A stretch of DNA of 64,000 bases from Bacillus niameyensis (GTDB lineage Bacteria > Bacillota > Bacilli > Bacillales > Bacillaceae_C), in the NCBI RefSeq assembly GCF_001375535.1, contig NZ_LN831197.1, positions 3,460,184-3,524,183 on the forward strand, written 5' to 3'. The notes under the pieces were generated by a model. The model was given only the letters and a program-made list of their open reading frames with translations. It ran no database searches and was not told where the DNA came from. The position numbers and the translations under genes were made by a program. Positions 1 to 64,000 of this stretch are shown here, in pieces; the first letter of the stretch is position 1, and the number at the start of each line of letters is the position of its first letter.

Positions 1-80
1 CTGCCATAGGCGCTAATAGCATGCGCTGCGTGATCGTCACTCATAATAAAAATAATATTTGGTTGTTTTGCATCACTCAA
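1..80 (-). CDS. Sulfatase, N-terminal fragment cut by the window edge
   Basis: Read on the minus strand from a TTG at 80-78, the first 26 codons give MSDAKQPNIIFIMSDDHAAH and then AISAYG. The PNI-[IL]-F-[IL]-M-[SA]-DD-x-A pattern is the classic N-terminus of type I sulfatases (alkaline phosphatase superfamily), where the two Asp residues help bind the catalytic metal. An AGGTGA ribosome binding site lies a few bases before the TTG, which decides the start. The CxPxR active-site motif would lie outside the window, so substrate and activity cannot be judged. Nearest neighbour is a sulfur amino acid gamma-lyase, which may indicate a sulfur-scavenging context (inference). The family call is fairly safe; the exact function is unknown. 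Confidence 0.7.
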   Translation of the reverse strand, partial: MSDAKQPNIIFIMSDDHAAHAISAYG

Positions 81-147
81 TTATCTCACCTGTCTTTTTT
101 TGTAGTGCCTGTATATTCAATCACTAAGAAATACTACAGACATTGAG

Positions 148-189
148 AGCGGTATCAAATGAAATTAAATAGAGTTATAGTTTACCGCT
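148..189. repeat. Widely spaced 7-bp inverted repeat AGCGGTA / TACCGCT
   Basis: Perfect arms AGCGGTA (148-154) and TACCGCT (183-189) are separated by 28 bases and lie between the candidate sulfatase promoter and its start. It could be a regulator site or an RNA stem in the leader. Nothing else coding is evident in the gap 81-489; the remainder is AT-rich sequence without a convincing gene or terminator. Confidence 0.35.
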
Positions 190-197
190 TTCATTTT

Positions 198-225
198 ATT
201 ATAGCAGATCAGTTTCCTTCGTAAA
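198..225 (-). promoter_or_regulatory. Candidate SigA promoter for the sulfatase gene
   Basis: On the minus strand TTTACG is followed by a 16-base spacer and a perfect TATAAT. It lies about 120 bases upstream of the TTG start. The -35 is imperfect, so this is a candidate only. Confidence 0.4.
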
Positions 226-489
226 TAAATTAGCCTATTAAAACAAAAAAACTCCCGTATTTTGTCATAACTAGGAGCCTCATAATATTCATCTTGTCAC
301 ACTTAATATTTTTTATCTGTGCTTTATTAGTCAAAAATACACTGTCTAAAAGGATTTTTAGTGACCGCAAATACAAGGCAGGGGAGTTTCCTTTCAATTC
401 CCGTATCCGTTCATTTTCTTCTCGTACGGTTCATGCTCCCCTCGCCTCTAATCCCACCGCTGTCCTTTTTTAGCCTCCAGGCGGCTATC

Positions 490-1689
490 TCAGACAGAAG
501 TCGCTACGGCTACCTTCTTCAACGCTTGCTCTAGGTCTTCAATAATATCTTCGGGATCTTCTAACCCAATCGACAGTCGGAGTAATCCATCGGTAATGCC
601 GAATTTGGCGCGTTCCTCTGCAGGAATGGAATAATGGGTCATGCTTGCAGGATGCTGGATCAACGTTTCAGGATCACCTAAGCTAAATGAGATCATCGCT
701 AATTTTAAAGAGTTAATAAACTGTTTCCCAGCCTCAAAGCCACCTCTTACTTCAAAAGAAATGATTGCTCCATTTCCATTCATTTGCCTTTGGGCGAGGG
801 CATATTGAGGGTGAGAAGGCAAGCCAGGGTAATAAGTGCGTTCAATCGCTGGATGGCTTTCCAAGAATTCGGCCACTTTTTGGGCACTGTTACAATGCTG
901 GCGTAAGCGCACACCCAATGTTTTTAAACCTCGTAAGATTAAGAAGGCTTCCCAAGCATTTAGATTTTGCCCAAGGTCCCCCATAATTTTTTTCCGAACA
1001 AAATGAATCCACTCTTGACGCCCAACGAGAAAACCCGCGACGACATCTCCATGTCCATTTAAATATTTGGTGGCACTATGAACGACGACGTCTGCTCCTA
1101 GTTCGAGCGGCTTTTGTAAGTAAGCCGTCATAAAAGTATTATCGACGATTAAGGGCAAGTCATTTTCCTTTCCAATTTGCGCAATTGCTTTTATATCTAG
1201 TACTGTCAGCAAAGGGTTAGACGGAGTTTCCAAATAGATCGCTTTCGTATTGGCTTTAATTCCGCGGCGAACTTCATTGAGGTCCGTACAGTCGACAAAA
1301 TCAAATTGAATACCAAAACGAGGAGCGAGGGAAGTAAGGAAGCTGTACGTCCCACCATAAACATCTTTCGTAACGAGCAAATGATCGCCGCTTTGACAAA
1401 AAGCGAGTATCGCACAGGAAATTGCGGCCATTCCACTGCTCACACCAAGAGCGGCTTCACCATTTTCTAAATCCGCCATTTTCTCCTCTAATGTAGCAAC
1501 CGTCGGATTTCCATACCTTCCGTAGTAAACACCAGGAGTTTCCCCAGATACAACAGCAGCAGCTGATTCTGCATCTGGAAAAGCATAAGCGACAGCAGGA
1601 ACAATCGGTTGTGACACGGCTCGGGTATCTTTGTTAGGAGAAAGATGGGAATGAATAATTTGTGTGTCGGCTCTCCAATCGTTATTCAT
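490..1689 (-). CDS. PLP-dependent trans-sulfuration enzyme (cystathionine/methionine gamma-lyase type)
   Basis: A 399-residue member of the Cys/Met metabolism PLP family, at the usual length. The Schiff-base lysine is in HSATKYLNGHGD (K208), and YGRYGNPT near residue 56 is the family's phosphate/PLP-binding stretch contributed across the dimer. The HSATKYLNGHGD context and C-terminal RLSIGLEDPEDI are most like methionine gamma-lyases, but the loop at 111-113 reads YGGT; the cysteine that typical methionine gamma-lyases carry there (YGCT) is absent. Cystathionine gamma-lyase, gamma-synthase or O-acetylhomoserine lyase are therefore equally possible. The ATG has an AAAGGGTGA site. It is transcribed divergently from a GntR regulator, with an operator over its promoter, so induction by a sulfur amino acid or related substrate is likely. 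Confidence 0.85.
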   Translation of the reverse strand: MNNDWRADTQIIHSHLSPNKDTRAVSQPIVPAVAYAFPDAESAAAVVSGETPGVYYGRYGNPTVATLEEKMADLENGEAALGVSSGMAAISCAILAFCQSGDHLLVTKDVYGGTYSFLTSLAPRFGIQFDFVDCTDLNEVRRGIKANTKAIYLETPSNPLLTVLDIKAIAQIGKENDLPLIVDNTFMTAYLQKPLELGADVVVHSATKYLNGHGDVVAGFLVGRQEWIHFVRKKIMGDLGQNLNAWEAFLILRGLKTLGVRLRQHCNSAQKVAEFLESHPAIERTYYPGLPSHPQYALAQRQMNGNGAIISFEVRGGFEAGKQFINSLKLAMISFSLGDPETLIQHPASMTHYSIPAEERAKFGITDGLLRLSIGLEDPEDIIEDLEQALKKVAVATSV

Positions 1690-1723
1690 GATAGTTCACC
1701 CTTTCTCATCTCATTTTATATTA

Positions 1724-1753
1724 ATCATACTACTGGTATGATCAGCGTGTCAA
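1724..1753 (-). promoter_or_regulatory. SigA promoter overlapped by a 19-bp palindromic operator (GntR type)
   Basis: On the minus strand TTGACA (1753-1748) is followed by an 18-base spacer and TATGAT (1729-1724), a near-consensus promoter for the gamma-lyase gene. The perfect palindrome ATCATAC-TACTG-GTATGAT (1724-1742) covers the -10 and most of the spacer. Size and symmetry fit a FadR-subfamily GntR operator, and the divergent gene encodes such a regulator, so repression by steric block is the natural reading. Confidence 0.7.
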
Positions 1754-1827
1754 TAAGGTAAAAATTGAAGAAAAAGAAACAACTCCGTATAATTAAAAGT
1801 AGAATTATAAAGGAGTTATTCGTCCAA

Positions 1828-2457
1828 ATGGAAAAAAGCCAATCCTTAAAGGATGACGTCCGTAATAAAATTATTACCGAAATTTTGCGAGGGAACTTCC
1901 CAGTCGATAGCGTCATCACTGAAAAGCAACTTATAGAAATGTTCAATGTCAGTAAAACGACAATACGTGAAGCGCTAGTAGAACTCCGCAATGAGAATGT
2001 GTTGCAGAGCATGCCTCGTTATGGTTATCGAATCATCCAATTAAATAAAAAGGACATCGATGACGCATTGGAAGTTCGTACATTATTGGAACTTTCTGGT
2101 CTCGAAAAAACAATCGCAACACTTAATCAAGATAAAATTGAGCAATTAAAGGCGTGTCTTGATGAGTGTGATCCAGCTAATAATGAGAGCGATCTATGGA
2201 CACACTGGAATAATAATGTGCAATTTCATTTGCAGTTGAACAGTTTAGCAGGAAATGAATGGATGCAATCGCTTCTTGATAAGACAATGAAAATTTTAAG
2301 CAGAGCATATGCGCAATCCTATTGGAAACAATGGGGGAGTCGAGTAACGAGTCTTGATACAGATACACACCGTAAAATCCTCGAGCTCTTGGAGAATGAA
2401 GAATATGAGCTTGCAAAAGCAACTTTAAAGGAAGATATTTTGAAGTTGGAGATTTAA
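1828..2457 (+). CDS. GntR family transcriptional regulator, FadR/FCD type
   Basis: Winged-helix DNA-binding domain in the first about 70 residues (VSKTTIREALVELRNENVLQ is the recognition-helix region), followed by an all-helical FCD ligand-binding domain to residue 209. The motifs DDALEVRTLLE and DTHRKILELLEN are typical of FCD domains, where Asp and His residues hold a metal and ligand. I start at the ATG at 1828, behind AAGGAG; an upstream TTG at 1765 would add 21 basic residues and lacks a good binding site. Divergent from the gamma-lyase, with the palindrome at 1724-1742 between them, so it very likely controls that gene and perhaps itself. The ligand is unknown. Confidence 0.85.
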   Translation: MEKSQSLKDDVRNKIITEILRGNFPVDSVITEKQLIEMFNVSKTTIREALVELRNENVLQSMPRYGYRIIQLNKKDIDDALEVRTLLELSGLEKTIATLNQDKIEQLKACLDECDPANNESDLWTHWNNNVQFHLQLNSLAGNEWMQSLLDKTMKILSRAYAQSYWKQWGSRVTSLDTDTHRKILELLENEEYELAKATLKEDILKLEI

Positions 2458-2473
2458 ACAAATTTGGTATAAT
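2446..2473 (+). promoter_or_regulatory. Candidate promoter for tagA (extended -10)
   Basis: TTGGAG, 16 bases, then TGGTATAAT, which has both TATAAT and the TG of an extended -10. It overlaps the 3' end of the gntR gene and sits about 40 bases before the tagA start, so tagA probably has its own transcript. Confidence 0.5.
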
Positions 2474-2514
2474 AGCTTGTACGCTTAAATGAATAAAAAC
2501 AGGAGTTAAACACT

Positions 2515-3234
2515 TTGAAAAAAGTCAATATTCTCGGTGTCGAGTTCGATCATACAACAAATCAAGAAACGTTGAATACTTTACACCAAAAATTAAAAAT
2601 GCAGAAAAAGACATTTGTCGTTACAGCCAATCCTGAAATAGTTATGTATGCCTTAAAAGATCAAGAATATATGAACATACTGCAAGAGGCAGATCATATT
2701 ATTCCTGATGGGGCAGGTATCATTTTAGGCTCAAAAATAATTAAGCAACCACTCCCGGAAAGAGTACCAGGGGTGGACCTTGTGAAATCTTTATTAAAAA
2801 TAGCCGATCAAGATCAGTTGAGTGTATTCTTTTTAGGAGCAAAAGAAATGGTCATCGAGAAAATGGTTGATAACGTGAAAAGCGATTTTCCTCATCTGAA
2901 GATCGCAGGCTATCATCATGGCTTTTTTAAAGATGGAGATCAAACAATCGTTGAGATGGTTAAAAAGGCGAATCCGGATCTTGTCTTTGTAGCATTAGGT
3001 TTCCCAAGACAAGAAAAATGGATCTACCAAAATCTAGCAACATTTGAAAAAGGAATTTTTATGGGAGTTGGCGGCAGCTTCGATATCCTTGCAGGCACAG
3101 TGAAAAGAGCACCCATCTTTTGGAGAAAGCTAAATTTAGAATGGCTTTACAGAGTCGCTCAGCAACCATCAAGGTGGAGAAGGTTGAGTGTCTTACCAAT
3201 TTTTGTGAAAAAAATATTACAAAATAAAAGATGA
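2515..3234 (+). CDS. tagA: UDP-N-acetyl-D-mannosamine transferase TagA (wall teichoic acid linkage unit)
   Basis: A 239-residue WecG/TagA/CpsF glycosyltransferase (GT26). It adds ManNAc from UDP-ManNAc to undecaprenyl-PP-GlcNAc at the cytoplasmic membrane face, the first committed step of wall teichoic acid synthesis. The family motif IIPDGAG places the predicted catalytic base at D65; VPGVDLV and GFPRQEKW (from about residue 162) are also family hallmarks, and the basic C-terminal tail RKLNLEWLYR is the membrane-proximal part. It starts at TTG (2515) after ACAGGAG. The UDP-ManNAc donor would come from MnaA at 37.3 kb. It is followed by tagO, with a weak hairpin between them. Confidence 0.92.
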   Translation: MKKVNILGVEFDHTTNQETLNTLHQKLKMQKKTFVVTANPEIVMYALKDQEYMNILQEADHIIPDGAGIILGSKIIKQPLPERVPGVDLVKSLLKIADQDQLSVFFLGAKEMVIEKMVDNVKSDFPHLKIAGYHHGFFKDGDQTIVEMVKKANPDLVFVALGFPRQEKWIYQNLATFEKGIFMGVGGSFDILAGTVKRAPIFWRKLNLEWLYRVAQQPSRWRRLSVLPIFVKKILQNKR

Positions 3235-3245
3235 ATGAGAGATGC

Positions 3246-3265
3246 GCTCCTTATAATGCGGGAGC
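3246..3265 (+). terminator. Weak hairpin after tagA
   Basis: GCTCC (3246-3250) pairs with GGAGC (3261-3265), followed by a short CCCTTT. It is only five pairs, so possibly a leaky terminator between tagA and tagO. The rest of 3235-3516 shows no gene. Confidence 0.35.
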
Positions 3266-3516
3266 CCTTTCATCATAAATAAAAATTACCAATTGTTGTA
3301 ACACTTTCTTCATCTTTATCGTCTAAGATTAAGAGGGTAGTTGAAAACTAGACACGTTTCGGCTACTATGTTAGATAGTGAATGAGAGTTATAGAGAGAT
3401 AACTAGATTTAGTCTCGACTTTAACCTCCTCCAATTCATCTACAATAATTTGGAACTAAACAAAGTGATTAGATTTTACGAATAAATGCAATAGTAACTG
3501 TAAGGGAGGTTGCCTA

Positions 3517-4581
3517 ATGGAATTTCTGTATTTGATCATATGCTTTGTTGCCTCAATTTTGATCACGCCAATCGTTAAAAAGCTTGCTATCAAATGGAAT
3601 GTAACGGATCAACCTAATTACAGAAAAGTTCATCAGAAGGCGATGCCAAGACTAGGCGGATTAGCTATTTATATTAGCTTTATTGTTGGGTTAATCATAA
3701 CACACGAGGACAGCCCCTATTTATGGCCGATCATTATTGGCAGTTTGATCATTGTAATAACGGGAATTCTTGATGACAAATATGATTTACCTCCTCGATA
3801 TAAATTAATTGGCCAATTATTGGCAGCGTTTGTAGCCATTAGAGGCGGATTTGATTTAGAATTCATTAATCTTCCATTTGGAGGTCAATTGGAATTTGGT
3901 TACTTAACCATTCCGCTAACAATTTTGTGGATTGTGGGAATGACCAATGCGATTAATTTTATAGATGGATTAGATGGACTTGCTGCCGGTGTATCCGCAA
4001 TTGCTTTGATTACATTGAGTACAATGGCCTTTATCCAAGGGGATCTATTTGTTATTACCATTTCGCTCGTCCTTTTAGGAAGTACGCTAGGATTTTTAGT
4101 TTACAACTTTTTCCCGGCAAAAATCTTTATGGGGGACTCGGGGGCATTATTTCTAGGTTATATGATCGCAGTGCTATCATTACTTGGATTTAAAAATGTA
4201 ACGTTCGTCTCTTTCGTTATCCCGATTATTATTCTCGGTGTTCCGATTTCTGATACATTTTTTGCGATCATTCGCAGACTCGTTAACCGAAAGCCGCTTG
4301 CTTCAGCAGATCAACTGCATCTGCATCATCGTTTAATTAGCTCAGGCTTCTCGCATCGACAAACTGTGTTAATCATTTACGGTATCTCGATTATGTTTAG
4401 TTTAGCTGCTGTGATCTTCTCGATGGCAACTGTTTGGGGTTCACTGTTGATCATTGCCATACTGCTCCTTGTCATTGAACTTTTTGCAGAACTCATTGGA
4501 CTCGTCGGTAAAAATTACCGACCAATACTAAAAATCATGCGGCCAAGAGCGAACAACAGCCGTTATAATGACCGCCTATAA
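3517..4581 (+). CDS. tagO: Undecaprenyl-phosphate GlcNAc-1-phosphate transferase TagO
   Basis: A polytopic membrane protein of 354 residues in the WecA/TagO/MraY family. It transfers GlcNAc-1-P from UDP-GlcNAc to undecaprenyl phosphate and starts teichoic acid and often other wall polymers. Visible motifs are DDKYD (Asp pair at about 86-87), NAINFIDGLDG (about 144), FMGDSGALFLGY (about 210) and the HLHHRL loop near residue 271, which carries the UDP-GlcNAc-specific histidines. About eleven hydrophobic segments. The ATG follows TAAGGGAGG. It lies between tagA and the LCP gene and ends in a strong terminator. Because it supplies the first lipid intermediate, it could serve both polymer loci in the window (inference). 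Confidence 0.95.
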   Translation: MEFLYLIICFVASILITPIVKKLAIKWNVTDQPNYRKVHQKAMPRLGGLAIYISFIVGLIITHEDSPYLWPIIIGSLIIVITGILDDKYDLPPRYKLIGQLLAAFVAIRGGFDLEFINLPFGGQLEFGYLTIPLTILWIVGMTNAINFIDGLDGLAAGVSAIALITLSTMAFIQGDLFVITISLVLLGSTLGFLVYNFFPAKIFMGDSGALFLGYMIAVLSLLGFKNVTFVSFVIPIIILGVPISDTFFAIIRRLVNRKPLASADQLHLHHRLISSGFSHRQTVLIIYGISIMFSLAAVIFSMATVWGSLLIIAILLLVIELFAELIGLVGKNYRPILKIMRPRANNSRYNDRL

Positions 4582-4619
4582 GCAAGAGCCCACCTAAAAA
4601 GGGAGCTCTTGCTTTTTTT
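4580..4619 (+). terminator. Rho-independent terminator after tagO
   Basis: Arms AAGCAAGAGC (4580-4589) and GCTCTTGCTT (4604-4613) pair perfectly and are followed by a T run to 4619. The first arm overlaps the tagO stop codon. Confidence 0.92.
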
Positions 4620-4659
4620 GTTTTGGAAACTATAAAATCGGACGGTGTGGATAAGTTAT

Positions 4660-4850
4660 GCCGATGTATTGTTTACGTCCAGCTTCGGCGCATATCGACT
4701 AGCAAACTTCTAGGCTTCTTCCTACGATAAGTCAACATCGGCTCATTCTTCGCCGTGTTTCCTTTATCTCAGGCCAACAGGATGTTGGTCAGAACGGCGT
4801 TGCGCCAGGACGGCGCGTTTTTAGCCGTTCATCTTTAATATAGAAGTTTG
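4660..4850. repeat. Structured intergenic element, possible dispersed repeat
   Basis: The gap between tagO and the LCP gene contains no gene but has nested hairpins: CCAAC/GTTGG near 4770-4790, and GAACGGC..GCCGTTC enclosing GCGCC..GGCGC near 4794-4830. From memory of Bacillaceae genomes the segment around CCTACGATAAGTCAACATCG resembles a dispersed intergenic element, but I cannot confirm that here. GC content is higher than in the flanking genes. Confidence 0.4.
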
Positions 4851-4887
4851 TACGTCGATGGGCAATGCGCCTGCGCTTTTGTATTTT

Positions 4888-4917
4888 TTCGACAAAATTC
4901 GGGGCGTGCCAGGCACC
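4888..4917. repeat. Short dispersed repeat, copy 1 (TTCGACAAA-TTCGGGGCGTGCC)
   Basis: The core TTCGACAAAATTCGGGGCG followed by TGCCAGGCACC recurs with few changes at 54692-54722. Both copies are intergenic. The TGCCAGGCA part is an imperfect palindrome. Confidence 0.5.
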
Positions 4918-4931
4918 CTATAGAAACAGAA

Positions 4932-4958
4932 AACCCGGAAGAGTTATTCTTCCGGGTT
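4932..4958 (-). terminator. Terminator of the LCP gene
   Basis: On the minus strand AACCCGGAAGA pairs perfectly with TCTTCCGGGTT around a five-base loop and is followed by TTCTGTTTC. It lies just after the stop codon at 4965. Confidence 0.88.
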
Positions 4959-4964
4959 CGTTTA

Positions 4965-6002
4965 TTATTCTTCTGTAGAAGCTGGATTTGCTACGTTTGT
5001 TGTAGTTCCACCGGGTGAAGCGAGATCAAGATGCTGTTTTAAAGCTAATTTTGTTTCTTCAAGGGAGGCATCATCTAATTGCCAGTAGTAAATATTTCTT
5101 CCACTACTATTTGGAATATAGGCATCGTCACCCTCTAAATTTATCGTCTCAATTGATAATTGGCCGGAGATTCCGTAATCAATAAATGCAGTCATTTCTT
5201 CAAACGTCATATCGGTTTTCATATTATCACCGATCGCATCAATGATTTGACCGTACTTCGGCAAGGCCGTACCAGATGCGGCTTTCTTCATCATCGCTTT
5301 AATGATTTCTTGCTGACGTTTACCGCGTTCAATGTCATTATCTTTTTTCCTTGTTCTTGCTAATGCCAAAGCTTCTTCCCCGTTTAATGTTTGTAATCCT
5401 TCTTCTAACGTAATAGCTCCTGCCCGGTCGTTAGAATCTTGTTCAGAGAAAGTATATGGCACATCAACTTCAACTCCGTCAAGTGCATCGATAATTTGCA
5501 TGAATGCTTCAAAATCAACACGGACATAATAATCAACAGGAATATCAAGTAAATTTTCTACTGTTTTAATCGTTGACGTCGGACCACCATAGCTATGAGC
5601 ATGGTTGATTTTTGTTGAGTAGCCAACATCATCAATGTACACATACGTATCACGCGGGATGGAAAGCAGCTTTACGGATTTACTCTTTTCATTTAACGTC
5701 GCTAGCAAAAGCGCGTCTGAACGAGTGTTGCTTCCTTGGCTACGCTTTTCACTTTCATCAATTCCGATAAACAAAATCGACACGTTATCAATTTTCGGAT
5801 TGACCTTTTTCTCTCGTAAATCAGATTTACCATCACGCTCATCATGATAAGAATTAGCCATCATGTCTTCCGCTTTTATATACAAGTGCACACCATAACC
5901 AACGCCTAGACCTGCAACAAGCATAATCGGAAAAATTAAAAACCAAAATATTCTTCTTCTCCGAGTCTTCTTTTTATTTAACTTTATTTTCTGACGTCCC
6001 AT
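4965..6002 (-). CDS. LytR-CpsA-Psr (LCP) family wall polymer transferase
   Basis: A 345-residue LCP protein that would transfer undecaprenyl-PP-linked wall polymer onto peptidoglycan outside the membrane. A very basic cytoplasmic tail (KKKTRRRR) precedes one membrane helix at about residues 18-41, then the LCP domain from about 70 to 240. Family motifs seen: SNTRSDALLLATL, LLSIPRDTYV (the Arg and Asp that contact the pyrophosphate and metal), KINHAHSYGG and LNGEEALALARTRKKDND. The ATG has AAGGAG upstream. It is closest in type to TagT/U/V proteins; which paralogue cannot be decided. It is well placed between tagO and tagBD for attaching teichoic acid. Confidence 0.92.
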   Translation of the reverse strand: MGRQKIKLNKKKTRRRRIFWFLIFPIMLVAGLGVGYGVHLYIKAEDMMANSYHDERDGKSDLREKKVNPKIDNVSILFIGIDESEKRSQGSNTRSDALLLATLNEKSKSVKLLSIPRDTYVYIDDVGYSTKINHAHSYGGPTSTIKTVENLLDIPVDYYVRVDFEAFMQIIDALDGVEVDVPYTFSEQDSNDRAGAITLEEGLQTLNGEEALALARTRKKDNDIERGKRQQEIIKAMMKKAASGTALPKYGQIIDAIGDNMKTDMTFEEMTAFIDYGISGQLSIETINLEGDDAYIPNSSGRNIYYWQLDDASLEETKLALKQHLDLASPGGTTTNVANPASTEE

Positions 6003-6049
6003 AAGGAAAGAACTCCTTTATAATAATTTCATTTACCTAAACTGTTCAT

Positions 6050-6079
6050 TTGACAATTAAACATGCTAAACAATATAAT
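6050..6079 (+). promoter_or_regulatory. Orphan near-consensus promoter on the plus strand
   Basis: TTGACA (6050-6055), an 18-base spacer and TATAAT (6074-6079) are both perfect hexamers. It points right, into the 3' end of the minus-strand tagB gene, where no plus-strand gene follows. It could make an antisense or small RNA. Confidence 0.5.
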
Positions 6080-6103
6080 ACTATGTTTTTAGTATTAGGT
6101 AAA
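6075..6103 (-). promoter_or_regulatory. Candidate promoter of the LCP gene
   Basis: On the minus strand TTTACC (6103-6098), 17 bases, then TATTAT (6080-6075). The -10 shares bases with the plus-strand -10, so the two promoters are back to back and probably exclude each other. Confidence 0.5.
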
Positions 6104-6178
6104 ATACATTTTGGTGACAAATGTTGGCTGTAGAACTAAATTCTATAAAACTATGAATACAAAATGTAAAATCATCCA

Positions 6179-7348
6179 CTATTTAGAGCGCTCAACTCTT
6201 TTATATAATGCCTTTACGAGGTTTTCACTAGAATTCCCAGTAGAGTATTCATTCCATGTCTTAGCAAACTGACGAACATCATTTAAATGAAACTCTCCAT
6301 TTTTCAATACATGAATAAGGGCATCTGTTGTATGAACAACAGGTCCAGGTACCATATTCTCATAATCTTCCCAGAACCCACGTGTACGTGAGTATTCTGC
6401 TAAATCATATGCAAAGAAAATCATCGGTCTTTCCAACAAAGCAAATTCAAATGGGATCGAGGAATAATCGGAAACGAGAATATCTGTCACAATTAATAAA
6501 TGATTCACATCCTGAATGGAAGAGACGTCATAGATGAAATCCGGATATGGATTATCCCAAGAATCTCGAACAGCAGGATGGAGCCGTAAAAATAAGACAT
6601 AATCATCTTTTAAACACTTGTACAATTTTTCAAAATCAAGAGCCAACTTGGCAACATGAAGTTCCTGATCACGAAAAGTCGGCGCGTATAAAATCACCTT
6701 TTTTTCTTGAATGACAGGATATTGCTCAGTAAGCTGACTTGTTACTATTTGCTGGGCAGCATCATCAAAAAAGAAGTCGGTTCTTGGTATACCAGTACGC
6801 AACATATGCTGATCATCTAATCCAAAGCTTTGCTGAAAAATATGAGCCATTTTATCGCTGCCAACAACGACATGAGTGAAGCGGTCATACACTTGTTGGA
6901 AACGTTTTAAGGCACGAGCAGAACGATTTTGGATAGAGGGATCCCTTAACCCAAATTGTTTAATCGCACCAGCCGCATGCCAAAGTTGAGTGCACTGAAC
7001 GTCTTCTCTAAATTCTGCGACAGCCAAAAATCCAAAGTAATTATCAACAAAAATATGACTAGAAGTAGCCAAATGATAGATAGAACGAAGCCAATCAAAA
7101 GGACGGCTTGGCTCAAACTGCAAAACGATTCGATGAGGCTGATCCGTAAAATCAACCTTACATTGCGCTGTCTTCAAAATGATAACCTGTTCATCGCCAT
7201 GCTTTTCCAATTCCTTTAACGTAAACAAAACATTATCCCCAAACGAAGCAACAAAAGTTGACTTCTGCTTTTGGGGATAAAGCTTAAAAATATGGAAAAA
7301 TATACTAAACACAAATAAATAAAGGCTAATCGAAATTTCCCTAACCAT
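6179..7348 (-). CDS. tagB: CDP-glycerol glycerophosphotransferase, TagB-like primase
   Basis: A 389-residue PF04464 protein close in size to TagB, which adds the first glycerol-3-phosphate to the ManNAc-GlcNAc lipid linkage unit. An N-terminal hydrophobic stretch (LYLFVFSIFFHIF) fits monotopic membrane binding. Family motifs: LWHAAGAIKQFGL (catalytic His in WHxxG-type position), GIPRTDFF, ILYAPTFRDQ, LFLRLHPAV (second His), VSDYSSIPFEF and the substrate loop ENMVPGPVV. The gene overlaps tagD by 8 bases, so the two are one operon and coupled. A second TagB-like protein of the LWHSAGAFKKFG type is at 53.3 kb; this copy next to tagD is the better TagB candidate. Confidence 0.88.
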   Translation of the reverse strand: MVREISISLYLFVFSIFFHIFKLYPQKQKSTFVASFGDNVLFTLKELEKHGDEQVIILKTAQCKVDFTDQPHRIVLQFEPSRPFDWLRSIYHLATSSHIFVDNYFGFLAVAEFREDVQCTQLWHAAGAIKQFGLRDPSIQNRSARALKRFQQVYDRFTHVVVGSDKMAHIFQQSFGLDDQHMLRTGIPRTDFFFDDAAQQIVTSQLTEQYPVIQEKKVILYAPTFRDQELHVAKLALDFEKLYKCLKDDYVLFLRLHPAVRDSWDNPYPDFIYDVSSIQDVNHLLIVTDILVSDYSSIPFEFALLERPMIFFAYDLAEYSRTRGFWEDYENMVPGPVVHTTDALIHVLKNGEFHLNDVRQFAKTWNEYSTGNSSENLVKALYKRVERSK

Positions 7349-7736
7349 TTGCCTTATTCAAATCCTCTTTAATTTTAGTAGTCGAAATGCCAACCGTTCT
7401 TGGCAAATAAATAACTTCACAATAATCTTTCAGAAAATCAAACTTACCTTTCCAATCATCGCCCATGACAAATACATCGACATCATGTTTCTGCACATCT
7501 TCGATTTTCTGATCCCAAGTATTTTCCGGAATCACTTCATCAACGTAGCGAACAGCTTCCAGTATCGCTTTACGTTGTTCATAGGAATAATAAGCTTTCT
7601 TGCCTTTAATCGCGTTGAATTCGTCGGTTGAAATAGCAACGATCAAATAATCTCCATATTCTTTAGCGCGACGTAGAATATTGATATGTCCAGTGTGGAG
7701 AAGATCGAATGTGCCGTATGTTAAGACTTTTTTCAC
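7341..7736 (-). CDS. tagD: Glycerol-3-phosphate cytidylyltransferase TagD
   Basis: A 131-residue nucleotidyltransferase making CDP-glycerol from glycerol-3-phosphate and CTP. The N-terminal VLTYGTFDLLHTGH contains the HxGH signature (residues 14-17), and ISTTKIKE near the C-terminus is the second signature, ISTT. I start at GTG (7736): GGAGG sits nine bases upstream and the family starts as MKKV-TYGTFDL; a longer reading from 7766 adds an unsupported ten residues. It supplies TagB and the glycerol polymerases and overlaps tagB by 8 bases. Confidence 0.95.
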   Translation of the reverse strand: MKKVLTYGTFDLLHTGHINILRRAKEYGDYLIVAISTDEFNAIKGKKAYYSYEQRKAILEAVRYVDEVIPENTWDQKIEDVQKHDVDVFVMGDDWKGKFDFLKDYCEVIYLPRTVGISTTKIKEDLNKANG

Positions 7737-7883
7737 GATAGTAGACCTCCGTGTAATTATAATCAAGAATTACTCGCTACAAAATAAGATACTTTTCGCT
7801 AAAAACATACATTAATTATACTAGTTCCTGGGGAAATTAAAAGACCGGATTTTCCTATTACTGTTTTTAAATTCGTTATTGAA

Positions 7884-7919
7884 GGAAGGAGCGCGATAAA
7901 CATCCTTTCCGCTCCTTCC
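7884..7919 (-). terminator. Hairpin after the 750-residue glucosaminidase gene
   Basis: GGAAGGAGCG and CGCTCCTTCC pair perfectly over ten bases. On the minus strand it lies directly after the stop at 7926 and is followed by TTCAATAACG, so the U-tract is poor. A transcript boundary or stability element is likely. Confidence 0.5.
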
Positions 7920-7925
7920 CATATT

Positions 7926-10178
7926 CTACTTGATACGAATATATTGAGTTCCGTTCATTCCGCCACTGATCCAAGCATCTTTTCCGTTTACGCGAATCAA
8001 ATACCATAAATGGGCGTCAGTTGTTTTCGTTGTGATTAATTGATCTTCCGCATCAAGTGTTCCTGCAACTCGCTCCCCGTATTTTAAAGAACCTATTGGA
8101 TTATTGATCGTATTTGTTTCCGCACGAATATTTAAAGACGATGCAGTGACTTCTAGTAAATTCAATAATTTTACATAATCACTGTGTACCCAACCCATTT
8201 TTCCGTCATATTTAGCTTGATACCATATAGAATTATTGTTAACGACTTGTCCAGCTTCTTCACCCGTAATTTCTAGAGTAGTTCCTTTTGGAATTGTAAT
8301 GATTGATTTAGCATTAGTACTTGCTATTTCACGAAGGTTTAACTTATCCGCAGAAACGATACCGTATATACCTTGAGGATAAGTCATAACAGTTTGAACT
8401 GGAGTCGAGTTTATGTTGCCCTGCCATACAGTACTGCCTCTCAAAGCTGTAGCTTGATTAAGAAATTGTGGAACATCAAATACTAATACATAATTGCCTG
8501 ATAGTTTTTCATACATTTGATAAATGGTTGCCGTTTGTTTGCTTGCCCAGCCAACATCAGTCGCATATTGGTGACTTGCTTGATAAGAGCCGTTTAATTG
8601 GGCGGGATTCCATCTCATTTTATATAGTGTGTCTTGTGTTTGATTAATATAACCATTCGCAACGAAACCAGCACCTTCGCGGATCGCTTCATCAACTGAA
8701 AACCAGCCGCTATCATAGGCCTTTTGTGCGCCGCATTCATTCGGGCAGCTGTTAAAAGCACCAATGCCGTACATGTTATACACTTTTTTCGGTGATATAT
8801 CCATAATAATCGGTTTACCGTTTGAATCTTTTACGATTTCACCTTTAGCATTTCGTTTTGTCCATTTGCTAATACCAGTCGCTAATTCTGTGCTGCCTCT
8901 TCCAGTTTCCAAAAGGGCATGAGCAATTAAATAAATTTCGTTTATTTTGTACTTATTAGCGCCTTCCACAAATATTTTTGCTTTATTTGTTAAGACACCG
9001 GCATTGGCTAAAATTTTCTGATTTACTTCATCAACATCAATGCCTGCAGGATGAGATAGTACGAGAAACTGAAATGATTCTGGACTACCGAATGGGAAGT
9101 TGACTGGATTTGTATAATATTCAATTTGATTGCGACTGGCTAATTGCCAACCGTTTCCTTTTGTTAAATCTGTATCTGCATAGGCTTTAAGTTGTGCATC
9201 AACCATTTTCGGTAGTTCATAATTGTATGTTGAAATATGAACAACGTCTTTCGTTGTAATATCATCGATATGGACATAGCCTGTTTGTTTCTTTCCCTTT
9301 ATATCAATTGTAGTTTCAAACCAAGAAGGGGAATAGGTTGTTGCTGTTAACACAGAGTGCTGCTTAACATTTAGTAATACATTTGCATGCTTTGAAGCTT
9401 TAGCATATATAGTTGTAGGGTTTTTAGTAGCTCTGCCTTGTTCTGTCTGTTTTTGCTCCAAAAGTCCTTCGACATGATCTGCATGAATATAACCAGTTGT
9501 TGGCTTGCCATTAATATAGACTTTCGCTTCGTACCAATTGCTGGCAAATGTTTTATAACTTAAAACCGTACCTGCTGGATACTTTTTTAACTGGCTCGCT
9601 TTCGTAGATGCTTGTGAATAGACTGCTGTACTTTCTAGTAGTGCGATCCCTTTTACGCCAACTTGAGGTGTAACAGAGTTATCTATGTCTGAATGCTGAA
9701 TATAACCCTTTTTCGCTTTGCCGTTCATGTACACTTTTGCTTGATACCAACCATTGGAAAATGTTTCATATTTTAGTATAGTACCACTGTTATATGATTT
9801 CAGAACTTGTGAGTCAGTAGAGGTTCTAACGTAAACATTCGTATTGTTTCTTAATGCTATTCCTTTAGAAGAAGTAGGATTCATTTCTGCTAACTCAACA
9901 TCTTGTTTAAAAATATAGCCACTTACTTTTTTGCCATTTATATAAACCAGGGCACTGTACCAATCTTCATTGTATGTTGTAAATTTCAAAATGGATCCTT
10001 GAGGATAGCTTTTTAAAGCTTTAGTTTCTTTAGAAGTAGTACTGTAAACATTGGTTTGATTTTGCAAAGCAACTCCTGTAAGTGAGGTTGACGCTAAGGC
10101 GCTGCCAGAAGCAGAAGGGTAAAATAAACATAAAAGTGCAAAAAACAATGAGAATTTTATATATAAATGATTCTTCAA
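7926..10178 (-). CDS. Secreted endo-beta-N-acetylglucosaminidase (GH73) with SH3-like repeats
   Basis: A 750-residue peptidoglycan hydrolase. It has a signal peptide (residues 1-29, cut near ALAS), four SH3-like repeats of about 70 residues (about 33-98, 104-168, 174-238, 245-307; consensus VY..AS..S..LKSY..G..LKY...WY.A.VYINGK...GYI), a glucosaminidase domain (about 380-590) with predicted catalytic Glu in HALLETGRGST (E424), and two SH3_3-type domains at the C-terminus. B. subtilis LytD has the same type of catalytic domain. The repeats probably bind wall polymer. It starts at TTG with GGGAGG seven bases upstream. Adjacent and paralogous to the 803-residue gene; it has no clear SigD motif of its own. 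Confidence 0.88.
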   Translation of the reverse strand: MKNHLYIKFSLFFALLCLFYPSASGSALASTSLTGVALQNQTNVYSTTSKETKALKSYPQGSILKFTTYNEDWYSALVYINGKKVSGYIFKQDVELAEMNPTSSKGIALRNNTNVYVRTSTDSQVLKSYNSGTILKYETFSNGWYQAKVYMNGKAKKGYIQHSDIDNSVTPQVGVKGIALLESTAVYSQASTKASQLKKYPAGTVLSYKTFASNWYEAKVYINGKPTTGYIHADHVEGLLEQKQTEQGRATKNPTTIYAKASKHANVLLNVKQHSVLTATTYSPSWFETTIDIKGKKQTGYVHIDDITTKDVVHISTYNYELPKMVDAQLKAYADTDLTKGNGWQLASRNQIEYYTNPVNFPFGSPESFQFLVLSHPAGIDVDEVNQKILANAGVLTNKAKIFVEGANKYKINEIYLIAHALLETGRGSTELATGISKWTKRNAKGEIVKDSNGKPIIMDISPKKVYNMYGIGAFNSCPNECGAQKAYDSGWFSVDEAIREGAGFVANGYINQTQDTLYKMRWNPAQLNGSYQASHQYATDVGWASKQTATIYQMYEKLSGNYVLVFDVPQFLNQATALRGSTVWQGNINSTPVQTVMTYPQGIYGIVSADKLNLREIASTNAKSIITIPKGTTLEITGEEAGQVVNNNSIWYQAKYDGKMGWVHSDYVKLLNLLEVTASSLNIRAETNTINNPIGSLKYGERVAGTLDAEDQLITTKTTDAHLWYLIRVNGKDAWISGGMNGTQYIRIK

Positions 10179-10289
10179 AGATGATCCTCCCTATAAAAAT
10201 AGATAATTATAAAACTACTGTTTCATCATACGATGATTGAGCGGAAATTTGCAGTGGAAATTGTTTGTAAAAATTACGAAACAGAAGAG

Positions 10290-10325
10290 CATAAAAAAGA
10301 ACCCTATGCATTGTGCATAGGGTTC
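10290..10325 (-). terminator. Strong terminator after the 803-residue glucosaminidase gene
   Basis: On the minus strand GAACCCTATGCA, loop CAA, TGCATAGGGTTC, then TTTTTTA. Twelve perfect pairs plus a T run. Confidence 0.93.
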
Positions 10326-10335
10326 AATAAATTTA

Positions 10336-12747
10336 TTACTTAACTTTTATATACTCAGTTCCATTTTTACCGCCGCTTACCCAAGCTTTTTCACCATTAA
10401 AGTAAATGTAATACCATATATGGCCATTAGCGGATTTTGTTTGAATGTTATTTTTAGCATCTAGGACAGCTGCAAGCTTATCAGCGTTTTTAACAGAACC
10501 TACAGCATCGTATGCAGTTCCTGCATCTTTTCTAACATTGATATTAGTTGCAGTTACTTCTAGTAAATTTAATGGTTTCACGTAATCGCTATGAACATAA
10601 CCTGTTTTACCATCAAATTTAACTTTATACCATAGATTGCTAGCCCCGACAGTTTGTCCTGTAGTTTCAGCCAATACTTCAATAATGGACCCATTTGGAA
10701 TCTTCGCGATTTCCTTTTTGCTTGTACTTGGATCTGGTCGCATGTTCAGTGCGGTTGATCCTGATTCAACAAGACCTTTGACCTCTGCTGGATAAGCAGG
10801 TTTTGGAGGTTCTGGTAAGTATGCATTTGGATCACCCGATTTACTTGGTTGTCCTGCATACTTAGGAACATCAAAGAATAAAACATATCGATCAAGTAGA
10901 TCATAAATTTTCTTAAGATTACTTGTTTGTTTAACGGCCCAAGCAATGTCAGTTGCATATTGATGGTCACCAGGTTTAACAGGGTTCCATCTCATTTTAT
11001 ACAATGTGTTCTGACCTTTATCGATATAACCAGTGCCGATAAACTCTGCTCCGCCAATAATGGCTTCATCAACAGAGAACCATTGTTTCTCAAATGCACG
11101 CTTAGCACCACATTCTAATGGACAGTCGTCAGTTGCACCAATACCAAATAAGTTATAAACGGTATGTACAGCATCTTCTTTCGCTACAACATTTCCATCT
11201 TTATCGACGAAAACGCCTTTTGCTAGATCAGACGTACCATTTCCAGTTTCTAATAAAGCGTGAGAAATTAAATACGCTTCATTAATATTATACTTTTTAC
11301 CAGCTTCAATGAATTTTTGCGCTTTACCTTGCAATACCCCGCGGTTAATAAGGATTTTATTATTAACTTCGGTTGCGTTCAAACCTGCAGGCTCAGACAA
11401 AGATAAGAATTGGTAATAACCATTCGAGTTCTTACTAAAATTAGAAGAGTTCACATAGTAAGAAATTTGCTCTTTCGATGCATCTACCCAACCGCCATTT
11501 TTCCCGGATACTTGAGCAGATTTATTGAACTGTGTTTCAACAACATTATTAAAATTTGTTGAATAAGCTGTAGTCGTTGTGATCACATTATCTAATGTGA
11601 CATCATTACGATGAATATAACCTTTTGTTGCCTTACCATTGATATAGACTTTCGCTTCATACCAATTATCTGAAAGAGTTTGAAACTTCAAGATCGTGCC
11701 TTTTGTGTACGACTTCAATGTTTTAGAACTTGTAGATGCCTTTTCATAAATCCTTGTTGGAGATTTAAGGCCTACACCTTCTAGTGCTTTGCTTGTTTCA
11801 AAAAGTTTCTCTATGTTGCTGTTTTGGATATATCCAGTTGTTTTCTTTCCACTAACATAAATGGTTACTTCATACCAATTGTTGGAAAAGGTATTATATT
11901 TTAGAATACTGCCAGCTTCATAGGATTTAAGCTTACTCGCATTAGTTGAAGCATAAGAGTAAACTGTTGTTTGTTTGACTCCGATTCCATGAGCCGTTTT
12001 TTGTTCATTAGCAGGTATGGCCGTTTCTACATCACTTTTATGAATGTATCCCGTTTGTTTCTTCCCGTTAACATAAACAGTGGCAGAATACCAATTAGTA
12101 GTAAAAGTAGTATATTTCAGGATCGTCCCCTGGTTGTAGCTTTTCCATTGGCTCTTTTTCCCAGCATCCTTATATACAGCTGTCTTGCTTTTTAGAGCAA
12201 TCCCACGAAAAGATTCTTGCTGTTCTAGGGCATTTTCCACATGTGATTTATGGATATATCCTGATTTCTTTTTCCCGTTTACATAAACAGTTGCTTGATA
12301 CCAATCTTTGGAAAAGGTTTGGTATTTTAAAATACTTCCAATAGGATAAGATTTTAATGCCTTTGAATTTGTAGATCCGGCTTCATAAACCTTTGTAGAA
12401 CTCTTAAGTGCAATCCCATTCAAAGTTGTTGCTGCAGTGGTAGCTGTATCAACATCAGCTTTGGCAATGTATCCAGTCGTTCGCTTGCCATTAACATAGA
12501 CAACTGCACGGTACCAATTAGAATTATGCGCTTCATATTTCAAAATGGATCCTTTTGCATAACTCTTTAAAGCATTTGAACTTGTGGATGTTGAGCCATA
12601 CACTTTCGTAGGTTCCTTTAAAGCTACTCCATAAAGAGTAGTAGAAGCATAGGCGGTCCTATTTTCTACTAAACTAGTAGAAAAGACTAGTAATAATGCT
12701 AGAAGTAAGCTGACAAATGTTAATTGTTTTTGTCGGTTTTTCTTCAA
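10336..12747 (-). CDS. Secreted endo-beta-N-acetylglucosaminidase (GH73) with five SH3-like repeats
   Basis: Paralogue of the downstream gene: signal peptide, five SH3-like repeats (about residues 37-390), glucosaminidase domain with catalytic Glu in HALLETGNG (E500), and two C-terminal SH3_3-like domains ending in HIWYYIYFNGEKAWVSGG. It cleaves the glycan strand of peptidoglycan and likely acts in cell separation or turnover. I start at the TTG at 12747 because AAAGGAGG lies 11 bases upstream and the product then begins with a normal MKKNRQKQ signal peptide; the ATG at 12780 has its nearest GGAGG 15 bases away. A SigD-type promoter lies upstream (12833-12858), as for lytD in B. subtilis. Confidence 0.88.
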   Translation of the reverse strand: MKKNRQKQLTFVSLLLALLLVFSTSLVENRTAYASTTLYGVALKEPTKVYGSTSTSSNALKSYAKGSILKYEAHNSNWYRAVVYVNGKRTTGYIAKADVDTATTAATTLNGIALKSSTKVYEAGSTNSKALKSYPIGSILKYQTFSKDWYQATVYVNGKKKSGYIHKSHVENALEQQESFRGIALKSKTAVYKDAGKKSQWKSYNQGTILKYTTFTTNWYSATVYVNGKKQTGYIHKSDVETAIPANEQKTAHGIGVKQTTVYSYASTNASKLKSYEAGSILKYNTFSNNWYEVTIYVSGKKTTGYIQNSNIEKLFETSKALEGVGLKSPTRIYEKASTSSKTLKSYTKGTILKFQTLSDNWYEAKVYINGKATKGYIHRNDVTLDNVITTTTAYSTNFNNVVETQFNKSAQVSGKNGGWVDASKEQISYYVNSSNFSKNSNGYYQFLSLSEPAGLNATEVNNKILINRGVLQGKAQKFIEAGKKYNINEAYLISHALLETGNGTSDLAKGVFVDKDGNVVAKEDAVHTVYNLFGIGATDDCPLECGAKRAFEKQWFSVDEAIIGGAEFIGTGYIDKGQNTLYKMRWNPVKPGDHQYATDIAWAVKQTSNLKKIYDLLDRYVLFFDVPKYAGQPSKSGDPNAYLPEPPKPAYPAEVKGLVESGSTALNMRPDPSTSKKEIAKIPNGSIIEVLAETTGQTVGASNLWYKVKFDGKTGYVHSDYVKPLNLLEVTATNINVRKDAGTAYDAVGSVKNADKLAAVLDAKNNIQTKSANGHIWYYIYFNGEKAWVSGGKNGTEYIKVK

Positions 12748-12832
12748 TGAATCAACTTCCTCCTTTAATGTAAATTCCATAGTAAGTATAGTACACCTCC
12801 TTAAAAAATTGTTAATTTTATCCTATCGTATT

Positions 12833-12858
12833 ATATCGACAAAAATGGACATCTTTTA
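12833..12858 (-). promoter_or_regulatory. SigD-type (motility sigma factor) promoter
   Basis: Minus strand TAAA (12858-12855), 14 bases, GTCGATAT (12840-12833). The known SigD consensus is TAAA-N14/15-GCCGATAT, so only one base of the -10 differs. It drives the 803-residue glucosaminidase. The same bases contain a TATAAT, so SigA use is also possible. Confidence 0.6.
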
Positions 12859-12995
12859 AAAGTGTCATAAAAAATGAGTCTTTAGCACTATTTAGTGATT
12901 TTAAGGAAAACGAAAGATTACTAGATGAAAAATTGTCAATAGACAAACAGAGAGCATTATTTTCAAGAGCTTTAATTAATGTTATGATAATGGTT

Positions 12996-13013
12996 GTTAT
13001 ACGGGGGTATAAC
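12996..13013. repeat. Perfect inverted repeat GTTATAC-GGGG-GTATAAC
   Basis: An 18-bp palindromic element 125 bases upstream of the long polymerase gene and opposite to the glucosaminidase promoter. Possible operator. The 390-base gap 12748-13137 otherwise holds the SigD promoter and a plus-strand frame open for about 75 codons (about 12815-13046, containing KENERLLDEKLSIDKQ) without a start or ribosome site, perhaps a gene remnant. Confidence 0.4.
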
Positions 13014-13137
13014 ATGGTCAAACTGAAGACTTGTACAACAAGATGAAACCATAGGAAGGTTTTGTCTTTTTTTAAGAGTAGTTTTTGTTTTATGTTCTAT
13101 AATATAAGATACACAATATGGTTAGTAGGTGTTCGAT

Positions 13138-16100
13138 ATGGGCTTATTTTCAAGAAAGAAACGGAAAAAACCAAAGATAAAAGTAAAACATCAGTTATCA
13201 GTATTACAACGTGGTAATACATTAACTATTTCTGGTCATATGAACAAGGAAAATTATATGGTAAAAGAATTATGGCTTTTCTCTCGTGAATCTAAAGATG
13301 GCCAGAAAATAGCCGAAATAAAACCAGCAACTTCATTTGAATTCAAACTATCATTAGATGAGATTATGACAAAAATGATAGCCTTGGAAGAAAGTCAATT
13401 TGACTGGTACTTTAAAATAATTCGACCTTCAATTGATATGACAGAAAATGAATTGAATAGAGAAGATATTGTAATTGTTGAAGACAAAGGTGAGGAGTTC
13501 GCAGAATACTTTATTCGTTGTGGCAGATTCCAACAAACAAAAATAGATGGATTAACGTTCCATTATGTAAACGATCAATCAATCATCAACTATATAACAA
13601 CTAAAGGAAACTTATCACTTACCCTCAATAATGAAGTGGATGGTCCGATCAAGTCACAAATTGATAAGTTAAAGCGGCGGGGCAGTACTTTAATTATTGA
13701 AGGTAAAATGTTCACAAGAAATGCGATTGTCCTTTCTGGAGAAATTGTCGCTAGGGGAAGAGAAACGAACGAGATCGTTCATGCAGCCAAAGTGAAATTC
13801 AATTCTTTGACAGAACAAATTGAAAAAAAGTATGGGTTAAATAGATATACATATTCTGCAACGATCGATTTCTCAAGTCTCAATAATGGAAAACTATTAG
13901 ATGAAGATATATATGATCTTTTCTTTAAGTTAGATTTGCATGATCATTATGAAGAGAAGTATGTAAGGATCGGTCGACCGACATTTCGTGCTCGTTTTTT
14001 CGTGAAGGAACTTTTTGCTAAAAATGATCGTGAGGCCAATGTTATCAATCCGTACTTTACCTTTAAACTTTCTAACTTATCGTTTGAAATCTATAAATAT
14101 CCTCTTGATGCTTTTCATTATCTTCGTAAAGTAATGCGGTGGTCGTGGCTTATTCAATTATTCAATAGGAATAATGATACGTGGATTGTAGGAGAAAGAA
14201 CTTATAAGGCTCAAGATACGGGATATGCATTCTATAGATATATGAGAACAGAACATCCCGAAAAGAATGTGTATTATGTCATTGATCGCAATTCCCCGGA
14301 AAGAAAAAATGTAGAAAAATACGGAAATATTCTTGATTATAAATCAAAGGAACATATCTTTCGTTCATTAATCGCCAAGAAAGTTATTTCTTCCCACCAT
14401 CCTGATTATTTATATCCGATTCGAACAGGCAGCTTTAAACGAAAAGTTAAAGCCGATAAGTTTTTCCTTCAGCATGGCGTAATGGGAACGAAAAATATGG
14501 TGGCGAACTATGGGAAGAATGCCCCTGGGTTTGACACAGACTTTTTTATGGTGAGCTCTGATTTTGAAAAAGAAATGATTGTAAATGATTTTGGCTATTC
14601 AGCTAAAAACGTGTTTATCACTGGACTTTCTCGCTTTGATACATTATTTGCAAAAGATGTTCAAGTAAAAAGACAAATTTTAGTCATTCCAACATGGAGA
14701 GACTGGATTGTTTTAGATGAGGAATTTTTTGAGAGTGAATATTTTGAGCGTTATCAAAGCTTGATCAATAGTCCAGTTTTCCATTCAATGGCTCAAGAGT
14801 ATAATTTTGAGATTATCTTATGTTTACATCCAAATATGCAGAAGTTTAGTAAATACTTTGAAAACCCAACTATAAAAGTAGTTCATCAAGGAGAAATAGA
14901 TGTACAACATTTAATTAAAGAAAGTGCTTTGATGATTACTGATTATTCTAGCGTAGGATTCGACTTTAGCTTTTTAAGCAAACCGATTATTTATTATCAA
15001 TTTGATCGTGATCGATTTATTGGGAAAAGACCTTCACATCTAGATTTGGATAATGATTTGCCAGGTGAAATATGTGTGGAACAAGAACAAATTCTCGATT
15101 TGGTTCATTACTATGCGACTCATAACTTTGAAATGAAACCGGAGTATGTGAAAAGGGCAAATAAATTTATAAAACATAAAGACTTGCAAGCATCTGAGAG
15201 AATCTATCACGTTATACGTGAGAATCAGGCGAAAAGAAGTATATTAGAGCATCCAAAAGTGTCGATGGTTTCGGTTAGAGTTTTTAATCGTTATAGAAAA
15301 AGCAAATATTATTTTCCAACGATGAAATTGTTCTACAGAATTGGTTCGAAAGTGATCCCTGTTGATAAAAAGTTAATTTTATTTGAAAGTGGTTTAGGAA
15401 AACAATACAGTGATAGCCCGCGAAATATTTATGAAGAAATCCTGGGAAGAAATCTGGATTATAAAAAGGTTTGGGTATACAACAAATACTATCGCTTTAA
15501 TGACCCTGATACTATCCGGATCCAACGTTTAAGTCCGAAGTATTATTACTATTTGCTAAGAGCTGGATACTGGGTTAATAATCAAAATTTCCCTACCTAT
15601 ATAAAGAAGCGACCACAAACGACTTACTTACAAACATGGCATGGAACACCACTTAAGAGAATGCTATTTGACTTAAATGAAGTTCATGGTCGCACAGATG
15701 ATTATGTAGAACGAGTCGGGGACGCTATTAAAAACTGGGATTATTTAATTTCTCCAAGTAAATATGCAACAGAAGCTTTTAAAAGTGCTTTTCGTTTTAA
15801 ACGAGAAATTTTGGAAGTAGGGTATCCGCGCAATGATATCTTTTATAAAGAAGAAAAGGATGAAATTGCTAGTGGGGTCAAAAACAAACTAAAGCTTGAT
15901 CCTGACAAAAAGGTTATTTTATATGCACCGACATTTAGGGATAATCAAACGACGGCTAATAATAAGTTTGTTTTTGATATAAACATGGATTTACATCAAA
16001 TGCAGCAACAATTAGGTGACGAATATATTCTTTTGCTAAGAATGCATGTCGTTGTCCGTAATAAAATCAAAATTGATGAGGAATTACGCGATTTTGTATA

Positions 16101-16446
16101 CAATGTATCTAACTATCCGGATATTCAAGAGTTGTATTTAATATCTGATATTTTAATGACGGATTACTCATCTGTAATGTTTGATTTTGCCAATACAAAT
16201 CGGCCTATGCTATTTTTTACATTTGATCTGGAAGACTATCGTGATAACTTAAGGGGATTCTATATGGACTTTGAGGACGAAGCGCCAGGTCCGTTAGTGT
16301 TTAATACAGAGGAAATTATCGATAGTATTCAAAACATCGAAAATGTTAAAATCGATTATCAAGCAAAATATAGCGCCTTTAGGCAAAAGTATTGCCAGTT
16401 AGAAGATGGTAATGCGAGTAAGAGAGTGGTTGATCGAGTTTTTTAA
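13138..16446 (+). CDS. Large two-domain polyol-phosphate transferase (TagF-like polymerase)
   Basis: A 1102-residue protein with two PF04464 domains. Residues 1-310 form a beta-rich segment without a recognised family (perhaps an acceptor-binding module). Domain 1 (about 344-700) has LQHGVMGTKN, TGLSRFDT, VIPTWRDW, CLHPNM and ITDYSSVGFDF. Domain 2 (about 743-1102) has QTWHGTPLKRM, GYPRND, ILYAPTFRDN, LLRMHVVV and MTDYSSVMFDF plus EDEAPGPLV. Both domains keep the two histidines needed for catalysis in TagF, so it may add two different units or act as primase plus polymerase. I start at ATG 13138 behind AGTAGGTG; a GTG nine bases earlier overlaps that site. It is followed by a single-domain paralogue and tagGH. 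Confidence 0.88.
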   Translation: MGLFSRKKRKKPKIKVKHQLSVLQRGNTLTISGHMNKENYMVKELWLFSRESKDGQKIAEIKPATSFEFKLSLDEIMTKMIALEESQFDWYFKIIRPSIDMTENELNREDIVIVEDKGEEFAEYFIRCGRFQQTKIDGLTFHYVNDQSIINYITTKGNLSLTLNNEVDGPIKSQIDKLKRRGSTLIIEGKMFTRNAIVLSGEIVARGRETNEIVHAAKVKFNSLTEQIEKKYGLNRYTYSATIDFSSLNNGKLLDEDIYDLFFKLDLHDHYEEKYVRIGRPTFRARFFVKELFAKNDREANVINPYFTFKLSNLSFEIYKYPLDAFHYLRKVMRWSWLIQLFNRNNDTWIVGERTYKAQDTGYAFYRYMRTEHPEKNVYYVIDRNSPERKNVEKYGNILDYKSKEHIFRSLIAKKVISSHHPDYLYPIRTGSFKRKVKADKFFLQHGVMGTKNMVANYGKNAPGFDTDFFMVSSDFEKEMIVNDFGYSAKNVFITGLSRFDTLFAKDVQVKRQILVIPTWRDWIVLDEEFFESEYFERYQSLINSPVFHSMAQEYNFEIILCLHPNMQKFSKYFENPTIKVVHQGEIDVQHLIKESALMITDYSSVGFDFSFLSKPIIYYQFDRDRFIGKRPSHLDLDNDLPGEICVEQEQILDLVHYYATHNFEMKPEYVKRANKFIKHKDLQASERIYHVIRENQAKRSILEHPKVSMVSVRVFNRYRKSKYYFPTMKLFYRIGSKVIPVDKKLILFESGLGKQYSDSPRNIYEEILGRNLDYKKVWVYNKYYRFNDPDTIRIQRLSPKYYYYLLRAGYWVNNQNFPTYIKKRPQTTYLQTWHGTPLKRMLFDLNEVHGRTDDYVERVGDAIKNWDYLISPSKYATEAFKSAFRFKREILEVGYPRNDIFYKEEKDEIASGVKNKLKLDPDKKVILYAPTFRDNQTTANNKFVFDINMDLHQMQQQLGDEYILLLRMHVVVRNKIKIDEELRDFVYNVSNYPDIQELYLISDILMTDYSSVMFDFANTNRPMLFFTFDLEDYRDNLRGFYMDFEDEAPGPLVFNTEEIIDSIQNIENVKIDYQAKYSAFRQKYCQLEDGNASKRVVDRVF

Positions 16447-16453
16447 TTTTGGA

Positions 16454-16482
16454 AGCTGTCCATTGACCGTTGATGGACAGCT
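16454..16482 (+). terminator. Hairpin between the two polymerase genes
   Basis: AGCTGTCCAT and ATGGACAGCT pair perfectly (10 bp) right after the stop, followed only by GTTTCAAT. Probably an attenuator or a processing site rather than a full stop. Confidence 0.5.
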
Positions 16483-16529
16483 GTTTCAATAAAGATGAAC
16501 GGAATTTATTTATACGAGGGGTTTGGAAT

Positions 16530-17705
16530 ATGAGGAGAAGAATTTCAAGCATTATACAAATAGCTTTCAAGATTGTTTTCCTCATTTTTGGTTATTTTCC
16601 AGTTCGGAAAAAGCTTATTATTTTCGAAAGTTTTCACGGGAAACAATATAGTGATAGTCCGCGAGCGATCTATGAATATTTGTTAGAAAATGATAACTCA
16701 TTTGATATGTATTGGAGTGTCGATAGAAGATACGTGGATTTATTTAAAGATACAGACATTCCATACATTACTCGCTTTTCATGGAAATGGTTTTGGTTAA
16801 TGCCAAGGGCAAAGTATTGGGTAGTGAACAGCAGGCTCCCATTATGGTTTAAAAAATCGAACGATACGGTTTATGTTCAAACATGGCACGGAACACCGCT
16901 GAAGCGACTCGGTGCCGATATTGAAGAGGTGCAAATGCCTGGCACGGATACCGAGAAATATAGGGAAAATTTCACATTTGAGGCAAGTAAATGGGATTAT
17001 CTTATCTCGCCAAATGCCTATTCAACAGAAATTTTCAAACGTGCTTTTGATTTTAGAAGAAAGGTCGTTGAATCTGGCTATCCGCGAAATGACTTTTTGA
17101 TTAATTCTAATGAGGAGATGACAATCAAGAAACTGAAGAATAAGATTAACATTCCGTTAGATAAAAAAGTGATACTATACGCCCCGACTTGGCGTGATAA
17201 TCAATTTTACGATAAAGGCAAGTATAAATTTGATCTTCAACTTGATTTAGAGCAACTACGTTCCTCCCTTGGCGAGGAATATATCATAATTTTAAGGTTA
17301 CATTACTTAGTTGCTGAAAACCTAGATTTAACAGGGTATGAAAATTTTGTCTGGGATCTATCTCGCCATGAGGATATTCGAGAATTATATCTTATTGCGG
17401 ATATGCTCATTACTGATTATTCGTCGGTTTTCTTTGACTACGCGAATTTAAAGCGTCCAATGCTTTTCTTTGTTTATGATATTGAAGAATATCGGGATCA
17501 TCTGCGCGGATTTTATTTTGACTTCGAGCAAAAAGCTCCAGGTCCGTTAGTGCGAACAACAGATGAGTTAATTAGCGAGATCAAACAAATCGAAGACAAT
17601 GGATTCCAGCTATCCGAGAATATGGATGAATTTTACCGGAAGTTTTGTTATTTGGAAGATGGTAGAGCGAGTGAGAGGGTAGTAGAAGAAATATTTGGTA
17701 GGTAA
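16530..17705 (+). CDS. Single-domain CDP-polyol phosphotransferase (TagF/TarF-like)
   Basis: A 391-residue PF04464 enzyme that resembles the C-terminal domain of the preceding protein along its length: LIIFESFHGKQYSDSPRAIY, QTWHGTPLKRLG, GYPRNDF, ILYAPTWRDN, LRLHYLV, ITDYSSVFFDY and EQKAPGPLV. Predicted to transfer glycerol- or ribitol-phosphate units from the CDP-alcohol onto the growing teichoic acid at the membrane. An amphipathic N-terminal segment (SSIIQIAFKIVFLIFG) may dip into the membrane. The start is ATG 16530 with GAGGGG eight bases upstream; the frame is open upstream to 16470 without a good site. Glycerol versus ribitol specificity cannot be read from the sequence. Confidence 0.87.
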   Translation: MRRRISSIIQIAFKIVFLIFGYFPVRKKLIIFESFHGKQYSDSPRAIYEYLLENDNSFDMYWSVDRRYVDLFKDTDIPYITRFSWKWFWLMPRAKYWVVNSRLPLWFKKSNDTVYVQTWHGTPLKRLGADIEEVQMPGTDTEKYRENFTFEASKWDYLISPNAYSTEIFKRAFDFRRKVVESGYPRNDFLINSNEEMTIKKLKNKINIPLDKKVILYAPTWRDNQFYDKGKYKFDLQLDLEQLRSSLGEEYIIILRLHYLVAENLDLTGYENFVWDLSRHEDIRELYLIADMLITDYSSVFFDYANLKRPMLFFVYDIEEYRDHLRGFYFDFEQKAPGPLVRTTDELISEIKQIEDNGFQLSENMDEFYRKFCYLEDGRASERVVEEIFGR

Positions 17706-17709
17706 TAAA

Positions 17710-17740
17710 GCTTAGACAAATGCCTGTCTAAGCCTTTTTT
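17710..17740 (+). terminator. Terminator after the single-domain polymerase gene
   Basis: GCTTAGACA pairs with TGTCTAAGC across a six-base loop and is followed by CTTTTTT. Confidence 0.9.
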
Positions 17741-17825
17741 ATGAATTTGTCATTTACTTGTGATATCTGTATAATTTATTGACGAATAACTAAGTGTTAA
17801 TACAGAGACTAGAAAGGGACTAATA

Positions 17826-18644
17826 ATGAAATCCGCATTTACGATAGTGAAAGAACAAATTGGAAACTTCTATTTAATTAGACGATTATCCTTATATGAA
17901 CTAAAAAGTAAAAATAAGAATAATTATCTCGGGATGGCTTGGGAAATTATTAACCCGATTATTCAAATTATGATTTACTGGTTTGTTTTCGGCAGCATTA
18001 GACAAAGGGCAGATGTAGAGATTGAGCAGGGAATGGAAGTACCTTTTATCCTCTGGCTGCTAGGTGGTTTTATTTTGTGGACATTTTTTTACCAATGTAC
18101 AATTTTAGGATCAAAATCAATTTATTCTAGGTTACGCATGCTATCAAAAATGAACTTCCCTATGAGTGTTATTCCGAACATAGTGATCTTCTCACAATTC
18201 TATATCCATTTAGTTATGTTGGTCATTACCGTTATTATTTTTCAAATTTCGGGTTATCCTATAAGCGTTTATCTAATTCAACTGCCTTATTATATCTTTG
18301 CGGCGTTTTGCTTTGTATTTGCAGTGTCATTAATTACATCTACGATATCCACCATTGTAAGAGATTTCCATATGCTCTTAAATGCGGTATTAAGGATGGT
18401 TTTATACTTATCGCCAATACTATGGCAATTAACGATTCTTGAAGACCCTCTGCCATTGATCATGAAATTAAATCCACTATACTACCTAATTGAAGGTTAT
18501 AGGGAATCGTTGTTTGGGGTTAATTGGTATTTTATTGAGAACTGGGAGTATACCTTGTATTATTGGGTGGTTGTGATTATACTACTTGCATTTGGGGCAA
18601 CAATTCATATGAAGTTTAGAAGACATTTTATTGATTACTTATAA
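17826..18644 (+). CDS. tagG: Teichoic acid ABC transporter permease TagG (copy 1)
   Basis: A 272-residue ABC-2 type permease with about six membrane segments; it forms the channel that moves undecaprenyl-PP-linked polymer outward, with TagH as ATPase. N-terminal KEQIGNFYLIRRLSLYELKS and NNYLGMAWEIINPIIQI match the amphipathic interface helix and first helix of this family, and the C-terminal LKLNPLYYLIEGYR is typical too. The ATG follows AGAAAGGGA. Its stop directly abuts the ATP-binding gene. It is clearly paralogous to the permease at 34.7 kb, so two exporters exist here. Confidence 0.9.
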   Translation: MKSAFTIVKEQIGNFYLIRRLSLYELKSKNKNNYLGMAWEIINPIIQIMIYWFVFGSIRQRADVEIEQGMEVPFILWLLGGFILWTFFYQCTILGSKSIYSRLRMLSKMNFPMSVIPNIVIFSQFYIHLVMLVITVIIFQISGYPISVYLIQLPYYIFAAFCFVFAVSLITSTISTIVRDFHMLLNAVLRMVLYLSPILWQLTILEDPLPLIMKLNPLYYLIEGYRESLFGVNWYFIENWEYTLYYWVVVIILLAFGATIHMKFRRHFIDYL

Positions 18645-18659
18645 ATGGTTGTGATAAAA

Positions 18660-19448
18660 ATGGAAAAGGCGATCGTTTTAAATAAAGTTACAAAGAAATA
18701 TAAATTATACAGTGGAAATAAGGAACGAATTTTAGACTTAATTACGCCGCGCAGTTTTGGTGAGGACTTTTTTGCTTTGAGAAATGTCAATTTTGAGGCT
18801 GATAGGGGTGATATCATCGGTTTCGTAGGAATTAACGGTTCTGGAAAGTCAACTCTGTCTAGCATCATTGCGGGAATTGTTCCCGAAACTTCCGGAACAA
18901 TTGAAATAAATGGGAAAACGGCATTAATTGCTGTTGCAGCTGGTTTAAAAGAGGATCTTACCGGGAGAGATAATATAGAACTCAAATTATTGATGCTTGG
19001 ATTTAATAAACATGAAATAAAAAAACTTGAGCCAGATATTATAGAATTCTCGGAACTCGGGAAGTTTATTGACCAGCCAGTTAAATCTTATTCCAGTGGG
19101 ATGAAATCTCGGTTAGGATTTTCAATTTCGGTAAATGTTGACCCTGACATACTGATAATTGACGAAGCACTGTCTGTTGGTGACAATGCATTTGCGGAGA
19201 AAAGCTTTGAGAAAATGAAGGAATTTAAAACTAGAGGAAAAACGATGATTTTCGTAAGCCATTCAATGGGACAAGTTAAAAAGTTCTGTGAAAAAATATT
19301 GTGGCTGGAATTTGGAATGGTGAAAAGTTATGGTGAGGTTGGTGTTGTCTTACCAGAATATGAAAAATTTATGAAGGAATACAAAAAGATGTCAAAGAAA
19401 GAGAAAGATATGTATAAACAGAACGTATTATCATCAATACCTTTGTAA
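18660..19448 (+). CDS. tagH: Teichoic acid ABC transporter ATP-binding protein TagH (copy 1, short form)
   Basis: Nucleotide-binding domain with GINGSGKST (Walker A), [11 protein letters not shown] (ABC signature), [12 protein letters not shown] (Walker B) and FVSHS (H-loop). At about 262 residues it ends at the NBD, whereas B. subtilis TagH and the copy at 35.5 kb continue into a membrane helix and an outer domain. I start at ATG 18660, which lines up with the N-terminus of the other copy and follows GGTTGTGAT; the ATG at 18645 directly after the tagG stop is the alternative. It works with the permease just upstream. Confidence 0.88.
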   Translation: MEKAIVLNKVTKKYKLYSGNKERILDLITPRSFGEDFFALRNVNFEADRGDIIGFVGINGSGKSTLSSIIAGIVPETSGTIEINGKTALIAVAAGLKEDLTGRDNIELKLLMLGFNKHEIKKLEPDIIEFSELGKFIDQPVKSYSSGMKSRLGFSISVNVDPDILIIDEALSVGDNAFAEKSFEKMKEFKTRGKTMIFVSHSMGQVKKFCEKILWLEFGMVKSYGEVGVVLPEYEKFMKEYKKMSKKEKDMYKQNVLSSIPL

Positions 19449-19547
19449 AAACTATTATTAGATGGTAATAATTGTTACCACTCTGAAATACGTTGGATAT
19501 TTGTTATAATAATTATTAGTTATGCTTTTTAGGAAATAATTAAACAG

Positions 19548-19576
19548 TTGACATTGATTCGGTATAAAAGTAGGAT
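19548..19576 (+). promoter_or_regulatory. Candidate SigA promoter of the second polymer locus
   Basis: TTGACA (19548-19553), 17 bases, TAGGAT (19571-19576). It leaves an about 70-base leader before the GT4 gene at 19653 and is the first clear promoter after tagH. Confidence 0.5.
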
Positions 19577-19652
19577 AAGTTAGTGGCTAGGCCAAAAGAA
19601 TCATTTTTCAGTTCTCTTTTTAAGAGATTTTTATTATAGGAGTAAATTACTA

Positions 19653-20861
19653 GTGAAGAAAAAAATACTAATTGTTTCTCAACACTTCTATCCTGAAATA
19701 GGAAGTGCAGGAAACAGAATGAAAAATATCTATGCCTTACTTATCGAAAAAGGGTATGACATTTCTATTTTGACGACTGACCCTGCTTACCCAAATAGAC
19801 AGATTTATGAGGATCCGGAATTCTGGGATGACGATTCTATTCTAGATGATTCGTCAAAAATAGTGCGGATAAAGGTGCAGAACAGAAAGTACTCTAGAAG
19901 TATTTTTAATAGGTTAGTTTTTTATCTAGAAGTTGCATATAAGCTGCTAGGCAATATTCTTAAGGACAAAAGTAAATACGATATTGTTTTTGCAACGTCT
20001 CCTCCTATTTTTATAGCAATTGTAGGCGTATTTGCTAAATTTAAATTCAAGAGCAAGTTAATTTTAGATATAAGAGATCTTTGGCCTGAGTCGTTGCGAG
20101 GTGTTGGTGTTTTTGATAATATTTTCATCTTGAAATTGTTCGGCTCTATAGAAAAGAGTCTATATAGAAAAGCCGATTTTATTATTGTGAATAGCAAGGG
20201 GTTTATTCAATCCATTGCGAAAGCATTGTCCGGATCCACTAAAAATATCTATTATTTGCCGAATTCTGCACGGGAACATGAAGTTGGAATGACGAAGTAT
20301 AATGGTGAAAAGGCTAAAGTAATTTATACAGGCAATATTGGTCTTGCTCAAGATATAGACTTTTTAAAGAGATTGGCTAGTAAATTAAACGAAAACAATA
20401 TTGAGTTAACAATTATTAGCTACGGAATTAAAAATCAGGATTTTAAGCAATATGTCAAATCGAAACGGATGGAGAATATAAAAATTATATCACCATTAAC
20501 GAGGAAAAAATGCTTGGATATCATTCGTGAACATCATATTGGTGTAGTCAGCCTTAATAATAAAGAAGTTTTTGAGACAGTTTTACCTGGAAAAGTAGTA
20601 GATTATATGACTTGTAGTATACCTATCGTTGGCTCAGTTTCGGGGTATTCTAAAGAAATAATAGAAAAATATAATGTGGGTTTTGTTTCAGAGGACAGAG
20701 ATGTAAATGACATTTATGATTACATTAAATTGTTAATCAATGATCCTAATAAAAGAATGATAATGGCGGAAAACTGCGAAAAATGTATTGAATCCAACTT
20801 TCTTTGGGAAAAGAATATCGATATTTTGGAATCGATCATAGAACAATGTGATTCTAAATAA
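19653..20861 (+). CDS. Glycosyltransferase family 4 (WbuB-like)
   Basis: A 402-residue retaining glycosyltransferase of GT-B fold. The N-terminal ILIVSQHFYPEIGSAGNRM and DIRDLWPESLRG are typical of WbuB-like enzymes that add amino sugars to lipid-linked glycans; the C-terminal half has YTGNIGLAQ and the acidic VLPGKVVDYM region in place of the usual EGF motif. It starts at GTG with AGGAG ten bases upstream. First gene of a run (19.6-23.5 kb) with small gaps, so it probably builds the repeating unit that uses the ManNAcA made by the WecC enzyme two genes on. Sugar specificity is unknown. Confidence 0.8.
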   Translation: MKKKILIVSQHFYPEIGSAGNRMKNIYALLIEKGYDISILTTDPAYPNRQIYEDPEFWDDDSILDDSSKIVRIKVQNRKYSRSIFNRLVFYLEVAYKLLGNILKDKSKYDIVFATSPPIFIAIVGVFAKFKFKSKLILDIRDLWPESLRGVGVFDNIFILKLFGSIEKSLYRKADFIIVNSKGFIQSIAKALSGSTKNIYYLPNSAREHEVGMTKYNGEKAKVIYTGNIGLAQDIDFLKRLASKLNENNIELTIISYGIKNQDFKQYVKSKRMENIKIISPLTRKKCLDIIREHHIGVVSLNNKEVFETVLPGKVVDYMTCSIPIVGSVSGYSKEIIEKYNVGFVSEDRDVNDIYDYIKLLINDPNKRMIMAENCEKCIESNFLWEKNIDILESIIEQCDSK

Positions 20862-20882
20862 TAATTAATGGAAGTGAAAAAC

Positions 20883-22169
20883 ATGAGCAAGAAGGTATGC
20901 ATGTTTGTTTGGAATCATTTTACGAACGATGCCAGAGTTTTGCGTGAGTGTACTTCGTTATCAGACAAAGGCTACCAAGTGGATCTAATCTGCATCCATG
21001 ATCCTAGTGATAAGGACTTATTAATGCAAGAAAAGAGAAATGCAAATTTCAACATATTTCGTGTAAGAAGATACCCTATTATGTTAGACTTAATAATGGG
21101 TATTTTACGACGTACAAAAAGAAATCCTTGGCTATTGCTTCCTATTTTAGTTATTTGGGGGACTTTTCTTTATTTCTTTCCGATAGTTACCATTTCAATA
21201 AGTATATTATTCGTGATATTATTTAAAATGGGAATTGGCCCTTGGCTGATTAAGATGAATATTTTTTTTAGAATGGTTGGAAGAGGTCTTTCAACCAAGT
21301 ATGATATTTATCATTCAAATGATTTAAACACCTTAATACAAGGCTATATTCTAGCAAAGTGGAGGTGGAGGAAAAAGAAACTCGTTTATGATTCTCACGA
21401 AGTCCAAACTAGTAGAACAGGATATGATAGCAAAATCTATAGTGTGATAGAAGGATTCCTTGTGAAAAAGGTGGATTCGATGATTGTAGAAAATCACACT
21501 AGGGCTAAATACAATGAAAAACTATACAGTTTCTATCCGAGTGTAGTTCATAATTATCCTTTCAAGGAAATTGGTGAGAGTAACGATTTTATATCCATTC
21601 ATTCACTACTTAATTTACCTCGAGATGAAAAAATCCTCTTATATCAAGGTGGAATTCAAGTCGGAAGGGGATTAGATAAATTAATTAAAGCTGCACCACT
21701 ATTTGATGAAGGAACGCTTGTATTTATTGGGGATGGGAGATTAAAGCCGGAACTGATAGAAATGACAAATAAGATGGGATTAAATCATAAGGTGAAATTC
21801 ATTCCTAAAGTGCCGTTAAGGGAATTACCTAAATATACAAAAAATGCATATTTAGGGTTCCAGGTGTTAAATAATGTATGTTTTAATCACTGGTCAGCTT
21901 CGTCCAATAAGCTTTTTGAATATATCATGAATGGCATCCCAGTTGTTGCTTGTAGCTTCCCTGAAATAAAAAAGGTAGTTGAAGAGGAGCAAATTGGTAT
22001 TTGTGTTGATTCACATGATTATAAGGCTATTGCAAATGCAGTAAACCTACTATTAAGGGATGAAAACTTAAGAAATAAATTTAGCGATAATTGCTTAATA
22101 GCTAAAGATAAATATAATTGGGAAAATGAAGAAAAGGCTCTGCTAGAAGTGTATTATCAATTATCATAA
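20883..22169 (+). CDS. Glycosyltransferase family 4
   Basis: A 428-residue GT-B enzyme. It starts VCMFVWNHFTNDARVLRE, a common GT4 opening, with VYDSHEVQ in the middle and LLYQGGIQVGRGLDKLIKA, FIGDGRLKPEL and SNKLFEYIMNGIPVVA in the nucleotide-sugar half. A hydrophobic hairpin at about residues 75-120 (ILVIWGTFLYFF.. and ISILFVILF) suggests membrane association between the two Rossmann domains. I start at ATG 20883, five bases after GGAAGTGA, instead of the ATG at 20868. It is 21 bases from each neighbour, so one operon with the preceding GT and wecC. Confidence 0.8.
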   Translation: MSKKVCMFVWNHFTNDARVLRECTSLSDKGYQVDLICIHDPSDKDLLMQEKRNANFNIFRVRRYPIMLDLIMGILRRTKRNPWLLLPILVIWGTFLYFFPIVTISISILFVILFKMGIGPWLIKMNIFFRMVGRGLSTKYDIYHSNDLNTLIQGYILAKWRWRKKKLVYDSHEVQTSRTGYDSKIYSVIEGFLVKKVDSMIVENHTRAKYNEKLYSFYPSVVHNYPFKEIGESNDFISIHSLLNLPRDEKILLYQGGIQVGRGLDKLIKAAPLFDEGTLVFIGDGRLKPELIEMTNKMGLNHKVKFIPKVPLRELPKYTKNAYLGFQVLNNVCFNHWSASSNKLFEYIMNGIPVVACSFPEIKKVVEEEQIGICVDSHDYKAIANAVNLLLRDENLRNKFSDNCLIAKDKYNWENEEKALLEVYYQLS

Positions 22170-22190
22170 TATATATGGAGGCATTTTAAT

Positions 22191-23471
22191 ATGAAACTTT
22201 GTACAATGGGACTAGGATATATTGGATTACCTACTTCTATTATGTTTGCTAAACACGGCGTTGAGGTTGTTGGAGTTGACGTTCGTGAAGATGTAATTGA
22301 ATCATTGAATTCTGGGAAAATTCACATTGAAGAACCTGGTTTACAAGAAGCTCTAACTGAAGTGATCGAAAATAATAAGTTTAAAGCATCTTTAATGCCA
22401 GAAAAAGCAGATGCTTTTATTATTTCTGTTCCATCACCTAATAATGATGATTTATATAAATCTTGTGATCTATCAATGGTTCTATCAGCTGTTAACAGTG
22501 TTATACCATTTGTAGAAAAAGGAAATGTAATTATTGTAGAATCAACAATTGCACCACGAAGTATGGACGATTATGTACAACCATTAGTTGAAAATGCAGG
22601 CTTTACAGTAGGTAAAGATATATTTTTAGTTCATTGTCCTGAAAGAGTGCTTCCTGGACAGATTTTGCATGAACTTATTTATAACAATAGAATTGTTGGT
22701 GGAATTACCCCTGCTTGTACAGAAGCTGGCGCTAAAGTTTATGGAACGTTCGTTAAAGGTGAACTAATTAGAACAGATGCAAAAACAGCGGAAATGTCAA
22801 AGCTTATGGAGAATACCTTCCGTGATGTGAACATTGCACTTGCCAATGAACTAACGCAAGTGTGCAATGAGCTAGATATTAACGCACTAGATGTAATTGA
22901 AATGGCTAATAAACACCCAAGGGTAAATCTTCATTATCCTGGTCCAGGTGTTGGTGGTCATTGTTTAGCAGTAGATCCGTATTTTATCGTTGCAAAAGCA
23001 CCAGAAACAGCAAAACTTATAAATCTATCACGGAATATAAATACATCCATGCCAGAATATGTTGTCGAAAATATTAACACTCTTATGGAAAATGAGGGTG
23101 GTAAAGTAATTACATTGTTTGGTCTAACATACAAAGGTAATGTAGATGATATCCGTGAAAGTCCAGCAATGGAAATTTATGATATTCTTCGAGCACAACA
23201 AAACTATAAAATTAGAACGTTTGACCCTCATGTTAAAGGTGCTATTGTTATGGAAAATGTTGAGGATGCCGTTAAAAATTCGGATTTAATTGTGATTTTA
23301 ACAGACCATAACGAATTTAAAGAACTTGATTTTACAAAACTTTCAGGAATGAAAAATAAACGTATATTAGATACGAAAAACATTGTTGGAAACACACCAA
23401 AAGACTTTGAATATATTAATTTTGGTAATATGTATGAATTCACTAAGAAAAAAGTTCTTTTAACAAACTAG
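22191..23471 (+). CDS. wecC: UDP-N-acetyl-D-mannosamine dehydrogenase
   Basis: A 426-residue UDP-sugar 6-dehydrogenase that oxidises UDP-ManNAc to UDP-ManNAcA with two NAD. The Rossmann start MGLGYIGLP, IHIEEPGL, CPERVLPGQI, RTDAKTAEMSKLMENTFRDV and ANKHPRVN match WecC closely; the catalytic Cys is in GVGGHCLAVDP and the C-terminal domain has GLTYKGNVDDIRESP. The substrate would come from MnaA at 37.3 kb. ATG with GGAGG upstream. Its presence shows that this locus makes a uronic-acid polymer in addition to polyol-phosphate teichoic acid. A terminator follows. Confidence 0.93.
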   Translation: MKLCTMGLGYIGLPTSIMFAKHGVEVVGVDVREDVIESLNSGKIHIEEPGLQEALTEVIENNKFKASLMPEKADAFIISVPSPNNDDLYKSCDLSMVLSAVNSVIPFVEKGNVIIVESTIAPRSMDDYVQPLVENAGFTVGKDIFLVHCPERVLPGQILHELIYNNRIVGGITPACTEAGAKVYGTFVKGELIRTDAKTAEMSKLMENTFRDVNIALANELTQVCNELDINALDVIEMANKHPRVNLHYPGPGVGGHCLAVDPYFIVAKAPETAKLINLSRNINTSMPEYVVENINTLMENEGGKVITLFGLTYKGNVDDIRESPAMEIYDILRAQQNYKIRTFDPHVKGAIVMENVEDAVKNSDLIVILTDHNEFKELDFTKLSGMKNKRILDTKNIVGNTPKDFEYINFGNMYEFTKKKVLLTN

Positions 23472-23484
23472 TAGAAAAAATGAT

Positions 23485-23531
23485 ATAAGTGTTGTTAGAA
23501 AGAATTTCTCTATCTAGCAGCACTTATTTTA
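23485..23531 (+). terminator. Terminator after wecC
   Basis: A 15-bp stem ATAAGTGTTGTTAGA / TCTAGCAGCACTTAT with two G-U pairs, followed by TTTT. Confidence 0.7.
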
Positions 23532-23562
23532 CTGAATAAAAACTATTATAGGAGCAATAGTC

Positions 23563-25020
23563 GTGAAAAAACCATTAGATCGGGTTACAGAAGCCTATTA
23601 TGGAGATATGGGCATAGAATTTGCTAATGAAGTAAGAAACAGGATTCATTGGATTTGCGCACATGCAGAAGGAGAATCTATTTTAGACGTCGGATGTTCC
23701 CAAGGAATTGCGTCCATTATTTTAGGAAGAGAAGGAAAACATGTTTTAGGAATTGACCTTTTAGATGAGGCAATAGAATTTGCTAATCAGTCGCTTGATC
23801 GTGAAGATAAAAGCACGAAAAACAATGTGAAATTTGAAGTGGCAAATTTTATGAACTATGATTTCGGGAATCAACAGTTCGACTCAATCATTATTGGAGA
23901 AGTATTGGCAAATATTACTGATCCGAAGAGATTTTTGAATAAAGCAAAGACTTTATTAGTTGAAGGCGGTTCAATTATTGTAACTGTCCCTTTTGGGGTT
24001 AATGATTATTTCGGTCACAAAAAGATATATTATTTAAGTGATTTATTAGAACTACAGAAAGAATCACTTGTTATAGATGAACTGGAATTTATCGAGAAAA
24101 GTGTTGGTGTTGTATTTAAGAACAATGTTGAATCTGCACCATTATTGTTAGATGAACATTTAACTGAAAAGTTAGAATTCATGTTTTATACGAAAGAGAG
24201 AAAGCTCATAACTGATATTCAAACTAAGCATAAAGTGATTGAAAACTCGGAAGAAAATGTTCAATCATTAAAAAAGGAAATAAATAAAGATGATAGCGAG
24301 AATAACGAATATCGGAAAAATTATTCAGAGTTAGAAGACTTTAAAAATACTGTTTTGGCTAAAGAAGAGCAAATCATTCAACAGAATAAAAATTTAATTC
24401 AGGAAAATATGGAAATAAAGCAATTATTGAATGAGCGTCTTAATAAGATCCAATCTTTTTATACCTCTAAAGAAAATCAATCAAATTTTGAACCTCAAAA
24501 TGAGCAAACAATAAAACCTGAACAAAATATGACTCAAAGTGAATTAGCCGATTTAATCAATGTAGGGAATATGGCTAAGATTAGTAAAAAGGAAAAGGTC
24601 CAGGTACAGTCCGAACTATTGCAAGCCTATGAAAAAGAGGAAAAACTGTTAAATAAAATAATAGACTTGCAAAATGAGCTTGAAAGTTTAAAAAACAATA
24701 CGAATAATACGCTAGAGGAAAACAAAACATTAAAAGCAAATTTAAACAAATACCAAGGGGAAAAAGAGACACTAAAAGCTAAAAATGAAGAATTACTTAA
24801 CCATATTAAACTTATTGAAAGTCAGATTATAGTTGACAAAAAGGAAAAGATTAATGTACAGGGTCATCTTTTTGAAGCCTATGAAAAAGAAGAAAGACTG
24901 CTTAAATCCTATCAAAAACTATTAAATAAGTATAATGCCTTGAGTAATTCGAAATTGGGCAAAGTGACGCTAGCTTATTGGAGAAAGAGAGCTGGGAAGA
25001 AAACAGTAAGGAAGGGGTAA
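23563..25020 (+). CDS. SAM-dependent methyltransferase fused to a long coiled coil
   Basis: Residues 1-200 form a class I methyltransferase: ILDVGCSQGIASIIL is motif I (SAM binding), VLGIDLLDEAIEFA motif II, and FDSIIIGEVLANITDPKRF the motif IV region. Residues about 215-460 are rich in Glu, Lys, Gln and Leu with heptad spacing and no stops in helical propensity, so a long coiled coil, ending in a basic tail KLGKVTLAYWRKRAGKK. In the E. coli O9a system WbdD combines a methyltransferase (and kinase) with a coiled coil that sets chain length for ABC export; this protein has the same order without a kinase, beside two ABC exporters. A ruler/terminator role is inference. It starts at GTG behind ATAGGAG, six bases before the next gene. 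Confidence 0.75.
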   Translation: MKKPLDRVTEAYYGDMGIEFANEVRNRIHWICAHAEGESILDVGCSQGIASIILGREGKHVLGIDLLDEAIEFANQSLDREDKSTKNNVKFEVANFMNYDFGNQQFDSIIIGEVLANITDPKRFLNKAKTLLVEGGSIIVTVPFGVNDYFGHKKIYYLSDLLELQKESLVIDELEFIEKSVGVVFKNNVESAPLLLDEHLTEKLEFMFYTKERKLITDIQTKHKVIENSEENVQSLKKEINKDDSENNEYRKNYSELEDFKNTVLAKEEQIIQQNKNLIQENMEIKQLLNERLNKIQSFYTSKENQSNFEPQNEQTIKPEQNMTQSELADLINVGNMAKISKKEKVQVQSELLQAYEKEEKLLNKIIDLQNELESLKNNTNNTLEENKTLKANLNKYQGEKETLKAKNEELLNHIKLIESQIIVDKKEKINVQGHLFEAYEKEERLLKSYQKLLNKYNALSNSKLGKVTLAYWRKRAGKKTVRKG

Positions 25021-25026
25021 GGTAGA

Positions 25027-27759
25027 TTGGATATTCAGTCTATACAGAGAAGATTAGAAACTATAAATAAGTTGAAGGAAAAAGTATTAATCGATATTGA
25101 TGCCGAAAAAAAGGCAATATCGGACTTACATTCATTCTTAAAGACTAAAAAAAAAGCCCAGCTAAATAACACTAATACAAAACCTAATTTACAATCTAAA
25201 AAGGTTGAAAAAAAGCAGCCAGATCCTGAAGAGCTTGAGAAGAAGATAGCATATCTTAAAGTAAGAGATAAATTAAGTGATGTTAATTTTTTTGAAACTG
25301 TTAAACCTTTATTGGACCAGCTTCCTGATAGTAATGGGAGCCGATATTACGATAAAATCAAGACTAATATTGGCATTATAGCTGACGAATTTTTATTTAA
25401 TTCTTTTAAGGGAACAGCAAATTTCTTCTATATTGAAAGAGATAATTTCAAAAAGCATAAGGGGAAATTAGATGTCTTATTAATTGCAACAGCTTGGAAA
25501 GGACTGAACTTTGAGTGGAAAGGTTTAGGTAATCCAAAGATAAAACGACATCGTCAAGATTTGTATAAAATTATCGACTTTTACAGATCCCAAGGAACAA
25601 AAATAGTCTTTTATTCAAAAGAGGATCCTGTAAACTATGAAGTATTTATTGATATCGCCAAACAGTGTGATTATATTTTTACTACCGCAGAAGAAAAAGT
25701 GGAGAGTTATAAAAAGGATTGTAAAAATGATAAGGTGTTTCTGTTAGAGTTTGGCGTAAATCCTTTATACCATAATCCAGTTGGAATCAAAAAATTTCCG
25801 AAACAAAAAGAAGTCCTATTTGCAGGGTCTTGGTATAACAAGTATCCACATCGGCAAAAGGATACTAGAATGATTTTTGATGGAATTATTGATGCAAATA
25901 AAAGTTTGAAGATCATAGATAGAAATTATGACTTTAAATTAGCTCAATACTTTTTCCCAGAGGAGTATTTAAAATATGTTTCACCAGCTGTACAGCATGA
26001 ATATTTACAAAAAATGCATAAGATTTATAATTGGGCTATCAATCTGAACAGTATTCAAGAAAGTAATACGATGTTCGCGAATCGAATCTATGAATTGCAA
26101 GCATTAGGTAATATTTTACTCTCAAACTATAGTGTTGGAGTAAATAATAAATTTCCAAATGTTTATTTAATTCACGATAAAAATGAAATACGAGAGATCT
26201 TTGAGAGTATGACTGAGGAAGAGATCTTTGAACATCAGGTTTATGGAATTAGACGAGTAATGACTAGTGAAACCACATTTCAAAGAGTCAATAGTCTTCT
26301 TGAAAAGGTAGGAATTGATAGTTCAATAACAAGTAGGAAAGTTGCTGTTTTAGTAAAAGAAAAGACAGAACAAATTAACAGGATGTTTGAGAGTCAAACC
26401 TATTCAGACAAGAAGCTATTTACTGAAGATGAATTTACAGAAAAACTAAAATCAAACTATGACTTTATAACTTTCTTCGCCCCTTCTAAATATTATGGAG
26501 AGTTTTATTTGGAGGATATGGTTAATGGATTTAAGTACACTAATTCAGACTATGTTACGAAAAGCTCCTATTATAATGGAAATAAGATTATACAAGGAAC
26601 AGAGTTTGATTATGTAGATTTGATGGAGGACAAAAGTAGAACCCTATTTTGGAGTAGTGCTTTTACACTAAATCAATTAAAAGACTTTAATGGAAAAACT
26701 AAATTGTTAAACGGATTTAGCATTGATCGGTTTAATTTCAATGAAGTTAGAAATGAAAAAGTTAAAGCTAAAAAGAATTATCAGCTGTCCGTTATAGTGC
26801 CGACTTATAACAATGGAGAACATTTATTAAACAAATGTTTTAATAGTTTAAAAAGAAGCTCTATGTTTGAGGATATGGAGATCATAATTGTTGATGACGG
26901 TTCTACTGATGAAAAGACTCCTAAAATAGTAAAATATTTAGAGGGTAAATTCAATAATGTTAGAACATACTTCTACAATGATGGCGGAAGTGGAAGTGCT
27001 TCGCGTCCGAGAAACAAGGGATTCGAATTAACGAGTTCACCATATATTACGTATTTAGATCCTGATAATGAAGCGATTAATGATGGTTATACTCAATTAT
27101 ATAAGCAGGTAGTTAAAGGAAAACATGATATGGCTATCGGAAATATGCTTAGAATTGATACAAAACCATTAAATTTTGATTATTATAAGACAGCAATGCA
27201 ATTCTATGGTGGCGACACAATTACAAAAAATGTAAAAGAGTATTTAGTGAACACTCAATTTAAGGCGATGAGTATTCAAGCGTTGATTGTAAAACGTGAA
27301 GTGATAGGTAATAACTCCTTGAAAATGGTGGAAGGTGCTGTTGGACAAGATACGATCTTCTTCCAAGAATTATTGCTGAATTCAAGTAAAACAAAAGTCA
27401 TCAATGTTCCAATTCATGTATATTATGCTGCAGTTAGTGGTTCAGCCGTAAATACTATTACTAAAAAATTCTTTGAGAAATATTTGAAGCTAGAGAAATA
27501 CAGATACAAAATGCTTAAAGAAAATAATCTTTTAGATGAGTATATTGAAAAAAGATTTGAGTATTATTTTGAGAATTGGTATTTGAAAAAGTTAAAGTTA
27601 GTTGTGAAAGAGGATGTAATTCCATCAGTACAGTTATTAGGAGATATACTAACCCTGTATGAAAATGACTATCACAAGGAAAACACTTCTGTTGACCAAT
27701 TTTTGAAACTATTTAAACTGCAAAATATTAATCATATTATTAAACAGTATATAGAGTAG
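25027..27759 (+). CDS. Bifunctional glycosyltransferase: CgeB-like GT plus GT2
   Basis: A 910-residue protein. Residues 1-70 are a charged helix; about 110-430 resemble the CgeB/DUF3880 glycosyltransferases (VLLIATAWKGLNFEWKG, VLFAGSWYNKYPHRQKD, FANRIYELQALGNILLSNYS); about 586-830 form a GT2 domain (LSVIVPTYNNGEHLLNKC, IIIVDDGSTD, and YLDPDNE as the metal-binding acidic motif). It probably adds two different sugars of the repeat unit. The TTG start is preceded by AAGGGGTAAGG. It is tightly linked to the methyltransferase gene. A coiled-coil N-terminus could dock on that partner (inference). Confidence 0.8.
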   Translation: MDIQSIQRRLETINKLKEKVLIDIDAEKKAISDLHSFLKTKKKAQLNNTNTKPNLQSKKVEKKQPDPEELEKKIAYLKVRDKLSDVNFFETVKPLLDQLPDSNGSRYYDKIKTNIGIIADEFLFNSFKGTANFFYIERDNFKKHKGKLDVLLIATAWKGLNFEWKGLGNPKIKRHRQDLYKIIDFYRSQGTKIVFYSKEDPVNYEVFIDIAKQCDYIFTTAEEKVESYKKDCKNDKVFLLEFGVNPLYHNPVGIKKFPKQKEVLFAGSWYNKYPHRQKDTRMIFDGIIDANKSLKIIDRNYDFKLAQYFFPEEYLKYVSPAVQHEYLQKMHKIYNWAINLNSIQESNTMFANRIYELQALGNILLSNYSVGVNNKFPNVYLIHDKNEIREIFESMTEEEIFEHQVYGIRRVMTSETTFQRVNSLLEKVGIDSSITSRKVAVLVKEKTEQINRMFESQTYSDKKLFTEDEFTEKLKSNYDFITFFAPSKYYGEFYLEDMVNGFKYTNSDYVTKSSYYNGNKIIQGTEFDYVDLMEDKSRTLFWSSAFTLNQLKDFNGKTKLLNGFSIDRFNFNEVRNEKVKAKKNYQLSVIVPTYNNGEHLLNKCFNSLKRSSMFEDMEIIIVDDGSTDEKTPKIVKYLEGKFNNVRTYFYNDGGSGSASRPRNKGFELTSSPYITYLDPDNEAINDGYTQLYKQVVKGKHDMAIGNMLRIDTKPLNFDYYKTAMQFYGGDTITKNVKEYLVNTQFKAMSIQALIVKREVIGNNSLKMVEGAVGQDTIFFQELLLNSSKTKVINVPIHVYYAAVSGSAVNTITKKFFEKYLKLEKYRYKMLKENNLLDEYIEKRFEYYFENWYLKKLKLVVKEDVIPSVQLLGDILTLYENDYHKENTSVDQFLKLFKLQNINHIIKQYIE

Positions 27760-27780
27760 CTTTTAACTATTCAATTGAAA

Positions 27781-27823
27781 GTTCTCAAAGTAACATATGG
27801 TATTTATATGTTACTTTGAGAAC
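27781..27823. terminator. Perfect 18-bp hairpin between the GT and the giant fusion gene
   Basis: Arms at 27781-27798 (GTTCTCAAAGTAACATAT) and 27806-27823 pair perfectly around a seven-base loop. There is no T run on either side, so it may be an RNA processing or stability element. The rest of 27760-28027 is AT-rich leader with several TATAAT-like boxes and no gene. Confidence 0.5.
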
Positions 27824-28027
27824 ACATTAAATTTAATATTACAAGGGAAATACAGAAAAGATATGAAAAGTTCCTTTTTTTAGAGGGGAGCAAACTTTTT
27901 TAAGTTAAATTTCCTCAATAAAATATGTATTATAATATGAAACATAGTTTGAGAAATGAGATCATGTTATTATAGCTATAATCCTTATATAATATAAGGG
28001 ATTATTACATGATTAGGGGAATGTATA

Positions 28028-31000
28028 ATGAATAAATATTTATCTTCTCTCTATCGAAGAGGATTCTTATTAACAGATATTAAAAAACCTCAATTTACCG
28101 ATAGTCAAACTCAACAAGTTATTGGCAATTGGAAAATTGAAGTGATTTCAAAATATAATTTGTTTTTTGATCCGAATATTTTATATAGCGTTAGTGAAAA
28201 AAATGGTATTAAGGTTATAATTTTGGGCCATGTTTTAAACCCATTTGATGGAACTATATCGATTAATAATATCGCAAACACTTTAGCCGTGAAAAAGGGT
28301 ATTTCTGAAGGGGAGTTTTTAGACTATCTTGATCAGCTCTCTGGGAGATTTGTAATCTTTACAGATACTTCCGATTGTACCGAAATTTATCATGATGCAT
28401 GTGCAACAAGAAGTGTTTATTATGATATAGAAAATGAACTTACAGCTATTTCTTCACATTCGATGCTTATTGCTGAATTGTTTGATTATAAAGAATCGAA
28501 GGCATCAGTAGAATTAATGAAACATCCAGATTTTAAGAAAATAAGGTATTTTCCAGGGGTGCAATCCCCATTTGAGGAAATTAGACCTTTAACACCTAAT
28601 ACAAAGTATATTATAGAAAAAAGAGATGTTCAAAGGATATTTCCAAGGAAACCGTTAATTATAGCCAGAGATGTGAATAAAGAGGTTAAAGAGATTATTT
28701 CCATAATGCAACAACAAGCTAAGTTGTTAGCTCTAGATAATAAATTAAGTATTTCCTTAACTGCTGGCATTGATAGTAGAGTAACATATTCAATATTCAA
28801 AGATGTTAAAGGTGATATAGATTACTTTACGCATACTAACAAGTCAAATGCAGAAAGTTATAATGAAGATATTAACATAGCAAAAAAAATGGTATCTTTA
28901 AGTCACTCTCCATACAAGGTTTACGAATATGGATTGGATAATGAACAAGTTGATATGAAAGATTTTTATTCTATATGGAAAAAAAACATTGGAATGAACC
29001 GAGGGTCTGTCTATTTATTTAAATTGTATGCAGATGAATTTCCAAAAGACCGTTTGCATATACGATCAAATTTGGCGGAAATTGGTAGGGTTTATTATAA
29101 AAGGAACAAAATGAAACTTAGTGCAAAAAGCTTAGCTAAGTATTATACGAGAACTTCCTTAAGAAATGATAGTGAGATCATTAATGGATTCCAAGCATTT
29201 ATAGATATAACTAATTTCAAAAGTGAATTTCTTTATAATTATGATTTTACAGACATGTTTTATTGGGAACACAGAATGTGTTTATGGCATAGTCTAATCC
29301 TTCTGGAAAGCGACATGGCGTATGATACCCACATTATATACAATAATCGGAACTTACTGTCTAAAATACTCTCTATTCCTTATGAGATTCGTAATTCCAG
29401 TGGATTATTTTTAAAGATAATTCAAGAAACATGGCCTGAATTATTAGCATTCCCAATTAATGGGGAAAGTCCATCATTAGATCGGCTAAATAGTAAAACT
29501 CCCGTATCTAATAAAGAGTTATTTAAAAGAACTCAGCCAGATAAGGCAACATTATCCATAGCAGAAATGATCATGAACAATGAGGTTTACCTGTTTAAAA
29601 ACTGGAAGCCCTTTAAGTTTGCAGATGAATTGCAATGGGATGAAGATCCTTACAATGATAGAACATGGAAGTTTTATCTACATGAGATTAGAATGGTAAG
29701 TTACTTGGTTAACGCTTATGAGTTAACTAATGAAAGGAAATACCTCGAGAAAGCAAAATGGTATATCGAAAGCTGGATGAGAAAGAACCCGTCTCCAGAG
29801 GAAAATGTTAGTGACTGGTCTTGGAGTGGCCATGGAACGGCGAATAGATTATTAAATTTATTATATTTCTGGTGCTATTATAAAGATGTTGAAAATATAG
29901 ATAATGACTTTGAAATGAATTTTAAAAGGCTTCTTCACACTCATGGACTCTTTCTAGCAAATGATAATAATTACGAAGATTATAATCATGGAATTTTTCA
30001 GGATCAGGCTCTAATGGAGCTCTCAGTTTTGTTTCCTGAGTTTACCAAAAGTCGTGAATGGCTAAAAAAATCTGTTGATCGATTAACTATGAGAATGAAT
30101 AAGGATTTCACAATTAATGGGGTTCATAAGGAACATAGTCCTGGATATCATTTGTTAGTTATGAAGTTATTTATGTCAATAAAGAAATTTATGGATTTCT
30201 ACGGGGTTCCCTATTCGGATCAGATTAAAAACAAGTTTAAACACATGCAGGATTTCTTAGCGGTTCTAACAGATAAAGATGGAAGGCTTCCTTTATTAGG
30301 GGATACTGGTCTATCAAAGGTTTTGAGGAGTATTGATGAAAGTGAGATAATTAGCGAGTATTGGTTAAATAAGGTTACAAGAGGAAAGAAAGGAAGGAGC
30401 TTAAAGGATTCCTTTTTCCCCTATCCAGAGGCCGGGATATCCGTATATAAAAAACAAGATATTGAATGGCTTTTCACCTCGGCATTTCATTCTACAGTCC
30501 ATAAGCATGCTGATGATTTAGCGTTCTTATTAAGTGTAGATAAAACTGATTATTTTGTAGATAGTGGTCGGTACAACTATAAAGAGAAAGATCCATATAG
30601 GAAATATTTTCGTAGCGTTTTTGCTCATAATACAATAGCTGTTGATGGAAAGACATATACCCTCTCTAAAGGACAAGTAGGTAAATCCCAAATAATAGAT
30701 TATGGTCATAGCAAGACATACACGTATGTGCGTGGCAGACATGAACTGTATGAAGGGATTTCAATTGTTAGGTTACTTATACAGATTGATAACGGTCCTA
30801 TTATAATTCATGATAAAATCTATTCGGATAAAAAACATAAATATTCACAAATATTTAATATAGGTGTCGATGTCGAAATAACTGAAAAAGATAAAAGCTC
30901 AATTTTATTAAAAAGTAAAATTGACGATTCATTTGTACATTTAAAGCAATTATATGAAATTAGAGACTTTAATTTATTTGAAGGTAATACGGACCCAATT

Positions 31001-32401
31001 AGGGGTTGGCAATCATTTGATTTCAATCAGAAGCATCCTATTAAATCAGCCCATTTTATAAATGAGGGGGATTTTGCGGAGTACTTAACTCTTATAAACA
31101 TTAATAATAACTCTATAGATCATGTACAAAGTGAATTACGAAATAATAAAATAACTTATAAATTATTTAATGATAATACGGAAGTCAATCGCATTTCTAT
31201 TGATGAGCCAAATGACATTCGTAACAGTAAGGTGACACTAATGGGGGATAAACCAATTATAAATTCAGTTTCGTTATCTACAAAGAGTGATAGGGTAGAA
31301 ATAGGCCAACCATTAACTGCGACAATACATGCAACTGGAAAAAACTTAACATATGCTTGGTATATCTATCACAATGATGAAAGAATAGAAGTGAAAAGAT
31401 ACTCATCAGATTTGAAAAATGTAACAATAAAGTTAGAAAAAGAAGGAACCTATTATTTAAAGGCTTATGCAAAAAATGAACAGGGACAAAAAGTGTCAGT
31501 GAATACAAGTCAAATAACTGTGTTTAAAGACAGTTATTTGCAAACAAAAAAATATAAATCAATCTTTGATTTATATAATCATAAAGAGATTGCAAATAAA
31601 AGTCTTGACCAATTCGAGATAGATTTTAAGGACCCAACAATATTAAGTGTTAATAAGGATGACGTGATTTACGATTTATTAATTAAAACAAATAAGAAGT
31701 CTCCCTTATTGTATGTTATAGGTTCGGGTGCATACAATGCAAGTGAATTTAGCCCTCCTATTTTCCAACGTCATTCATGGTCTAAAGACTTAGATGCGAA
31801 TGTTATTTATTATAATGATCCTACCCTATACTTAGGGGAAATTAATTTAGGGTGGGGACAAGGTACCGAGCAAGACTTCTATATTGAAAGTTTAGCCACT
31901 ATAATTATGCAGGTGGTAACAAATCTTAATATTGATAATGAAAATATTATATTTTATGGAAGTTCAGCAGGCGGATTTATGTCACTTATGTTAGGTGGAT
32001 TCTTAAAAGGGAGTTCTGTATTAGTAAATAATCCACAAACTATTGTCCCGAATTATTATAAATCTTTTGTTAATGCTATGTATAAGGTTAGTTATCCGAA
32101 TATGAAAGTCGAGGAAATCACTCAAAAGTTTAACGAAAGGTTAGATGTAACCTCTTTTTATAAAAAAATTGGATATATGCCTAACATTTATTATTTGCAA
32201 AATGCAGCTTGTTTTCATGATATGGAAAATCATTATCAACCTTTTGTAAAAGGCTTGGAGGATTTCTTGAAGCTTGGGAAAAGCGGGCAATTTATTTCCC
32301 ATTTATATTGGGATGAAAAAAGTCAACATAATCCTTTGGAAAAAGTAGAAACCTTAAATTCCTTAAGAAGGGCTACAGAATTATTTATAGATAAGGCATA
32401 A
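28028..32401 (+). CDS. Four-domain fusion: AsnB-like / heparinase II-III / Ig-like / alpha-beta hydrolase
   Basis: 1457 residues without signal peptide. (1) About 1-500: asparagine synthetase B-like; the N-terminal amidotransferase half has no Cys at position 2 (MNKY), so glutamine would not be hydrolysed, while the PP-loop SLTAGIDSR (about 243-251) could activate a carboxylate with ATP, as in beta-lactam synthetase. (2) About 540-1060: alginate-lyase-like helical toroid and heparinase II/III sheet, with YNHGIFQDQ, EHSPGYH and VHKHADDLAF carrying the expected His/Tyr. (3) About 1075-1165: Ig-like domain (LTYAWYIYHNDERIEVK). (4) About 1190-1457: alpha/beta hydrolase with nucleophile elbow GSSAGG (about 1311). 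ATG behind AGGGGA. Likely a multifunctional decorator of the ManNAcA polymer; activity is unproven. Confidence 0.75.
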   Translation: MNKYLSSLYRRGFLLTDIKKPQFTDSQTQQVIGNWKIEVISKYNLFFDPNILYSVSEKNGIKVIILGHVLNPFDGTISINNIANTLAVKKGISEGEFLDYLDQLSGRFVIFTDTSDCTEIYHDACATRSVYYDIENELTAISSHSMLIAELFDYKESKASVELMKHPDFKKIRYFPGVQSPFEEIRPLTPNTKYIIEKRDVQRIFPRKPLIIARDVNKEVKEIISIMQQQAKLLALDNKLSISLTAGIDSRVTYSIFKDVKGDIDYFTHTNKSNAESYNEDINIAKKMVSLSHSPYKVYEYGLDNEQVDMKDFYSIWKKNIGMNRGSVYLFKLYADEFPKDRLHIRSNLAEIGRVYYKRNKMKLSAKSLAKYYTRTSLRNDSEIINGFQAFIDITNFKSEFLYNYDFTDMFYWEHRMCLWHSLILLESDMAYDTHIIYNNRNLLSKILSIPYEIRNSSGLFLKIIQETWPELLAFPINGESPSLDRLNSKTPVSNKELFKRTQPDKATLSIAEMIMNNEVYLFKNWKPFKFADELQWDEDPYNDRTWKFYLHEIRMVSYLVNAYELTNERKYLEKAKWYIESWMRKNPSPEENVSDWSWSGHGTANRLLNLLYFWCYYKDVENIDNDFEMNFKRLLHTHGLFLANDNNYEDYNHGIFQDQALMELSVLFPEFTKSREWLKKSVDRLTMRMNKDFTINGVHKEHSPGYHLLVMKLFMSIKKFMDFYGVPYSDQIKNKFKHMQDFLAVLTDKDGRLPLLGDTGLSKVLRSIDESEIISEYWLNKVTRGKKGRSLKDSFFPYPEAGISVYKKQDIEWLFTSAFHSTVHKHADDLAFLLSVDKTDYFVDSGRYNYKEKDPYRKYFRSVFAHNTIAVDGKTYTLSKGQVGKSQIIDYGHSKTYTYVRGRHELYEGISIVRLLIQIDNGPIIIHDKIYSDKKHKYSQIFNIGVDVEITEKDKSSILLKSKIDDSFVHLKQLYEIRDFNLFEGNTDPIRGWQSFDFNQKHPIKSAHFINEGDFAEYLTLININNNSIDHVQSELRNNKITYKLFNDNTEVNRISIDEPNDIRNSKVTLMGDKPIINSVSLSTKSDRVEIGQPLTATIHATGKNLTYAWYIYHNDERIEVKRYSSDLKNVTIKLEKEGTYYLKAYAKNEQGQKVSVNTSQITVFKDSYLQTKKYKSIFDLYNHKEIANKSLDQFEIDFKDPTILSVNKDDVIYDLLIKTNKKSPLLYVIGSGAYNASEFSPPIFQRHSWSKDLDANVIYYNDPTLYLGEINLGWGQGTEQDFYIESLATIIMQVVTNLNIDNENIIFYGSSAGGFMSLMLGGFLKGSSVLVNNPQTIVPNYYKSFVNAMYKVSYPNMKVEEITQKFNERLDVTSFYKKIGYMPNIYYLQNAACFHDMENHYQPFVKGLEDFLKLGKSGQFISHLYWDEKSQHNPLEKVETLNSLRRATELFIDKA

Positions 32402-32404
32402 GGA

Positions 32405-32446
32405 AAAAAATGCCCTTAGGTAGATTTATATGATCTACTTAAGGGC
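32405..32446 (-). terminator. Terminator of the free-standing heparinase-type gene
   Basis: Arms GCCCTTAGGTAGAT and ATCTACTTAAGGGC pair with one mismatch; on the minus strand the stem is followed by ATTTTTTTCC. It also lies just after the plus-strand fusion gene and may serve both. Confidence 0.75.
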
Positions 32447-32495
32447 GGTACTCATTATGTGCTGTCCAAAGGATTTGCAATATACAAAGGACGAA

Positions 32496-34178
32496 TTACA
32501 TTACAAATGAGAAATAATTCCCATCGATATTTAAACTTAATTGACTATTTTCTAATTCAAAATGAATGTCGGTCACTCTTGTAGTTTCTTTCCCCAATCT
32601 AATTAAGGTTAAAAAATGAACTTTATTATTTTTTGCCATATATTCAAGTTTATGTGTTTTACTTAATTTACTGAAGGTTTCTGAAACAACAGCATTTGGC
32701 TTTTCTGTATTTCCTTTATGAATTGTTAATTTGTCTGGAGCAATTAGTTGTTCTATATGCACCTCATCATTTTGGGATTTTAACACGGTATGGTTTATGC
32801 CTTCCTTGACGATTTTTACCTTTGGACTCAATGTAAAGAATTGGCTACATTTTTGGACTGTCTTACTAGAAACTTTATCAAGTATAATCAAAACGTTGGG
32901 CTTAATAAAACAAATAGCTCGTTCAATTGATGTCCCTTCATAACCTAGATTAATCCCTTTCACATAATCATAGGTCCTGTTTGAGGAAAAGGCAGTAATA
33001 GAAATTCTATCCTTAACTACTTCTGGATCAGGGTGTACATAATTTTTGTTGTTTATAACAATCGTATTATGAGCCCTTGCGGATCGTACATATCCTCGTT
33101 CGGGAGAACTTCCATAGCTATGCTTTCCTGAATCAACAAAAATATCGTGACCATTATAAAAGAGGTTAATTGATAAATCATCAAAGTGTTTATGAGTTAA
33201 TGTACTGTAGCCACATACAAATGAAAGCCATGTTGAATTTATTGGACTTTGATTATTCTTTGCTTGTAATATAGATATACCTGCCTCTAAATCAAAAAAA
33301 GAAGTATACTTCTTTTCCTTTCTGTTAAGTTTTTTATGGCTTGAATCTCCAATCATCGGTAGATAACCATCTGGCTTCAGAATAAAGCTATAATATTCCG
33401 CAATTAATTTAAACTTACCTATAATCTCTTTACCAAGTGTTAGGTCATATTTATTCAGAAAGTCTTCAATAGAATGAAAAAGCCGTTCAACTACTAAGTG
33501 ATATTCTGGGGAGTTTTCTAGGTGTACTCCTTTTGAACTGTAGCTACTATAAAAGTTATCCTTCAATCTAAATAAACCTTTATTTTTCCAGTTATCTGCA
33601 TTAGGGTAATTAAAAACAACACCGGCTTGAATCAATGCTCGATCCATCATAATACCATGATTGTTTTTTCTGTAGTATGTATCCTTGTATAAAAATTCTG
33701 CATGTTTAATGATTAGTTCATCAAGATCAGGAAAAGGTAAGTTAATTCTCTTAAGACATAAAAATAGATATATTAAATTATGTGTTCTGTATGCGGAAGT
33801 ATGGTCATACCAAATAAATTTGTTATCTTTATCATTTGAATCAAATTCTAGCCAATCCTTGACAATTTTGATAGCCTTTTTCAAGTAAATAGTGTCATTA
33901 GTCGCTTCAAAGGCATTTCCTAGATAACTAATTGGCATTAAAGAATGAAGGTATAATTGATAGGTATTGGAACTAACATAATGTTTATAATCCCAATCGA
34001 TTCCATTGCTAAAATCTAAGATATCGAGTGATTCTTGGAGTACAAAGTGATTATCTAGGATTAATTGTGCATTTTTTTCAGTATTACTATTCGCATCAGT
34101 TAATCTTAAAATATTGTCAAGATTTATTACTCCAAATTCATTTAATATATCTTGGTTTAACTTTAAAAGATTTGTCAA
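32496..34178 (-). CDS. Heparinase II/III family protein, cytoplasmic
   Basis: 560 residues with an alginate-lyase-like N-terminal helical half (KNNHGIMMDRALIQAGVVF) and a heparinase II/III beta half (TLTHKHFDDLSINLFYNG, VRSARAHNTIVINNKNY). It resembles the middle of the 1457-residue protein, but ENSPEYH replaces EHSPGYH, so one His of that motif is changed. No signal peptide, so it should act in the cytoplasm on a biosynthetic intermediate. Enzymes of this fold are polysaccharide lyases, and the related dermatan-sulfate epimerase fold shows C5-epimerisation is also possible. The TTG start has GGGAG nine bases upstream. It is convergent with the fusion gene and divergent from tagGH copy 2. Confidence 0.75.
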   Translation of the reverse strand: MTNLLKLNQDILNEFGVINLDNILRLTDANSNTEKNAQLILDNHFVLQESLDILDFSNGIDWDYKHYVSSNTYQLYLHSLMPISYLGNAFEATNDTIYLKKAIKIVKDWLEFDSNDKDNKFIWYDHTSAYRTHNLIYLFLCLKRINLPFPDLDELIIKHAEFLYKDTYYRKNNHGIMMDRALIQAGVVFNYPNADNWKNKGLFRLKDNFYSSYSSKGVHLENSPEYHLVVERLFHSIEDFLNKYDLTLGKEIIGKFKLIAEYYSFILKPDGYLPMIGDSSHKKLNRKEKKYTSFFDLEAGISILQAKNNQSPINSTWLSFVCGYSTLTHKHFDDLSINLFYNGHDIFVDSGKHSYGSSPERGYVRSARAHNTIVINNKNYVHPDPEVVKDRISITAFSSNRTYDYVKGINLGYEGTSIERAICFIKPNVLIILDKVSSKTVQKCSQFFTLSPKVKIVKEGINHTVLKSQNDEVHIEQLIAPDKLTIHKGNTEKPNAVVSETFSKLSKTHKLEYMAKNNKVHFLTLIRLGKETTRVTDIHFELENSQLSLNIDGNYFSFVM

Positions 34179-34280
34179 ATTCTATTCGCTCCCTCTAATA
34201 ATGATACATTTATATTAACATATCATCAAAAAATGCTGAATCAATGAGCTGAGAATAATCTCCCTTGCTTGTACGAGATT

Positions 34281-34442
34281 ATGAGGGTTAGCAACAGACT
34301 CTTTTTACAAACAGAAAAAAGCGAACTAGGAGAAAAGCATTGCTTCAAAAAGCTAAGGAAGGTACAAGAAGAGTTGGAAAACAAGGACTTTAAAGAATTT
34401 CCTAATCTCATAACCATAGCAAAGAAATTAAAAGAGACTTGA
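34281..34442 (+). CDS. Possible small ORF or gene remnant, unknown
   Basis: An ATG-started 53-residue frame rich in Lys and Glu (KKLRKVQEELENKDFKEF) inside the 487-base gap between the heparinase-type gene and tagG copy 2. No convincing ribosome binding site and no recognised family. It could be a leftover of a deleted gene. The rest of 34179-34665 is AT-rich with a TATAAT near 34588. Confidence 0.25.
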   Translation: MRVSNRLFLQTEKSELGEKHCFKKLRKVQEELENKDFKEFPNLITIAKKLKET

Positions 34443-34665
34443 GATACGTATAAAGAGTTTCAAAAGATGCCAAATTAATATATTATGGAACCAACAATTC
34501 TAGTATTTCAAATAAAAAATGGAAGGATGCTCTCTTCCATTTTTTGTTTAAAATACTTTATTCGATAGAAGTTCAATTTGTGTTATTATATAATAGGTAT
34601 TTTAAGATATTATTACCTCTTGGATTTGGCAAAAAATGTACTCAACGAAGGAAGTAGACATTATA

Positions 34666-35469
34666 ATGAGATTTGTTATTCAGATAATAAAAGAACAATT
34701 GTCCAATTTTAGTTTAATACTGAGATTAGCAAGTTTTGATATTAAAGGTATGTATCAGATGCATTATTTAGGAGTACTATGGCAGTTTTTAAACCCAGCA
34801 ATTCAAATTGGAGCTTATTGGTTTGTCTTTGGAATTGGTATTAGAAGCGGCCGTCCAGTAGATGATATCCCATTTTTTGTTTGGTTGTTTGTAGGGTTAG
34901 TTCCGTGGTTTTTTATTAATCCATCGATAACACAAGGATCTAATAGTATTTATACTAAAGTGAACTTAGTTTCAAAAATGAAATTTCCAGTTAGTGTGCT
35001 TCCCACAATTACGATTATGAAAAATATGTATAATTTCTTAATGATGTCAATTATTTTAGTGTTAATTCTTGCCTTAAATAAAATTAATCCAGGAATTTAT
35101 TTATTACAATTACCTTATTATGTTTTTGCATTGTTAGCCTTTTTATTCTCAATGACTTTATTGTGTTCAACTATATCGGTTATGATAAGGGACTTTCAAA
35201 CAGCGATTAATTCAATGATCAGAATGTTATTCTTTTTAACTCCGATAGTATGGAATGCAAGTAGGCTAGATCCCCAACTATTAAATATATTAAAACTCAA
35301 TCCAATTTATTATTTGATTGATGGGTTTAGAAATACCATTTTGTTTAAAACCTGGTTCTTTGAGGACCTTGGATTGACTTTTTATTTTTGGAGTATAACA
35401 TTATTAATTTTATTTATTGGTTCTTATATGCATATAAAATTCAGAGATAAATTTGTTGATTATTTGTAA
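34666..35469 (+). CDS. tagG: Teichoic acid ABC transporter permease TagG (copy 2)
   Basis: A 267-residue ABC-2 permease, homologous throughout to the copy at 17.8 kb (KEQLSNFSLILRLASFDIKG, MHYLGVLWQFLNPAIQI, LKLNPIYYLIDGFRNT). About six membrane helices. I start at the ATG at 34666, which aligns with copy 1 and follows AAGGAAG; a longer reading from 34636 adds ten unaligned residues. It pairs with the long TagH 15 bases downstream. Lying inside the WecC locus, it is the best candidate exporter for the ManNAcA polymer, while copy 1 sits with the polyol-phosphate polymerases (inference). Confidence 0.9.
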   Translation: MRFVIQIIKEQLSNFSLILRLASFDIKGMYQMHYLGVLWQFLNPAIQIGAYWFVFGIGIRSGRPVDDIPFFVWLFVGLVPWFFINPSITQGSNSIYTKVNLVSKMKFPVSVLPTITIMKNMYNFLMMSIILVLILALNKINPGIYLLQLPYYVFALLAFLFSMTLLCSTISVMIRDFQTAINSMIRMLFFLTPIVWNASRLDPQLLNILKLNPIYYLIDGFRNTILFKTWFFEDLGLTFYFWSITLLILFIGSYMHIKFRDKFVDYL

Positions 35470-35484
35470 TGGAGGCTTAAAAAA

Positions 35485-37116
35485 ATGAAGCCAAAAGTAA
35501 AACTGGAAGGCATATCGAAGACTTACCAGTTGTATAATAAAAGGTCTGATAAAATTCGGGATATTTTTCTCCCAAACAAAAGGAAAAATAATCGAACATT
35601 TCATGCTTTAAAAAATGTAAGTTTTGAAATATTTGAAGGAGAAACAGTTGGGATTGTGGGGATTAATGGATCAGGTAAATCCACACTTTCCAACATTTTA
35701 GCCGAGGTTATTCCACCATCTTCAGGAAATATGGAGATTAACGGTGAAACTTCACTTATTGCTATTAGTGCAGGGTTAAATAATCAATTATCTGGCTTAG
35801 AAAATATTAAGTTAAAATGTTTGATGCTTGGATTGAAGAAAGATGAGATTTCAGAGTTAACGCCTCAAATTATTGAGTTTGCGGATATTGGACAATTTAT
35901 TGAACAACCTGTAAAAAACTACTCTAGCGGCATGAAGTCTAGGCTTGGTTTTGCCATTTCTGCTTACACTAATCCGGATATTCTAATAGTAGATGAAGCA
36001 CTATCCGTAGGCGATAAGACGTTTTATAAAAAATGTGTAGACAAGATTGACGAATTTAAAGCTAGTGGGAAAACTATTATATTTATCAGCCATTCTATAG
36101 GGCAAATGCGATCAATTTGTGATAGGGTTCTTTGGCTACATTATGGTAGTTTAAAGGAATTCGGAAATTCCAAAGAAGTTCTTGATAAATATGATGAATT
36201 TATTAAATGGTTTAATACTCTTTCAAAAGAAGAAAAGGGAAAATATAAAAGAGAAAAGCTAAATGAACAATCTGTGATAAATACAAATGAATTTATTAGT
36301 CGGAGAAGTAAAAGTAAAGTCTCCAACAGAGGATTCATTGTGCAAGTTTGCGTGTTACTTATGCTTACTCTTTTTAGTGCTCTCTTCATGTTTGTAGATA
36401 AGTCACCATTAGCTATCTACAAAGGTATTTATGATCGATTTGATGATTCCAGTCCAAGTACAGATAATCTAGGGGAAGAAAAAAATTACGAACCCGAAAT
36501 AAATAAGATCGATAAAGAAGGAAATATAGTTACACGATCAGCTATTCTTTATGAGGATGAGCAAATGACAAGACAGATGGAATCAGTACAATTCTCTGAA
36601 CCTGTTTATGTCATTGAACAAATCGATAATGTATATAAAGTGAATTATCAGGATGAAACGGCTTATATAAATTTCGATGATGTTTCATTGTCCAACACTT
36701 TTGCTAGTATAGCAGATATAAGGACAATAGATTTTTACCCTATCTTACCTGCATCACTACAATCGTCCTATGAATTCTTTATGGCTCATGTAGGTTTAGA
36801 TTATGAAACAATTAAAGGAAAACTTAGAGGATTGACCGAGGAAACGGAAGATCAGGGTCTTACAGTTCTTACTTATGGGAATTATGATATAAGTTTGCGC
36901 TTTAATAAAGATAACGTAGCAACCAATGTAATAGTTGAAAATATTCAAAATGATAATGAATTTCTAAATGAGTTGCGTTCACAAGCAAATGTTCAATCTA
37001 AAGACGGAAAGATGTTTACTTTGAATATTGAGGGATTCGATGTATTCGTAGATATAGACAAGCAGATATTAGAACTTACACTACAGAAGAATAACGATGA
37101 TTCAGGCACTCCATAA
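35485..37116 (+). CDS. tagH: Teichoic acid ABC transporter ATP-binding protein TagH (copy 2, long form)
   Basis: 543 residues. The NBD (1-250) has [32 protein letters not shown] and FISHS. A membrane helix at about 283-303 ([21 protein letters not shown] region) leads to an outer domain (304-543) that begins with an SH3-like fold ([33 protein letters not shown]) and ends in a second unassigned domain. B. subtilis TagH also has this layout. The outer part could contact polymer or wall. ATG after GGAGG. It is followed by a terminator, so tagGH copy 2 forms a two-gene operon. Confidence 0.92.
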
Positions 37117-37137
37117 TTCTCTGGAGGCCTTTTTTTC
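37104..37137 (+). terminator. Terminator after tagH copy 2
   Basis: AGGC-A-CTCCA pairs with TGGAG-GCCT (one bulged A), followed by TTTTTTT. Confidence 0.8.
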
Positions 37138-37348
37138 TTAATCAGTCTGACTTGTGAGATTCTGCGTTTCATGATCTAGTCCATAAGCAGTCAATCCTTT
37201 ATATCTTTTATTTCATGATATTATTTGATACTATAGACTTTAGTCATATCATGGCCTTTTTTGTCCATATTAGTCGACAACGACTCCTCCCACTGTTATG
37301 TATTATTTTTACTTACACAAATTACTAAATAAGGAACGTGATCAATTA

Positions 37349-38440
37349 ATGAAAAAGGTAATGGTAGTATTCGGGACAAGACCCGAAGCTATAAAGATGT
37401 GCCCTTTAGTAAAAGAATTAAAAACTCGTGATCAATTAGAGACAATTGTTTGTGTTACAGGGCAGCATCGTGAAATGTTAGATCAAGTTCTGGAGGCATT
37501 TCATGTAGAGCCAGATTATGATCTATCCATTATGAAATCGAAACAAACATTATTCGATGTTACAGTAAACATTTTGGAAAAAATGAAATCTGTTTTGGAA
37601 GAAGTTCAACCAGATGTCGTTTTAGTTCATGGAGATACTTCAACAACGTTCGTAACAGCGTTAGCATGTTTTTATTTACAGATTCCTGTGGGACATGTTG
37701 AGGCAGGATTAAGAACGTATAATATTTACTCTCCTTATCCTGAGGAATTTAATCGTCAAGCTGTTGGAATCGTTGCAAAATATCATTTTGCACCAACGGA
37801 AATGTCGAAAGAAAATCTCGTTAAAGAAGGTAAAGACCCTGCTACAATTTACGTTACGGGAAATACCGCGATTGATGCTCTTAAAACAACTGTTGGAGAA
37901 GCATATACTCATGAACAGTTAGACTGGGTTGGGGATAGTAAATTGATTATGATTACTGCCCATAGAAGGGAAAACCTCGGCGAACCTATGAAGAACATGT
38001 TCAGAGCTATCAAAAGAATTGTAGACGAACATCCTGATATTAAAGCGATCTACCCAATACATATGAATCCAGTAGTAAGAGAAGCAGCAAACGAAATATT
38101 AGGGGACTGTGATCGTATCCGAATTATTGAGCCTTTAGAGGTTATCGACTTCCACAACTTCCTTTCTAGATCATACATGATCTTAACGGATAGTGGAGGT
38201 ATTCAGGAAGAAGCTCCGAGCCTTGGTAAGCCTGTTTTGGTTATGCGCGACACAACTGAACGCCCTGAAGGTATCGCTGCAGGTACATTAAAACTTGTTG
38301 GAACTGATGAAGAGGTTATTTATAAAACATTTAAGTTGTTACTAGAGAATCAAGCTGAGTACGAAAAAATGAGCCATGCAAGCAATCCTTACGGTGATGG
38401 ATTGGCAAGTAAACGAATAGCAGATATATTAGAAGGGTAA
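37349..38440 (+). CDS. mnaA: UDP-N-acetylglucosamine 2-epimerase (non-hydrolysing)
   Basis: A 363-residue enzyme converting UDP-GlcNAc to UDP-ManNAc. It begins KKVMVVFGTRPEAIKMCPL, with HGDTSTTFVTALACF, GHVEAGLRT, PEEFNRQ, ITAHRRENLGEP, SGGIQEEAPSLGKPVLVMRDTTERPEG, all hallmarks of the family; the GTRPE, HRREN and E-rich segments hold UDP and the catalytic acids. I start at ATG 37349; the frame runs on upstream to 37298 without a better site. Its product is the donor for TagA and the substrate of WecC, so this gene links the teichoic acid and ManNAcA pathways. Confidence 0.95.
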   Translation: MKKVMVVFGTRPEAIKMCPLVKELKTRDQLETIVCVTGQHREMLDQVLEAFHVEPDYDLSIMKSKQTLFDVTVNILEKMKSVLEEVQPDVVLVHGDTSTTFVTALACFYLQIPVGHVEAGLRTYNIYSPYPEEFNRQAVGIVAKYHFAPTEMSKENLVKEGKDPATIYVTGNTAIDALKTTVGEAYTHEQLDWVGDSKLIMITAHRRENLGEPMKNMFRAIKRIVDEHPDIKAIYPIHMNPVVREAANEILGDCDRIRIIEPLEVIDFHNFLSRSYMILTDSGGIQEEAPSLGKPVLVMRDTTERPEGIAAGTLKLVGTDEEVIYKTFKLLLENQAEYEKMSHASNPYGDGLASKRIADILEG

Positions 38441-38471
38441 CTTCTAACGTACCAGCATTTTATACAACATA

Positions 38472-38521
38472 TTTAAAAATACCCTAACAGAAATCTTTTG
38501 AACTGTTAGGGTATTTTTAAA
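38472..38521 (+). terminator. Strong bidirectional terminator after mnaA
   Basis: A 19-bp perfect stem: TTTAAAAATACCCTAACAG against CTGTTAGGGTATTTTTAAA, 12-base loop. The A and T runs make it work in both directions. Confidence 0.88.
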
Positions 38522-38688
38522 TTATACAGGCAATTATTTTTTGAAAAAGTGTTTTTTCCATTAGTTAAGAGAGATTAGACAGTGAAACTAATATCTATTT
38601 TTAATTATGAATTGATAGTTAAGTTTGATTTATCTTTAAAGTAAAAGTTTGGTAAACTAATAGTCAATCATACTAATGGAGGTTTATT

Positions 38689-39684
38689 ATGTCAGTTTTT
38701 AAGAATGAGGAAGTATTTAATGGAGAAGTAGATGTGAAATATCTTTTTCAAAAGTCCTATACAAAGACAGATGGATTAGTTATCGTATTCTCAGCTTTTC
38801 AAGCTGAAGGTAAACCCGCTAATTATAATTATGTTCGAACTTTAGAGGAATTTGACTGCAATAAACTTTATATATTAGATGATTTTGGTGAGGCTCCTTC
38901 TTATTATCTATGCAATAGTAGAGAGTTTTCTATTGAGCGATCGGTTATAGCGCTTATTCGTAAAATTGTGAAGGAAAATGAAATTAGTAAGATTATATCA
39001 AGTGGTTCGAGTAAAGGGGGATTCGCGGCTTTATATTACGGCATAAAATATGGCTTTGATCATGTTATTTCAGCTTCTCCTCAATATTTATTAGGAGACT
39101 ACCTTCTTGAACAAGCAGAGGCAAAACAAGTTGGAAAAAAGGTTGTCGAATTTATAAGTGGAGGTACCGAGGCAGAGGATCACGAATATCTTAATAATAT
39201 AATGGCAAGTATGATACGTGAAACGAAAAATAACCCAGACATATTTATACATTTAGGAGTAGGAGAGCATCATTATCGAAATCATGTTATACCGATGATA
39301 AAGTTATTTGATGAAATAGGAATAGCATATGAATTAAATTTGGGAAGTTACGATAAACACAGTGATGTTTTGATCCATTTCCCTCCTCTGTTGAAAGAGA
39401 AAATTAGAGAACTATTGAAATTTCCACTTATATCTTTAGAACAGATAAATAGGGAAGAGAATAAGCAAGACACACTTTATGAGTTTAAAGTTACCACTGA
39501 AATGAAAAATAAAGTAGCCTGGTATGTTTATAAAGATAACAAAATCATTGATAAATTTGGATATGCGAAAAATAAGACTATCAAATTATCATTTAAGGAA
39601 AAAGGAAAGTATATGGTTAAAGTATTTGTGAAAAATGAGGGAAACTTAAAGGTTTCCACAATTACTAACTCTATAACGGTTTGA
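38689..39684 (+). CDS. Alpha/beta hydrolase with C-terminal Ig-like domain
   Basis: 331 residues, no signal peptide. The hydrolase part (about 1-240) has the nucleophile elbow SSGSSKGGFAALYYG (Ser near 108) and candidate catalytic His in YDKHSDVLIHF. The C-terminal about 85 residues form an Ig-like sandwich (NKVAWYVYKDNKIIDKFGY, GKYMVKVFVKNEG). The hydrolase half is homologous to the minus-strand protein at 47.1 kb (shared YNY-[VI]-R-[TS]-L and GSSKGG with LLGDYL), and more distantly to the end of the 1457-residue fusion. Similar folds occur in Asp2 and XcbB/CpsF capsule proteins, where acyl transfer is one role; an acetyl-transferase or esterase acting on the polymer is inference. ATG after TGGAGG. 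Confidence 0.7.
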   Translation: MSVFKNEEVFNGEVDVKYLFQKSYTKTDGLVIVFSAFQAEGKPANYNYVRTLEEFDCNKLYILDDFGEAPSYYLCNSREFSIERSVIALIRKIVKENEISKIISSGSSKGGFAALYYGIKYGFDHVISASPQYLLGDYLLEQAEAKQVGKKVVEFISGGTEAEDHEYLNNIMASMIRETKNNPDIFIHLGVGEHHYRNHVIPMIKLFDEIGIAYELNLGSYDKHSDVLIHFPPLLKEKIRELLKFPLISLEQINREENKQDTLYEFKVTTEMKNKVAWYVYKDNKIIDKFGYAKNKTIKLSFKEKGKYMVKVFVKNEGNLKVSTITNSITV

Positions 39685-39910
39685 GGTATAACATGCGGTT
39701 AGACTATTAATGAAGGAGCAATGCTGAAAACAAAAGGCTAACTAAACTAAGTTAGTGTTATTGAAGTTTTTCTATTCTTCGGACATTGAAACTTTCCTAT
39801 ATAGCATTTTAAGTAGTGATCTACTCTCATCTTATCTTTCATTTATATAGATGTGTATTATTTAAGTATCAGAAAAAATAGATAAATTTCTACAATATGG
39901 GGGAATATTT

Positions 39911-40648
39911 TTGAAGCATCGTAATAAAATTGTAGTATTTTGCAGCATTCTTATGGTCGGTATATTCCTTATATTAGGTATGTCTTTTTATGAGAAAAAG
40001 GGTCATTTTCACGTAGCGAAAAAGACCAAAAATAGAGCTGTTTCAAATGCGCTAATGGTCAATAAGCAAGTGGATAGTGAAAAGATGAGTAAGTTTATTG
40101 TAGATGAGGAAGAGAATAAGGATTTAGAGGATATTGAAGGAGGAGAAGATATTCCAGAAATGGAAGATATAGAAATGACAGAAATTATAAATTCATCAAA
40201 TCAAACATCAAATAATTGGAGTAATAATTGGTCCAGTACGACAGGACGAGAAGAAAGTAATGTTCCTAAAGACAACATTACTACCCCAAGCTCGAAACCT
40301 AGTTCTCCAAGTAAGGACAAACAAGAAAATGTGATCAATAAACCTGCAGAGAAAGATGAAAATAAGGGGGACCAAGATAAAGGTTCTGGGGTTATCGATG
40401 TTCCATCAGAAGAGAAGCCAGATAAAGAAACTAAACCGCCGGCAGAACAACCTGATAAGAATGAAAATGATCAAGAACAAGATAGTGCGAATGAAGAGAA
40501 ACCTGTGGAACCACCAGGAGAAAATGAAGAAGAGGATGTCCAAACAGAACTGGAAACGCCTGTCGATCCTGGTGTAGAGGAATCGCCTGATAGTTCGCAT
40601 GAAACCGAGCAAGGCGTAACTGACAATAACCAGTCAGAAACTCAATAG
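39911..40648 (+). CDS. Membrane-anchored acidic low-complexity protein, unknown
   Basis: 245 residues. An N-terminal hydrophobic helix (IVVFCSILMVGIFLILGMSF, residues 7-26) with a short basic start makes a signal anchor; no lipobox and no sortase motif. The remainder is outside the membrane and very acidic, rich in Glu, Asp, Pro, Ser and Asn, with PEQPDKNE-like repeats. I recognise no family. Such polymers can act as spacers or bind cations. It starts at TTG seven bases after GGGGG. It precedes two SH3-repeat hydrolases that also carry Glu-rich linkers, so it may be functionally linked. The 226-base gap before it shows no gene. Confidence 0.6.
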   Translation: MKHRNKIVVFCSILMVGIFLILGMSFYEKKGHFHVAKKTKNRAVSNALMVNKQVDSEKMSKFIVDEEENKDLEDIEGGEDIPEMEDIEMTEIINSSNQTSNNWSNNWSSTTGREESNVPKDNITTPSSKPSSPSKDKQENVINKPAEKDENKGDQDKGSGVIDVPSEEKPDKETKPPAEQPDKNENDQEQDSANEEKPVEPPGENEEEDVQTELETPVDPGVEESPDSSHETEQGVTDNNQSETQ

Positions 40649-40771
40649 AAAAGGGAAGATGTGAAAATAAAGCTAGTTTTTCTTAATATAGTGCATTTAT
40701 GGGTATTTATACCTATTTATGTTCTGCCGTTTATTTCGATAATAGAAATATATATAGTCCGATGGGAGGGG

Positions 40772-40791
40772 GTATAAAGTTTACTTTATAC
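40772..40791. repeat. 20-bp palindrome upstream of the amidase gene
   Basis: GTATAAAGT-TT-ACTTTATAC, perfect arms of nine bases, about 50 bases before the amidase start. Possible operator or regulator site. Confidence 0.45.
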
Positions 40792-40839
40792 TTCTCACAT
40801 TTGGGCCATTTTTATGTCTATTAATAAATGGAGGAGAAA

Positions 40840-43071
40840 ATGAGACAAACTAGCAAGATTCTAATCTACCTTGTTCTATTTACACTATCTTTACAGCTGT
40901 TACCCCACGGAGTTGCAGCAGAGAATGAGATGGATTTTCACCAAGATGATCATATCTCAGCTTTTATTTATTCAAAGAATTCGGAAGACTTCATCCCGCT
41001 TTATGAGGATGAGACTGCCACAGTTGTCCTGGGTGAGCTGCTAGATGGGACAGAGGTTAAAGTACTCGAAACGATGGATGATGTATCATTTATTGAATAT
41101 ACTTCTGACGATTCCAATTTGAAAGGATTCGTACCTTCAGCAAATGTTGTTTTGGCTTCAGAAAAGGATGACTTTTTGAAGGAGCGAGAAGCAGCTGCTC
41201 AGGAACAAGTTTCCGAGAACGAAGAAGGAGACACTTTAGCAGTAGATGTTGACAATGAGGGGCAAATAGAAGAATTGCCTGAGGTAGAAGGCGAAATGAT
41301 CCCGATTGAGGAAGATCAGGATTCTAAAATAGAGGAAGAAATCTCTAAAAAGGAAGAAACCGAGGAAACTACGGAGATTTCTCAAGCCGAGCCATCTTCT
41401 GATCAGAACGCAATCCTTCAGCATAAGGCTGAGCCAAAAAAGCAAGTAAGAATGATGGCGCCTGTGTCAGCCAATCTACCGACTTTACAAGGTGTTGCTT
41501 TACAAGAGATAACTCATGTTTATGTAAAAGCTTCTACAACATCTAGTCATTTAAAATCATATCCACAAGGGCAGATTTTAAAGTTTCGCCCATACTCGGC
41601 AGATTGGTATGAAGCAACTGTATATATTGCCGGTAAAAAACAAATTGGCTATATAAATGCTAAAGATGTTGATGTGATTAAAGCTGAACAGGAAAGGTTA
41701 AACGGCTTCGCTTTGAAGCAACCTGTTTCAGTTTATTCAGCTCCTACGCAGAATGGGCAAATCTTAAAATCCTATAATCAGGGACAAGCTTTAATTTATC
41801 AATCTTTTTCATCACAATGGTATAAAGCAACAGTGATCTTGAATGGAAAAGCTAGAACAGGTTATATAGCTGCTTCCGATGTTGGAGAAGAACGTCCAAT
41901 TGTCCAACAAGTGATCAAAGGGGTAGCTTTGAGCAGTCCAACCGAAGTGTATGAGTCGCCATCGACACAATCAAAAAGCTTAAAAGCATATTCCAAAGGT
42001 CATATTTTACAATACCGTACTTATAATTCTCAGTGGCATATAGCGACTGTTTATGTGAGTGGCCAGGCACATACTGGGTATATTGCTGTGAAGGATGTTG
42101 AAACAGTCAACACATCTACGACAGTCTTAAAGGGAATTGCAGCTAAGTCGTCCATTCCTGTGTACCCCACGGCTTCTACCAATGCTAAAGTATGGAAAAC
42201 TTATAACGAAGGCCATGAATTGAAGTATCGACCATTTACGTCTGAGTGGTATGAAGCAACGGTCTATGTCAATGGCAAAGCGCAGAAAGGTTATATCCAT
42301 GCTAATGATGTAGAGGAGATCGTTCAGAAACAAGAATCTCTAAAGGGGATTGCCGCTCACGGTCGAGTAAAAGTATATACGAATGCTTCTAAAAATTCGA
42401 AGGCTTTGAAGCAATATTCTTATGGACATGGATTAGTATATCGGTCTTACACAAAAAATTGGTATGAAGCGACTGTCTATGTAAACGGAATTCGGAAATC
42501 TGGTTATATTCATAATTCAGATGTCATGGATGTTTCAGGCAAACTAATTGTCGTTGATGCTGGACATGGAGGACATGATCCAGGAGCGAAGACAAGTCAG
42601 TTGCTTGAGAAAGATTTGACGTTAGATCTTGCTAAACGCACGAGAAGTGAGCTAGAAAAGAAAGGCTTCACTGTCATCATGACAAGATCTGACGATGTAT
42701 ATATTACTCTGGATGGAAGATCCCAGATTGCAAATGATTCAAAAGCCAACTTATTTGTCAGTATTCACATTAACAGCTTTAATGGGAGTGCTAAAGGAAT
42801 AGAAACATTTTGGCATGGAAAATACGAGAAACAGAAGAGCCGATTATTGGCTGAACTGTTGCAAGATCGAATTGTTCAAGCGATGGAAAGCCCTTATCGC
42901 CGAGTAGAAGAGCAGAGTTTCCATGTGATCCGCGAGACGAAAATTCCGAGTGCGCTAGTAGAGGTTGGGTTCATCGATCATCCCGAGGATGCTGCAAAGT
43001 TAAAACAAGCAACATATAGACAACGGGTGGCAGAAGGGATTACGAATGGTGTCATAGACTATTTTAAATAA
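40840..43071 (+). CDS. Secreted N-acetylmuramoyl-L-alanine amidase (Amidase_3) with SH3-like repeats
   Basis: 743 residues. Signal peptide (1-27, ending GVAAE), a distinct SH3-like N-domain (FIPLYEDETATVVLGE.. GFVPSANVVL), an acidic linker (about 110-205), five SH3-like repeats (about 210-560) and a zinc amidase from 567 to the end. Zinc and catalytic residues: DAGHGG (His), SIHINSF (His) and LVEVGFIDH (catalytic Glu), all intact. It cuts the MurNAc-L-Ala bond of peptidoglycan. I start at ATG 40840, just after GGAGGAG; the ATG at 40828 overlaps that site. The same N-domain/linker/repeat design is used by the next gene, with a different catalytic end. Confidence 0.9.
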   Translation: MRQTSKILIYLVLFTLSLQLLPHGVAAENEMDFHQDDHISAFIYSKNSEDFIPLYEDETATVVLGELLDGTEVKVLETMDDVSFIEYTSDDSNLKGFVPSANVVLASEKDDFLKEREAAAQEQVSENEEGDTLAVDVDNEGQIEELPEVEGEMIPIEEDQDSKIEEEISKKEETEETTEISQAEPSSDQNAILQHKAEPKKQVRMMAPVSANLPTLQGVALQEITHVYVKASTTSSHLKSYPQGQILKFRPYSADWYEATVYIAGKKQIGYINAKDVDVIKAEQERLNGFALKQPVSVYSAPTQNGQILKSYNQGQALIYQSFSSQWYKATVILNGKARTGYIAASDVGEERPIVQQVIKGVALSSPTEVYESPSTQSKSLKAYSKGHILQYRTYNSQWHIATVYVSGQAHTGYIAVKDVETVNTSTTVLKGIAAKSSIPVYPTASTNAKVWKTYNEGHELKYRPFTSEWYEATVYVNGKAQKGYIHANDVEEIVQKQESLKGIAAHGRVKVYTNASKNSKALKQYSYGHGLVYRSYTKNWYEATVYVNGIRKSGYIHNSDVMDVSGKLIVVDAGHGGHDPGAKTSQLLEKDLTLDLAKRTRSELEKKGFTVIMTRSDDVYITLDGRSQIANDSKANLFVSIHINSFNGSAKGIETFWHGKYEKQKSRLLAELLQDRIVQAMESPYRRVEEQSFHVIRETKIPSALVEVGFIDHPEDAAKLKQATYRQRVAEGITNGVIDYFK

Positions 43072-43079
43072 TAGAGAGA

Positions 43080-43110
43080 AAATCCTGCATCATTGTATGC
43101 GGGATTTTTT
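43080..43110 (+). terminator. Terminator after the amidase gene
   Basis: AAATCCTGCAT pairs with ATGCGGGATTT (one G-U), six-base loop, then TTT. Confidence 0.88.
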
Positions 43111-43116
43111 AACTTT

Positions 43117-43255
43117 CTTCCTAAGTAAAAAATTATCTTCGAAACGTAAAAGATTTTCTGCTAATCTCGCGTAATTATACTCAAATCTAAAAAATTAATA
43201 TTAAACTTAAAAAAATAACACGTAAGCTTAAAAAATAATAGATCTAAAGGATTTG
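43117..43255. repeat. 20-21 nt periodic array, locus 1 (minus orientation, about 6-7 units)
   Basis: Read on the minus strand, units such as CGTGTTATTTTTTTAAGTTTA, ATATTAATTTTTTAGATTTG and AAGATAATTTTTTACTTAGG follow one another every 20-21 bases. They share the pattern NNNGATAAT-T-tract-(CG)A-GTTT with the arrays at 55.7, 59.9 and 62.2 kb. It occupies most of the gap between the amidase gene and the promoter of the M14 gene. Confidence 0.6.
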
Positions 43256-43314
43256 TCCGTTGAATATTTAATTAGATTTCCCATGGTAGCTAATGCTAAA
43301 TACCCATAAAGTGG

Positions 43315-43320
43315 TATAAT
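43315..43320 (+). promoter_or_regulatory. Candidate extended -10 promoter of the M14 peptidase gene
   Basis: TGGTATAAT with no good -35. A small GAAAGTG/CACTTTTC hairpin and, just before the coding region, a CCCCG/CGGGG hairpin follow in an about 90-base leader. Confidence 0.4.
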
Positions 43321-43414
43321 AAGGAAGAAAGTGCTGTCACTTTTCCTGTTATTATGTAGAATAATAGATAGGGAGAACGTTGCTCACATTCTAGATTTCC
43401 CCGATTGACGGGGA

Positions 43415-46408
43415 GTGTTGGAGGGGATAAAAATAAAAGGGTTAAAAGTTAGTATTTACGTAATGATTGCTGTATTGTTCTTTCAACTCATTCCATCTTA
43501 CGTTGCAGCGACAGAATCAAGCGATAGTTCGCAGCAGGAGACAAATACATGGTTTGTATTTGCGGAGTCTCCTGAACAAACGGTTGACTTGTTCGAAGAA
43601 GAAAATGCTGAACAATGGTTGGCTACCATTCCTGATGATACAGAAGTTGAGGTATTGGAAGCAGGAGATGAGTATTCTTACATACGGTACACTTCGATAG
43701 AAAATGAGCAGGCGACAGAATTAACAGGATATGTTTCTAACGCTTATTTAGTTCAGATAGACGATGCAGAAGCATTTCGTCAACAACGTAATCAAATGAA
43801 TGAGCAAGAAGAAACGGATCAGCCTGCATCTGAAAAACATGGTGAAGAAACCAATCTTAATGAAGGCCCATCCACTCAAATTGAGGATGAAGAGGAAAAG
43901 CTAGATAAAGAGAAACAGCCAGATTCGGCCAAAGTTGTTGAGAAAAAATCTACTTCAGAAAAAGTGAATACTCTGTCTTCAGGGCAAGATGATCCAGTAA
44001 CTGAAGAACAGGAAGTATTACAAGGTGTTGCAATGCAACAACCTACGACAGTATATACGGAACTGTCTACGAAATCCAAAACTTTAAAATCATATCGCCA
44101 AGGTCATGTACTTAAATTCCAAGCATATGATGACAATTGGTTTCAAGCTACGGTTTATATGAATGGTGAACCACAGACAGGATTTATTTCAAATAAAGAT
44201 GTGAAATTAATTGCCGGGCAGGAACAATTGGAAGGTTTAGCACTAAAGCAGCCTATCAACGTATATGATGCTCTTGACCGTCAAGCAAATGTTCTTAAAA
44301 AATATAAATATGGTCAACTTTTAAAATACCGAACTTTAACAGAAGATTGGTATCAAGCGACTGTAATCATTAATGGTAAAGCTCAGTCCGGATTCATCAC
44401 AGTGGATGATGTTGGTGATGAGGCTCCAGTTGCTCAAGGGATTGCTCTTAATAAAACAAACATTTATGAACAAACGGCTAAAGGTTCAAAAGTATTAAAA
44501 GCGTATGATAAGGGTCAAGTTTTAAAATATCGTGCATTTAATGGGGATTGGTATGAAGCGACTGTATATATAAACGGGACCGCAAAAACAGGCTATATTC
44601 ATAAAAGTGATGTAGAAACTGCTGTTTTCGACGAGGAGATTGTACAAGGGATTGCTGTAAAAGCATCTACACCTGTTTATTCAGCTGCTTCAACAAACTC
44701 CGCACCTTTGAAATCATATCAGCAAGGCAGCATTTTAAAATATAAAACATTTACATCTGGCTGGTATAAGGCGACCGTTATGGTCAACGGAAAAGCGAAA
44801 ACAGGTTATATTGCAAAAGCAGATGTTGGAAGTAAAAATGCTACTTTAACAGGCTACGCACAAGCTAACAAGACAAAGGTGTATCAGGGTCCTTCCAAAA
44901 GTGCTAAAACGTGGAAGAGTTATGGAAAAGGATCAATTTTAAAGTATAAATACTATAATTCTAGTTGGTTCCAAGTGACGGTCATTGTGAATGGAAAAAA
45001 ACAAACGGGGTATATTCATACGAAAGATGTTGGCGGCAATGCTCCGTTAGTTAGAGGCTTTGCCTATTCAAATCCAACACGCGTCTATAGCGACACTTCG
45101 AAAAGTGCAAGTGTGTGGAAGACATATCCTATAGGGCAATCCATTCAATACAGACCATACAACAATGAGTGGTACAAGGTAACTGTATATGTGAATGGCA
45201 AAGCTCAAACAGGGTATATCCATGCAAAAGATGCTGGGACAACAGCGCCCCTTATCAAAGGTTTTGCTTATGGAAGCCCAACAAATATCTATAGTAGTAC
45301 AGCAAAGAGTTCTAAAGTACTGAAAAATTATGCAAGAGGCAGTGCGTTGCAATATCGTCCACATAATAGTGATTGGTATAAGGCAACTGTATATGTTAAT
45401 GGAAAAGCACGAACTGGTTACATTCATAAAAATGATGTTGGACTAAGTAAGCCAAAGCCAATTGGAAATACGAATATTGTGAACCCGAATCGTGTTTATA
45501 CCTATAATCATATGGTTCAAGACATTAAAGCTTTACAACGTGCCTATCCAGATTTAATTACGTATCATTCCATTGGTAAGTCTGAATATGGCCGTGATAT
45601 TTATGCTATCTCCATTGGAAAAGGGAAGCCAACGGCATTTATTAATGGTTCCCACCATGGTCGTGAATGGTTGACGACCAACTTAAATATGTACATGGTG
45701 GAGCAATATGCGAAAGCCTATTATAAAAAGCAAAAGATTCAAGGCTATGATACTTATAATCTATTAAATAAAACAACGCTCTGGTTTGTACCAATGGTGA
45801 ATCCAGATGGTGTCACTCTCCAACAGGAAGGGCTAAAGGCTTTTCCAAAAAGCGTTCACGCTTCCTTAATTAAAATGAACGAAGGAAGTACGAACTTTAA
45901 ACGTTGGAAGGCAAACGGAAAAGGCGTTGACTTAAATCGTCAATATGATGCAGGATGGAAAACAATCCGTAATAACGCAAAAGGGCCAAGTTATGCCAAC
46001 TTTAAAGGATATAGTCCTGCAAGTGCATCTGAAATCAAAGCAATATTAAAATTCGAAGCAAAAATCGATCCGGAAATTGCGGTAGCTTATCATTCTAGTG
46101 GAAAAATACTCTATTGGAATTACTTACAAACTGGAGCGGATTATGGCCGCGACCTTGCATTAGCACAAGTGATTAGCAAAATGACAGGCTACAGTCTCTA
46201 TAAACCTGTGGGCATTCCTTCAGGAGGTGGCTATACAGATTGGTTTATTCAAGCCCATAAACGTCCTGGTTTTACTCCTGAAATTTCAAAGTGGGTAAAT
46301 CAAACTAATCCGCCATTGTCTGAATTTCCAGGTGCTTGGAGAGAGAATCAAGCAGTAGGGTTGTATGTTGCGCAAGAAAGCGCAAAGTTGTATGCGAAAA
46401 GGAAATAA
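43415..46408 (+). CDS. Secreted M14 zinc carboxypeptidase with seven SH3-like repeats
   Basis: Up to 997 residues. Signal peptide, an N-domain homologous to that of the amidase (TVDLFEEENAEQWLA.. LTGYVSNAYLV), an acidic linker, seven SH3-like repeats (about 205-680) and an M14 domain (about 690-997). Zinc ligands are in SHHGREW and AYHSSG, the catalytic Glu in GFTPEISKW. Similar secreted Bacillus enzymes cut gamma-D-Glu-diamino acid bonds of peptidoglycan stems. The start is unclear: I list the GTG at 43415, but the best ribosome site (GGAGGGGA, 43420-43427) lies downstream of it, eight bases before an ATA at 43433 that aligns with the ATG of the amidase gene. The first in-frame ATG (43463) would remove half the signal peptide. 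Confidence 0.88.
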   Translation: MLEGIKIKGLKVSIYVMIAVLFFQLIPSYVAATESSDSSQQETNTWFVFAESPEQTVDLFEEENAEQWLATIPDDTEVEVLEAGDEYSYIRYTSIENEQATELTGYVSNAYLVQIDDAEAFRQQRNQMNEQEETDQPASEKHGEETNLNEGPSTQIEDEEEKLDKEKQPDSAKVVEKKSTSEKVNTLSSGQDDPVTEEQEVLQGVAMQQPTTVYTELSTKSKTLKSYRQGHVLKFQAYDDNWFQATVYMNGEPQTGFISNKDVKLIAGQEQLEGLALKQPINVYDALDRQANVLKKYKYGQLLKYRTLTEDWYQATVIINGKAQSGFITVDDVGDEAPVAQGIALNKTNIYEQTAKGSKVLKAYDKGQVLKYRAFNGDWYEATVYINGTAKTGYIHKSDVETAVFDEEIVQGIAVKASTPVYSAASTNSAPLKSYQQGSILKYKTFTSGWYKATVMVNGKAKTGYIAKADVGSKNATLTGYAQANKTKVYQGPSKSAKTWKSYGKGSILKYKYYNSSWFQVTVIVNGKKQTGYIHTKDVGGNAPLVRGFAYSNPTRVYSDTSKSASVWKTYPIGQSIQYRPYNNEWYKVTVYVNGKAQTGYIHAKDAGTTAPLIKGFAYGSPTNIYSSTAKSSKVLKNYARGSALQYRPHNSDWYKATVYVNGKARTGYIHKNDVGLSKPKPIGNTNIVNPNRVYTYNHMVQDIKALQRAYPDLITYHSIGKSEYGRDIYAISIGKGKPTAFINGSHHGREWLTTNLNMYMVEQYAKAYYKKQKIQGYDTYNLLNKTTLWFVPMVNPDGVTLQQEGLKAFPKSVHASLIKMNEGSTNFKRWKANGKGVDLNRQYDAGWKTIRNNAKGPSYANFKGYSPASASEIKAILKFEAKIDPEIAVAYHSSGKILYWNYLQTGADYGRDLALAQVISKMTGYSLYKPVGIPSGGGYTDWFIQAHKRPGFTPEISKWVNQTNPPLSEFPGAWRENQAVGLYVAQESAKLYAKRK

Positions 46409-46412
46409 GGTT

Positions 46413-46451
46413 AAGGACTATCTGACACTAAGCTGTTGGGTAGTCCTTTTT
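46413..46451 (+). terminator. Terminator after the M14 peptidase gene
   Basis: AAGGACTA pairs with TAGTCCTT over a 20-base loop, followed by TTT. Confidence 0.7.
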
Positions 46452-46474
46452 GTGAGAATAAAGGAAGAAGCGAA

Positions 46475-46708
46475 ATGGAAAGATTGGTCAGAATTGAAAT
46501 CTTGCTTCCAGCGATTGCATTAGTGTTCCACCCCCGGCAGTTGTTTCAGTGGGAAAAGGCTGAAGCTGTTACCCAACAAATGAAGGGAGTAGCACTTAAG
46601 ATTCCAATGGATAAAGCTCAAAGTTTCATTACTTTGCAGTCGTATAAACAGGGGCAAGTTCTCTAGTTTAAGCCTAGTAGTTTCTCGGGAATATTCAGTC
46701 TTCGTTAA
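46475..46708 (+). pseudogene. Remnant of a further SH3-repeat wall protein
   Basis: ATG at 46475 behind AAGGAAG starts a signal-peptide-like sequence and then MKGVALKIPMDKAQSF.. LQSYKQGQVL, the start of an SH3-like repeat as in the upstream gene. At 46664 an in-frame TAG interrupts it exactly where the family has a residue before F (GQVL-stop-FKPSSFS), and a second stop ends it at 46708. The rest of the gene is gone. Clearly a decayed tandem duplicate. Confidence 0.7.
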
Positions 46709-46837
46709 CATCCGGACTTCCATTCAATATATAACCTGCTACTGCTTGCCAGCAATAATAACCCTAAACGGTAATACTAGTGAATTTTCAGTTTTAACCT
46801 GTTTTAGCATTATGCTATTATTAATCCGAACATGGAC

Positions 46838-46973
46838 TTACCTTGTATCCACAATCTTTGTGTGTAATGCTCCATTTGAGCCTTCTGTAAACTCAAAGAC
46901 CTCTGACCAAACAGTTTATGTTGGGTGCAGGTCCATCTATTGCTTTTATTAGATAACTATTAATATCTGCCAT
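46838..46973 (-). pseudogene. Broken small gene of unknown family
   Basis: On the minus strand GGGAGGG and ATG (46973) start MADINSYLIKAIDGPAPNIN, which stops at a TGA after 26 codons. The +1-shifted frame continues with VFEFTEGSNGALHTKIVDTR and a TAA at 46838. The good ribosome site and the coherent halves suggest a real small gene with a frameshift. I do not recognise the family. Between 46709 and 47057 only this, a short minus-strand scrap (GYILNGSPDVNED) and a terminator are seen. Confidence 0.4.
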
Positions 46974-46999
46974 TATATCCCTCCCTAATAGATTATTGA

Positions 47000-47029
47000 C
47001 CAAAAGAAAAAGAACGCCTTTTATGACGT
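47000..47029 (-). terminator. Terminator of the minus-strand hydrolase gene
   Basis: On the minus strand GAACG..CGTTC with a 10-base loop, followed by TTTTTCTTTT. Confidence 0.7.
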
Positions 47030-47057
47030 TCTCTTCACTAATATTTTTTAGGTATTA

Positions 47058-48041
47058 TTATTGTATTACCTTCAATATATTTTCCTTTAACAATGACGGA
47101 AAGTGTTGAACTAACTCATCATGTTTTTCATAATCTCCTAAATCTAAACTAATATTTTTTAAATTTAGCTCTTTTGTGAATTCCATAAAAGGTAGCACAT
47201 GATTTTTATAATGCGGTTCACCTTTACCTACATGAATCATTACATTTGGTTCGTGTTCACTTTCTTTAACAGCATCAAACAACACTGAATTTAACCACTT
47301 AATATTTTCTTCAGTGAGATCTCCAGCTAAATACTTAAAAATGGGCCTTAAAATGGAGTTGGGTTTATCCACGTCCAGCCTACCAGCTGATAAATAATCG
47401 CCTAAAAGCGTTTGGGGACCACCTACTATTGCACCCCCGTATTTACCTCTATATGTAAAATATAAGGAAGCAAATCCTCCTTTACTAGAACCAATACAGA
47501 GTACATTTTCTTTCCTAATCCCTCGAGAAATTCTTACATCTTCAATTAGTTTTAACACATTATCAGCTATTGAAAATGTTTTGTTTGGCCCTAGATAATA
47601 GGATGTTCGTGTATCTTGATCCGATCCATAATCATCCTTTATATAGAGACGATTAACTTTTACGTCTTTTAGAGATCTGATATAATTATAACCTGGAGTT
47701 CTACTAATGCCTTGGAATCCAACAATTAAGTAGTCGCTTGATTCAACAGGATAAAACAAATATTTAATGCCTTTGGTAGTCAGTTTCTCTACTCTAAGTG
47801 CTTTATATTTTACTTTATCTGTCCACTTTTTATTTACCTTAACTTGATATTTATATGTGTATCTTATATGACTTTCTAATTGGGATACTGGCAGCTCACA
47901 TTTATCCTTAGCTTTTATAACTATCAAATGAGAGAATTCCTTTTTAATTTCATTATAAATAACTAATCTTACATCTTCGTCAATGCCAAACTCCTTATAA
48001 GGTTCAAAGGTTAGCACCTGTTCTTTTGCTTCGTTAATCAT
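47058..48041 (-). CDS. Alpha/beta hydrolase with N-terminal beta domain (paralogue of 38.7 kb gene)
   Basis: 327 residues, no signal peptide. The N-terminal about 95 residues are a beta-rich domain (LESHIRYTYKYQVKVNKKW) that is probably Ig-like. The hydrolase part has YNYIRSLKDVKVNRLYIKDD, the nucleophile elbow CIGSSKGGFASLYF, PQTLLGDYL and a candidate His in YEKHDELVQHFPSLL. It parallels the plus-strand protein at 38.7 kb with the accessory domain on the other end. Likely an esterase or acyltransferase in polymer decoration; not demonstrated. I start at ATG 48041, six bases after GGGGAGG; a GTG at 48056 lies before that site. It has its own terminator and faces away from the lipoprotein gene. 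Confidence 0.7.
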   Translation of the reverse strand: MINEAKEQVLTFEPYKEFGIDEDVRLVIYNEIKKEFSHLIVIKAKDKCELPVSQLESHIRYTYKYQVKVNKKWTDKVKYKALRVEKLTTKGIKYLFYPVESSDYLIVGFQGISRTPGYNYIRSLKDVKVNRLYIKDDYGSDQDTRTSYYLGPNKTFSIADNVLKLIEDVRISRGIRKENVLCIGSSKGGFASLYFTYRGKYGGAIVGGPQTLLGDYLSAGRLDVDKPNSILRPIFKYLAGDLTEENIKWLNSVLFDAVKESEHEPNVMIHVGKGEPHYKNHVLPFMEFTKELNLKNISLDLGDYEKHDELVQHFPSLLKENILKVIQ

Positions 48042-48180
48042 AAACATCCTCCCCACAATAAAAAATACATCACACCAATTGATATAGTAAACACTACTAA
48101 GTTACCATTTTAGTATAAAAAAAGAAAATTTATGAGCATACGTGTTATAATGCGTTATATAAAATTTAGGAGGAATTTTT

Positions 48181-48522
48181 GTGAAGAAAATAATAGTCCT
48201 AATTATTGCTAGCCTTTTTGTTATAGCAACTGGATGCAGTCCCGCTAACACTTCGAAAAGCGAACCTGAAATTTTAGATCTCACAATTGAAATAGTAGAC
48301 GACTCTAATTTTAACGTTGTTACTACTGCAGAAGGAGATCAATTAAGGTATGCATATTACGTATTTAAAGACAATGAGGTTCTCGAAAAATTTGCATACG
48401 GAAAAGATGCTCACTTTTCTTACTCCGCTAAAGAACCAGGTTTGTATAAGGTAAGGTCCTACATAAAAGATAAAGACGGAAAAATAGTTCGTAAAGATAC
48501 GAAAGAAGTCGAGATCGAATAA
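48181..48522 (+). CDS. Small lipoprotein with a single Ig-like domain
   Basis: 113 residues: signal peptide with lipobox ATGC (Cys19), a short Ser/Asn linker, then one Ig-like domain (LRYAYYVFKDNEVLEKFAYG, GLYKVRSYIKDKDGKIV) almost the same in pattern as the Ig-like end of the 38.7 kb hydrolase (VAWYVYKDNKIIDKFGYAK). It would sit on the outer face of the membrane. GTG start with AGGAGG. A TGTTATAAT extended -10 lies about 45 bases upstream. It may be the extracytoplasmic partner or a polymer-binding factor of the same system (inference). Confidence 0.75.
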   Translation: MKKIIVLIIASLFVIATGCSPANTSKSEPEILDLTIEIVDDSNFNVVTTAEGDQLRYAYYVFKDNEVLEKFAYGKDAHFSYSAKEPGLYKVRSYIKDKDGKIVRKDTKEVEIE

Positions 48523-48529
48523 TATATTG

Positions 48530-50340
48530 GAGGCTGGGACAAACCCTCTCTCTGAGATGAAAAAGCCGGTGAAATTTTACGACGAGTAAAATTTCACCGG
48601 CTTTAATTATTTTCGAATAAACATAAGGACCACTTCTGATAAAATAAAGTTACCACACCAAATCTTATCGGAAAGAAGGGTCCTTATGTTTAAAGATTAT
48701 AACATGAATCAACTAACTTTGCCTTTGGATTTAGAAGTAAAATTACAAAATAATGACATCGCATTTCATATCTATCATTTGGTTGAAAGCATTCCTCATG
48801 AAGCGTTCGAAGCATTTCTTCGAAATGAGGGTTGTCCTGCTTACCACCCACGCATGATGCTTAAAATTATCTTATGCGGCTACACGCAATCTGTCTTCTC
48901 GGGGCGCAAAATTGAAGCCTTATTGAAAGACAGTATCCGAATGATGTGGCTGGCTCAAGGGTATGAACCTCCCCCTAGCTACCGCACAATCAATCGATTC
49001 CGTGTACAATCAGAAGTGAAAGAGCTAATTCGCTAATGTTTTGTTCAATTCCGCTGTCAGCTTGTGCAAGAAAATATGATTGATCAAGAAGTGATTTTTA
49101 TTGACGGCACAAAGATTGAAGCGAACGCGAATAAATTTACATTTGTGTGGAAGAAATCTGTAGAGAAATATCATTCCAGCTTAGTAGAGAAATCCAATCA
49201 ACTTTACGAGGAACTACTTGAAAAGGAAATCATGCCAGAAATCGAACGGGAGAGTGAAGAAGAATTCACACTGGATGAACTCACTCAAGTGGCTCGAAAA
49301 GTGGACGAAGTGGTTTCGGTATATGATCAAAAAGTCGAAGAATCACCGGACGCCAAAGAACGAAAAACGTTGAGAAGTGAAAGGAAATTTCCAAAACAGG
49401 CACGCAAAACACTAATCGATTTCGTCGTCCGAAAACAGAAGTATCAGAAGGAATTTGAAATATTCGGCACGCGAAATAGTTATTCGAAAACGGATCATGA
49501 CGCCACATTTATGCGGATGAAAGATGACTATATGAAAAATGGCCAATTGAAAGCACGGTTACAATGTGCAAGTTGCAACCAAAGGTCAATTCGCACGCGC
49601 TTATAGTCTATCTCCGAATCCGACAGACACACCTACATTGATCCCTTTCCCAGATGTAATCGAGCAGGACTATTTTGTGAATTACCGAAGCATATTGTCG
49701 CAGACGCAGGATACGGTAGTGAACAGAACGATGGTGACTTTCCCTCGAATCGTAAACGAGAGGCTTTAATTACGTACGGATGTACATAAAAGAACAAAAG
49801 AGGAAATACCAACAGACCAAGTTCAATTCTGCAATCTGGCAGTATGATCAGGAAAATGATGTGTATACATGTCCGAATCAGCAACGTCTCCTATTCAAAT
49901 ATCACTCTGTCCGCACAGAAAAAAACTGGCTTCACGCGTGAATTTAAGGTATCCGAATGCGAAAACTGTTCAGGACGACCAGTTTCGTTCATCGTGCACG
50001 AAAGCGAAAGAAGAAAACCATCGAAAGCTAATGGTGAACGAGAAATGGGAACAACAAAAAGAATATGTAAAAACAAAGCTTTCAGATGAAAAAACGGGTT
50101 CCATCTATCGTCAGCGCAAAATTGAGGTAGAACCAGTTTTTGGATTCTTGAAGGCAAGTTTGCGTTTCACTCGATTTTCCGTACGAGGAAAATCGAGGGT
50201 TAAAACGAAATGGGCTTTGCGTTAGTAGTGAATTTAAGAAAGTTCACTGCTAACCACTATGATTTATACCCAAAAATAGAGAAAGGGGCGTACTCAAATA
50301 CTCCTTTCTCATTATTTGAAGCTAGTTATGTCCCAGCCTC
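48530..50340 (+). mobile_element. Degenerate IS1182-family insertion sequence
   Basis: Terminal inverted repeats GAGGCTGGGACA (48530-48541) and TGTCCCAGCCTC (50329-50340) bound 1811 bases, the usual size for this family. The interior encodes one transposase on the plus strand, broken by a stop and several frameshifts. A hairpin of AAAATTTCACCGGCTTT/AAGCCGGTGAAATTTT type lies just inside the left end. No clear target duplication is visible. Not autonomous. Confidence 0.85.
48686..50280 (+). pseudogene. IS1182-type DDE transposase, inactivated
   Basis: It starts MFKDYNMNQLTLPLDLEVKL (DUF772-type N-terminus). An in-frame TAA at 49034 interrupts at KELIR-stop-CFVQFRC; the frame resumes with VIFIDGTKIEANA (first catalytic Asp). 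A frameshift near 49558 moves to the frame of GYNVQVATKGQFA, another near 49680 to LPKHIVADAGYGSEQNDGDF (second Asp), and further shifts follow before VEPVFGFLKASLRFTRFSVR (catalytic Glu) and NEMGFALVVNLRKF. At least one stop and three frameshifts, so dead. Confidence 0.85.
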
Positions 50341-50414
50341 TTTCTTTAAAGGATTCGAGTAGATTCGACGCAAATACATGTGAAGTATTATTTTTTGACA
50401 CATATTTGACAATA

Positions 50415-50443
50415 TTGACAAGTTTTCGCGACTAGTCTAAAAT
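50415..50443 (+). promoter_or_regulatory. SigA promoter of the tarI operon with inverted repeat over the -10
   Basis: TTGACA (50415-50420), 17 bases, TAAAAT (50438-50443). The inverted repeat GACTAGT (50430-50436) / ACTAGTC (50445-50451) brackets the -10, as an operator would. It is about 90 bases before the tarI ATG. Confidence 0.55.
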
Positions 50444-50531
50444 AACTAGTCAGAATATCATGTATTCTTGCGAAATAAATAATAGTATAATAATACCTAT
50501 AACCCTTAACCTATACAATCAGGAGGTCTTC

Positions 50532-51221
50532 ATGAAAAGATTCTCTCTCATCCTGCTATCCGGCGGGATTGGTAAGCGAATGCAGTTGAACGTTCCGAAA
50601 CAGTTTTTATTACTAGCGGGGAAGCCCATTTTTATTCATGTGTTGGAAAAGGTGGATGTGATTCCGGAAATTATGGAAATCATTATTCCTTGTCCACCTG
50701 AGTTTCTATTGAAAACGGAAGAAATTATTCAAGATTACGGGTTTACAACACCTATCCACTGTATAGAGGGTGGGGAAACGAGACAGGAGTCTGTTTTTAA
50801 AGGTTTGCAACATGCAAATTATGATCAAGCAGTTATACATGAAGCGGTTCGACCTTTTGTTTCAAGGGAAGAATTTTCTAGGTTAATTCATGCAGAATGT
50901 GAAAGCGCCATCTATGGGTTGGATATTCCCTTTACTGTATTACAAGGAAAAGAAATAGTTGAAGGGAACCTGCAGCGTGATCAGCTCGTTAATGTTCAAT
51001 TACCACACAAGTTCCCAAAGCAGAGACTTTTGTATGCTCATGAATGCGCTCGGGAAGATGGGCTTGAGTTTACGGAGGATGCTAGTCTTTACTACCATTA
51101 TTATAAGTCTTCCATTTCGATTCTAAAAGGAAGCGAATACAATATTAAAATCACGAAACCGATTGATCGTAAGATTGCGGAGGCTATTTATAAAGAAACG
51201 ATTTTAATGGAGGGTTCATGA
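50532..51221 (+). CDS. tarI: D-ribitol-5-phosphate cytidylyltransferase TarI
   Basis: A 229-residue IspD/TarI cytidylyltransferase. LILLSGGIGKRM and VPKQFLLLAGKP form the CTP-binding loop; ETRQESVFKGL, HEAVRPFVS and FTEDASLYYHY are family motifs. It should make CDP-ribitol. IspD itself would use methylerythritol phosphate, but linkage to an SDR reductase and two PF04464 transferases favours TarI. I start at ATG 50532 behind AGGAGG; an upstream extension to 50460 has no site. It overlaps the next gene by one base, so the pair is translationally coupled. Confidence 0.88.
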   Translation: MKRFSLILLSGGIGKRMQLNVPKQFLLLAGKPIFIHVLEKVDVIPEIMEIIIPCPPEFLLKTEEIIQDYGFTTPIHCIEGGETRQESVFKGLQHANYDQAVIHEAVRPFVSREEFSRLIHAECESAIYGLDIPFTVLQGKEIVEGNLQRDQLVNVQLPHKFPKQRLLYAHECAREDGLEFTEDASLYYHYYKSSISILKGSEYNIKITKPIDRKIAEAIYKETILMEGS

Positions 51222-51961
51222 TGACGAAAACTTGTATTATAACTGGAGCAAGTCGAGGAATTGGACGAGCCATTGCTATATCCTTGAGCGAAAGAGCTGA
51301 CATTACGAACTTTGTTTTGATCTCGAGAACAGAAGCGGGATTAAAGGAAACTATAAAACTAATGAAACCGGGAAAAAAGGTTGAAAGTTATGCGATCGAT
51401 TTAACAGATTACGATGTTGCAAGAGATGTCGTTCAAAGTATTGGGACACGCTTTGGGACGATCGATATGCTTATTAATGTTGCGGGGTACGCGAATCCAA
51501 AGTCACTTCTTGAGACATCTGTTGAAGATTGGGAAAAAACATATCAAATCAATGTCCATTCTATTTTTAATATGACGAAAGAAACAGTTAAGTTCATGAA
51601 AAGAACAGGCGGTCAAATTTTAAATGTGGCATCTACTGCGGGGAGTACAGCACGCCCAGGCTGGCTTGCCTATGCTTCTTCAAAAGCAGCGATTATCAAT
51701 ATGTCTCAGACATTGTCTGAAGAATTATCAGAATACGGAATTCTCGTTTATTGCATCTCACCTGGAAGATGTGCGACAGAACTAAGGAAAGTATTGGCTC
51801 CTGATGAAGATCCAACGACAATTATGCAACCGGAACATGTCGGGGAAGTCGTGAATCGACTTTTATCTGATGATGGTGTCTGTCTCGACGGTCAGAATAT
51901 AGTTGTGAGAAAGCAAGTAACGAAAACACCGGTCCCGCAGCCGACCGAACAAATTAATTAA
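51221..51961 (+). CDS. Short-chain dehydrogenase, probable ribulose-5-phosphate reductase
   Basis: A 246-residue SDR: TGASRGIGRA (NADPH loop), NVAG, and the catalytic Ser and Tyr-xxx-Lys in NVASTAGS..YASSKAA. In Haemophilus Bcs1/Acs1 an IspD-like cytidylyltransferase is fused to an SDR that reduces ribulose-5-phosphate; here the two halves are separate, overlapping genes in the same order. It differs from the zinc-dependent MDR-type TarJ of S. aureus and B. subtilis W23. I choose the second of two adjacent ATGs (51221), seven bases after GGAGG. Confidence 0.8.
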   Translation: MTKTCIITGASRGIGRAIAISLSERADITNFVLISRTEAGLKETIKLMKPGKKVESYAIDLTDYDVARDVVQSIGTRFGTIDMLINVAGYANPKSLLETSVEDWEKTYQINVHSIFNMTKETVKFMKRTGGQILNVASTAGSTARPGWLAYASSKAAIINMSQTLSEELSEYGILVYCISPGRCATELRKVLAPDEDPTTIMQPEHVGEVVNRLLSDDGVCLDGQNIVVRKQVTKTPVPQPTEQIN

Positions 51962-51990
51962 TAATACTATCAACATATGAGGCGGTAAGC

Positions 51991-53313
51991 ATGAACGGAA
52001 AATTAATAGAGATGATCCAAATTATCCTTTTGTTACTTATCTTAATTTCAGTTAATGGAAAACTAATAAAAAAATGCAGGTTGATTGCTAAACGAACATT
52101 AGTAGTCACAGTTCACTTTCTTTCAAAACTAGTACCTAAATCTCGTAATCTCGTTGTATTTGGCGGAGAAAATGGTAATGGGTTCAGAGGGAATACGAAA
52201 TACTTATTTTTAGAGATGGCCAAAAATTCCAATTTGCGTTGTGTCTGGATATCCCGAAGCAATCGGGTCGTTACAGAATTAAACAAACAAGGATATCAGG
52301 CTTATAAACATCATTCTCTAAAAGGGATCTACTTCCAACTACGTGCTAAGTTAGTCATCCATTCACATTCGATTAATGATGACTTTAGTAAGTCTTTCTT
52401 AGGGGGAGCTATTTCCTACAATACATGGCATGGGGTTGGATTAAAAAAGGTATGGGGAGCGAATAAGAAGACATTCTCGTATAAAATTTTGCATAATCCC
52501 AGCTTTTTAAAGCGTTTCTTCGGAACTTTTGTAGTAAAGACGAATCAAGCAAAAACAAACTATATTGTATCGACGAGTGAAGCCGTGTCGTCCTATTACC
52601 CAGAGACATTTTTAGTCCCGAAAAAAAATGTGCTTCAACTTGGACAAGTTCGGAACGATGTTTTTTTCAAAGACACTGAAGAAGATTTGGCTATTCCTGA
52701 ATGGATTCGCAATGAAAAAATTATTATGTACATGCCAACACATCGGAATTTTGGCAAATTGGAAACAGATATTAATTTAGTCTTTGATTTTCAAAAGTTA
52801 AATGAGCTGTGCGAGCGGACAGGGTATAAGTTTCTCGTGAAACGTCATATGTATAGTAGTGGCCAGGTGCCGAGTATCTATAAAAATATTATTGATATTA
52901 GTGATGAAACGTATGATCCGCAGCTTCTACTAAAATATACTGATGTTTTAGTGACGGATTATTCAAGTTGTTACACAGATTATTTGCTACTAGATAGGCC
53001 GGTACTCTTTTACAGTTATGATTTAAGCCTTTATTTGCAGAAATCGAATGAAATGTATTTTAATTATTTTGATGTTACGCCTGGACCAAAGGTAAATGAA
53101 TTCTCCGAGTTTATTGCAGAATTAGAGCGATCGATGGAGGAGCCTAGTTTATACGCCGAAGATCGAAAACGCGTATTGGACATCTTTTATTCAAAAGAGA
53201 ACCAGGGTGAGGTCTTACAAAAGCAAGTAGATTATATTTACGAAGAAATTTTAGGGGTTCCTTCTACCAATATAAAGGTCGATCAGAATGTCTCAAAAAC
53301 TTTAAATATATAG
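51991..53313 (+). CDS. CDP-polyol phosphotransferase (PF04464), divergent
   Basis: 440 residues. An N-terminal hydrophobic helix (IIQILLLLLILISVNG region) anchors it to the membrane. Motifs NTWHGVGLKKVWG (catalytic His), LGQVRNDVFF, IMYMPTHRNFG, FLVKRHMY (second His), VTDYSSCYTDYLLL and DVTPGPKV are all present but more divergent than in the other copies. Following tarI and the SDR, it may be a ribitol-phosphate primase or polymerase (TarK/TarL-like), by context only. ATG behind GAGGCGG. Next gene 16 bases downstream. Confidence 0.82.
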   Translation: MNGKLIEMIQIILLLLILISVNGKLIKKCRLIAKRTLVVTVHFLSKLVPKSRNLVVFGGENGNGFRGNTKYLFLEMAKNSNLRCVWISRSNRVVTELNKQGYQAYKHHSLKGIYFQLRAKLVIHSHSINDDFSKSFLGGAISYNTWHGVGLKKVWGANKKTFSYKILHNPSFLKRFFGTFVVKTNQAKTNYIVSTSEAVSSYYPETFLVPKKNVLQLGQVRNDVFFKDTEEDLAIPEWIRNEKIIMYMPTHRNFGKLETDINLVFDFQKLNELCERTGYKFLVKRHMYSSGQVPSIYKNIIDISDETYDPQLLLKYTDVLVTDYSSCYTDYLLLDRPVLFYSYDLSLYLQKSNEMYFNYFDVTPGPKVNEFSEFIAELERSMEEPSLYAEDRKRVLDIFYSKENQGEVLQKQVDYIYEEILGVPSTNIKVDQNVSKTLNI

Positions 53314-53329
53314 AGAGGTAGGTAAGTGT

Positions 53330-54520
53330 ATGAGTTTTCTCAAGCTAATGCCTACTGTCATTGTGAAATATATGTTAAAAACCTTTCATGGGTTGTTTTG
53401 TTTATTCTACAAAATCAACCCTGAAAAGGTGACGTTTGCATCCTATAGATCGAATAAATTACAAGATAATCTGGCGTTTGTTCATAAGGAAATGCTGGAA
53501 AAATATCCGCAATACAAGCCTTATTATCTGTTTAAGAAATTCGATAGCTCACTAAAGGGGAAAGTGAGTTATATTTTCCATATGATTCATGCGTGTTACC
53601 AAATCGCAACTTCCCGTTATTTTATTATTGATGATTTCTATTTTCCTATTTATGTGATTAAGCCTCGTAAAGGTGTTGAGATTGTTCAGCTCTGGCACAG
53701 TGCAGGTGCATTTAAAAAATTTGGTTTAAGTACAGTGGATAAACCTTTTGGTCCAAGCCGTGATTATTTAAAACATGTTGCGATTCACGGAAACTATTCA
53801 AAGGCCTATGTTAGTTCTAGTGAAGTCATTCCCTTTTTTGCCGAAGCTTTCAATATGCCGGAGGAGAAAATTTATCCATTGGGTGTTCCAAGAACGGATT
53901 ACTTTTATTCGAAGGATGTGATTGCGAATTTGCGAGCGGACTTCTTCGCAGCATTTCCAGAGTTAAAAGGAAAGAAGATCTTGCTTTATGCACCGACTTT
54001 TCGAGGGAAAAGTCATTACCAAGATGAATTTGAATTACCATTCGATGTGAATAAAATGGCTGAGCAACTTGGAGAGAATTATGCACTTCTCATCCATTTA
54101 CACCCTTATATGCAAGCAACAGATCTGAAATTGGGTGCGAATCGCTTTGCTGTGCACATTAAAGATGCTTTTGTTATTGAGGAACTTTTAGCCGTCTCCG
54201 ATCTACTAATCACGGATTATTCCACTGTTTTCTTTGACTATAGCTTGCTCGGGCGACCGATTATTTTTTACCCGTATGATCTCGAAGATTATATTCGGAG
54301 TCGGGATTTCTATTATTCCTATGAAGACCTGATCCCTGGCCCAATGGTGACGGATACGGATTCACTCATTCATTTGATTAAGGAAAGGGCGTATAGTACG
54401 AAAGAGGTATCAGAGTTTCGTGAAAGATTTTTTGATCATCATGATGGGCGGGCTGCGGAAAGAATCGCCCATCATATATTTGGCGGAACTGCAGACCAAA
54501 CTAAAGGAAAGAAGCTCTGA
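53330..54520 (+). CDS. CDP-glycerol/ribitol phosphotransferase, TagB-like
   Basis: 396 residues of PF04464. Motifs VQLWHSAGAFKKFGL, LGVPRTDYFY, ILLYAPTFRGK, LLIHLHPYM, ITDYSTVFFDY and EDLIPGPMV. It is closer to TagB (LWHAAGAIKQFGL) than to the TagF-like copies, so it may place the first polyol phosphate for the second polymer type, e.g. a TarB or TarF role. ATG after GAGGTAGG, 16 bases after the preceding gene. It ends with a terminator, which closes a four-gene operon with tarI. Confidence 0.85.
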   Translation: MSFLKLMPTVIVKYMLKTFHGLFCLFYKINPEKVTFASYRSNKLQDNLAFVHKEMLEKYPQYKPYYLFKKFDSSLKGKVSYIFHMIHACYQIATSRYFIIDDFYFPIYVIKPRKGVEIVQLWHSAGAFKKFGLSTVDKPFGPSRDYLKHVAIHGNYSKAYVSSSEVIPFFAEAFNMPEEKIYPLGVPRTDYFYSKDVIANLRADFFAAFPELKGKKILLYAPTFRGKSHYQDEFELPFDVNKMAEQLGENYALLIHLHPYMQATDLKLGANRFAVHIKDAFVIEELLAVSDLLITDYSTVFFDYSLLGRPIIFYPYDLEDYIRSRDFYYSYEDLIPGPMVTDTDSLIHLIKERAYSTKEVSEFRERFFDHHDGRAAERIAHHIFGGTADQTKGKKL

Positions 54521-54538
54521 TGTTAGGGCTTCTTTTTT
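54509..54538 (+). terminator. Terminator of the tarI operon
   Basis: AAGAAGC pairs with GCTTCTT over a 12-base loop, then TTTT. It overlaps the last codons. Confidence 0.8.
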
Positions 54539-54572
54539 GTGCGGATTTCGAGTTGTGTTAGGTATCTTGAGA

Positions 54573-54594
54573 ATTAATCAAACGTTTGATTAAT
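54573..54594. repeat. 22-bp perfect palindrome (ATTAATCAAAC / GTTTGATTAAT)
   Basis: Two 11-base halves with no spacer. It has the look of a TetR-type operator but stands about 180 bases before gtaB, with no regulator gene near. Confidence 0.5.
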
Positions 54595-54691
54595 AGCGTT
54601 TAGATGGATAAATGAGACATTAAGCAGGTAAAAAGGCAATAAAGTAGAAAGAAATAGCTATGTGGGCAGTCTTTACTCGAAGTACAAAAAA

Positions 54692-54722
54692 ATTCGACAA
54701 ACTTCGGGGCGTGCCTGTCACC
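54692..54722. repeat. Short dispersed repeat, copy 2
   Basis: TTCGACAAACTTCGGGGCG followed by TGCCTGTCACC repeats the element at 4888-4917 with few differences, again in an intergenic gap. Confidence 0.5.
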
Positions 54723-54776
54723 ACCCGAATAATTCCCCACATTATGGAAATACTTTTATATGGAGGTTGACGTTTT

Positions 54777-55652
54777 ATGAAGAAGGTAAGGAAAGCAATC
54801 ATTCCAGCAGCTGGGTTGGGAACGAGGTTTTTGCCAGCTACGAAAGCAATGCCGAAAGAAATGTTGCCGATCGTTGATAAACCGACGATTCAATACATAA
54901 TTGAAGAAGCTGTTGCGGCTGGAATTGAAGATATTATGATTGTGACTGGTAAAGGGAAGCGTGCTATTGAAGATCACTTTGATGATGCTTTAGAGCTAGA
55001 ACAGAATCTTGAGAGCAAGCAGAAATATGATTTGCTCGAGAAGGTGCGCCATCCGTCTAATTTAGCCAACATTTACTATGTTCGACAAAAGCAGCCGCAA
55101 GGGTTAGGTCATGCGGTTTGGTGTACGCGCCGATTTGTTGGTAATGAGCCATTTGCCATTCTATTGGGAGATGACATCGTCCAGAGTGAAGTTCCTTGTA
55201 TTGGTCAACTGATCCAACAATATGAAAAAAATGAATCCTCCGTCATTGGTGTTTTGCAAGTACCTGAACAAGAAACGCATCGCTACGGCATCATCGATCC
55301 TTTGGAGCAAAAAGGGCGTTGCTACGAAGTGAGTAACTTCGTCGAAAAACCTGAACGTGGTACAGCGCCATCTAATTTAGCTATCATTGGGCGCTACGTC
55401 CTAACACCAGAAATCTTTGACTTATTGGAAAAACAAGAGGTCGGAGCAGGTGGAGAAATTCAATTAACAGATGCCATCCAAAAGTTAAACGAAATCCAAA
55501 AAGTCTATGCCTATGAATTTGAAGGCTGCCGCTATGACGTGGGTGAGAAACTTGGCTTCGTCAAAACGACCATCGAATTTGCCTTGCAGCAAGATGATCT
55601 TCGGCAGGACGTAATGGAATATATGGAAGAATTGTTAGGGAAATACAGGTAG
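54777..55652 (+). CDS. gtaB: UTP-glucose-1-phosphate uridylyltransferase
   Basis: 291 residues, the standard length. [27 protein letters not shown] (start of it) is the nucleotide-binding loop; [33 protein letters not shown] and YDVGEKLGF are diagnostic of GalU/GtaB. It makes UDP-glucose for glycosylation of teichoic acids, glycolipid anchor and other glycans. ATG nine bases after GGAGGT. Probably monocistronic. It is followed by the long periodic array. Confidence 0.95.
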
Positions 55653-55675
55653 TTAGAGTGCTGCGATTGGCTGTG

Positions 55676-56215
55676 GAAAGGATGATCTTTCGAGAACGGG
55701 GGATAATCTTTTGAATTTGGGGTGGAATTTATTAAGAATCGGGCGGAATTTTTCGAGTTCGGGGATAATCTTTTGACTTTGGGCTGGAATTTTTAAGATT
55801 CGAGTAGAATTTTTCAAGTTCGGAGATAATTTTTTGACTTTGGGCTGGAATTTTTTAAGATTCGAGCGGAATTTTTCGAGTTCGGAGATAATTTTTTGAC
55901 TTTGGGCTGGAATTTTTAAGATTCGAGCGGAATTTTTCGAGTCTGGGAGATAATTTTTCAACTTTGGAGGGAATCTTTTTGAGAACCTGAATAATTTATT
56001 GACTTCGCTCGATATTTTTTCAAATTCTGCATCAGGCGGATGAATTCTGAAATTAGAGCCGAATCAGGGGGGATTTTATCACCCTTAGATTGGAATCTTT
56101 TAAATCTCTGTATAATTTATTGACTTTGAGAGATAATCTTTCAAGTTTCGGATTAATCTCTCAAGTTTTGCAATTAATTTTTCGACATGGCCCGATAATC
56201 TTTCGAGTTCATAAA
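55676..56215. repeat. 20-21 nt periodic array, locus 2 (plus orientation, over 20 units)
   Basis: More than 20 consecutive units of 19-21 bases, such as GGGATAATCTTTTGACTTTG, GGCTGGAATTTTTAAGATTC and GAGCGGAATTTTTCGAGTTC. In the first part three unit types alternate, giving a higher repeat of about 62 bases. Each unit centres on AAT plus a T-tract followed by (C/T)GA. It fills the 583-base gap between gtaB and the fusion gene. Unit length is not a multiple of three, and a 102-codon minus-strand frame here is only a by-product. Confidence 0.85.
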
Positions 56216-56235
56216 ACTGAAAGGAGTTGCTCACG

Positions 56236-59200
56236 ATGAACAAGAAAGTGCTGAAGCGAAGAATCAACTATATCTTCAATCCGATTACAGATTATATTTT
56301 AAAGGAACGGAATCGACGGGTTAACCAGTATGCGGATTTCTATGAACGGCTTCCGATCCGAAAGAGAACGATTTTATATGAGAGTCGTGATGGGAATAGT
56401 ATGACGGATAGTCCGTATGCGATGTTTCGCTATATGCTGGAGCATCCTGATTTCCAAGGCTACACGCATATTTGGTCGATACAGGATTTTGATGCACTTG
56501 AGCTTGTGATCCGCCAATACAAGGGTCATCCGCATGTAAAGTTTGTCCGCCGCAACTCCCGGGAGTATCTTCGATTTTTGGCATCATGTGAATACTTAAT
56601 TAATAACTCCACCTTTCAATCCTTTTATATTCCAAAAAAAGAGCAAATTTATATTAACACTTGGCATGGGACACCGTTGAAGCATATGGGGTTCGATATT
56701 CCAGGGGACCCTTCTCATTCGCAAAACGTCCTGAGAAATTTCCTGAGCACGGACTATATGCTAAGCCCGAACTCACACACAACAAAAATCTTCACAGATA
56801 GCTATAAACTCAACGGCCTCTACGAAGGAAAGATTATTGAAGAAGGCTACCCGCGGATTGATTTGACTTTGAATACCGATCCGAAAACAATTCAAAATCA
56901 GTTAACTTCACACGGATTAAAAATCGATCCAAACAAGCAAAACATTTTATATGCGCCCACTTGGAAGGGGACGGACGTATCTAAAGTGAATAACGATGTA
57001 CTGCAAATTAGCGCGGACATTGCCGAGCTGGAAAAGCGGATAGGAGATCAGTACAATCTGCTGCTCAAAGTTCATCCATTTCTTTATAAGGAAGCCACTA
57101 AATATGGAGATATTCATGACCGCCTTATTCCAGACTATATCGATACGAATGAACTGCTTTCTGCCATTGACCTACTTATAACGGATTACTCTAGCATTTT
57201 CTTTGATTTTCTTGTCACAAACAAGCCGATTCTCTTCTACACATGGGATTTGGATGTGTATAACGAGCAACGGGGTCAGTATTTGCCTAATAGCGAACTG
57301 CCAGGACCTTTGCTTTTTAATGTAAACGAGTTAGCAAACGCGATCGAGCGAATCAATGAAGTTCAAGCAACCTACAAGGAAAAATATGAATCAATGCAAA
57401 AGCGATTCACGGCTCATGACGACGGTAATGTGACGGAACGGGTCATCCAATATCTGTTTAACAAATCCGATGAGAAGTTGAATGTGATCGGAAATCTAGC
57501 ATCGAAGAAAAGGAAAATCCTTATTTATCCAGGAGGTATGCGCAATAACGGGATTACGTCTTCTTTTCTCAACTTAATGAACAATATTGATCATGAGCAA
57601 TATGATGTCACTTGTTTTACGGCGACTCCACATTCTGCAGAGTCCCTTCAAAACCTTGCGAAGCTTAATAAAAATGTACGCATGCTGTTTAAACCGGGAT
57701 TGCCTGCATTAAAGTTTTTTGAGCTTTATAAAGATAAGTTTATTCATAATCGTGGGAAACGCGGACGCTTAGGGGATATGTTATTTCCTGAAGAAGCCTA
57801 TGTCCGGGAGCATCGTCGCTTGTTTGGTAAAACGAATTTTGATTGTGTGATTGACTTTAGTGGTTACAGTCTTTATTGGGCGAAATTTTTACTTGCAGCA
57901 GATGCGAAACGAAAAATCTGCTTTATGCATAATGATTTGCTTTCAGATAGTGAAAAAGTCATCAATGGAAAAAGACCGCACCGCATCAATTTGCGAGGAC
58001 TTTTCAGTGTTTACAACCAATTCGATAAGCTTGTCAGTGTGTCAAAAGGGACAATGGAATTGAATCGGAAGAATTTATCGCAATATGCGCCCCTTGATAA
58101 ATTTGATTATGTATTGAATTCGATTAATCCTGAGAAGATTTTGCAGGTGGAAGAGATCGTGATGGCGGAAACCGAGCAAGACGCGTTTTCTGTAGAAAAT
58201 TTTAAAGCGCGGGCGGTCATAAAAGACGGAAGTAAAGTTTGGAATACGCTGCCAACGAATGAAGAGGCGACAACGTTTTCGGTGAATCAGAACTTGGAAG
58301 TGATGATTACAAGGAAGGCTGTTTCCCAAACTCACTCGCATTATAAGTTGAACCATAATCATCAAGTCCTCGGTTGGATTGAGAGTAAAGCTGTAGAGTT
58401 GCTTCCAGACAGCATTATAAATGAACAAAATGTCGATAAAATCGCAAGGCTCGCGCGTCCGAAGGGAAATCAGATTTGGACAAAGCCTTATAAAGTGGAC
58501 GGAGCGAAAAGAGTATCGGCGAGCGGTGATTACAAGGATGTCATTGTTGATGTCGATAAAGAAGTTCAAACCCAGCGCAGTACATATTGCCGAATTTCTG
58601 TAAATGGGACAATTCTCGGTTGGATTGATGAAAAGGCGCTGAATATTTATGATAGCTGCACATTGGACGGCAAACAATCGGCTCAGGAAAAAGCGAAAAT
58701 TGTTCTGAAGCGGAAACTGATTAAAGCCAAATACGAGCGGCAGAAGAAGGATGTTTTGAAAAATCTTCAAAATCGGGCTTTGCGCGAAGTCAAAGTAGTC
58801 AAACCTGTTTTTGCTAAAATAGCCAACCCTGAGAAGCTCATCATTTGGACACATGCCTACCCGCATTGGAAAGCCGAACCAATCGCTCCAGCAAAATGGA
58901 TCGAAGGTGAGATTGTTACGATTCGAGCTGTCATCCAAACGCGAGCAGGAACATCCTATTTATTTTATAAAGATCATCATAAAATGGGCTGGTTGGATGC
59001 AAGTGCTTTTGAAGTGATCAAAAAGCCGACGTTAATCAAGGAGAGAAAGGTTTCAAAGAATGGAGAACTTCAGCTCGGTAAGAATTTTTCCGTCTGGACA
59101 AAACCATATGGACTTCAAGGTGCGGAAAGATTGGGTGGATTTCATGATGGACAGGTTGTTCAAGTCGATCAAGAGGCGGTCACGCAAAAGGGAACTTATC

Positions 59201-59826
59201 TTCATATTACAGCAGATGGTGAATCGCTTGGTTGGGTAAACGAAAAGGCTTTGCTTGTAAAAGAAGTGTTTGGTTTGGAAGTCGGCGGGCAATATATTCC
59301 TGAACCAGATCAAGAAAACTTCAACTTTGTTAATATGGGCAGATTGTCACCAGAGAAGGGACAAGACAATCTTATTCAAGCATTTGCTGAATTTCATGCG
59401 CAACATCCAAACAGCAAACTGTATATTCTTGGAGAGGGCCCGTTAAAAACAGACCTCCAAACCCAAATCAACAAACTAGGCCTTCGTGATTCCGTCTATC
59501 TTCTCGGGCAAGTAGAAAATCCATTCTCTTTCCTGAAAAAATGCGACTGTTTCGTCCTATCATCGCATTACGAAGGACAGCCAATGGTCCTTTTGGAAGC
59601 GATGACACTTGGAATGAAAATCATGGCGACGGACATTGTCGCCAACCGCACAGTGCTAGAAGATGGAAAATACGGATTGCTCGTTGAAAATAGTGTCAAA
59701 GGCTTAGTTGCCGGCATGCAACAAATGGCTCAGGAAAGCGAAAATTTCCAAACAGCCCCCTTTGATTACAAATACTATAACGAAATGGCGATGGAGACAT
59801 TTTATCGGCCGTTGGAAGGGGAATAA
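56236..59826 (+). CDS. PF04464 transferase fused to a GT4 glycosyltransferase split by GW-like modules
   Basis: 1196 residues. About 1-410: TagF-like domain with INTWHGTPLKHMG, GYPRIDL, ILYAPTWKG, LLKVHPFL and ITDYSSIFFDF. About 423-640: first Rossmann half of a GT4 (ILIYPGGMRNNGITSS, CFMHNDLLSDSE, LVSVSKGTMELN). About 641-1011: four GW-like modules, each closing with GW(I/L/V)-x-x-x-A (e.g. LGWIDEKALNI). About 1020-1196: second GT4 half (VNMGRLSPEKGQDNLI, HYEGQPMVLLEAMTLG with its acid pair). So the modules are inserted between the nucleotide and acceptor domains. No signal peptide. It likely polymerises a polyol phosphate and glycosylates it. ATG 56236 after AAAGGAG; the upstream TTG is not used. 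Confidence 0.85.
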   Translation: MNKKVLKRRINYIFNPITDYILKERNRRVNQYADFYERLPIRKRTILYESRDGNSMTDSPYAMFRYMLEHPDFQGYTHIWSIQDFDALELVIRQYKGHPHVKFVRRNSREYLRFLASCEYLINNSTFQSFYIPKKEQIYINTWHGTPLKHMGFDIPGDPSHSQNVLRNFLSTDYMLSPNSHTTKIFTDSYKLNGLYEGKIIEEGYPRIDLTLNTDPKTIQNQLTSHGLKIDPNKQNILYAPTWKGTDVSKVNNDVLQISADIAELEKRIGDQYNLLLKVHPFLYKEATKYGDIHDRLIPDYIDTNELLSAIDLLITDYSSIFFDFLVTNKPILFYTWDLDVYNEQRGQYLPNSELPGPLLFNVNELANAIERINEVQATYKEKYESMQKRFTAHDDGNVTERVIQYLFNKSDEKLNVIGNLASKKRKILIYPGGMRNNGITSSFLNLMNNIDHEQYDVTCFTATPHSAESLQNLAKLNKNVRMLFKPGLPALKFFELYKDKFIHNRGKRGRLGDMLFPEEAYVREHRRLFGKTNFDCVIDFSGYSLYWAKFLLAADAKRKICFMHNDLLSDSEKVINGKRPHRINLRGLFSVYNQFDKLVSVSKGTMELNRKNLSQYAPLDKFDYVLNSINPEKILQVEEIVMAETEQDAFSVENFKARAVIKDGSKVWNTLPTNEEATTFSVNQNLEVMITRKAVSQTHSHYKLNHNHQVLGWIESKAVELLPDSIINEQNVDKIARLARPKGNQIWTKPYKVDGAKRVSASGDYKDVIVDVDKEVQTQRSTYCRISVNGTILGWIDEKALNIYDSCTLDGKQSAQEKAKIVLKRKLIKAKYERQKKDVLKNLQNRALREVKVVKPVFAKIANPEKLIIWTHAYPHWKAEPIAPAKWIEGEIVTIRAVIQTRAGTSYLFYKDHHKMGWLDASAFEVIKKPTLIKERKVSKNGELQLGKNFSVWTKPYGLQGAERLGGFHDGQVVQVDQEAVTQKGTYLHITADGESLGWVNEKALLVKEVFGLEVGGQYIPEPDQENFNFVNMGRLSPEKGQDNLIQAFAEFHAQHPNSKLYILGEGPLKTDLQTQINKLGLRDSVYLLGQVENPFSFLKKCDCFVLSSHYEGQPMVLLEAMTLGMKIMATDIVANRTVLEDGKYGLLVENSVKGLVAGMQQMAQESENFQTAPFDYKYYNEMAMETFYRPLEGE

Positions 59827-59830
59827 GAAT

Positions 59831-59859
59831 CCGGCTCTTTATGGAGAGCCGGGTTTTTC
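59831..59859 (+). terminator. Terminator after the fusion polymerase gene
   Basis: CCGGCTCT pairs with AGAGCCGG, six-base loop, followed by GTTTTT. Confidence 0.9.
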
Positions 59860-60005
59860 TGTTGGGAGATTTTTCGAGCTAGCCCGAAAATCTTTCGACA
59901 TAACAGGATAATCTTTTGAATTAGGTGAGGAATTTTTTTAGTTAGGAAAGGAATCTTTCAATTTAGCAAGTTAATTTTTCGAGTTTGTCAGTAATCCTTC
60001 GAGGT
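59860..60005. repeat. 20-21 nt periodic array, locus 3 (plus orientation, 7 units)
   Basis: Seven units in a row, e.g. GCCCGAAAATCTTTCGACATA, ACAGGATAATCTTTTGAATT, GCAAGTTAATTTTTCGAGTTT. Same consensus as locus 2, directly behind the terminator. Confidence 0.8.
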
Positions 60006-60024
60006 TTAAAGTATCGATCAATTA

Positions 60025-60060
60025 AAAAACGCGATGCCTGCAGTGAGGTATCGCGTTTTT
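60025..60060 (-). terminator. Bidirectional terminator
   Basis: AAAAACGCGATGCCT and AGGTATCGCGTTTTT pair with one mismatch. The runs of A and T suit both strands; on the minus strand it closes the antitoxin/toxin-remnant unit. Confidence 0.75.
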
Positions 60061-60086
60061 CTTCCACGTAATAAATCAACATAAAA

Positions 60087-60216
60087 TTATTCGTCTAAAG
60101 TTCTTAGTATTTGTATATAATTTCTTGCTCCATGTAAAATCCGATAAAATATAATCAAAAATGTCATTTAAGTCCTCATATGCAGCAGGAAGCAGTTCAA
60201 CCTTGAATCTTTCCAT
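60087..60216 (-). pseudogene. ParE/RelE-type toxin with internal deletion
   Basis: ATG at 60216 starts MERFKVELLPAAYEDLNDIF and DYIL, the N-terminus of a ParE/RelE toxin. Within a few codons the reading frame changes, and another frame gives RILHGARNYIQILRTLDE plus stop at 60087, the usual C-terminus. The central about 45 residues are missing, so the gene is an internal deletion with frameshift. It overlaps the antitoxin end by 20 bases, the normal arrangement. Confidence 0.8.
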
Positions 60217-60472
60217 TAATCTTCTCCTTCAACCTGTTATAAGCATCATCAAGAGAAATAGTGTTTTCTTTAGACAAGCACTGTTCTTCAGCAAGAAAAA
60301 GCTTTTCTTTTAAGTCTAAAAGTGCCTCCCTTTTCTGGAAGGCTTCAATACTCATGACGACAAGATCGTCCTCCCCATTTTTCGTAATGTAAATGGGTTC
60401 CGCTTTCTCACGGGCAATCTGTGAAATGGAATTATAATCATATCTTAAAGAGGTGGATGGTTTAATAATCAC
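60197..60472 (-). CDS. Phd/YefM family antitoxin
   Basis: 91 residues. The N-terminal LRYDYNSISQIAREKAEPIYI and GEDDLVVMSIEAFQ are the dimerisation/DNA-binding part of Phd/YefM antitoxins; the C-terminal DDAYNRLKEKI would wrap the toxin. GTG start with GGGAGG nine bases upstream. It is intact, while the partner toxin just downstream is deleted, so it is now an orphan that may still repress its own promoter or neutralise related toxins. Confidence 0.88.
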   Translation of the reverse strand: MIIKPSTSLRYDYNSISQIAREKAEPIYITKNGEDDLVVMSIEAFQKREALLDLKEKLFLAEEQCLSKENTISLDDAYNRLKEKINGKIQG

Positions 60473-60585
60473 TGTAAAATACCTCCCGTCTCATATAATA
60501 TCAATATTATACCTTAATTCCGCCATTGAATGTAGATGGGTAAAGAACAATCTTTGGGCGTATACCGATCTTTAGGGGCAATAAG

Positions 60586-60951
60586 TTATTCATCCTCTTC
60601 TTCGTTCTCCAAGGAGTCCAAATAATCATCCAAACTTTCAGAAACCATAGGCAGTTTCATTGTTTCCTTTTTCATATAATCAATGGCTTTAGGAATATTC
60701 CTCTTTAACTTTGAGAATTCCTGTATTAACTTCTCACCTGAATATCCTTGTTTTACAAGATCTTTCAAAATGTCTTCGGAAAAATCGATTTCTTCAACAA
60801 CAGCAGGACGGATTATTATTTCTTGTCCTGTAAACTCCACAATTGCCTCATCGTCTAACTCCAAAGCCTCGTAAAAGTCTTTCGGTATACTGATTTGTCT
60901 CTGCTTGGACACTTTAACACGTCTGATTGGTTTACCCTTCATATCAGCCAC
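60586..60951 (-). CDS. AbrB/MazE-type DNA-binding protein
   Basis: 121 residues. The first about 50 form a SpoVT-AbrB swapped-hairpin domain (RRVKVSKQRQISIPKDFYEA, ELDDEAIVEFTGQEIIIRP); the rest is acidic and helical, ending in EEEDE. No toxin gene is adjacent on the same strand, so it is either an orphan antitoxin or a small regulator. GTG start behind GGGGAGA. Separate from the Phd antitoxin by 113 bases with no gene. Confidence 0.8.
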   Translation of the reverse strand: MADMKGKPIRRVKVSKQRQISIPKDFYEALELDDEAIVEFTGQEIIIRPAVVEEIDFSEDILKDLVKQGYSGEKLIQEFSKLKRNIPKAIDYMKKETMKLPMVSESLDDYLDSLENEEEDE

Positions 60952-61191
60952 GACCGATCTCCCCTTTAAAATAAATACACTTTAAAAATTTATTTCTTTA
61001 TTATTATAACAAAGAATATCGTAAAGTGGGCAATGCCTCCTTCTATGAAGTGAAAACTTCTATTTAAAAATCTTTTTAAATATAGGGAAATATCCCCTCC
61101 TCTAGAAGGACTTTTGACAGGGATGCCGAATTGATTATAAAAGCCTCGTTTCCATCCACTCAAAAAAACCTTCAAGGAGAGATCCATCTAC

Positions 61192-62157
61192 ATGTTCATA
61201 AAAAGATTAACAAAACCCATTGAGTTAGAAGCAACGGAAGCATTGTTTAGAAGGGTACACCCAGATCATCCCTCAAAACCAATGCTTCAAATTGACCTAC
61301 GAAAGCGAATCTCTGGTTATCAAGGGGAAAAATCCATTGAATATCCGCTAAAGTTCTTAAAAAATCGATACCGAATTTTTCAATCGCTTCGGCTGCCAAA
61401 CGATGTTGACTCACGTTTTCAAATCGATGCTACACTCGCATCCCAATACTTGATCTTTTTGATATCTGTCAAGAACATTCGGAGTGAGCTGGAAATTAAC
61501 CACGGAACTGGGCAAATGATCCAAAAGGCGGATGGTCAAGAGTTTGTATACGACGATCCCGACATTCAAATACAGCACCATCTCTTTCAGTTCCGGGATT
61601 GGCTACGACGCAATCGATTCCCCAGCACGCCAATTGTTCCACTGATCGTCTTCACTGATCCAACGACCATCCTCCGATTTAACGGAAACGCTGATCATTT
61701 CCGCCATTATATCCTTAAAAGTCAACTCCATTTGAAGATTTTCGAATTGGAAAAAGCCTACACGAAGATAGCATTATCTCAACAGGACATTCGACGATTA
61801 ACCGTTGAATTACTAAAACAGCATAGTGATCCGCATTACCCGATACTTGAACTATACAAAATTCGTCCAGAAGACATATTAACAGGTGTACACTGCCCAA
61901 ATTGCGGCTTCCTTCCAATGAAAAGAATCTTCGGGAAATGGCTCTGTGTAAAATGTCAGTCCACATCTAGGATGGCACATGCGTCCGCCCTCAAGGATTA
62001 CGCACTTTTGCTTGGAAACACGATCACAAATGCGCAATGCCGCCGTTTTCTTCACGTAAACACTCCAACCCAAACGACAAATATACTTTCTACCATGAAT
62101 TTAAAATACATCGGAAAAACAAAAGGCCGAGTTTATTATCTTGACTCTCTCAAATAG
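61192..62157 (+). CDS. NERD-domain protein with zinc ribbon
   Basis: 321 residues. Residues about 40-160 carry a NERD nuclease-related domain (GYQGEKSIEYPLKFL, FQIDATLASQYLIFLISVKN with the Asp and Lys of the PD-(D/E)XK-like core). A C-terminal zinc ribbon has CPNCGFLPMKRIFGKWLCVKC, then a helix-turn segment. NERD proteins are thought to process DNA, but their role in Bacillaceae is unclear. ATG behind GGAGAGA. It is unrelated in function to the wall genes around it and sits between two stretches of repeats. Confidence 0.8.
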   Translation: MFIKRLTKPIELEATEALFRRVHPDHPSKPMLQIDLRKRISGYQGEKSIEYPLKFLKNRYRIFQSLRLPNDVDSRFQIDATLASQYLIFLISVKNIRSELEINHGTGQMIQKADGQEFVYDDPDIQIQHHLFQFRDWLRRNRFPSTPIVPLIVFTDPTTILRFNGNADHFRHYILKSQLHLKIFELEKAYTKIALSQQDIRRLTVELLKQHSDPHYPILELYKIRPEDILTGVHCPNCGFLPMKRIFGKWLCVKCQSTSRMAHASALKDYALLLGNTITNAQCRRFLHVNTPTQTTNILSTMNLKYIGKTKGRVYYLDSLK

Positions 62158-62201
62158 AAAAGCAATCGCGAAGCCAAAATGCAGGCTTCGCGATTGCTTT
62201 T
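62158..62201 (+). terminator. Strong terminator after the NERD gene
   Basis: An 18-bp perfect stem AAAAGCAATCGCGAAGCC / GGCTTCGCGATTGCTTTT with an eight-base loop. The flanking A/T runs make it bidirectional. Confidence 0.92.
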
Positions 62202-62214
62202 CTTCCTTTTGAAA

Positions 62215-62755
62215 AATTGTCATCCAAAGTCGCGAAATTCTCTCACAAAGTTAAAAAATAAAACCTGAAACTTAAAAGAATAATCTCAAAATCAAAAGAT
62301 TCCTTGCTCGAGTTAAAAGAATCCAACCGAAAGTCGGAAGAATCCCGTCTGCAACCTCGTAAGTAGATGGAACTAAGTTACCCGCGGTCTCAGAAATCCA
62401 TCTTAAAAAAATATCATCTAAAGTCGCGAAATTCCCTCACACGGTTAAAAAATAAAACCTGAAACTTAAAAGAATAATGCCCAAGTCAAAAGATTTCCCG
62501 CACAAGTTAAAAAATCTCATCCGAAAGTCGGAAGAATCCGCTTGCAATATCGTAAGTAGATGGAACTAAGTTACCCGCCGTCCAGAAAACCCAACTTAAA
62601 AAATTATCATCCGAAGTCGCGAAATTCCTCCCCAAAGTAAAAAATAATCCCCAAACTTAAAAGAATAATCCCAAAATCAAAAGATTCCTAGCTCAACTTA
62701 AAAAATCCCACCCAAAATTCGAAAGATCCCTCCCACTCCCAAGGGAAATCAACCT
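62215..62755. repeat. 20-21 nt periodic array, locus 4 (minus orientation), in 193-194 bp super-repeats
   Basis: Units such as AAACTTAAAAGAATAATC and AAAGTCGCGAAATTC recur every 20-21 bases; read on the minus strand they match the consensus of loci 1-3. The block CATC(C/T)AAAGTCGCGAAATTC starts at 62221 and 62415 and, with a small change, at 62608, so a super-repeat of 193-194 bases is present almost three times, including the phrase GTAAGTAGATGGAACTAAG. No gene is seen in 62202-62803. Confidence 0.85.
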
Positions 62756-62763
62756 AAGAAAAT

Positions 62764-62786
62764 AAAAAAAGCAGCCCCACGGCCGC
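62764..62786 (-). terminator. Terminator of the SGNH-like gene
   Basis: On the minus strand GCGGCC..GGCTGC (one G-U) followed by TTTTTTT. Confidence 0.7.
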
Positions 62787-62803
62787 CCAAACTCAATAAG
62801 TCA

Positions 62804-63610
62804 TTATTCTTCACTCGCAATAAAGTATTCTTTCAAATAGTCAAGCCAAATCTCATGGCCCTTCGTACTTGGCGAACTTTCTCCGTCTACAACGTAGTCA
62901 TTTAACTCTTCAGATGTATAGTCTGGCCAAACTTCCCAGTGATCTAAGTAAGGGATTCCTTCCTTTTCAGCAAATTCTTTCAAATCTGCTACTTGCCTAG
63001 GGTAATAGGTGCCGTTATACACAGGGCGTGCTGGTTGTAAGATGACAACTGCATCTTCAACGGCGGCGATAAAGGTCTCGATGTTAGCTTGGTTATCCAA
63101 AACAGAGCCATACCAATTATCATTTAATAGAAAAGGTTCGTACAAAACTAAGTCAGGTTTATATGCTACAACCTCATCAAACCCATCACCAGCAATAAAC
63201 TGTGTTGAAGTTTCATCATATGCAAAGGACTCGATATCCAGAATATCTTCGCCGTACGCAGTCAGCATCTCATCCTGAAGCATTGCTGCCCAACCGTCAT
63301 CCCCACCCAATGCTAGTGAACCCACTAATGCAATTTTATATGTATCGCCACTTTGTATCTTGTCGCTCAATTCATCGCGAGCTTTTTCAGGCCAATGAGC
63401 AGCCAGTGTTAAAGCCTGCTTCATTTTCTCGTCATCCTGCTTGTCCTCATCGTCGCCAGTCGTACTTTCTCCTTCGTCTAATTCTCCACTATCAGCCACA
63501 GTAGTCCGGTCCCCTGCTGCAACACTTGTCTTATCTTTCCAATACAAATAACCACTTCCCAAAAATACAAGACAGGCTAAAACCATTATGGCTGTCATTA
63601 CAACCCGCAA
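62804..63610 (-). CDS. Membrane-anchored SGNH/GDSL-like hydrolase
   Basis: 268 residues: one N-terminal membrane helix (MTAIMVLACLVFLGSGYLYW), an acidic linker (about 40-65), then an SGNH-like domain. IALVGSLALGG holds the candidate nucleophile Ser (block I), LYEPFLLND may supply block III Asn, and SPSTKGHEIWLDYL the C-terminal His. Similar proteins beside Wzz genes in Bacillus exopolysaccharide operons are thought to remove or move acyl groups. I start at TTG 63610, eight bases after AAGGGGG; a TTG at 63631 lies before that site. Divergent from the Wzz-type gene. Confidence 0.75.
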   Translation of the reverse strand: MRVVMTAIMVLACLVFLGSGYLYWKDKTSVAAGDRTTVADSGELDEGESTTGDDEDKQDDEKMKQALTLAAHWPEKARDELSDKIQSGDTYKIALVGSLALGGDDGWAAMLQDEMLTAYGEDILDIESFAYDETSTQFIAGDGFDEVVAYKPDLVLYEPFLLNDNWYGSVLDNQANIETFIAAVEDAVVILQPARPVYNGTYYPRQVADLKEFAEKEGIPYLDHWEVWPDYTSEELNDYVVDGESSPSTKGHEIWLDYLKEYFIASEE

Positions 63611-63890
63611 TCTTATTACCCCCTTCAGCAATATTTACTGCTAACTCTAATCCTTCTTTCTTCCTGGAAAAACTAAATTACCAATATGTGAAAACTTATT
63701 TTGAATACTGTACAGTTAGCGGATCTCCTCTTGATAAAGAAGCCTAAAGGCCTAACATGATTAGAATTTTATGGGAAAAATATCATAATTTATCAGGAGA
63801 TTTTGTTATATTTCCAGTTATAATCAGACTATACTATGCTATAATAATACACGTTATTACGAAAGTCGACAATCACACTAGGAGGAAACT

Positions 63891-64000
63891 ATGGAGGAAA
63901 CAATTAGTTTAAAAGAGCTAATGCAGACACTGCGGAAGCGAATGACTTTAATTGTGCTTATCACCGTGGCGGCTATGGCTATCAGCGGAGCTGTCAGTTT
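63891..64000 (+). CDS. Wzz/CapA-type chain-length regulator, N-terminal fragment cut by the window edge
   Basis: ATG with AGGAGG five bases upstream starts MEETISLKELMQTLRKRMTL and then IVLITVAAMAISGAVS. The short cytoplasmic ISLKEL start and the first membrane helix are typical of polysaccharide co-polymerases (YveK/CapA, Wzz family) that begin EPS or capsule operons. A TATAAT box lies about 50-70 bases upstream. The gap 63611-63890 holds no other gene. Only about 36 codons are visible, so the call rests on the start pattern. Confidence 0.7.
   Translation, partial: MEETISLKELMQTLRKRMTLIVLITVAAMAISGAVS

Follow-up and report, generated by a model that had tools for sequence, protein, structure and literature searches.

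The capsule O-acetyltransferase SacC (CsaC) of Neisseria meningitidis serogroup A acts on a ManNAc polymer and is a stand-alone chain of 255 residues in the PDB. Carbapenam synthetase CarA and beta-lactam synthetase belong to the AsnB superfamily and lack both the glutaminase and its Cys, yet they are active enzymes. A third AsnB-family member, the WbpS-type amidotransferase PGN_1234, is encoded beside Wbp-type uronic acid genes, and its deletion abolishes uronamide formation (PMC7468200). Among uronan-active enzymes, the catalytic Asn240 of heparinase III (PL12) is tabulated in PMC12088678, where His/Tyr/His is listed for heparinase II. According to PMC8006597, DS-epimerase 1 (dermatan sulfate epimerase 1) and heparinase II have fold and active site in common, and the epimerase acts on uronate within the polymer. 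Asp2 of the accessory Sec system O-acetylates GlcNAc on GspB (PMC5578698).

The window, a 64,000-nucleotide stretch of Bacillus niameyensis DNA, encodes a single protein that joins modules resembling these enzymes: an AsnB-like module, a heparinase II/III module (Hep), an Ig-like module (Ig) and a SacC-like alpha/beta-hydrolase-fold module (Hyd). The gene and its features are as follows.

28028..32401, + strand: whole fused gene, 1457 aa, ATG start, without internal stop, N-terminus not signal-peptide-like
28028..29467, + strand: AsnB-like module, spanning residues 1-480, with an Ntn-type domain that lacks the nucleophile Cys and an ATP-pyrophosphatase synthetase domain
28754..28780, + strand: PP-loop SLTAGIDSR (residues 243-251), G247 and D249 invariant in 21/21 rows of alignment A4
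29519..31201, + strand: heparinase II/III module (residues 498-1058), PF16889 4e-29, PF07940 8.7e-23, HepIII 4mmi 2.7e-16
29984..29986, + strand: Asn653, aligned with HepIII Asn240, conserved 31/31
30146..30148, + strand: Tyr707, aligned with HepIII Tyr294, conserved 31/31
30500..30502, + strand: His825, aligned with HepIII His424, conserved 30/31
31313..31537, + strand: Y_Y_Y/Ig-like sandwich module (residues 1096-1170), Pfam PF07495
31556..32398, + strand: SacC-like alpha/beta-hydrolase-fold module (residues 1177-1457), fold by family profile and structure, putative O-acetyltransferase
31958..31975, + strand: nucleophile elbow GSSAGG with Ser1313, fits the GXSXGG motif

Integrity of the fused gene

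The open frame is preceded by an AGGGGA motif upstream of the ATG and lies inside a single 4.67-Mb contig of a six-contig genome. An assembly error that joined separate genes, which the first-pass annotation had named as a refuting outcome, is very unlikely because a same-genus protein is collinear with residues 498-1455 at 65% identity. The broader suspicion that assembly or annotation united separate genes draws on the exact domain order, seen in its own genome only among 34 genomes of the family, and on the AsnB-Hep junction, which lies outside the overlap with the same-genus protein and is covered by none of the relatives examined. Against the stop-free frame on one contig, the collinear relative and a G+C content that stays at 0.29-0.35 across windows along the gene, an artefact is scarcely credible.

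Modules of the fused protein

The four-domain fusion proposed earlier holds, since all four folds are supported by profiles or structure. For the AsnB-like module, a family profile indicates the AsnB relation and a confident structure model contains the two-domain fold of Ntn plus PP-ATPase. The Pfam search suggested for Asn_synthase (PF00733) gave no match to this module up to E 5; the same Pfam model matches 3/21 members of the AsnB-like family at E up to 0.01, and the module goes undetected by Pfam, NCBIfam and PHROGs alike. SMC_ScpA, the sole Pfam suggestion for residues 1-480 (19.6 bits against a cut-off of 24.6), is ruled out by the structure model. The PP-loop is a variant of the SGGxDS type in which TAG replaces SGG. 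As predicted from the first reading, the module has no counterpart of the N-terminal Cys nucleophile of glutamine-hydrolysing asparagine synthase: no Cys occurs within residues 1-60. Foldseek places carbapenam and beta-lactam synthetases closest, and the module shares with them the absence of a glutaminase. PGN_1234 is comparable by description rather than by sequence, as an AsnB-family protein adjoining uronic acid genes; the present family lacks an N-terminal Cys.

The uronan lyase/epimerase fold is borne out by both Pfam halves of Hepar_II_III, at 102.5 bits for the N half (cut-off 22) and 81.5 bits for the C half (cut-off 24). The module resembles heparinase III in these halves and in retaining all three PL12 catalytic residues (N653, Y707 and H825), a set that differs from that of heparinase II. 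It differs from heparinase III in being fused with other modules, in a start that is not signal-peptide-like and in missing the HepC heparin-sulfate lyase equivalogs of NCBIfam, which score far below their cut-offs (75.6 bits vs 600 and 71.3 vs 700). The likeness to DS-epimerase 1 is one of description and concerns the heparinase II-like fold. Judged from N-termini, the closest Hep relatives are partly secreted and partly cytoplasmic, with signal-peptide-like starts in L074, L075, L076 and L077 of the seven-row group that holds the window's module, which points to the polymer rather than nucleotide sugars as the substrate of Hep.

The sandwich domain corresponds to Y_Y_Y (PF07495), at 30.7 bits (cut-off 26.6) when the module is scanned alone and 24.6 bits within the whole protein. 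For the C-terminal domain, the family profile matches SacC at 8.2e-19 over profile positions 29-255 of 268; its best PDB matches are capsule-type enzymes with an O-acetyltransferase at the top, and the elbow GSSAGG carries the GXSXGG motif of capsule O-acetyltransferases (PMC7387560). In contrast to stand-alone SacC, the module is part of a fusion. The earlier proposal of a serine hydrolase that acylates or deacylates stands as regards the alpha/beta-hydrolase fold (profile and structure), and can be narrowed: acetyl transfer appears likelier than hydrolysis, because the domain groups with the capsule O-acetyltransferases of the SacC/CssE type. Of the Asp and His expected in the catalytic triad, the His has tentative candidates in H1402 (kept in 21/22) and H1434, and the alignments gave neither residue a firm position. 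Asp2 has a related alpha/beta-hydrolase fold (6lnw, 4.2e-8); Pfam Asp2 (PF16929, cut-off 28) lists no hit for the C-terminal domain and gives 23.0 and 20.3 bits for the two separate Hyd proteins of the window. DPP4-type folds, which head the Foldseek list of a low-confidence Hyd/Ig model, have TM-scores near 0.4 and were read as the general signature of alpha/beta-hydrolases.

Gene context and shuffled relatives

The fused gene sits in a wall-polymer locus that includes TagH, a UDP-ManNAc dehydrogenase-like gene and a UDP-GlcNAc 2-epimerase.

22191..23471, + strand: UDP-ManNAc dehydrogenase-like (wecC-like), TIGR03026 438.6 bits, cut-off 189.8
23563..25020, + strand: methyltransferase with long C-terminal tail, by domain search
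25027..27759, + strand: glycosyltransferase, GT2, weak DUF3880, by domain search
32496..34178, - strand: second, separate heparinase II/III protein, convergent to the fused gene, by domain search
34636..35469, + strand: ABC-2 permease adjoining TagH, TagG by position, PF01061 8.3e-15
35485..37116, + strand: TagH-type ABC ATPase, NF010066 326.1 bits, cut-off 320
37298..38440, + strand: UDP-GlcNAc 2-epimerase, MnaA-like, UDP-ManNAc source, PF02350 9.9e-125
38689..39684, + strand: separate protein with Hyd and Ig modules, from this toolkit, by domain/profile search
47058..48056, - strand: another separate SacC-like Hyd protein, by domain/profile search
48181..48519, + strand: short protein consisting of this Ig module, lipoprotein-like, with a lipobox recognised by eye

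The link to ManNAcA-polymer genes drawn from wecC is upheld by this cluster, although "beside wecC" needs qualifying: two genes intervene, and the wecC-like copy falls below the cut-offs of its best equivalogs (PRK11064, 407 bits vs 459; NF040825, 430.1 vs 750). The number of promoter-like sites, 95, hardly differs from the 94.0 expected, which makes the promoter scan uninformative.

The exact four-domain order is absent from all other loci examined, in keeping with the earlier remark that no described protein is known to have it, but partial versions recur. Hep-Hyd-Ig fusions recur among relatives, the same-genus protein carries a different N-terminal domain (another Hyd in place of AsnB), Jiangella too has an AsnB-Hyd fusion, and an E. 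coli capsule plasmid carries one in reverse order adjoining wecBC. The 1457-aa protein is therefore one assortment of a shuffled toolkit and not an isolated oddity. With tblastn, the whole protein reached 80% coverage in 0/26 plasmid records and 0/2 phage records having a match. The individual parts are of known types, and their combination looks undescribed; no paper on it was found in the open-access library searched, a search that leaves most subscription papers outside and does not establish absence from print.

Proposed tailoring of the wall polymer and alternatives

The domain assignments are strong, and we infer the chemistry, including substrate, nucleophile, reaction direction and step order, on the basis of folds, retained catalytic residues, gene context, and recurrent fusion and adjacency. 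The gene probably encodes a cytoplasmic multifunctional protein whose substrate is an acidic wall polymer of the ManNAcA type; prior to ABC export it would amidate and O-acetylate this polymer and either epimerise or trim it. The MnaA-like epimerase and WecC-like dehydrogenase would supply ManNAcA, a probable component of this polymer, which would be assembled in the cytoplasm on a lipid carrier and leave as a whole chain through the TagGH-type ABC transporter, the fused protein working on it ahead of export. The AsnB-like domain may activate a carboxylate as its adenylate, in the simplest case the ManNAcA carboxylate, and join it to ammonia or an amino acid as the amine, with no use of glutamine. 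The heparinase fold would abstract H5 from a uronate residue, leading to C5-epimerisation or controlled cleavage, while the Y_Y_Y module may grip the chain and the SacC-like domain would use acetyl-CoA to acetylate a sugar hydroxyl.

If so, one protein performs three distinct reactions that tailor an acidic wall polymer ahead of ABC export, and its shuffled relatives form a natural series for assigning each mark to its module. More tentatively, the glutaminase-less AsnB-like family could represent a new class of synthetases that form uronate amides, or amino-acid amides, for ManNAcA polymers. Its range would run from Bacillota and Actinomycetota through Gammaproteobacteria to haloarchaea, and it would form a working unit with O-acetyltransferases of the SacC type; in the lineage of the window this unit may also have taken up a uronan lyase/epimerase, secreted in close relatives, so that polymer epimerisation or trimming moved out of the wall and into the cytoplasm. 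Such a family, whose member in the window escapes Pfam, would offer a glutamine-independent path to uronamides, and, with secreted and cytoplasmic enzymes of the heparinase fold interleaved, one could ask in which part of the cell uronan is epimerised or trimmed.

Hep could instead be a genuine lyase, acting in the cytoplasm to shorten or degrade polymer that is unexported or too long, AsnB and Hyd marking the finished chains to be spared. The intact PL12 residues and the signal-peptide-like N-termini of near relatives, expected of lyases, fit this view, whereas several Hep members are fused to biosynthetic modules within a synthesis locus, DS-epimerase 1 has the heparinase II fold and active site (PMC8006597), and none of the sequence features tested separates lyase from epimerase; we regard this alternative as possible but the less probable one. 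It is unlikely that the AsnB-like domain takes as substrate not uronate but an amino acid or another small acid, to be activated and attached to the polymer at an amino or hydroxyl group, perhaps by way of the fused Hyd domain as acyltransferase. Fusion of AsnB and Hyd in both orders in distant bacteria is what consecutive steps would produce; the O-acetyltransferase at the head of the Hyd matches, however, speaks against this, the WecC link favours the carboxylate of uronate, and the known enzymes closest in fold to the AsnB-like module make amides from amines. Tailoring by an active AsnB-like domain is also to be set against a catalytically dead docking or carbohydrate-binding part, to which we give little credence. 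A Cys at residue 2 is found in 0/32 of the listed family frames, whose starts were chosen mechanically, and the same-genus protein has its other Hyd where this domain would sit; but the Cys-less synthetases of like fold are active, and 24 columns of the family alignment, including those of G247 and D249 in the PP-loop, show no variation across 21 sequences from distant bacteria.

Fused gene and recurring locus

The fused gene is an uninterrupted ORF (28028–32401, + strand; 1457 aa) with an ATG start and an AGGGGA motif just 5´ of it. Its G+C content by windows is 0.29–0.35, and it lies deep within a 4.67-Mb contig of a 4.68-Mb genome in 6 contigs. The N-terminus lacks a hydrophobic stretch such as its secreted relatives have. 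A long inverted repeat with an 18-pair stem (27781–27823) is located in the gap 5´ of the gene, and a second hairpin-like repeat was seen by eye near 32412–32446, between convergent genes. The surrounding genes were assigned by family search or, where marked, by eye from translations.

Genes of the locus around the fused gene
farther upstream: tag-type genes (by eye)
17826–19448: second ABC permease/ATPase-like pair (by eye)
19653: GT4-like gene (by eye)
20868, 25027: glycosyltransferases
22191: WecC-like dehydrogenase
23563: methyltransferase
34636, 35485: ABC permease and adjoining TagH ATPase (TagH over its cut-off)
37298: UDP-GlcNAc 2-epimerase

The order GT4, GT4, wecC, methyltransferase, GT2, tailoring modules, tagG, tagH, mnaA recurs, complete or partial, in other genomes of the order (G numbers), with the tailoring modules as its variable part. 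In G171, the stretch from a Hyd-Ig gene to wecC holds a heparinase-module (Hep) gene, whose product begins with a signal-peptide-like sequence, and a SacC-like hydrolase-fold (Hyd) gene; in the same-genus G288, an AsnB-like gene occupies that position.

Heparinase and Ig modules

The heparinase II/III fold proposed by the first-pass annotation is borne out by the Pfam search, in which both halves of the Hep module (residues 498–1058) score over cut-off. The module aligns to Pedobacter heparinase III (2.7e-16), and N653, Y707 and H825 correspond to Asn240, Tyr294 and His424, the residues tabulated for this lyase in PMC12088678, with the PDB numbering assigned by counting along the alignment. 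Among the heparinase-fold proteins of the order, including the window's two, these residues are retained in 31/31, 31/31 and 30/31, respectively. According to excerpts of PMC8006597, DS-epimerase 1 and heparinase II are alike in fold and active site, and minute changes are proposed to convert a lyase into an epimerase; lyase and epimerase are therefore not separable from sequence for this module. A second, separate heparinase II/III protein (32496–34178, − strand) is intact, and its relative in the same-genus G015 (L072, 14203–15569) is in two frames. Two further loci each encode a very large heparinase protein of secreted type (L088, 9163–13701, − strand; L087, 8763–11546, + strand) in which SH3-like segments recur, as judged by eye; the L087 locus also has wecC, tagG and tagH matches.

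In a tree of 31 heparinase-fold domains, the window protein pairs with that of G015 (100/100) within a group of seven (87/93), which also contains a G007 protein without a signal-peptide-like start and four proteins with one, as judged by eye and hydrophobicity count. A group of eight (100/100) combines two secreted-type proteins and a lipoprotein-like one with five Hep-Hyd-Ig proteins that lack such a start. Nucleotide sugars are not found outside the cell, so the polymer is the simplest candidate substrate for enzymes that work both inside and outside the membrane.

Residues 1096–1170 form a Y_Y_Y (Ig) domain, which scores 30.7 bits when scanned alone (cut-off 26.6). A search of the genome at E up to 1e-5, in which 23 of the 30 first-look candidates were scored, found three copies, each within this locus: in the fused protein, a Hyd-Ig protein (38689–39684) and a small lipoprotein-like protein (48181–48519). 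Since it is present in cytoplasmic proteins and a probable surface lipoprotein of one locus, the module is best read as a polymer binder. The small protein consists of this module only, and similar single-module proteins occur in L065, L072 and L085; two proteins with a C-terminal Ig module (L072, 12509–13918, − strand; L073, 14090–15529, + strand) have a glycosyltransferase-like front part by eye.

Module shuffling across the order

Domain orders of related proteins
Window: AsnB-Hep-Ig-Hyd
G015 (congeneric, at the corresponding locus position): Hyd-Hep-Ig-Hyd, 65% identical across 498–1455, AsnB not detectable
G133: Hyd-Hep
G360, G266, G159, G286, G020: Hep-Hyd-Ig (Hyd elbow not found in G159)

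The first reading knew of no protein with the order AsnB-Hep-Ig-Hyd; among the 34 genomes of the family it was found in its own genome only, and in no other locus read. Hep and Hyd matches occur in at least 45 (E up to 1e-3) and at least 32 (E up to 1e-5) of 348 genomes of the order, respectively, this genome included; these are lower bounds, as scoring was confined to the leading few candidates per genome (up to 3 and 7). Both are found in 16 genomes versus 4.1 expected if independent (hypergeometric 6e-8, relatedness ignored). Of these 16, 11 carry the two either as a fusion or separated by no more than 0.8 kb; in the other five they are at least 20 kb apart or on separate contigs. The modules need not be neighbors, since the stand-alone AsnB-like gene of G133 lies ~63 kb from its Hyd-Hep locus.

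AsnB-like branch

One scan of named genomes gave 21 AsnB-like loci, in Bacillus, Exiguobacterium, Jiangella, Glycomyces, Oceanimonas, Polyangiaceae, Chitinophagales and others. We compared 33 neighborhoods, several of which stop early at contig ends: 10 from the order, the window among them (one, L060, has two AsnB-like genes), 20 named (L092, a duplicate of L058, omitted) and plasmid records of Natrinema, E. coli and Microvirga, leaving out four plasmid matches (Rubrobacter, three Rhizobium). WecC was sought in 32 (all but the unannotated Microvirga stretch), using annotation for Natrinema and E. coli and comparison with the window's proteins for the rest. It is present in six: the window, G288, Oceanimonas, Agrococcus, Arcanobacterium and the E. 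coli plasmid, not counting weak dehydrogenase matches in L061 (31%) and L103 (24%). In the last four of the six, it exceeds the equivalog cut-off for UDP-ManNAc dehydrogenase. Hep accompanies AsnB in just 2 of the 33 (window, G173) and Hyd in 8, being fused to it in four: the window, two Jiangella loci and E. coli plasmid pCE1537-B. The plasmid gene (L145, 8026–10437) is of order Hyd-AsnB with an altered Hyd elbow. It is part of a capsule locus that also encodes an ABC transporter, and lies 3´ of wecB and wecC, separated from them by a single short hypothetical gene; a search of the E. coli genome collection with megablast sensitivity gave no match to it.

Beta-lactam and carbapenam synthetases function without a glutaminase, the Haemophilus influenzae type d capsule contains ManNAcA with amino-acid amides, and the substrate of SacC is a ManNAc-phosphate polymer. 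By deletion, as described in excerpts of PMC7468200, WbpS/PGN_1234 of the AsnB family is required for uronamide formation. From this precedent, the WecC link and the fold, we infer that the AsnB-like module couples a uronate carboxylate to an amine. Every module of the fused protein is of a known kind. The novelty lies in the way they are combined, in the occurrence of a glutaminase-less AsnB branch within polysaccharide loci, and in the repeated joining of that branch to SacC-like domains. No description of the combination was found in the literature searched, which does not prove its absence from print. An AsnB-like member of the haloarchaeon Natrinema thermotolerans (L144, 8920–10479) adjoins dTDP-rhamnose and glycosyltransferase genes.
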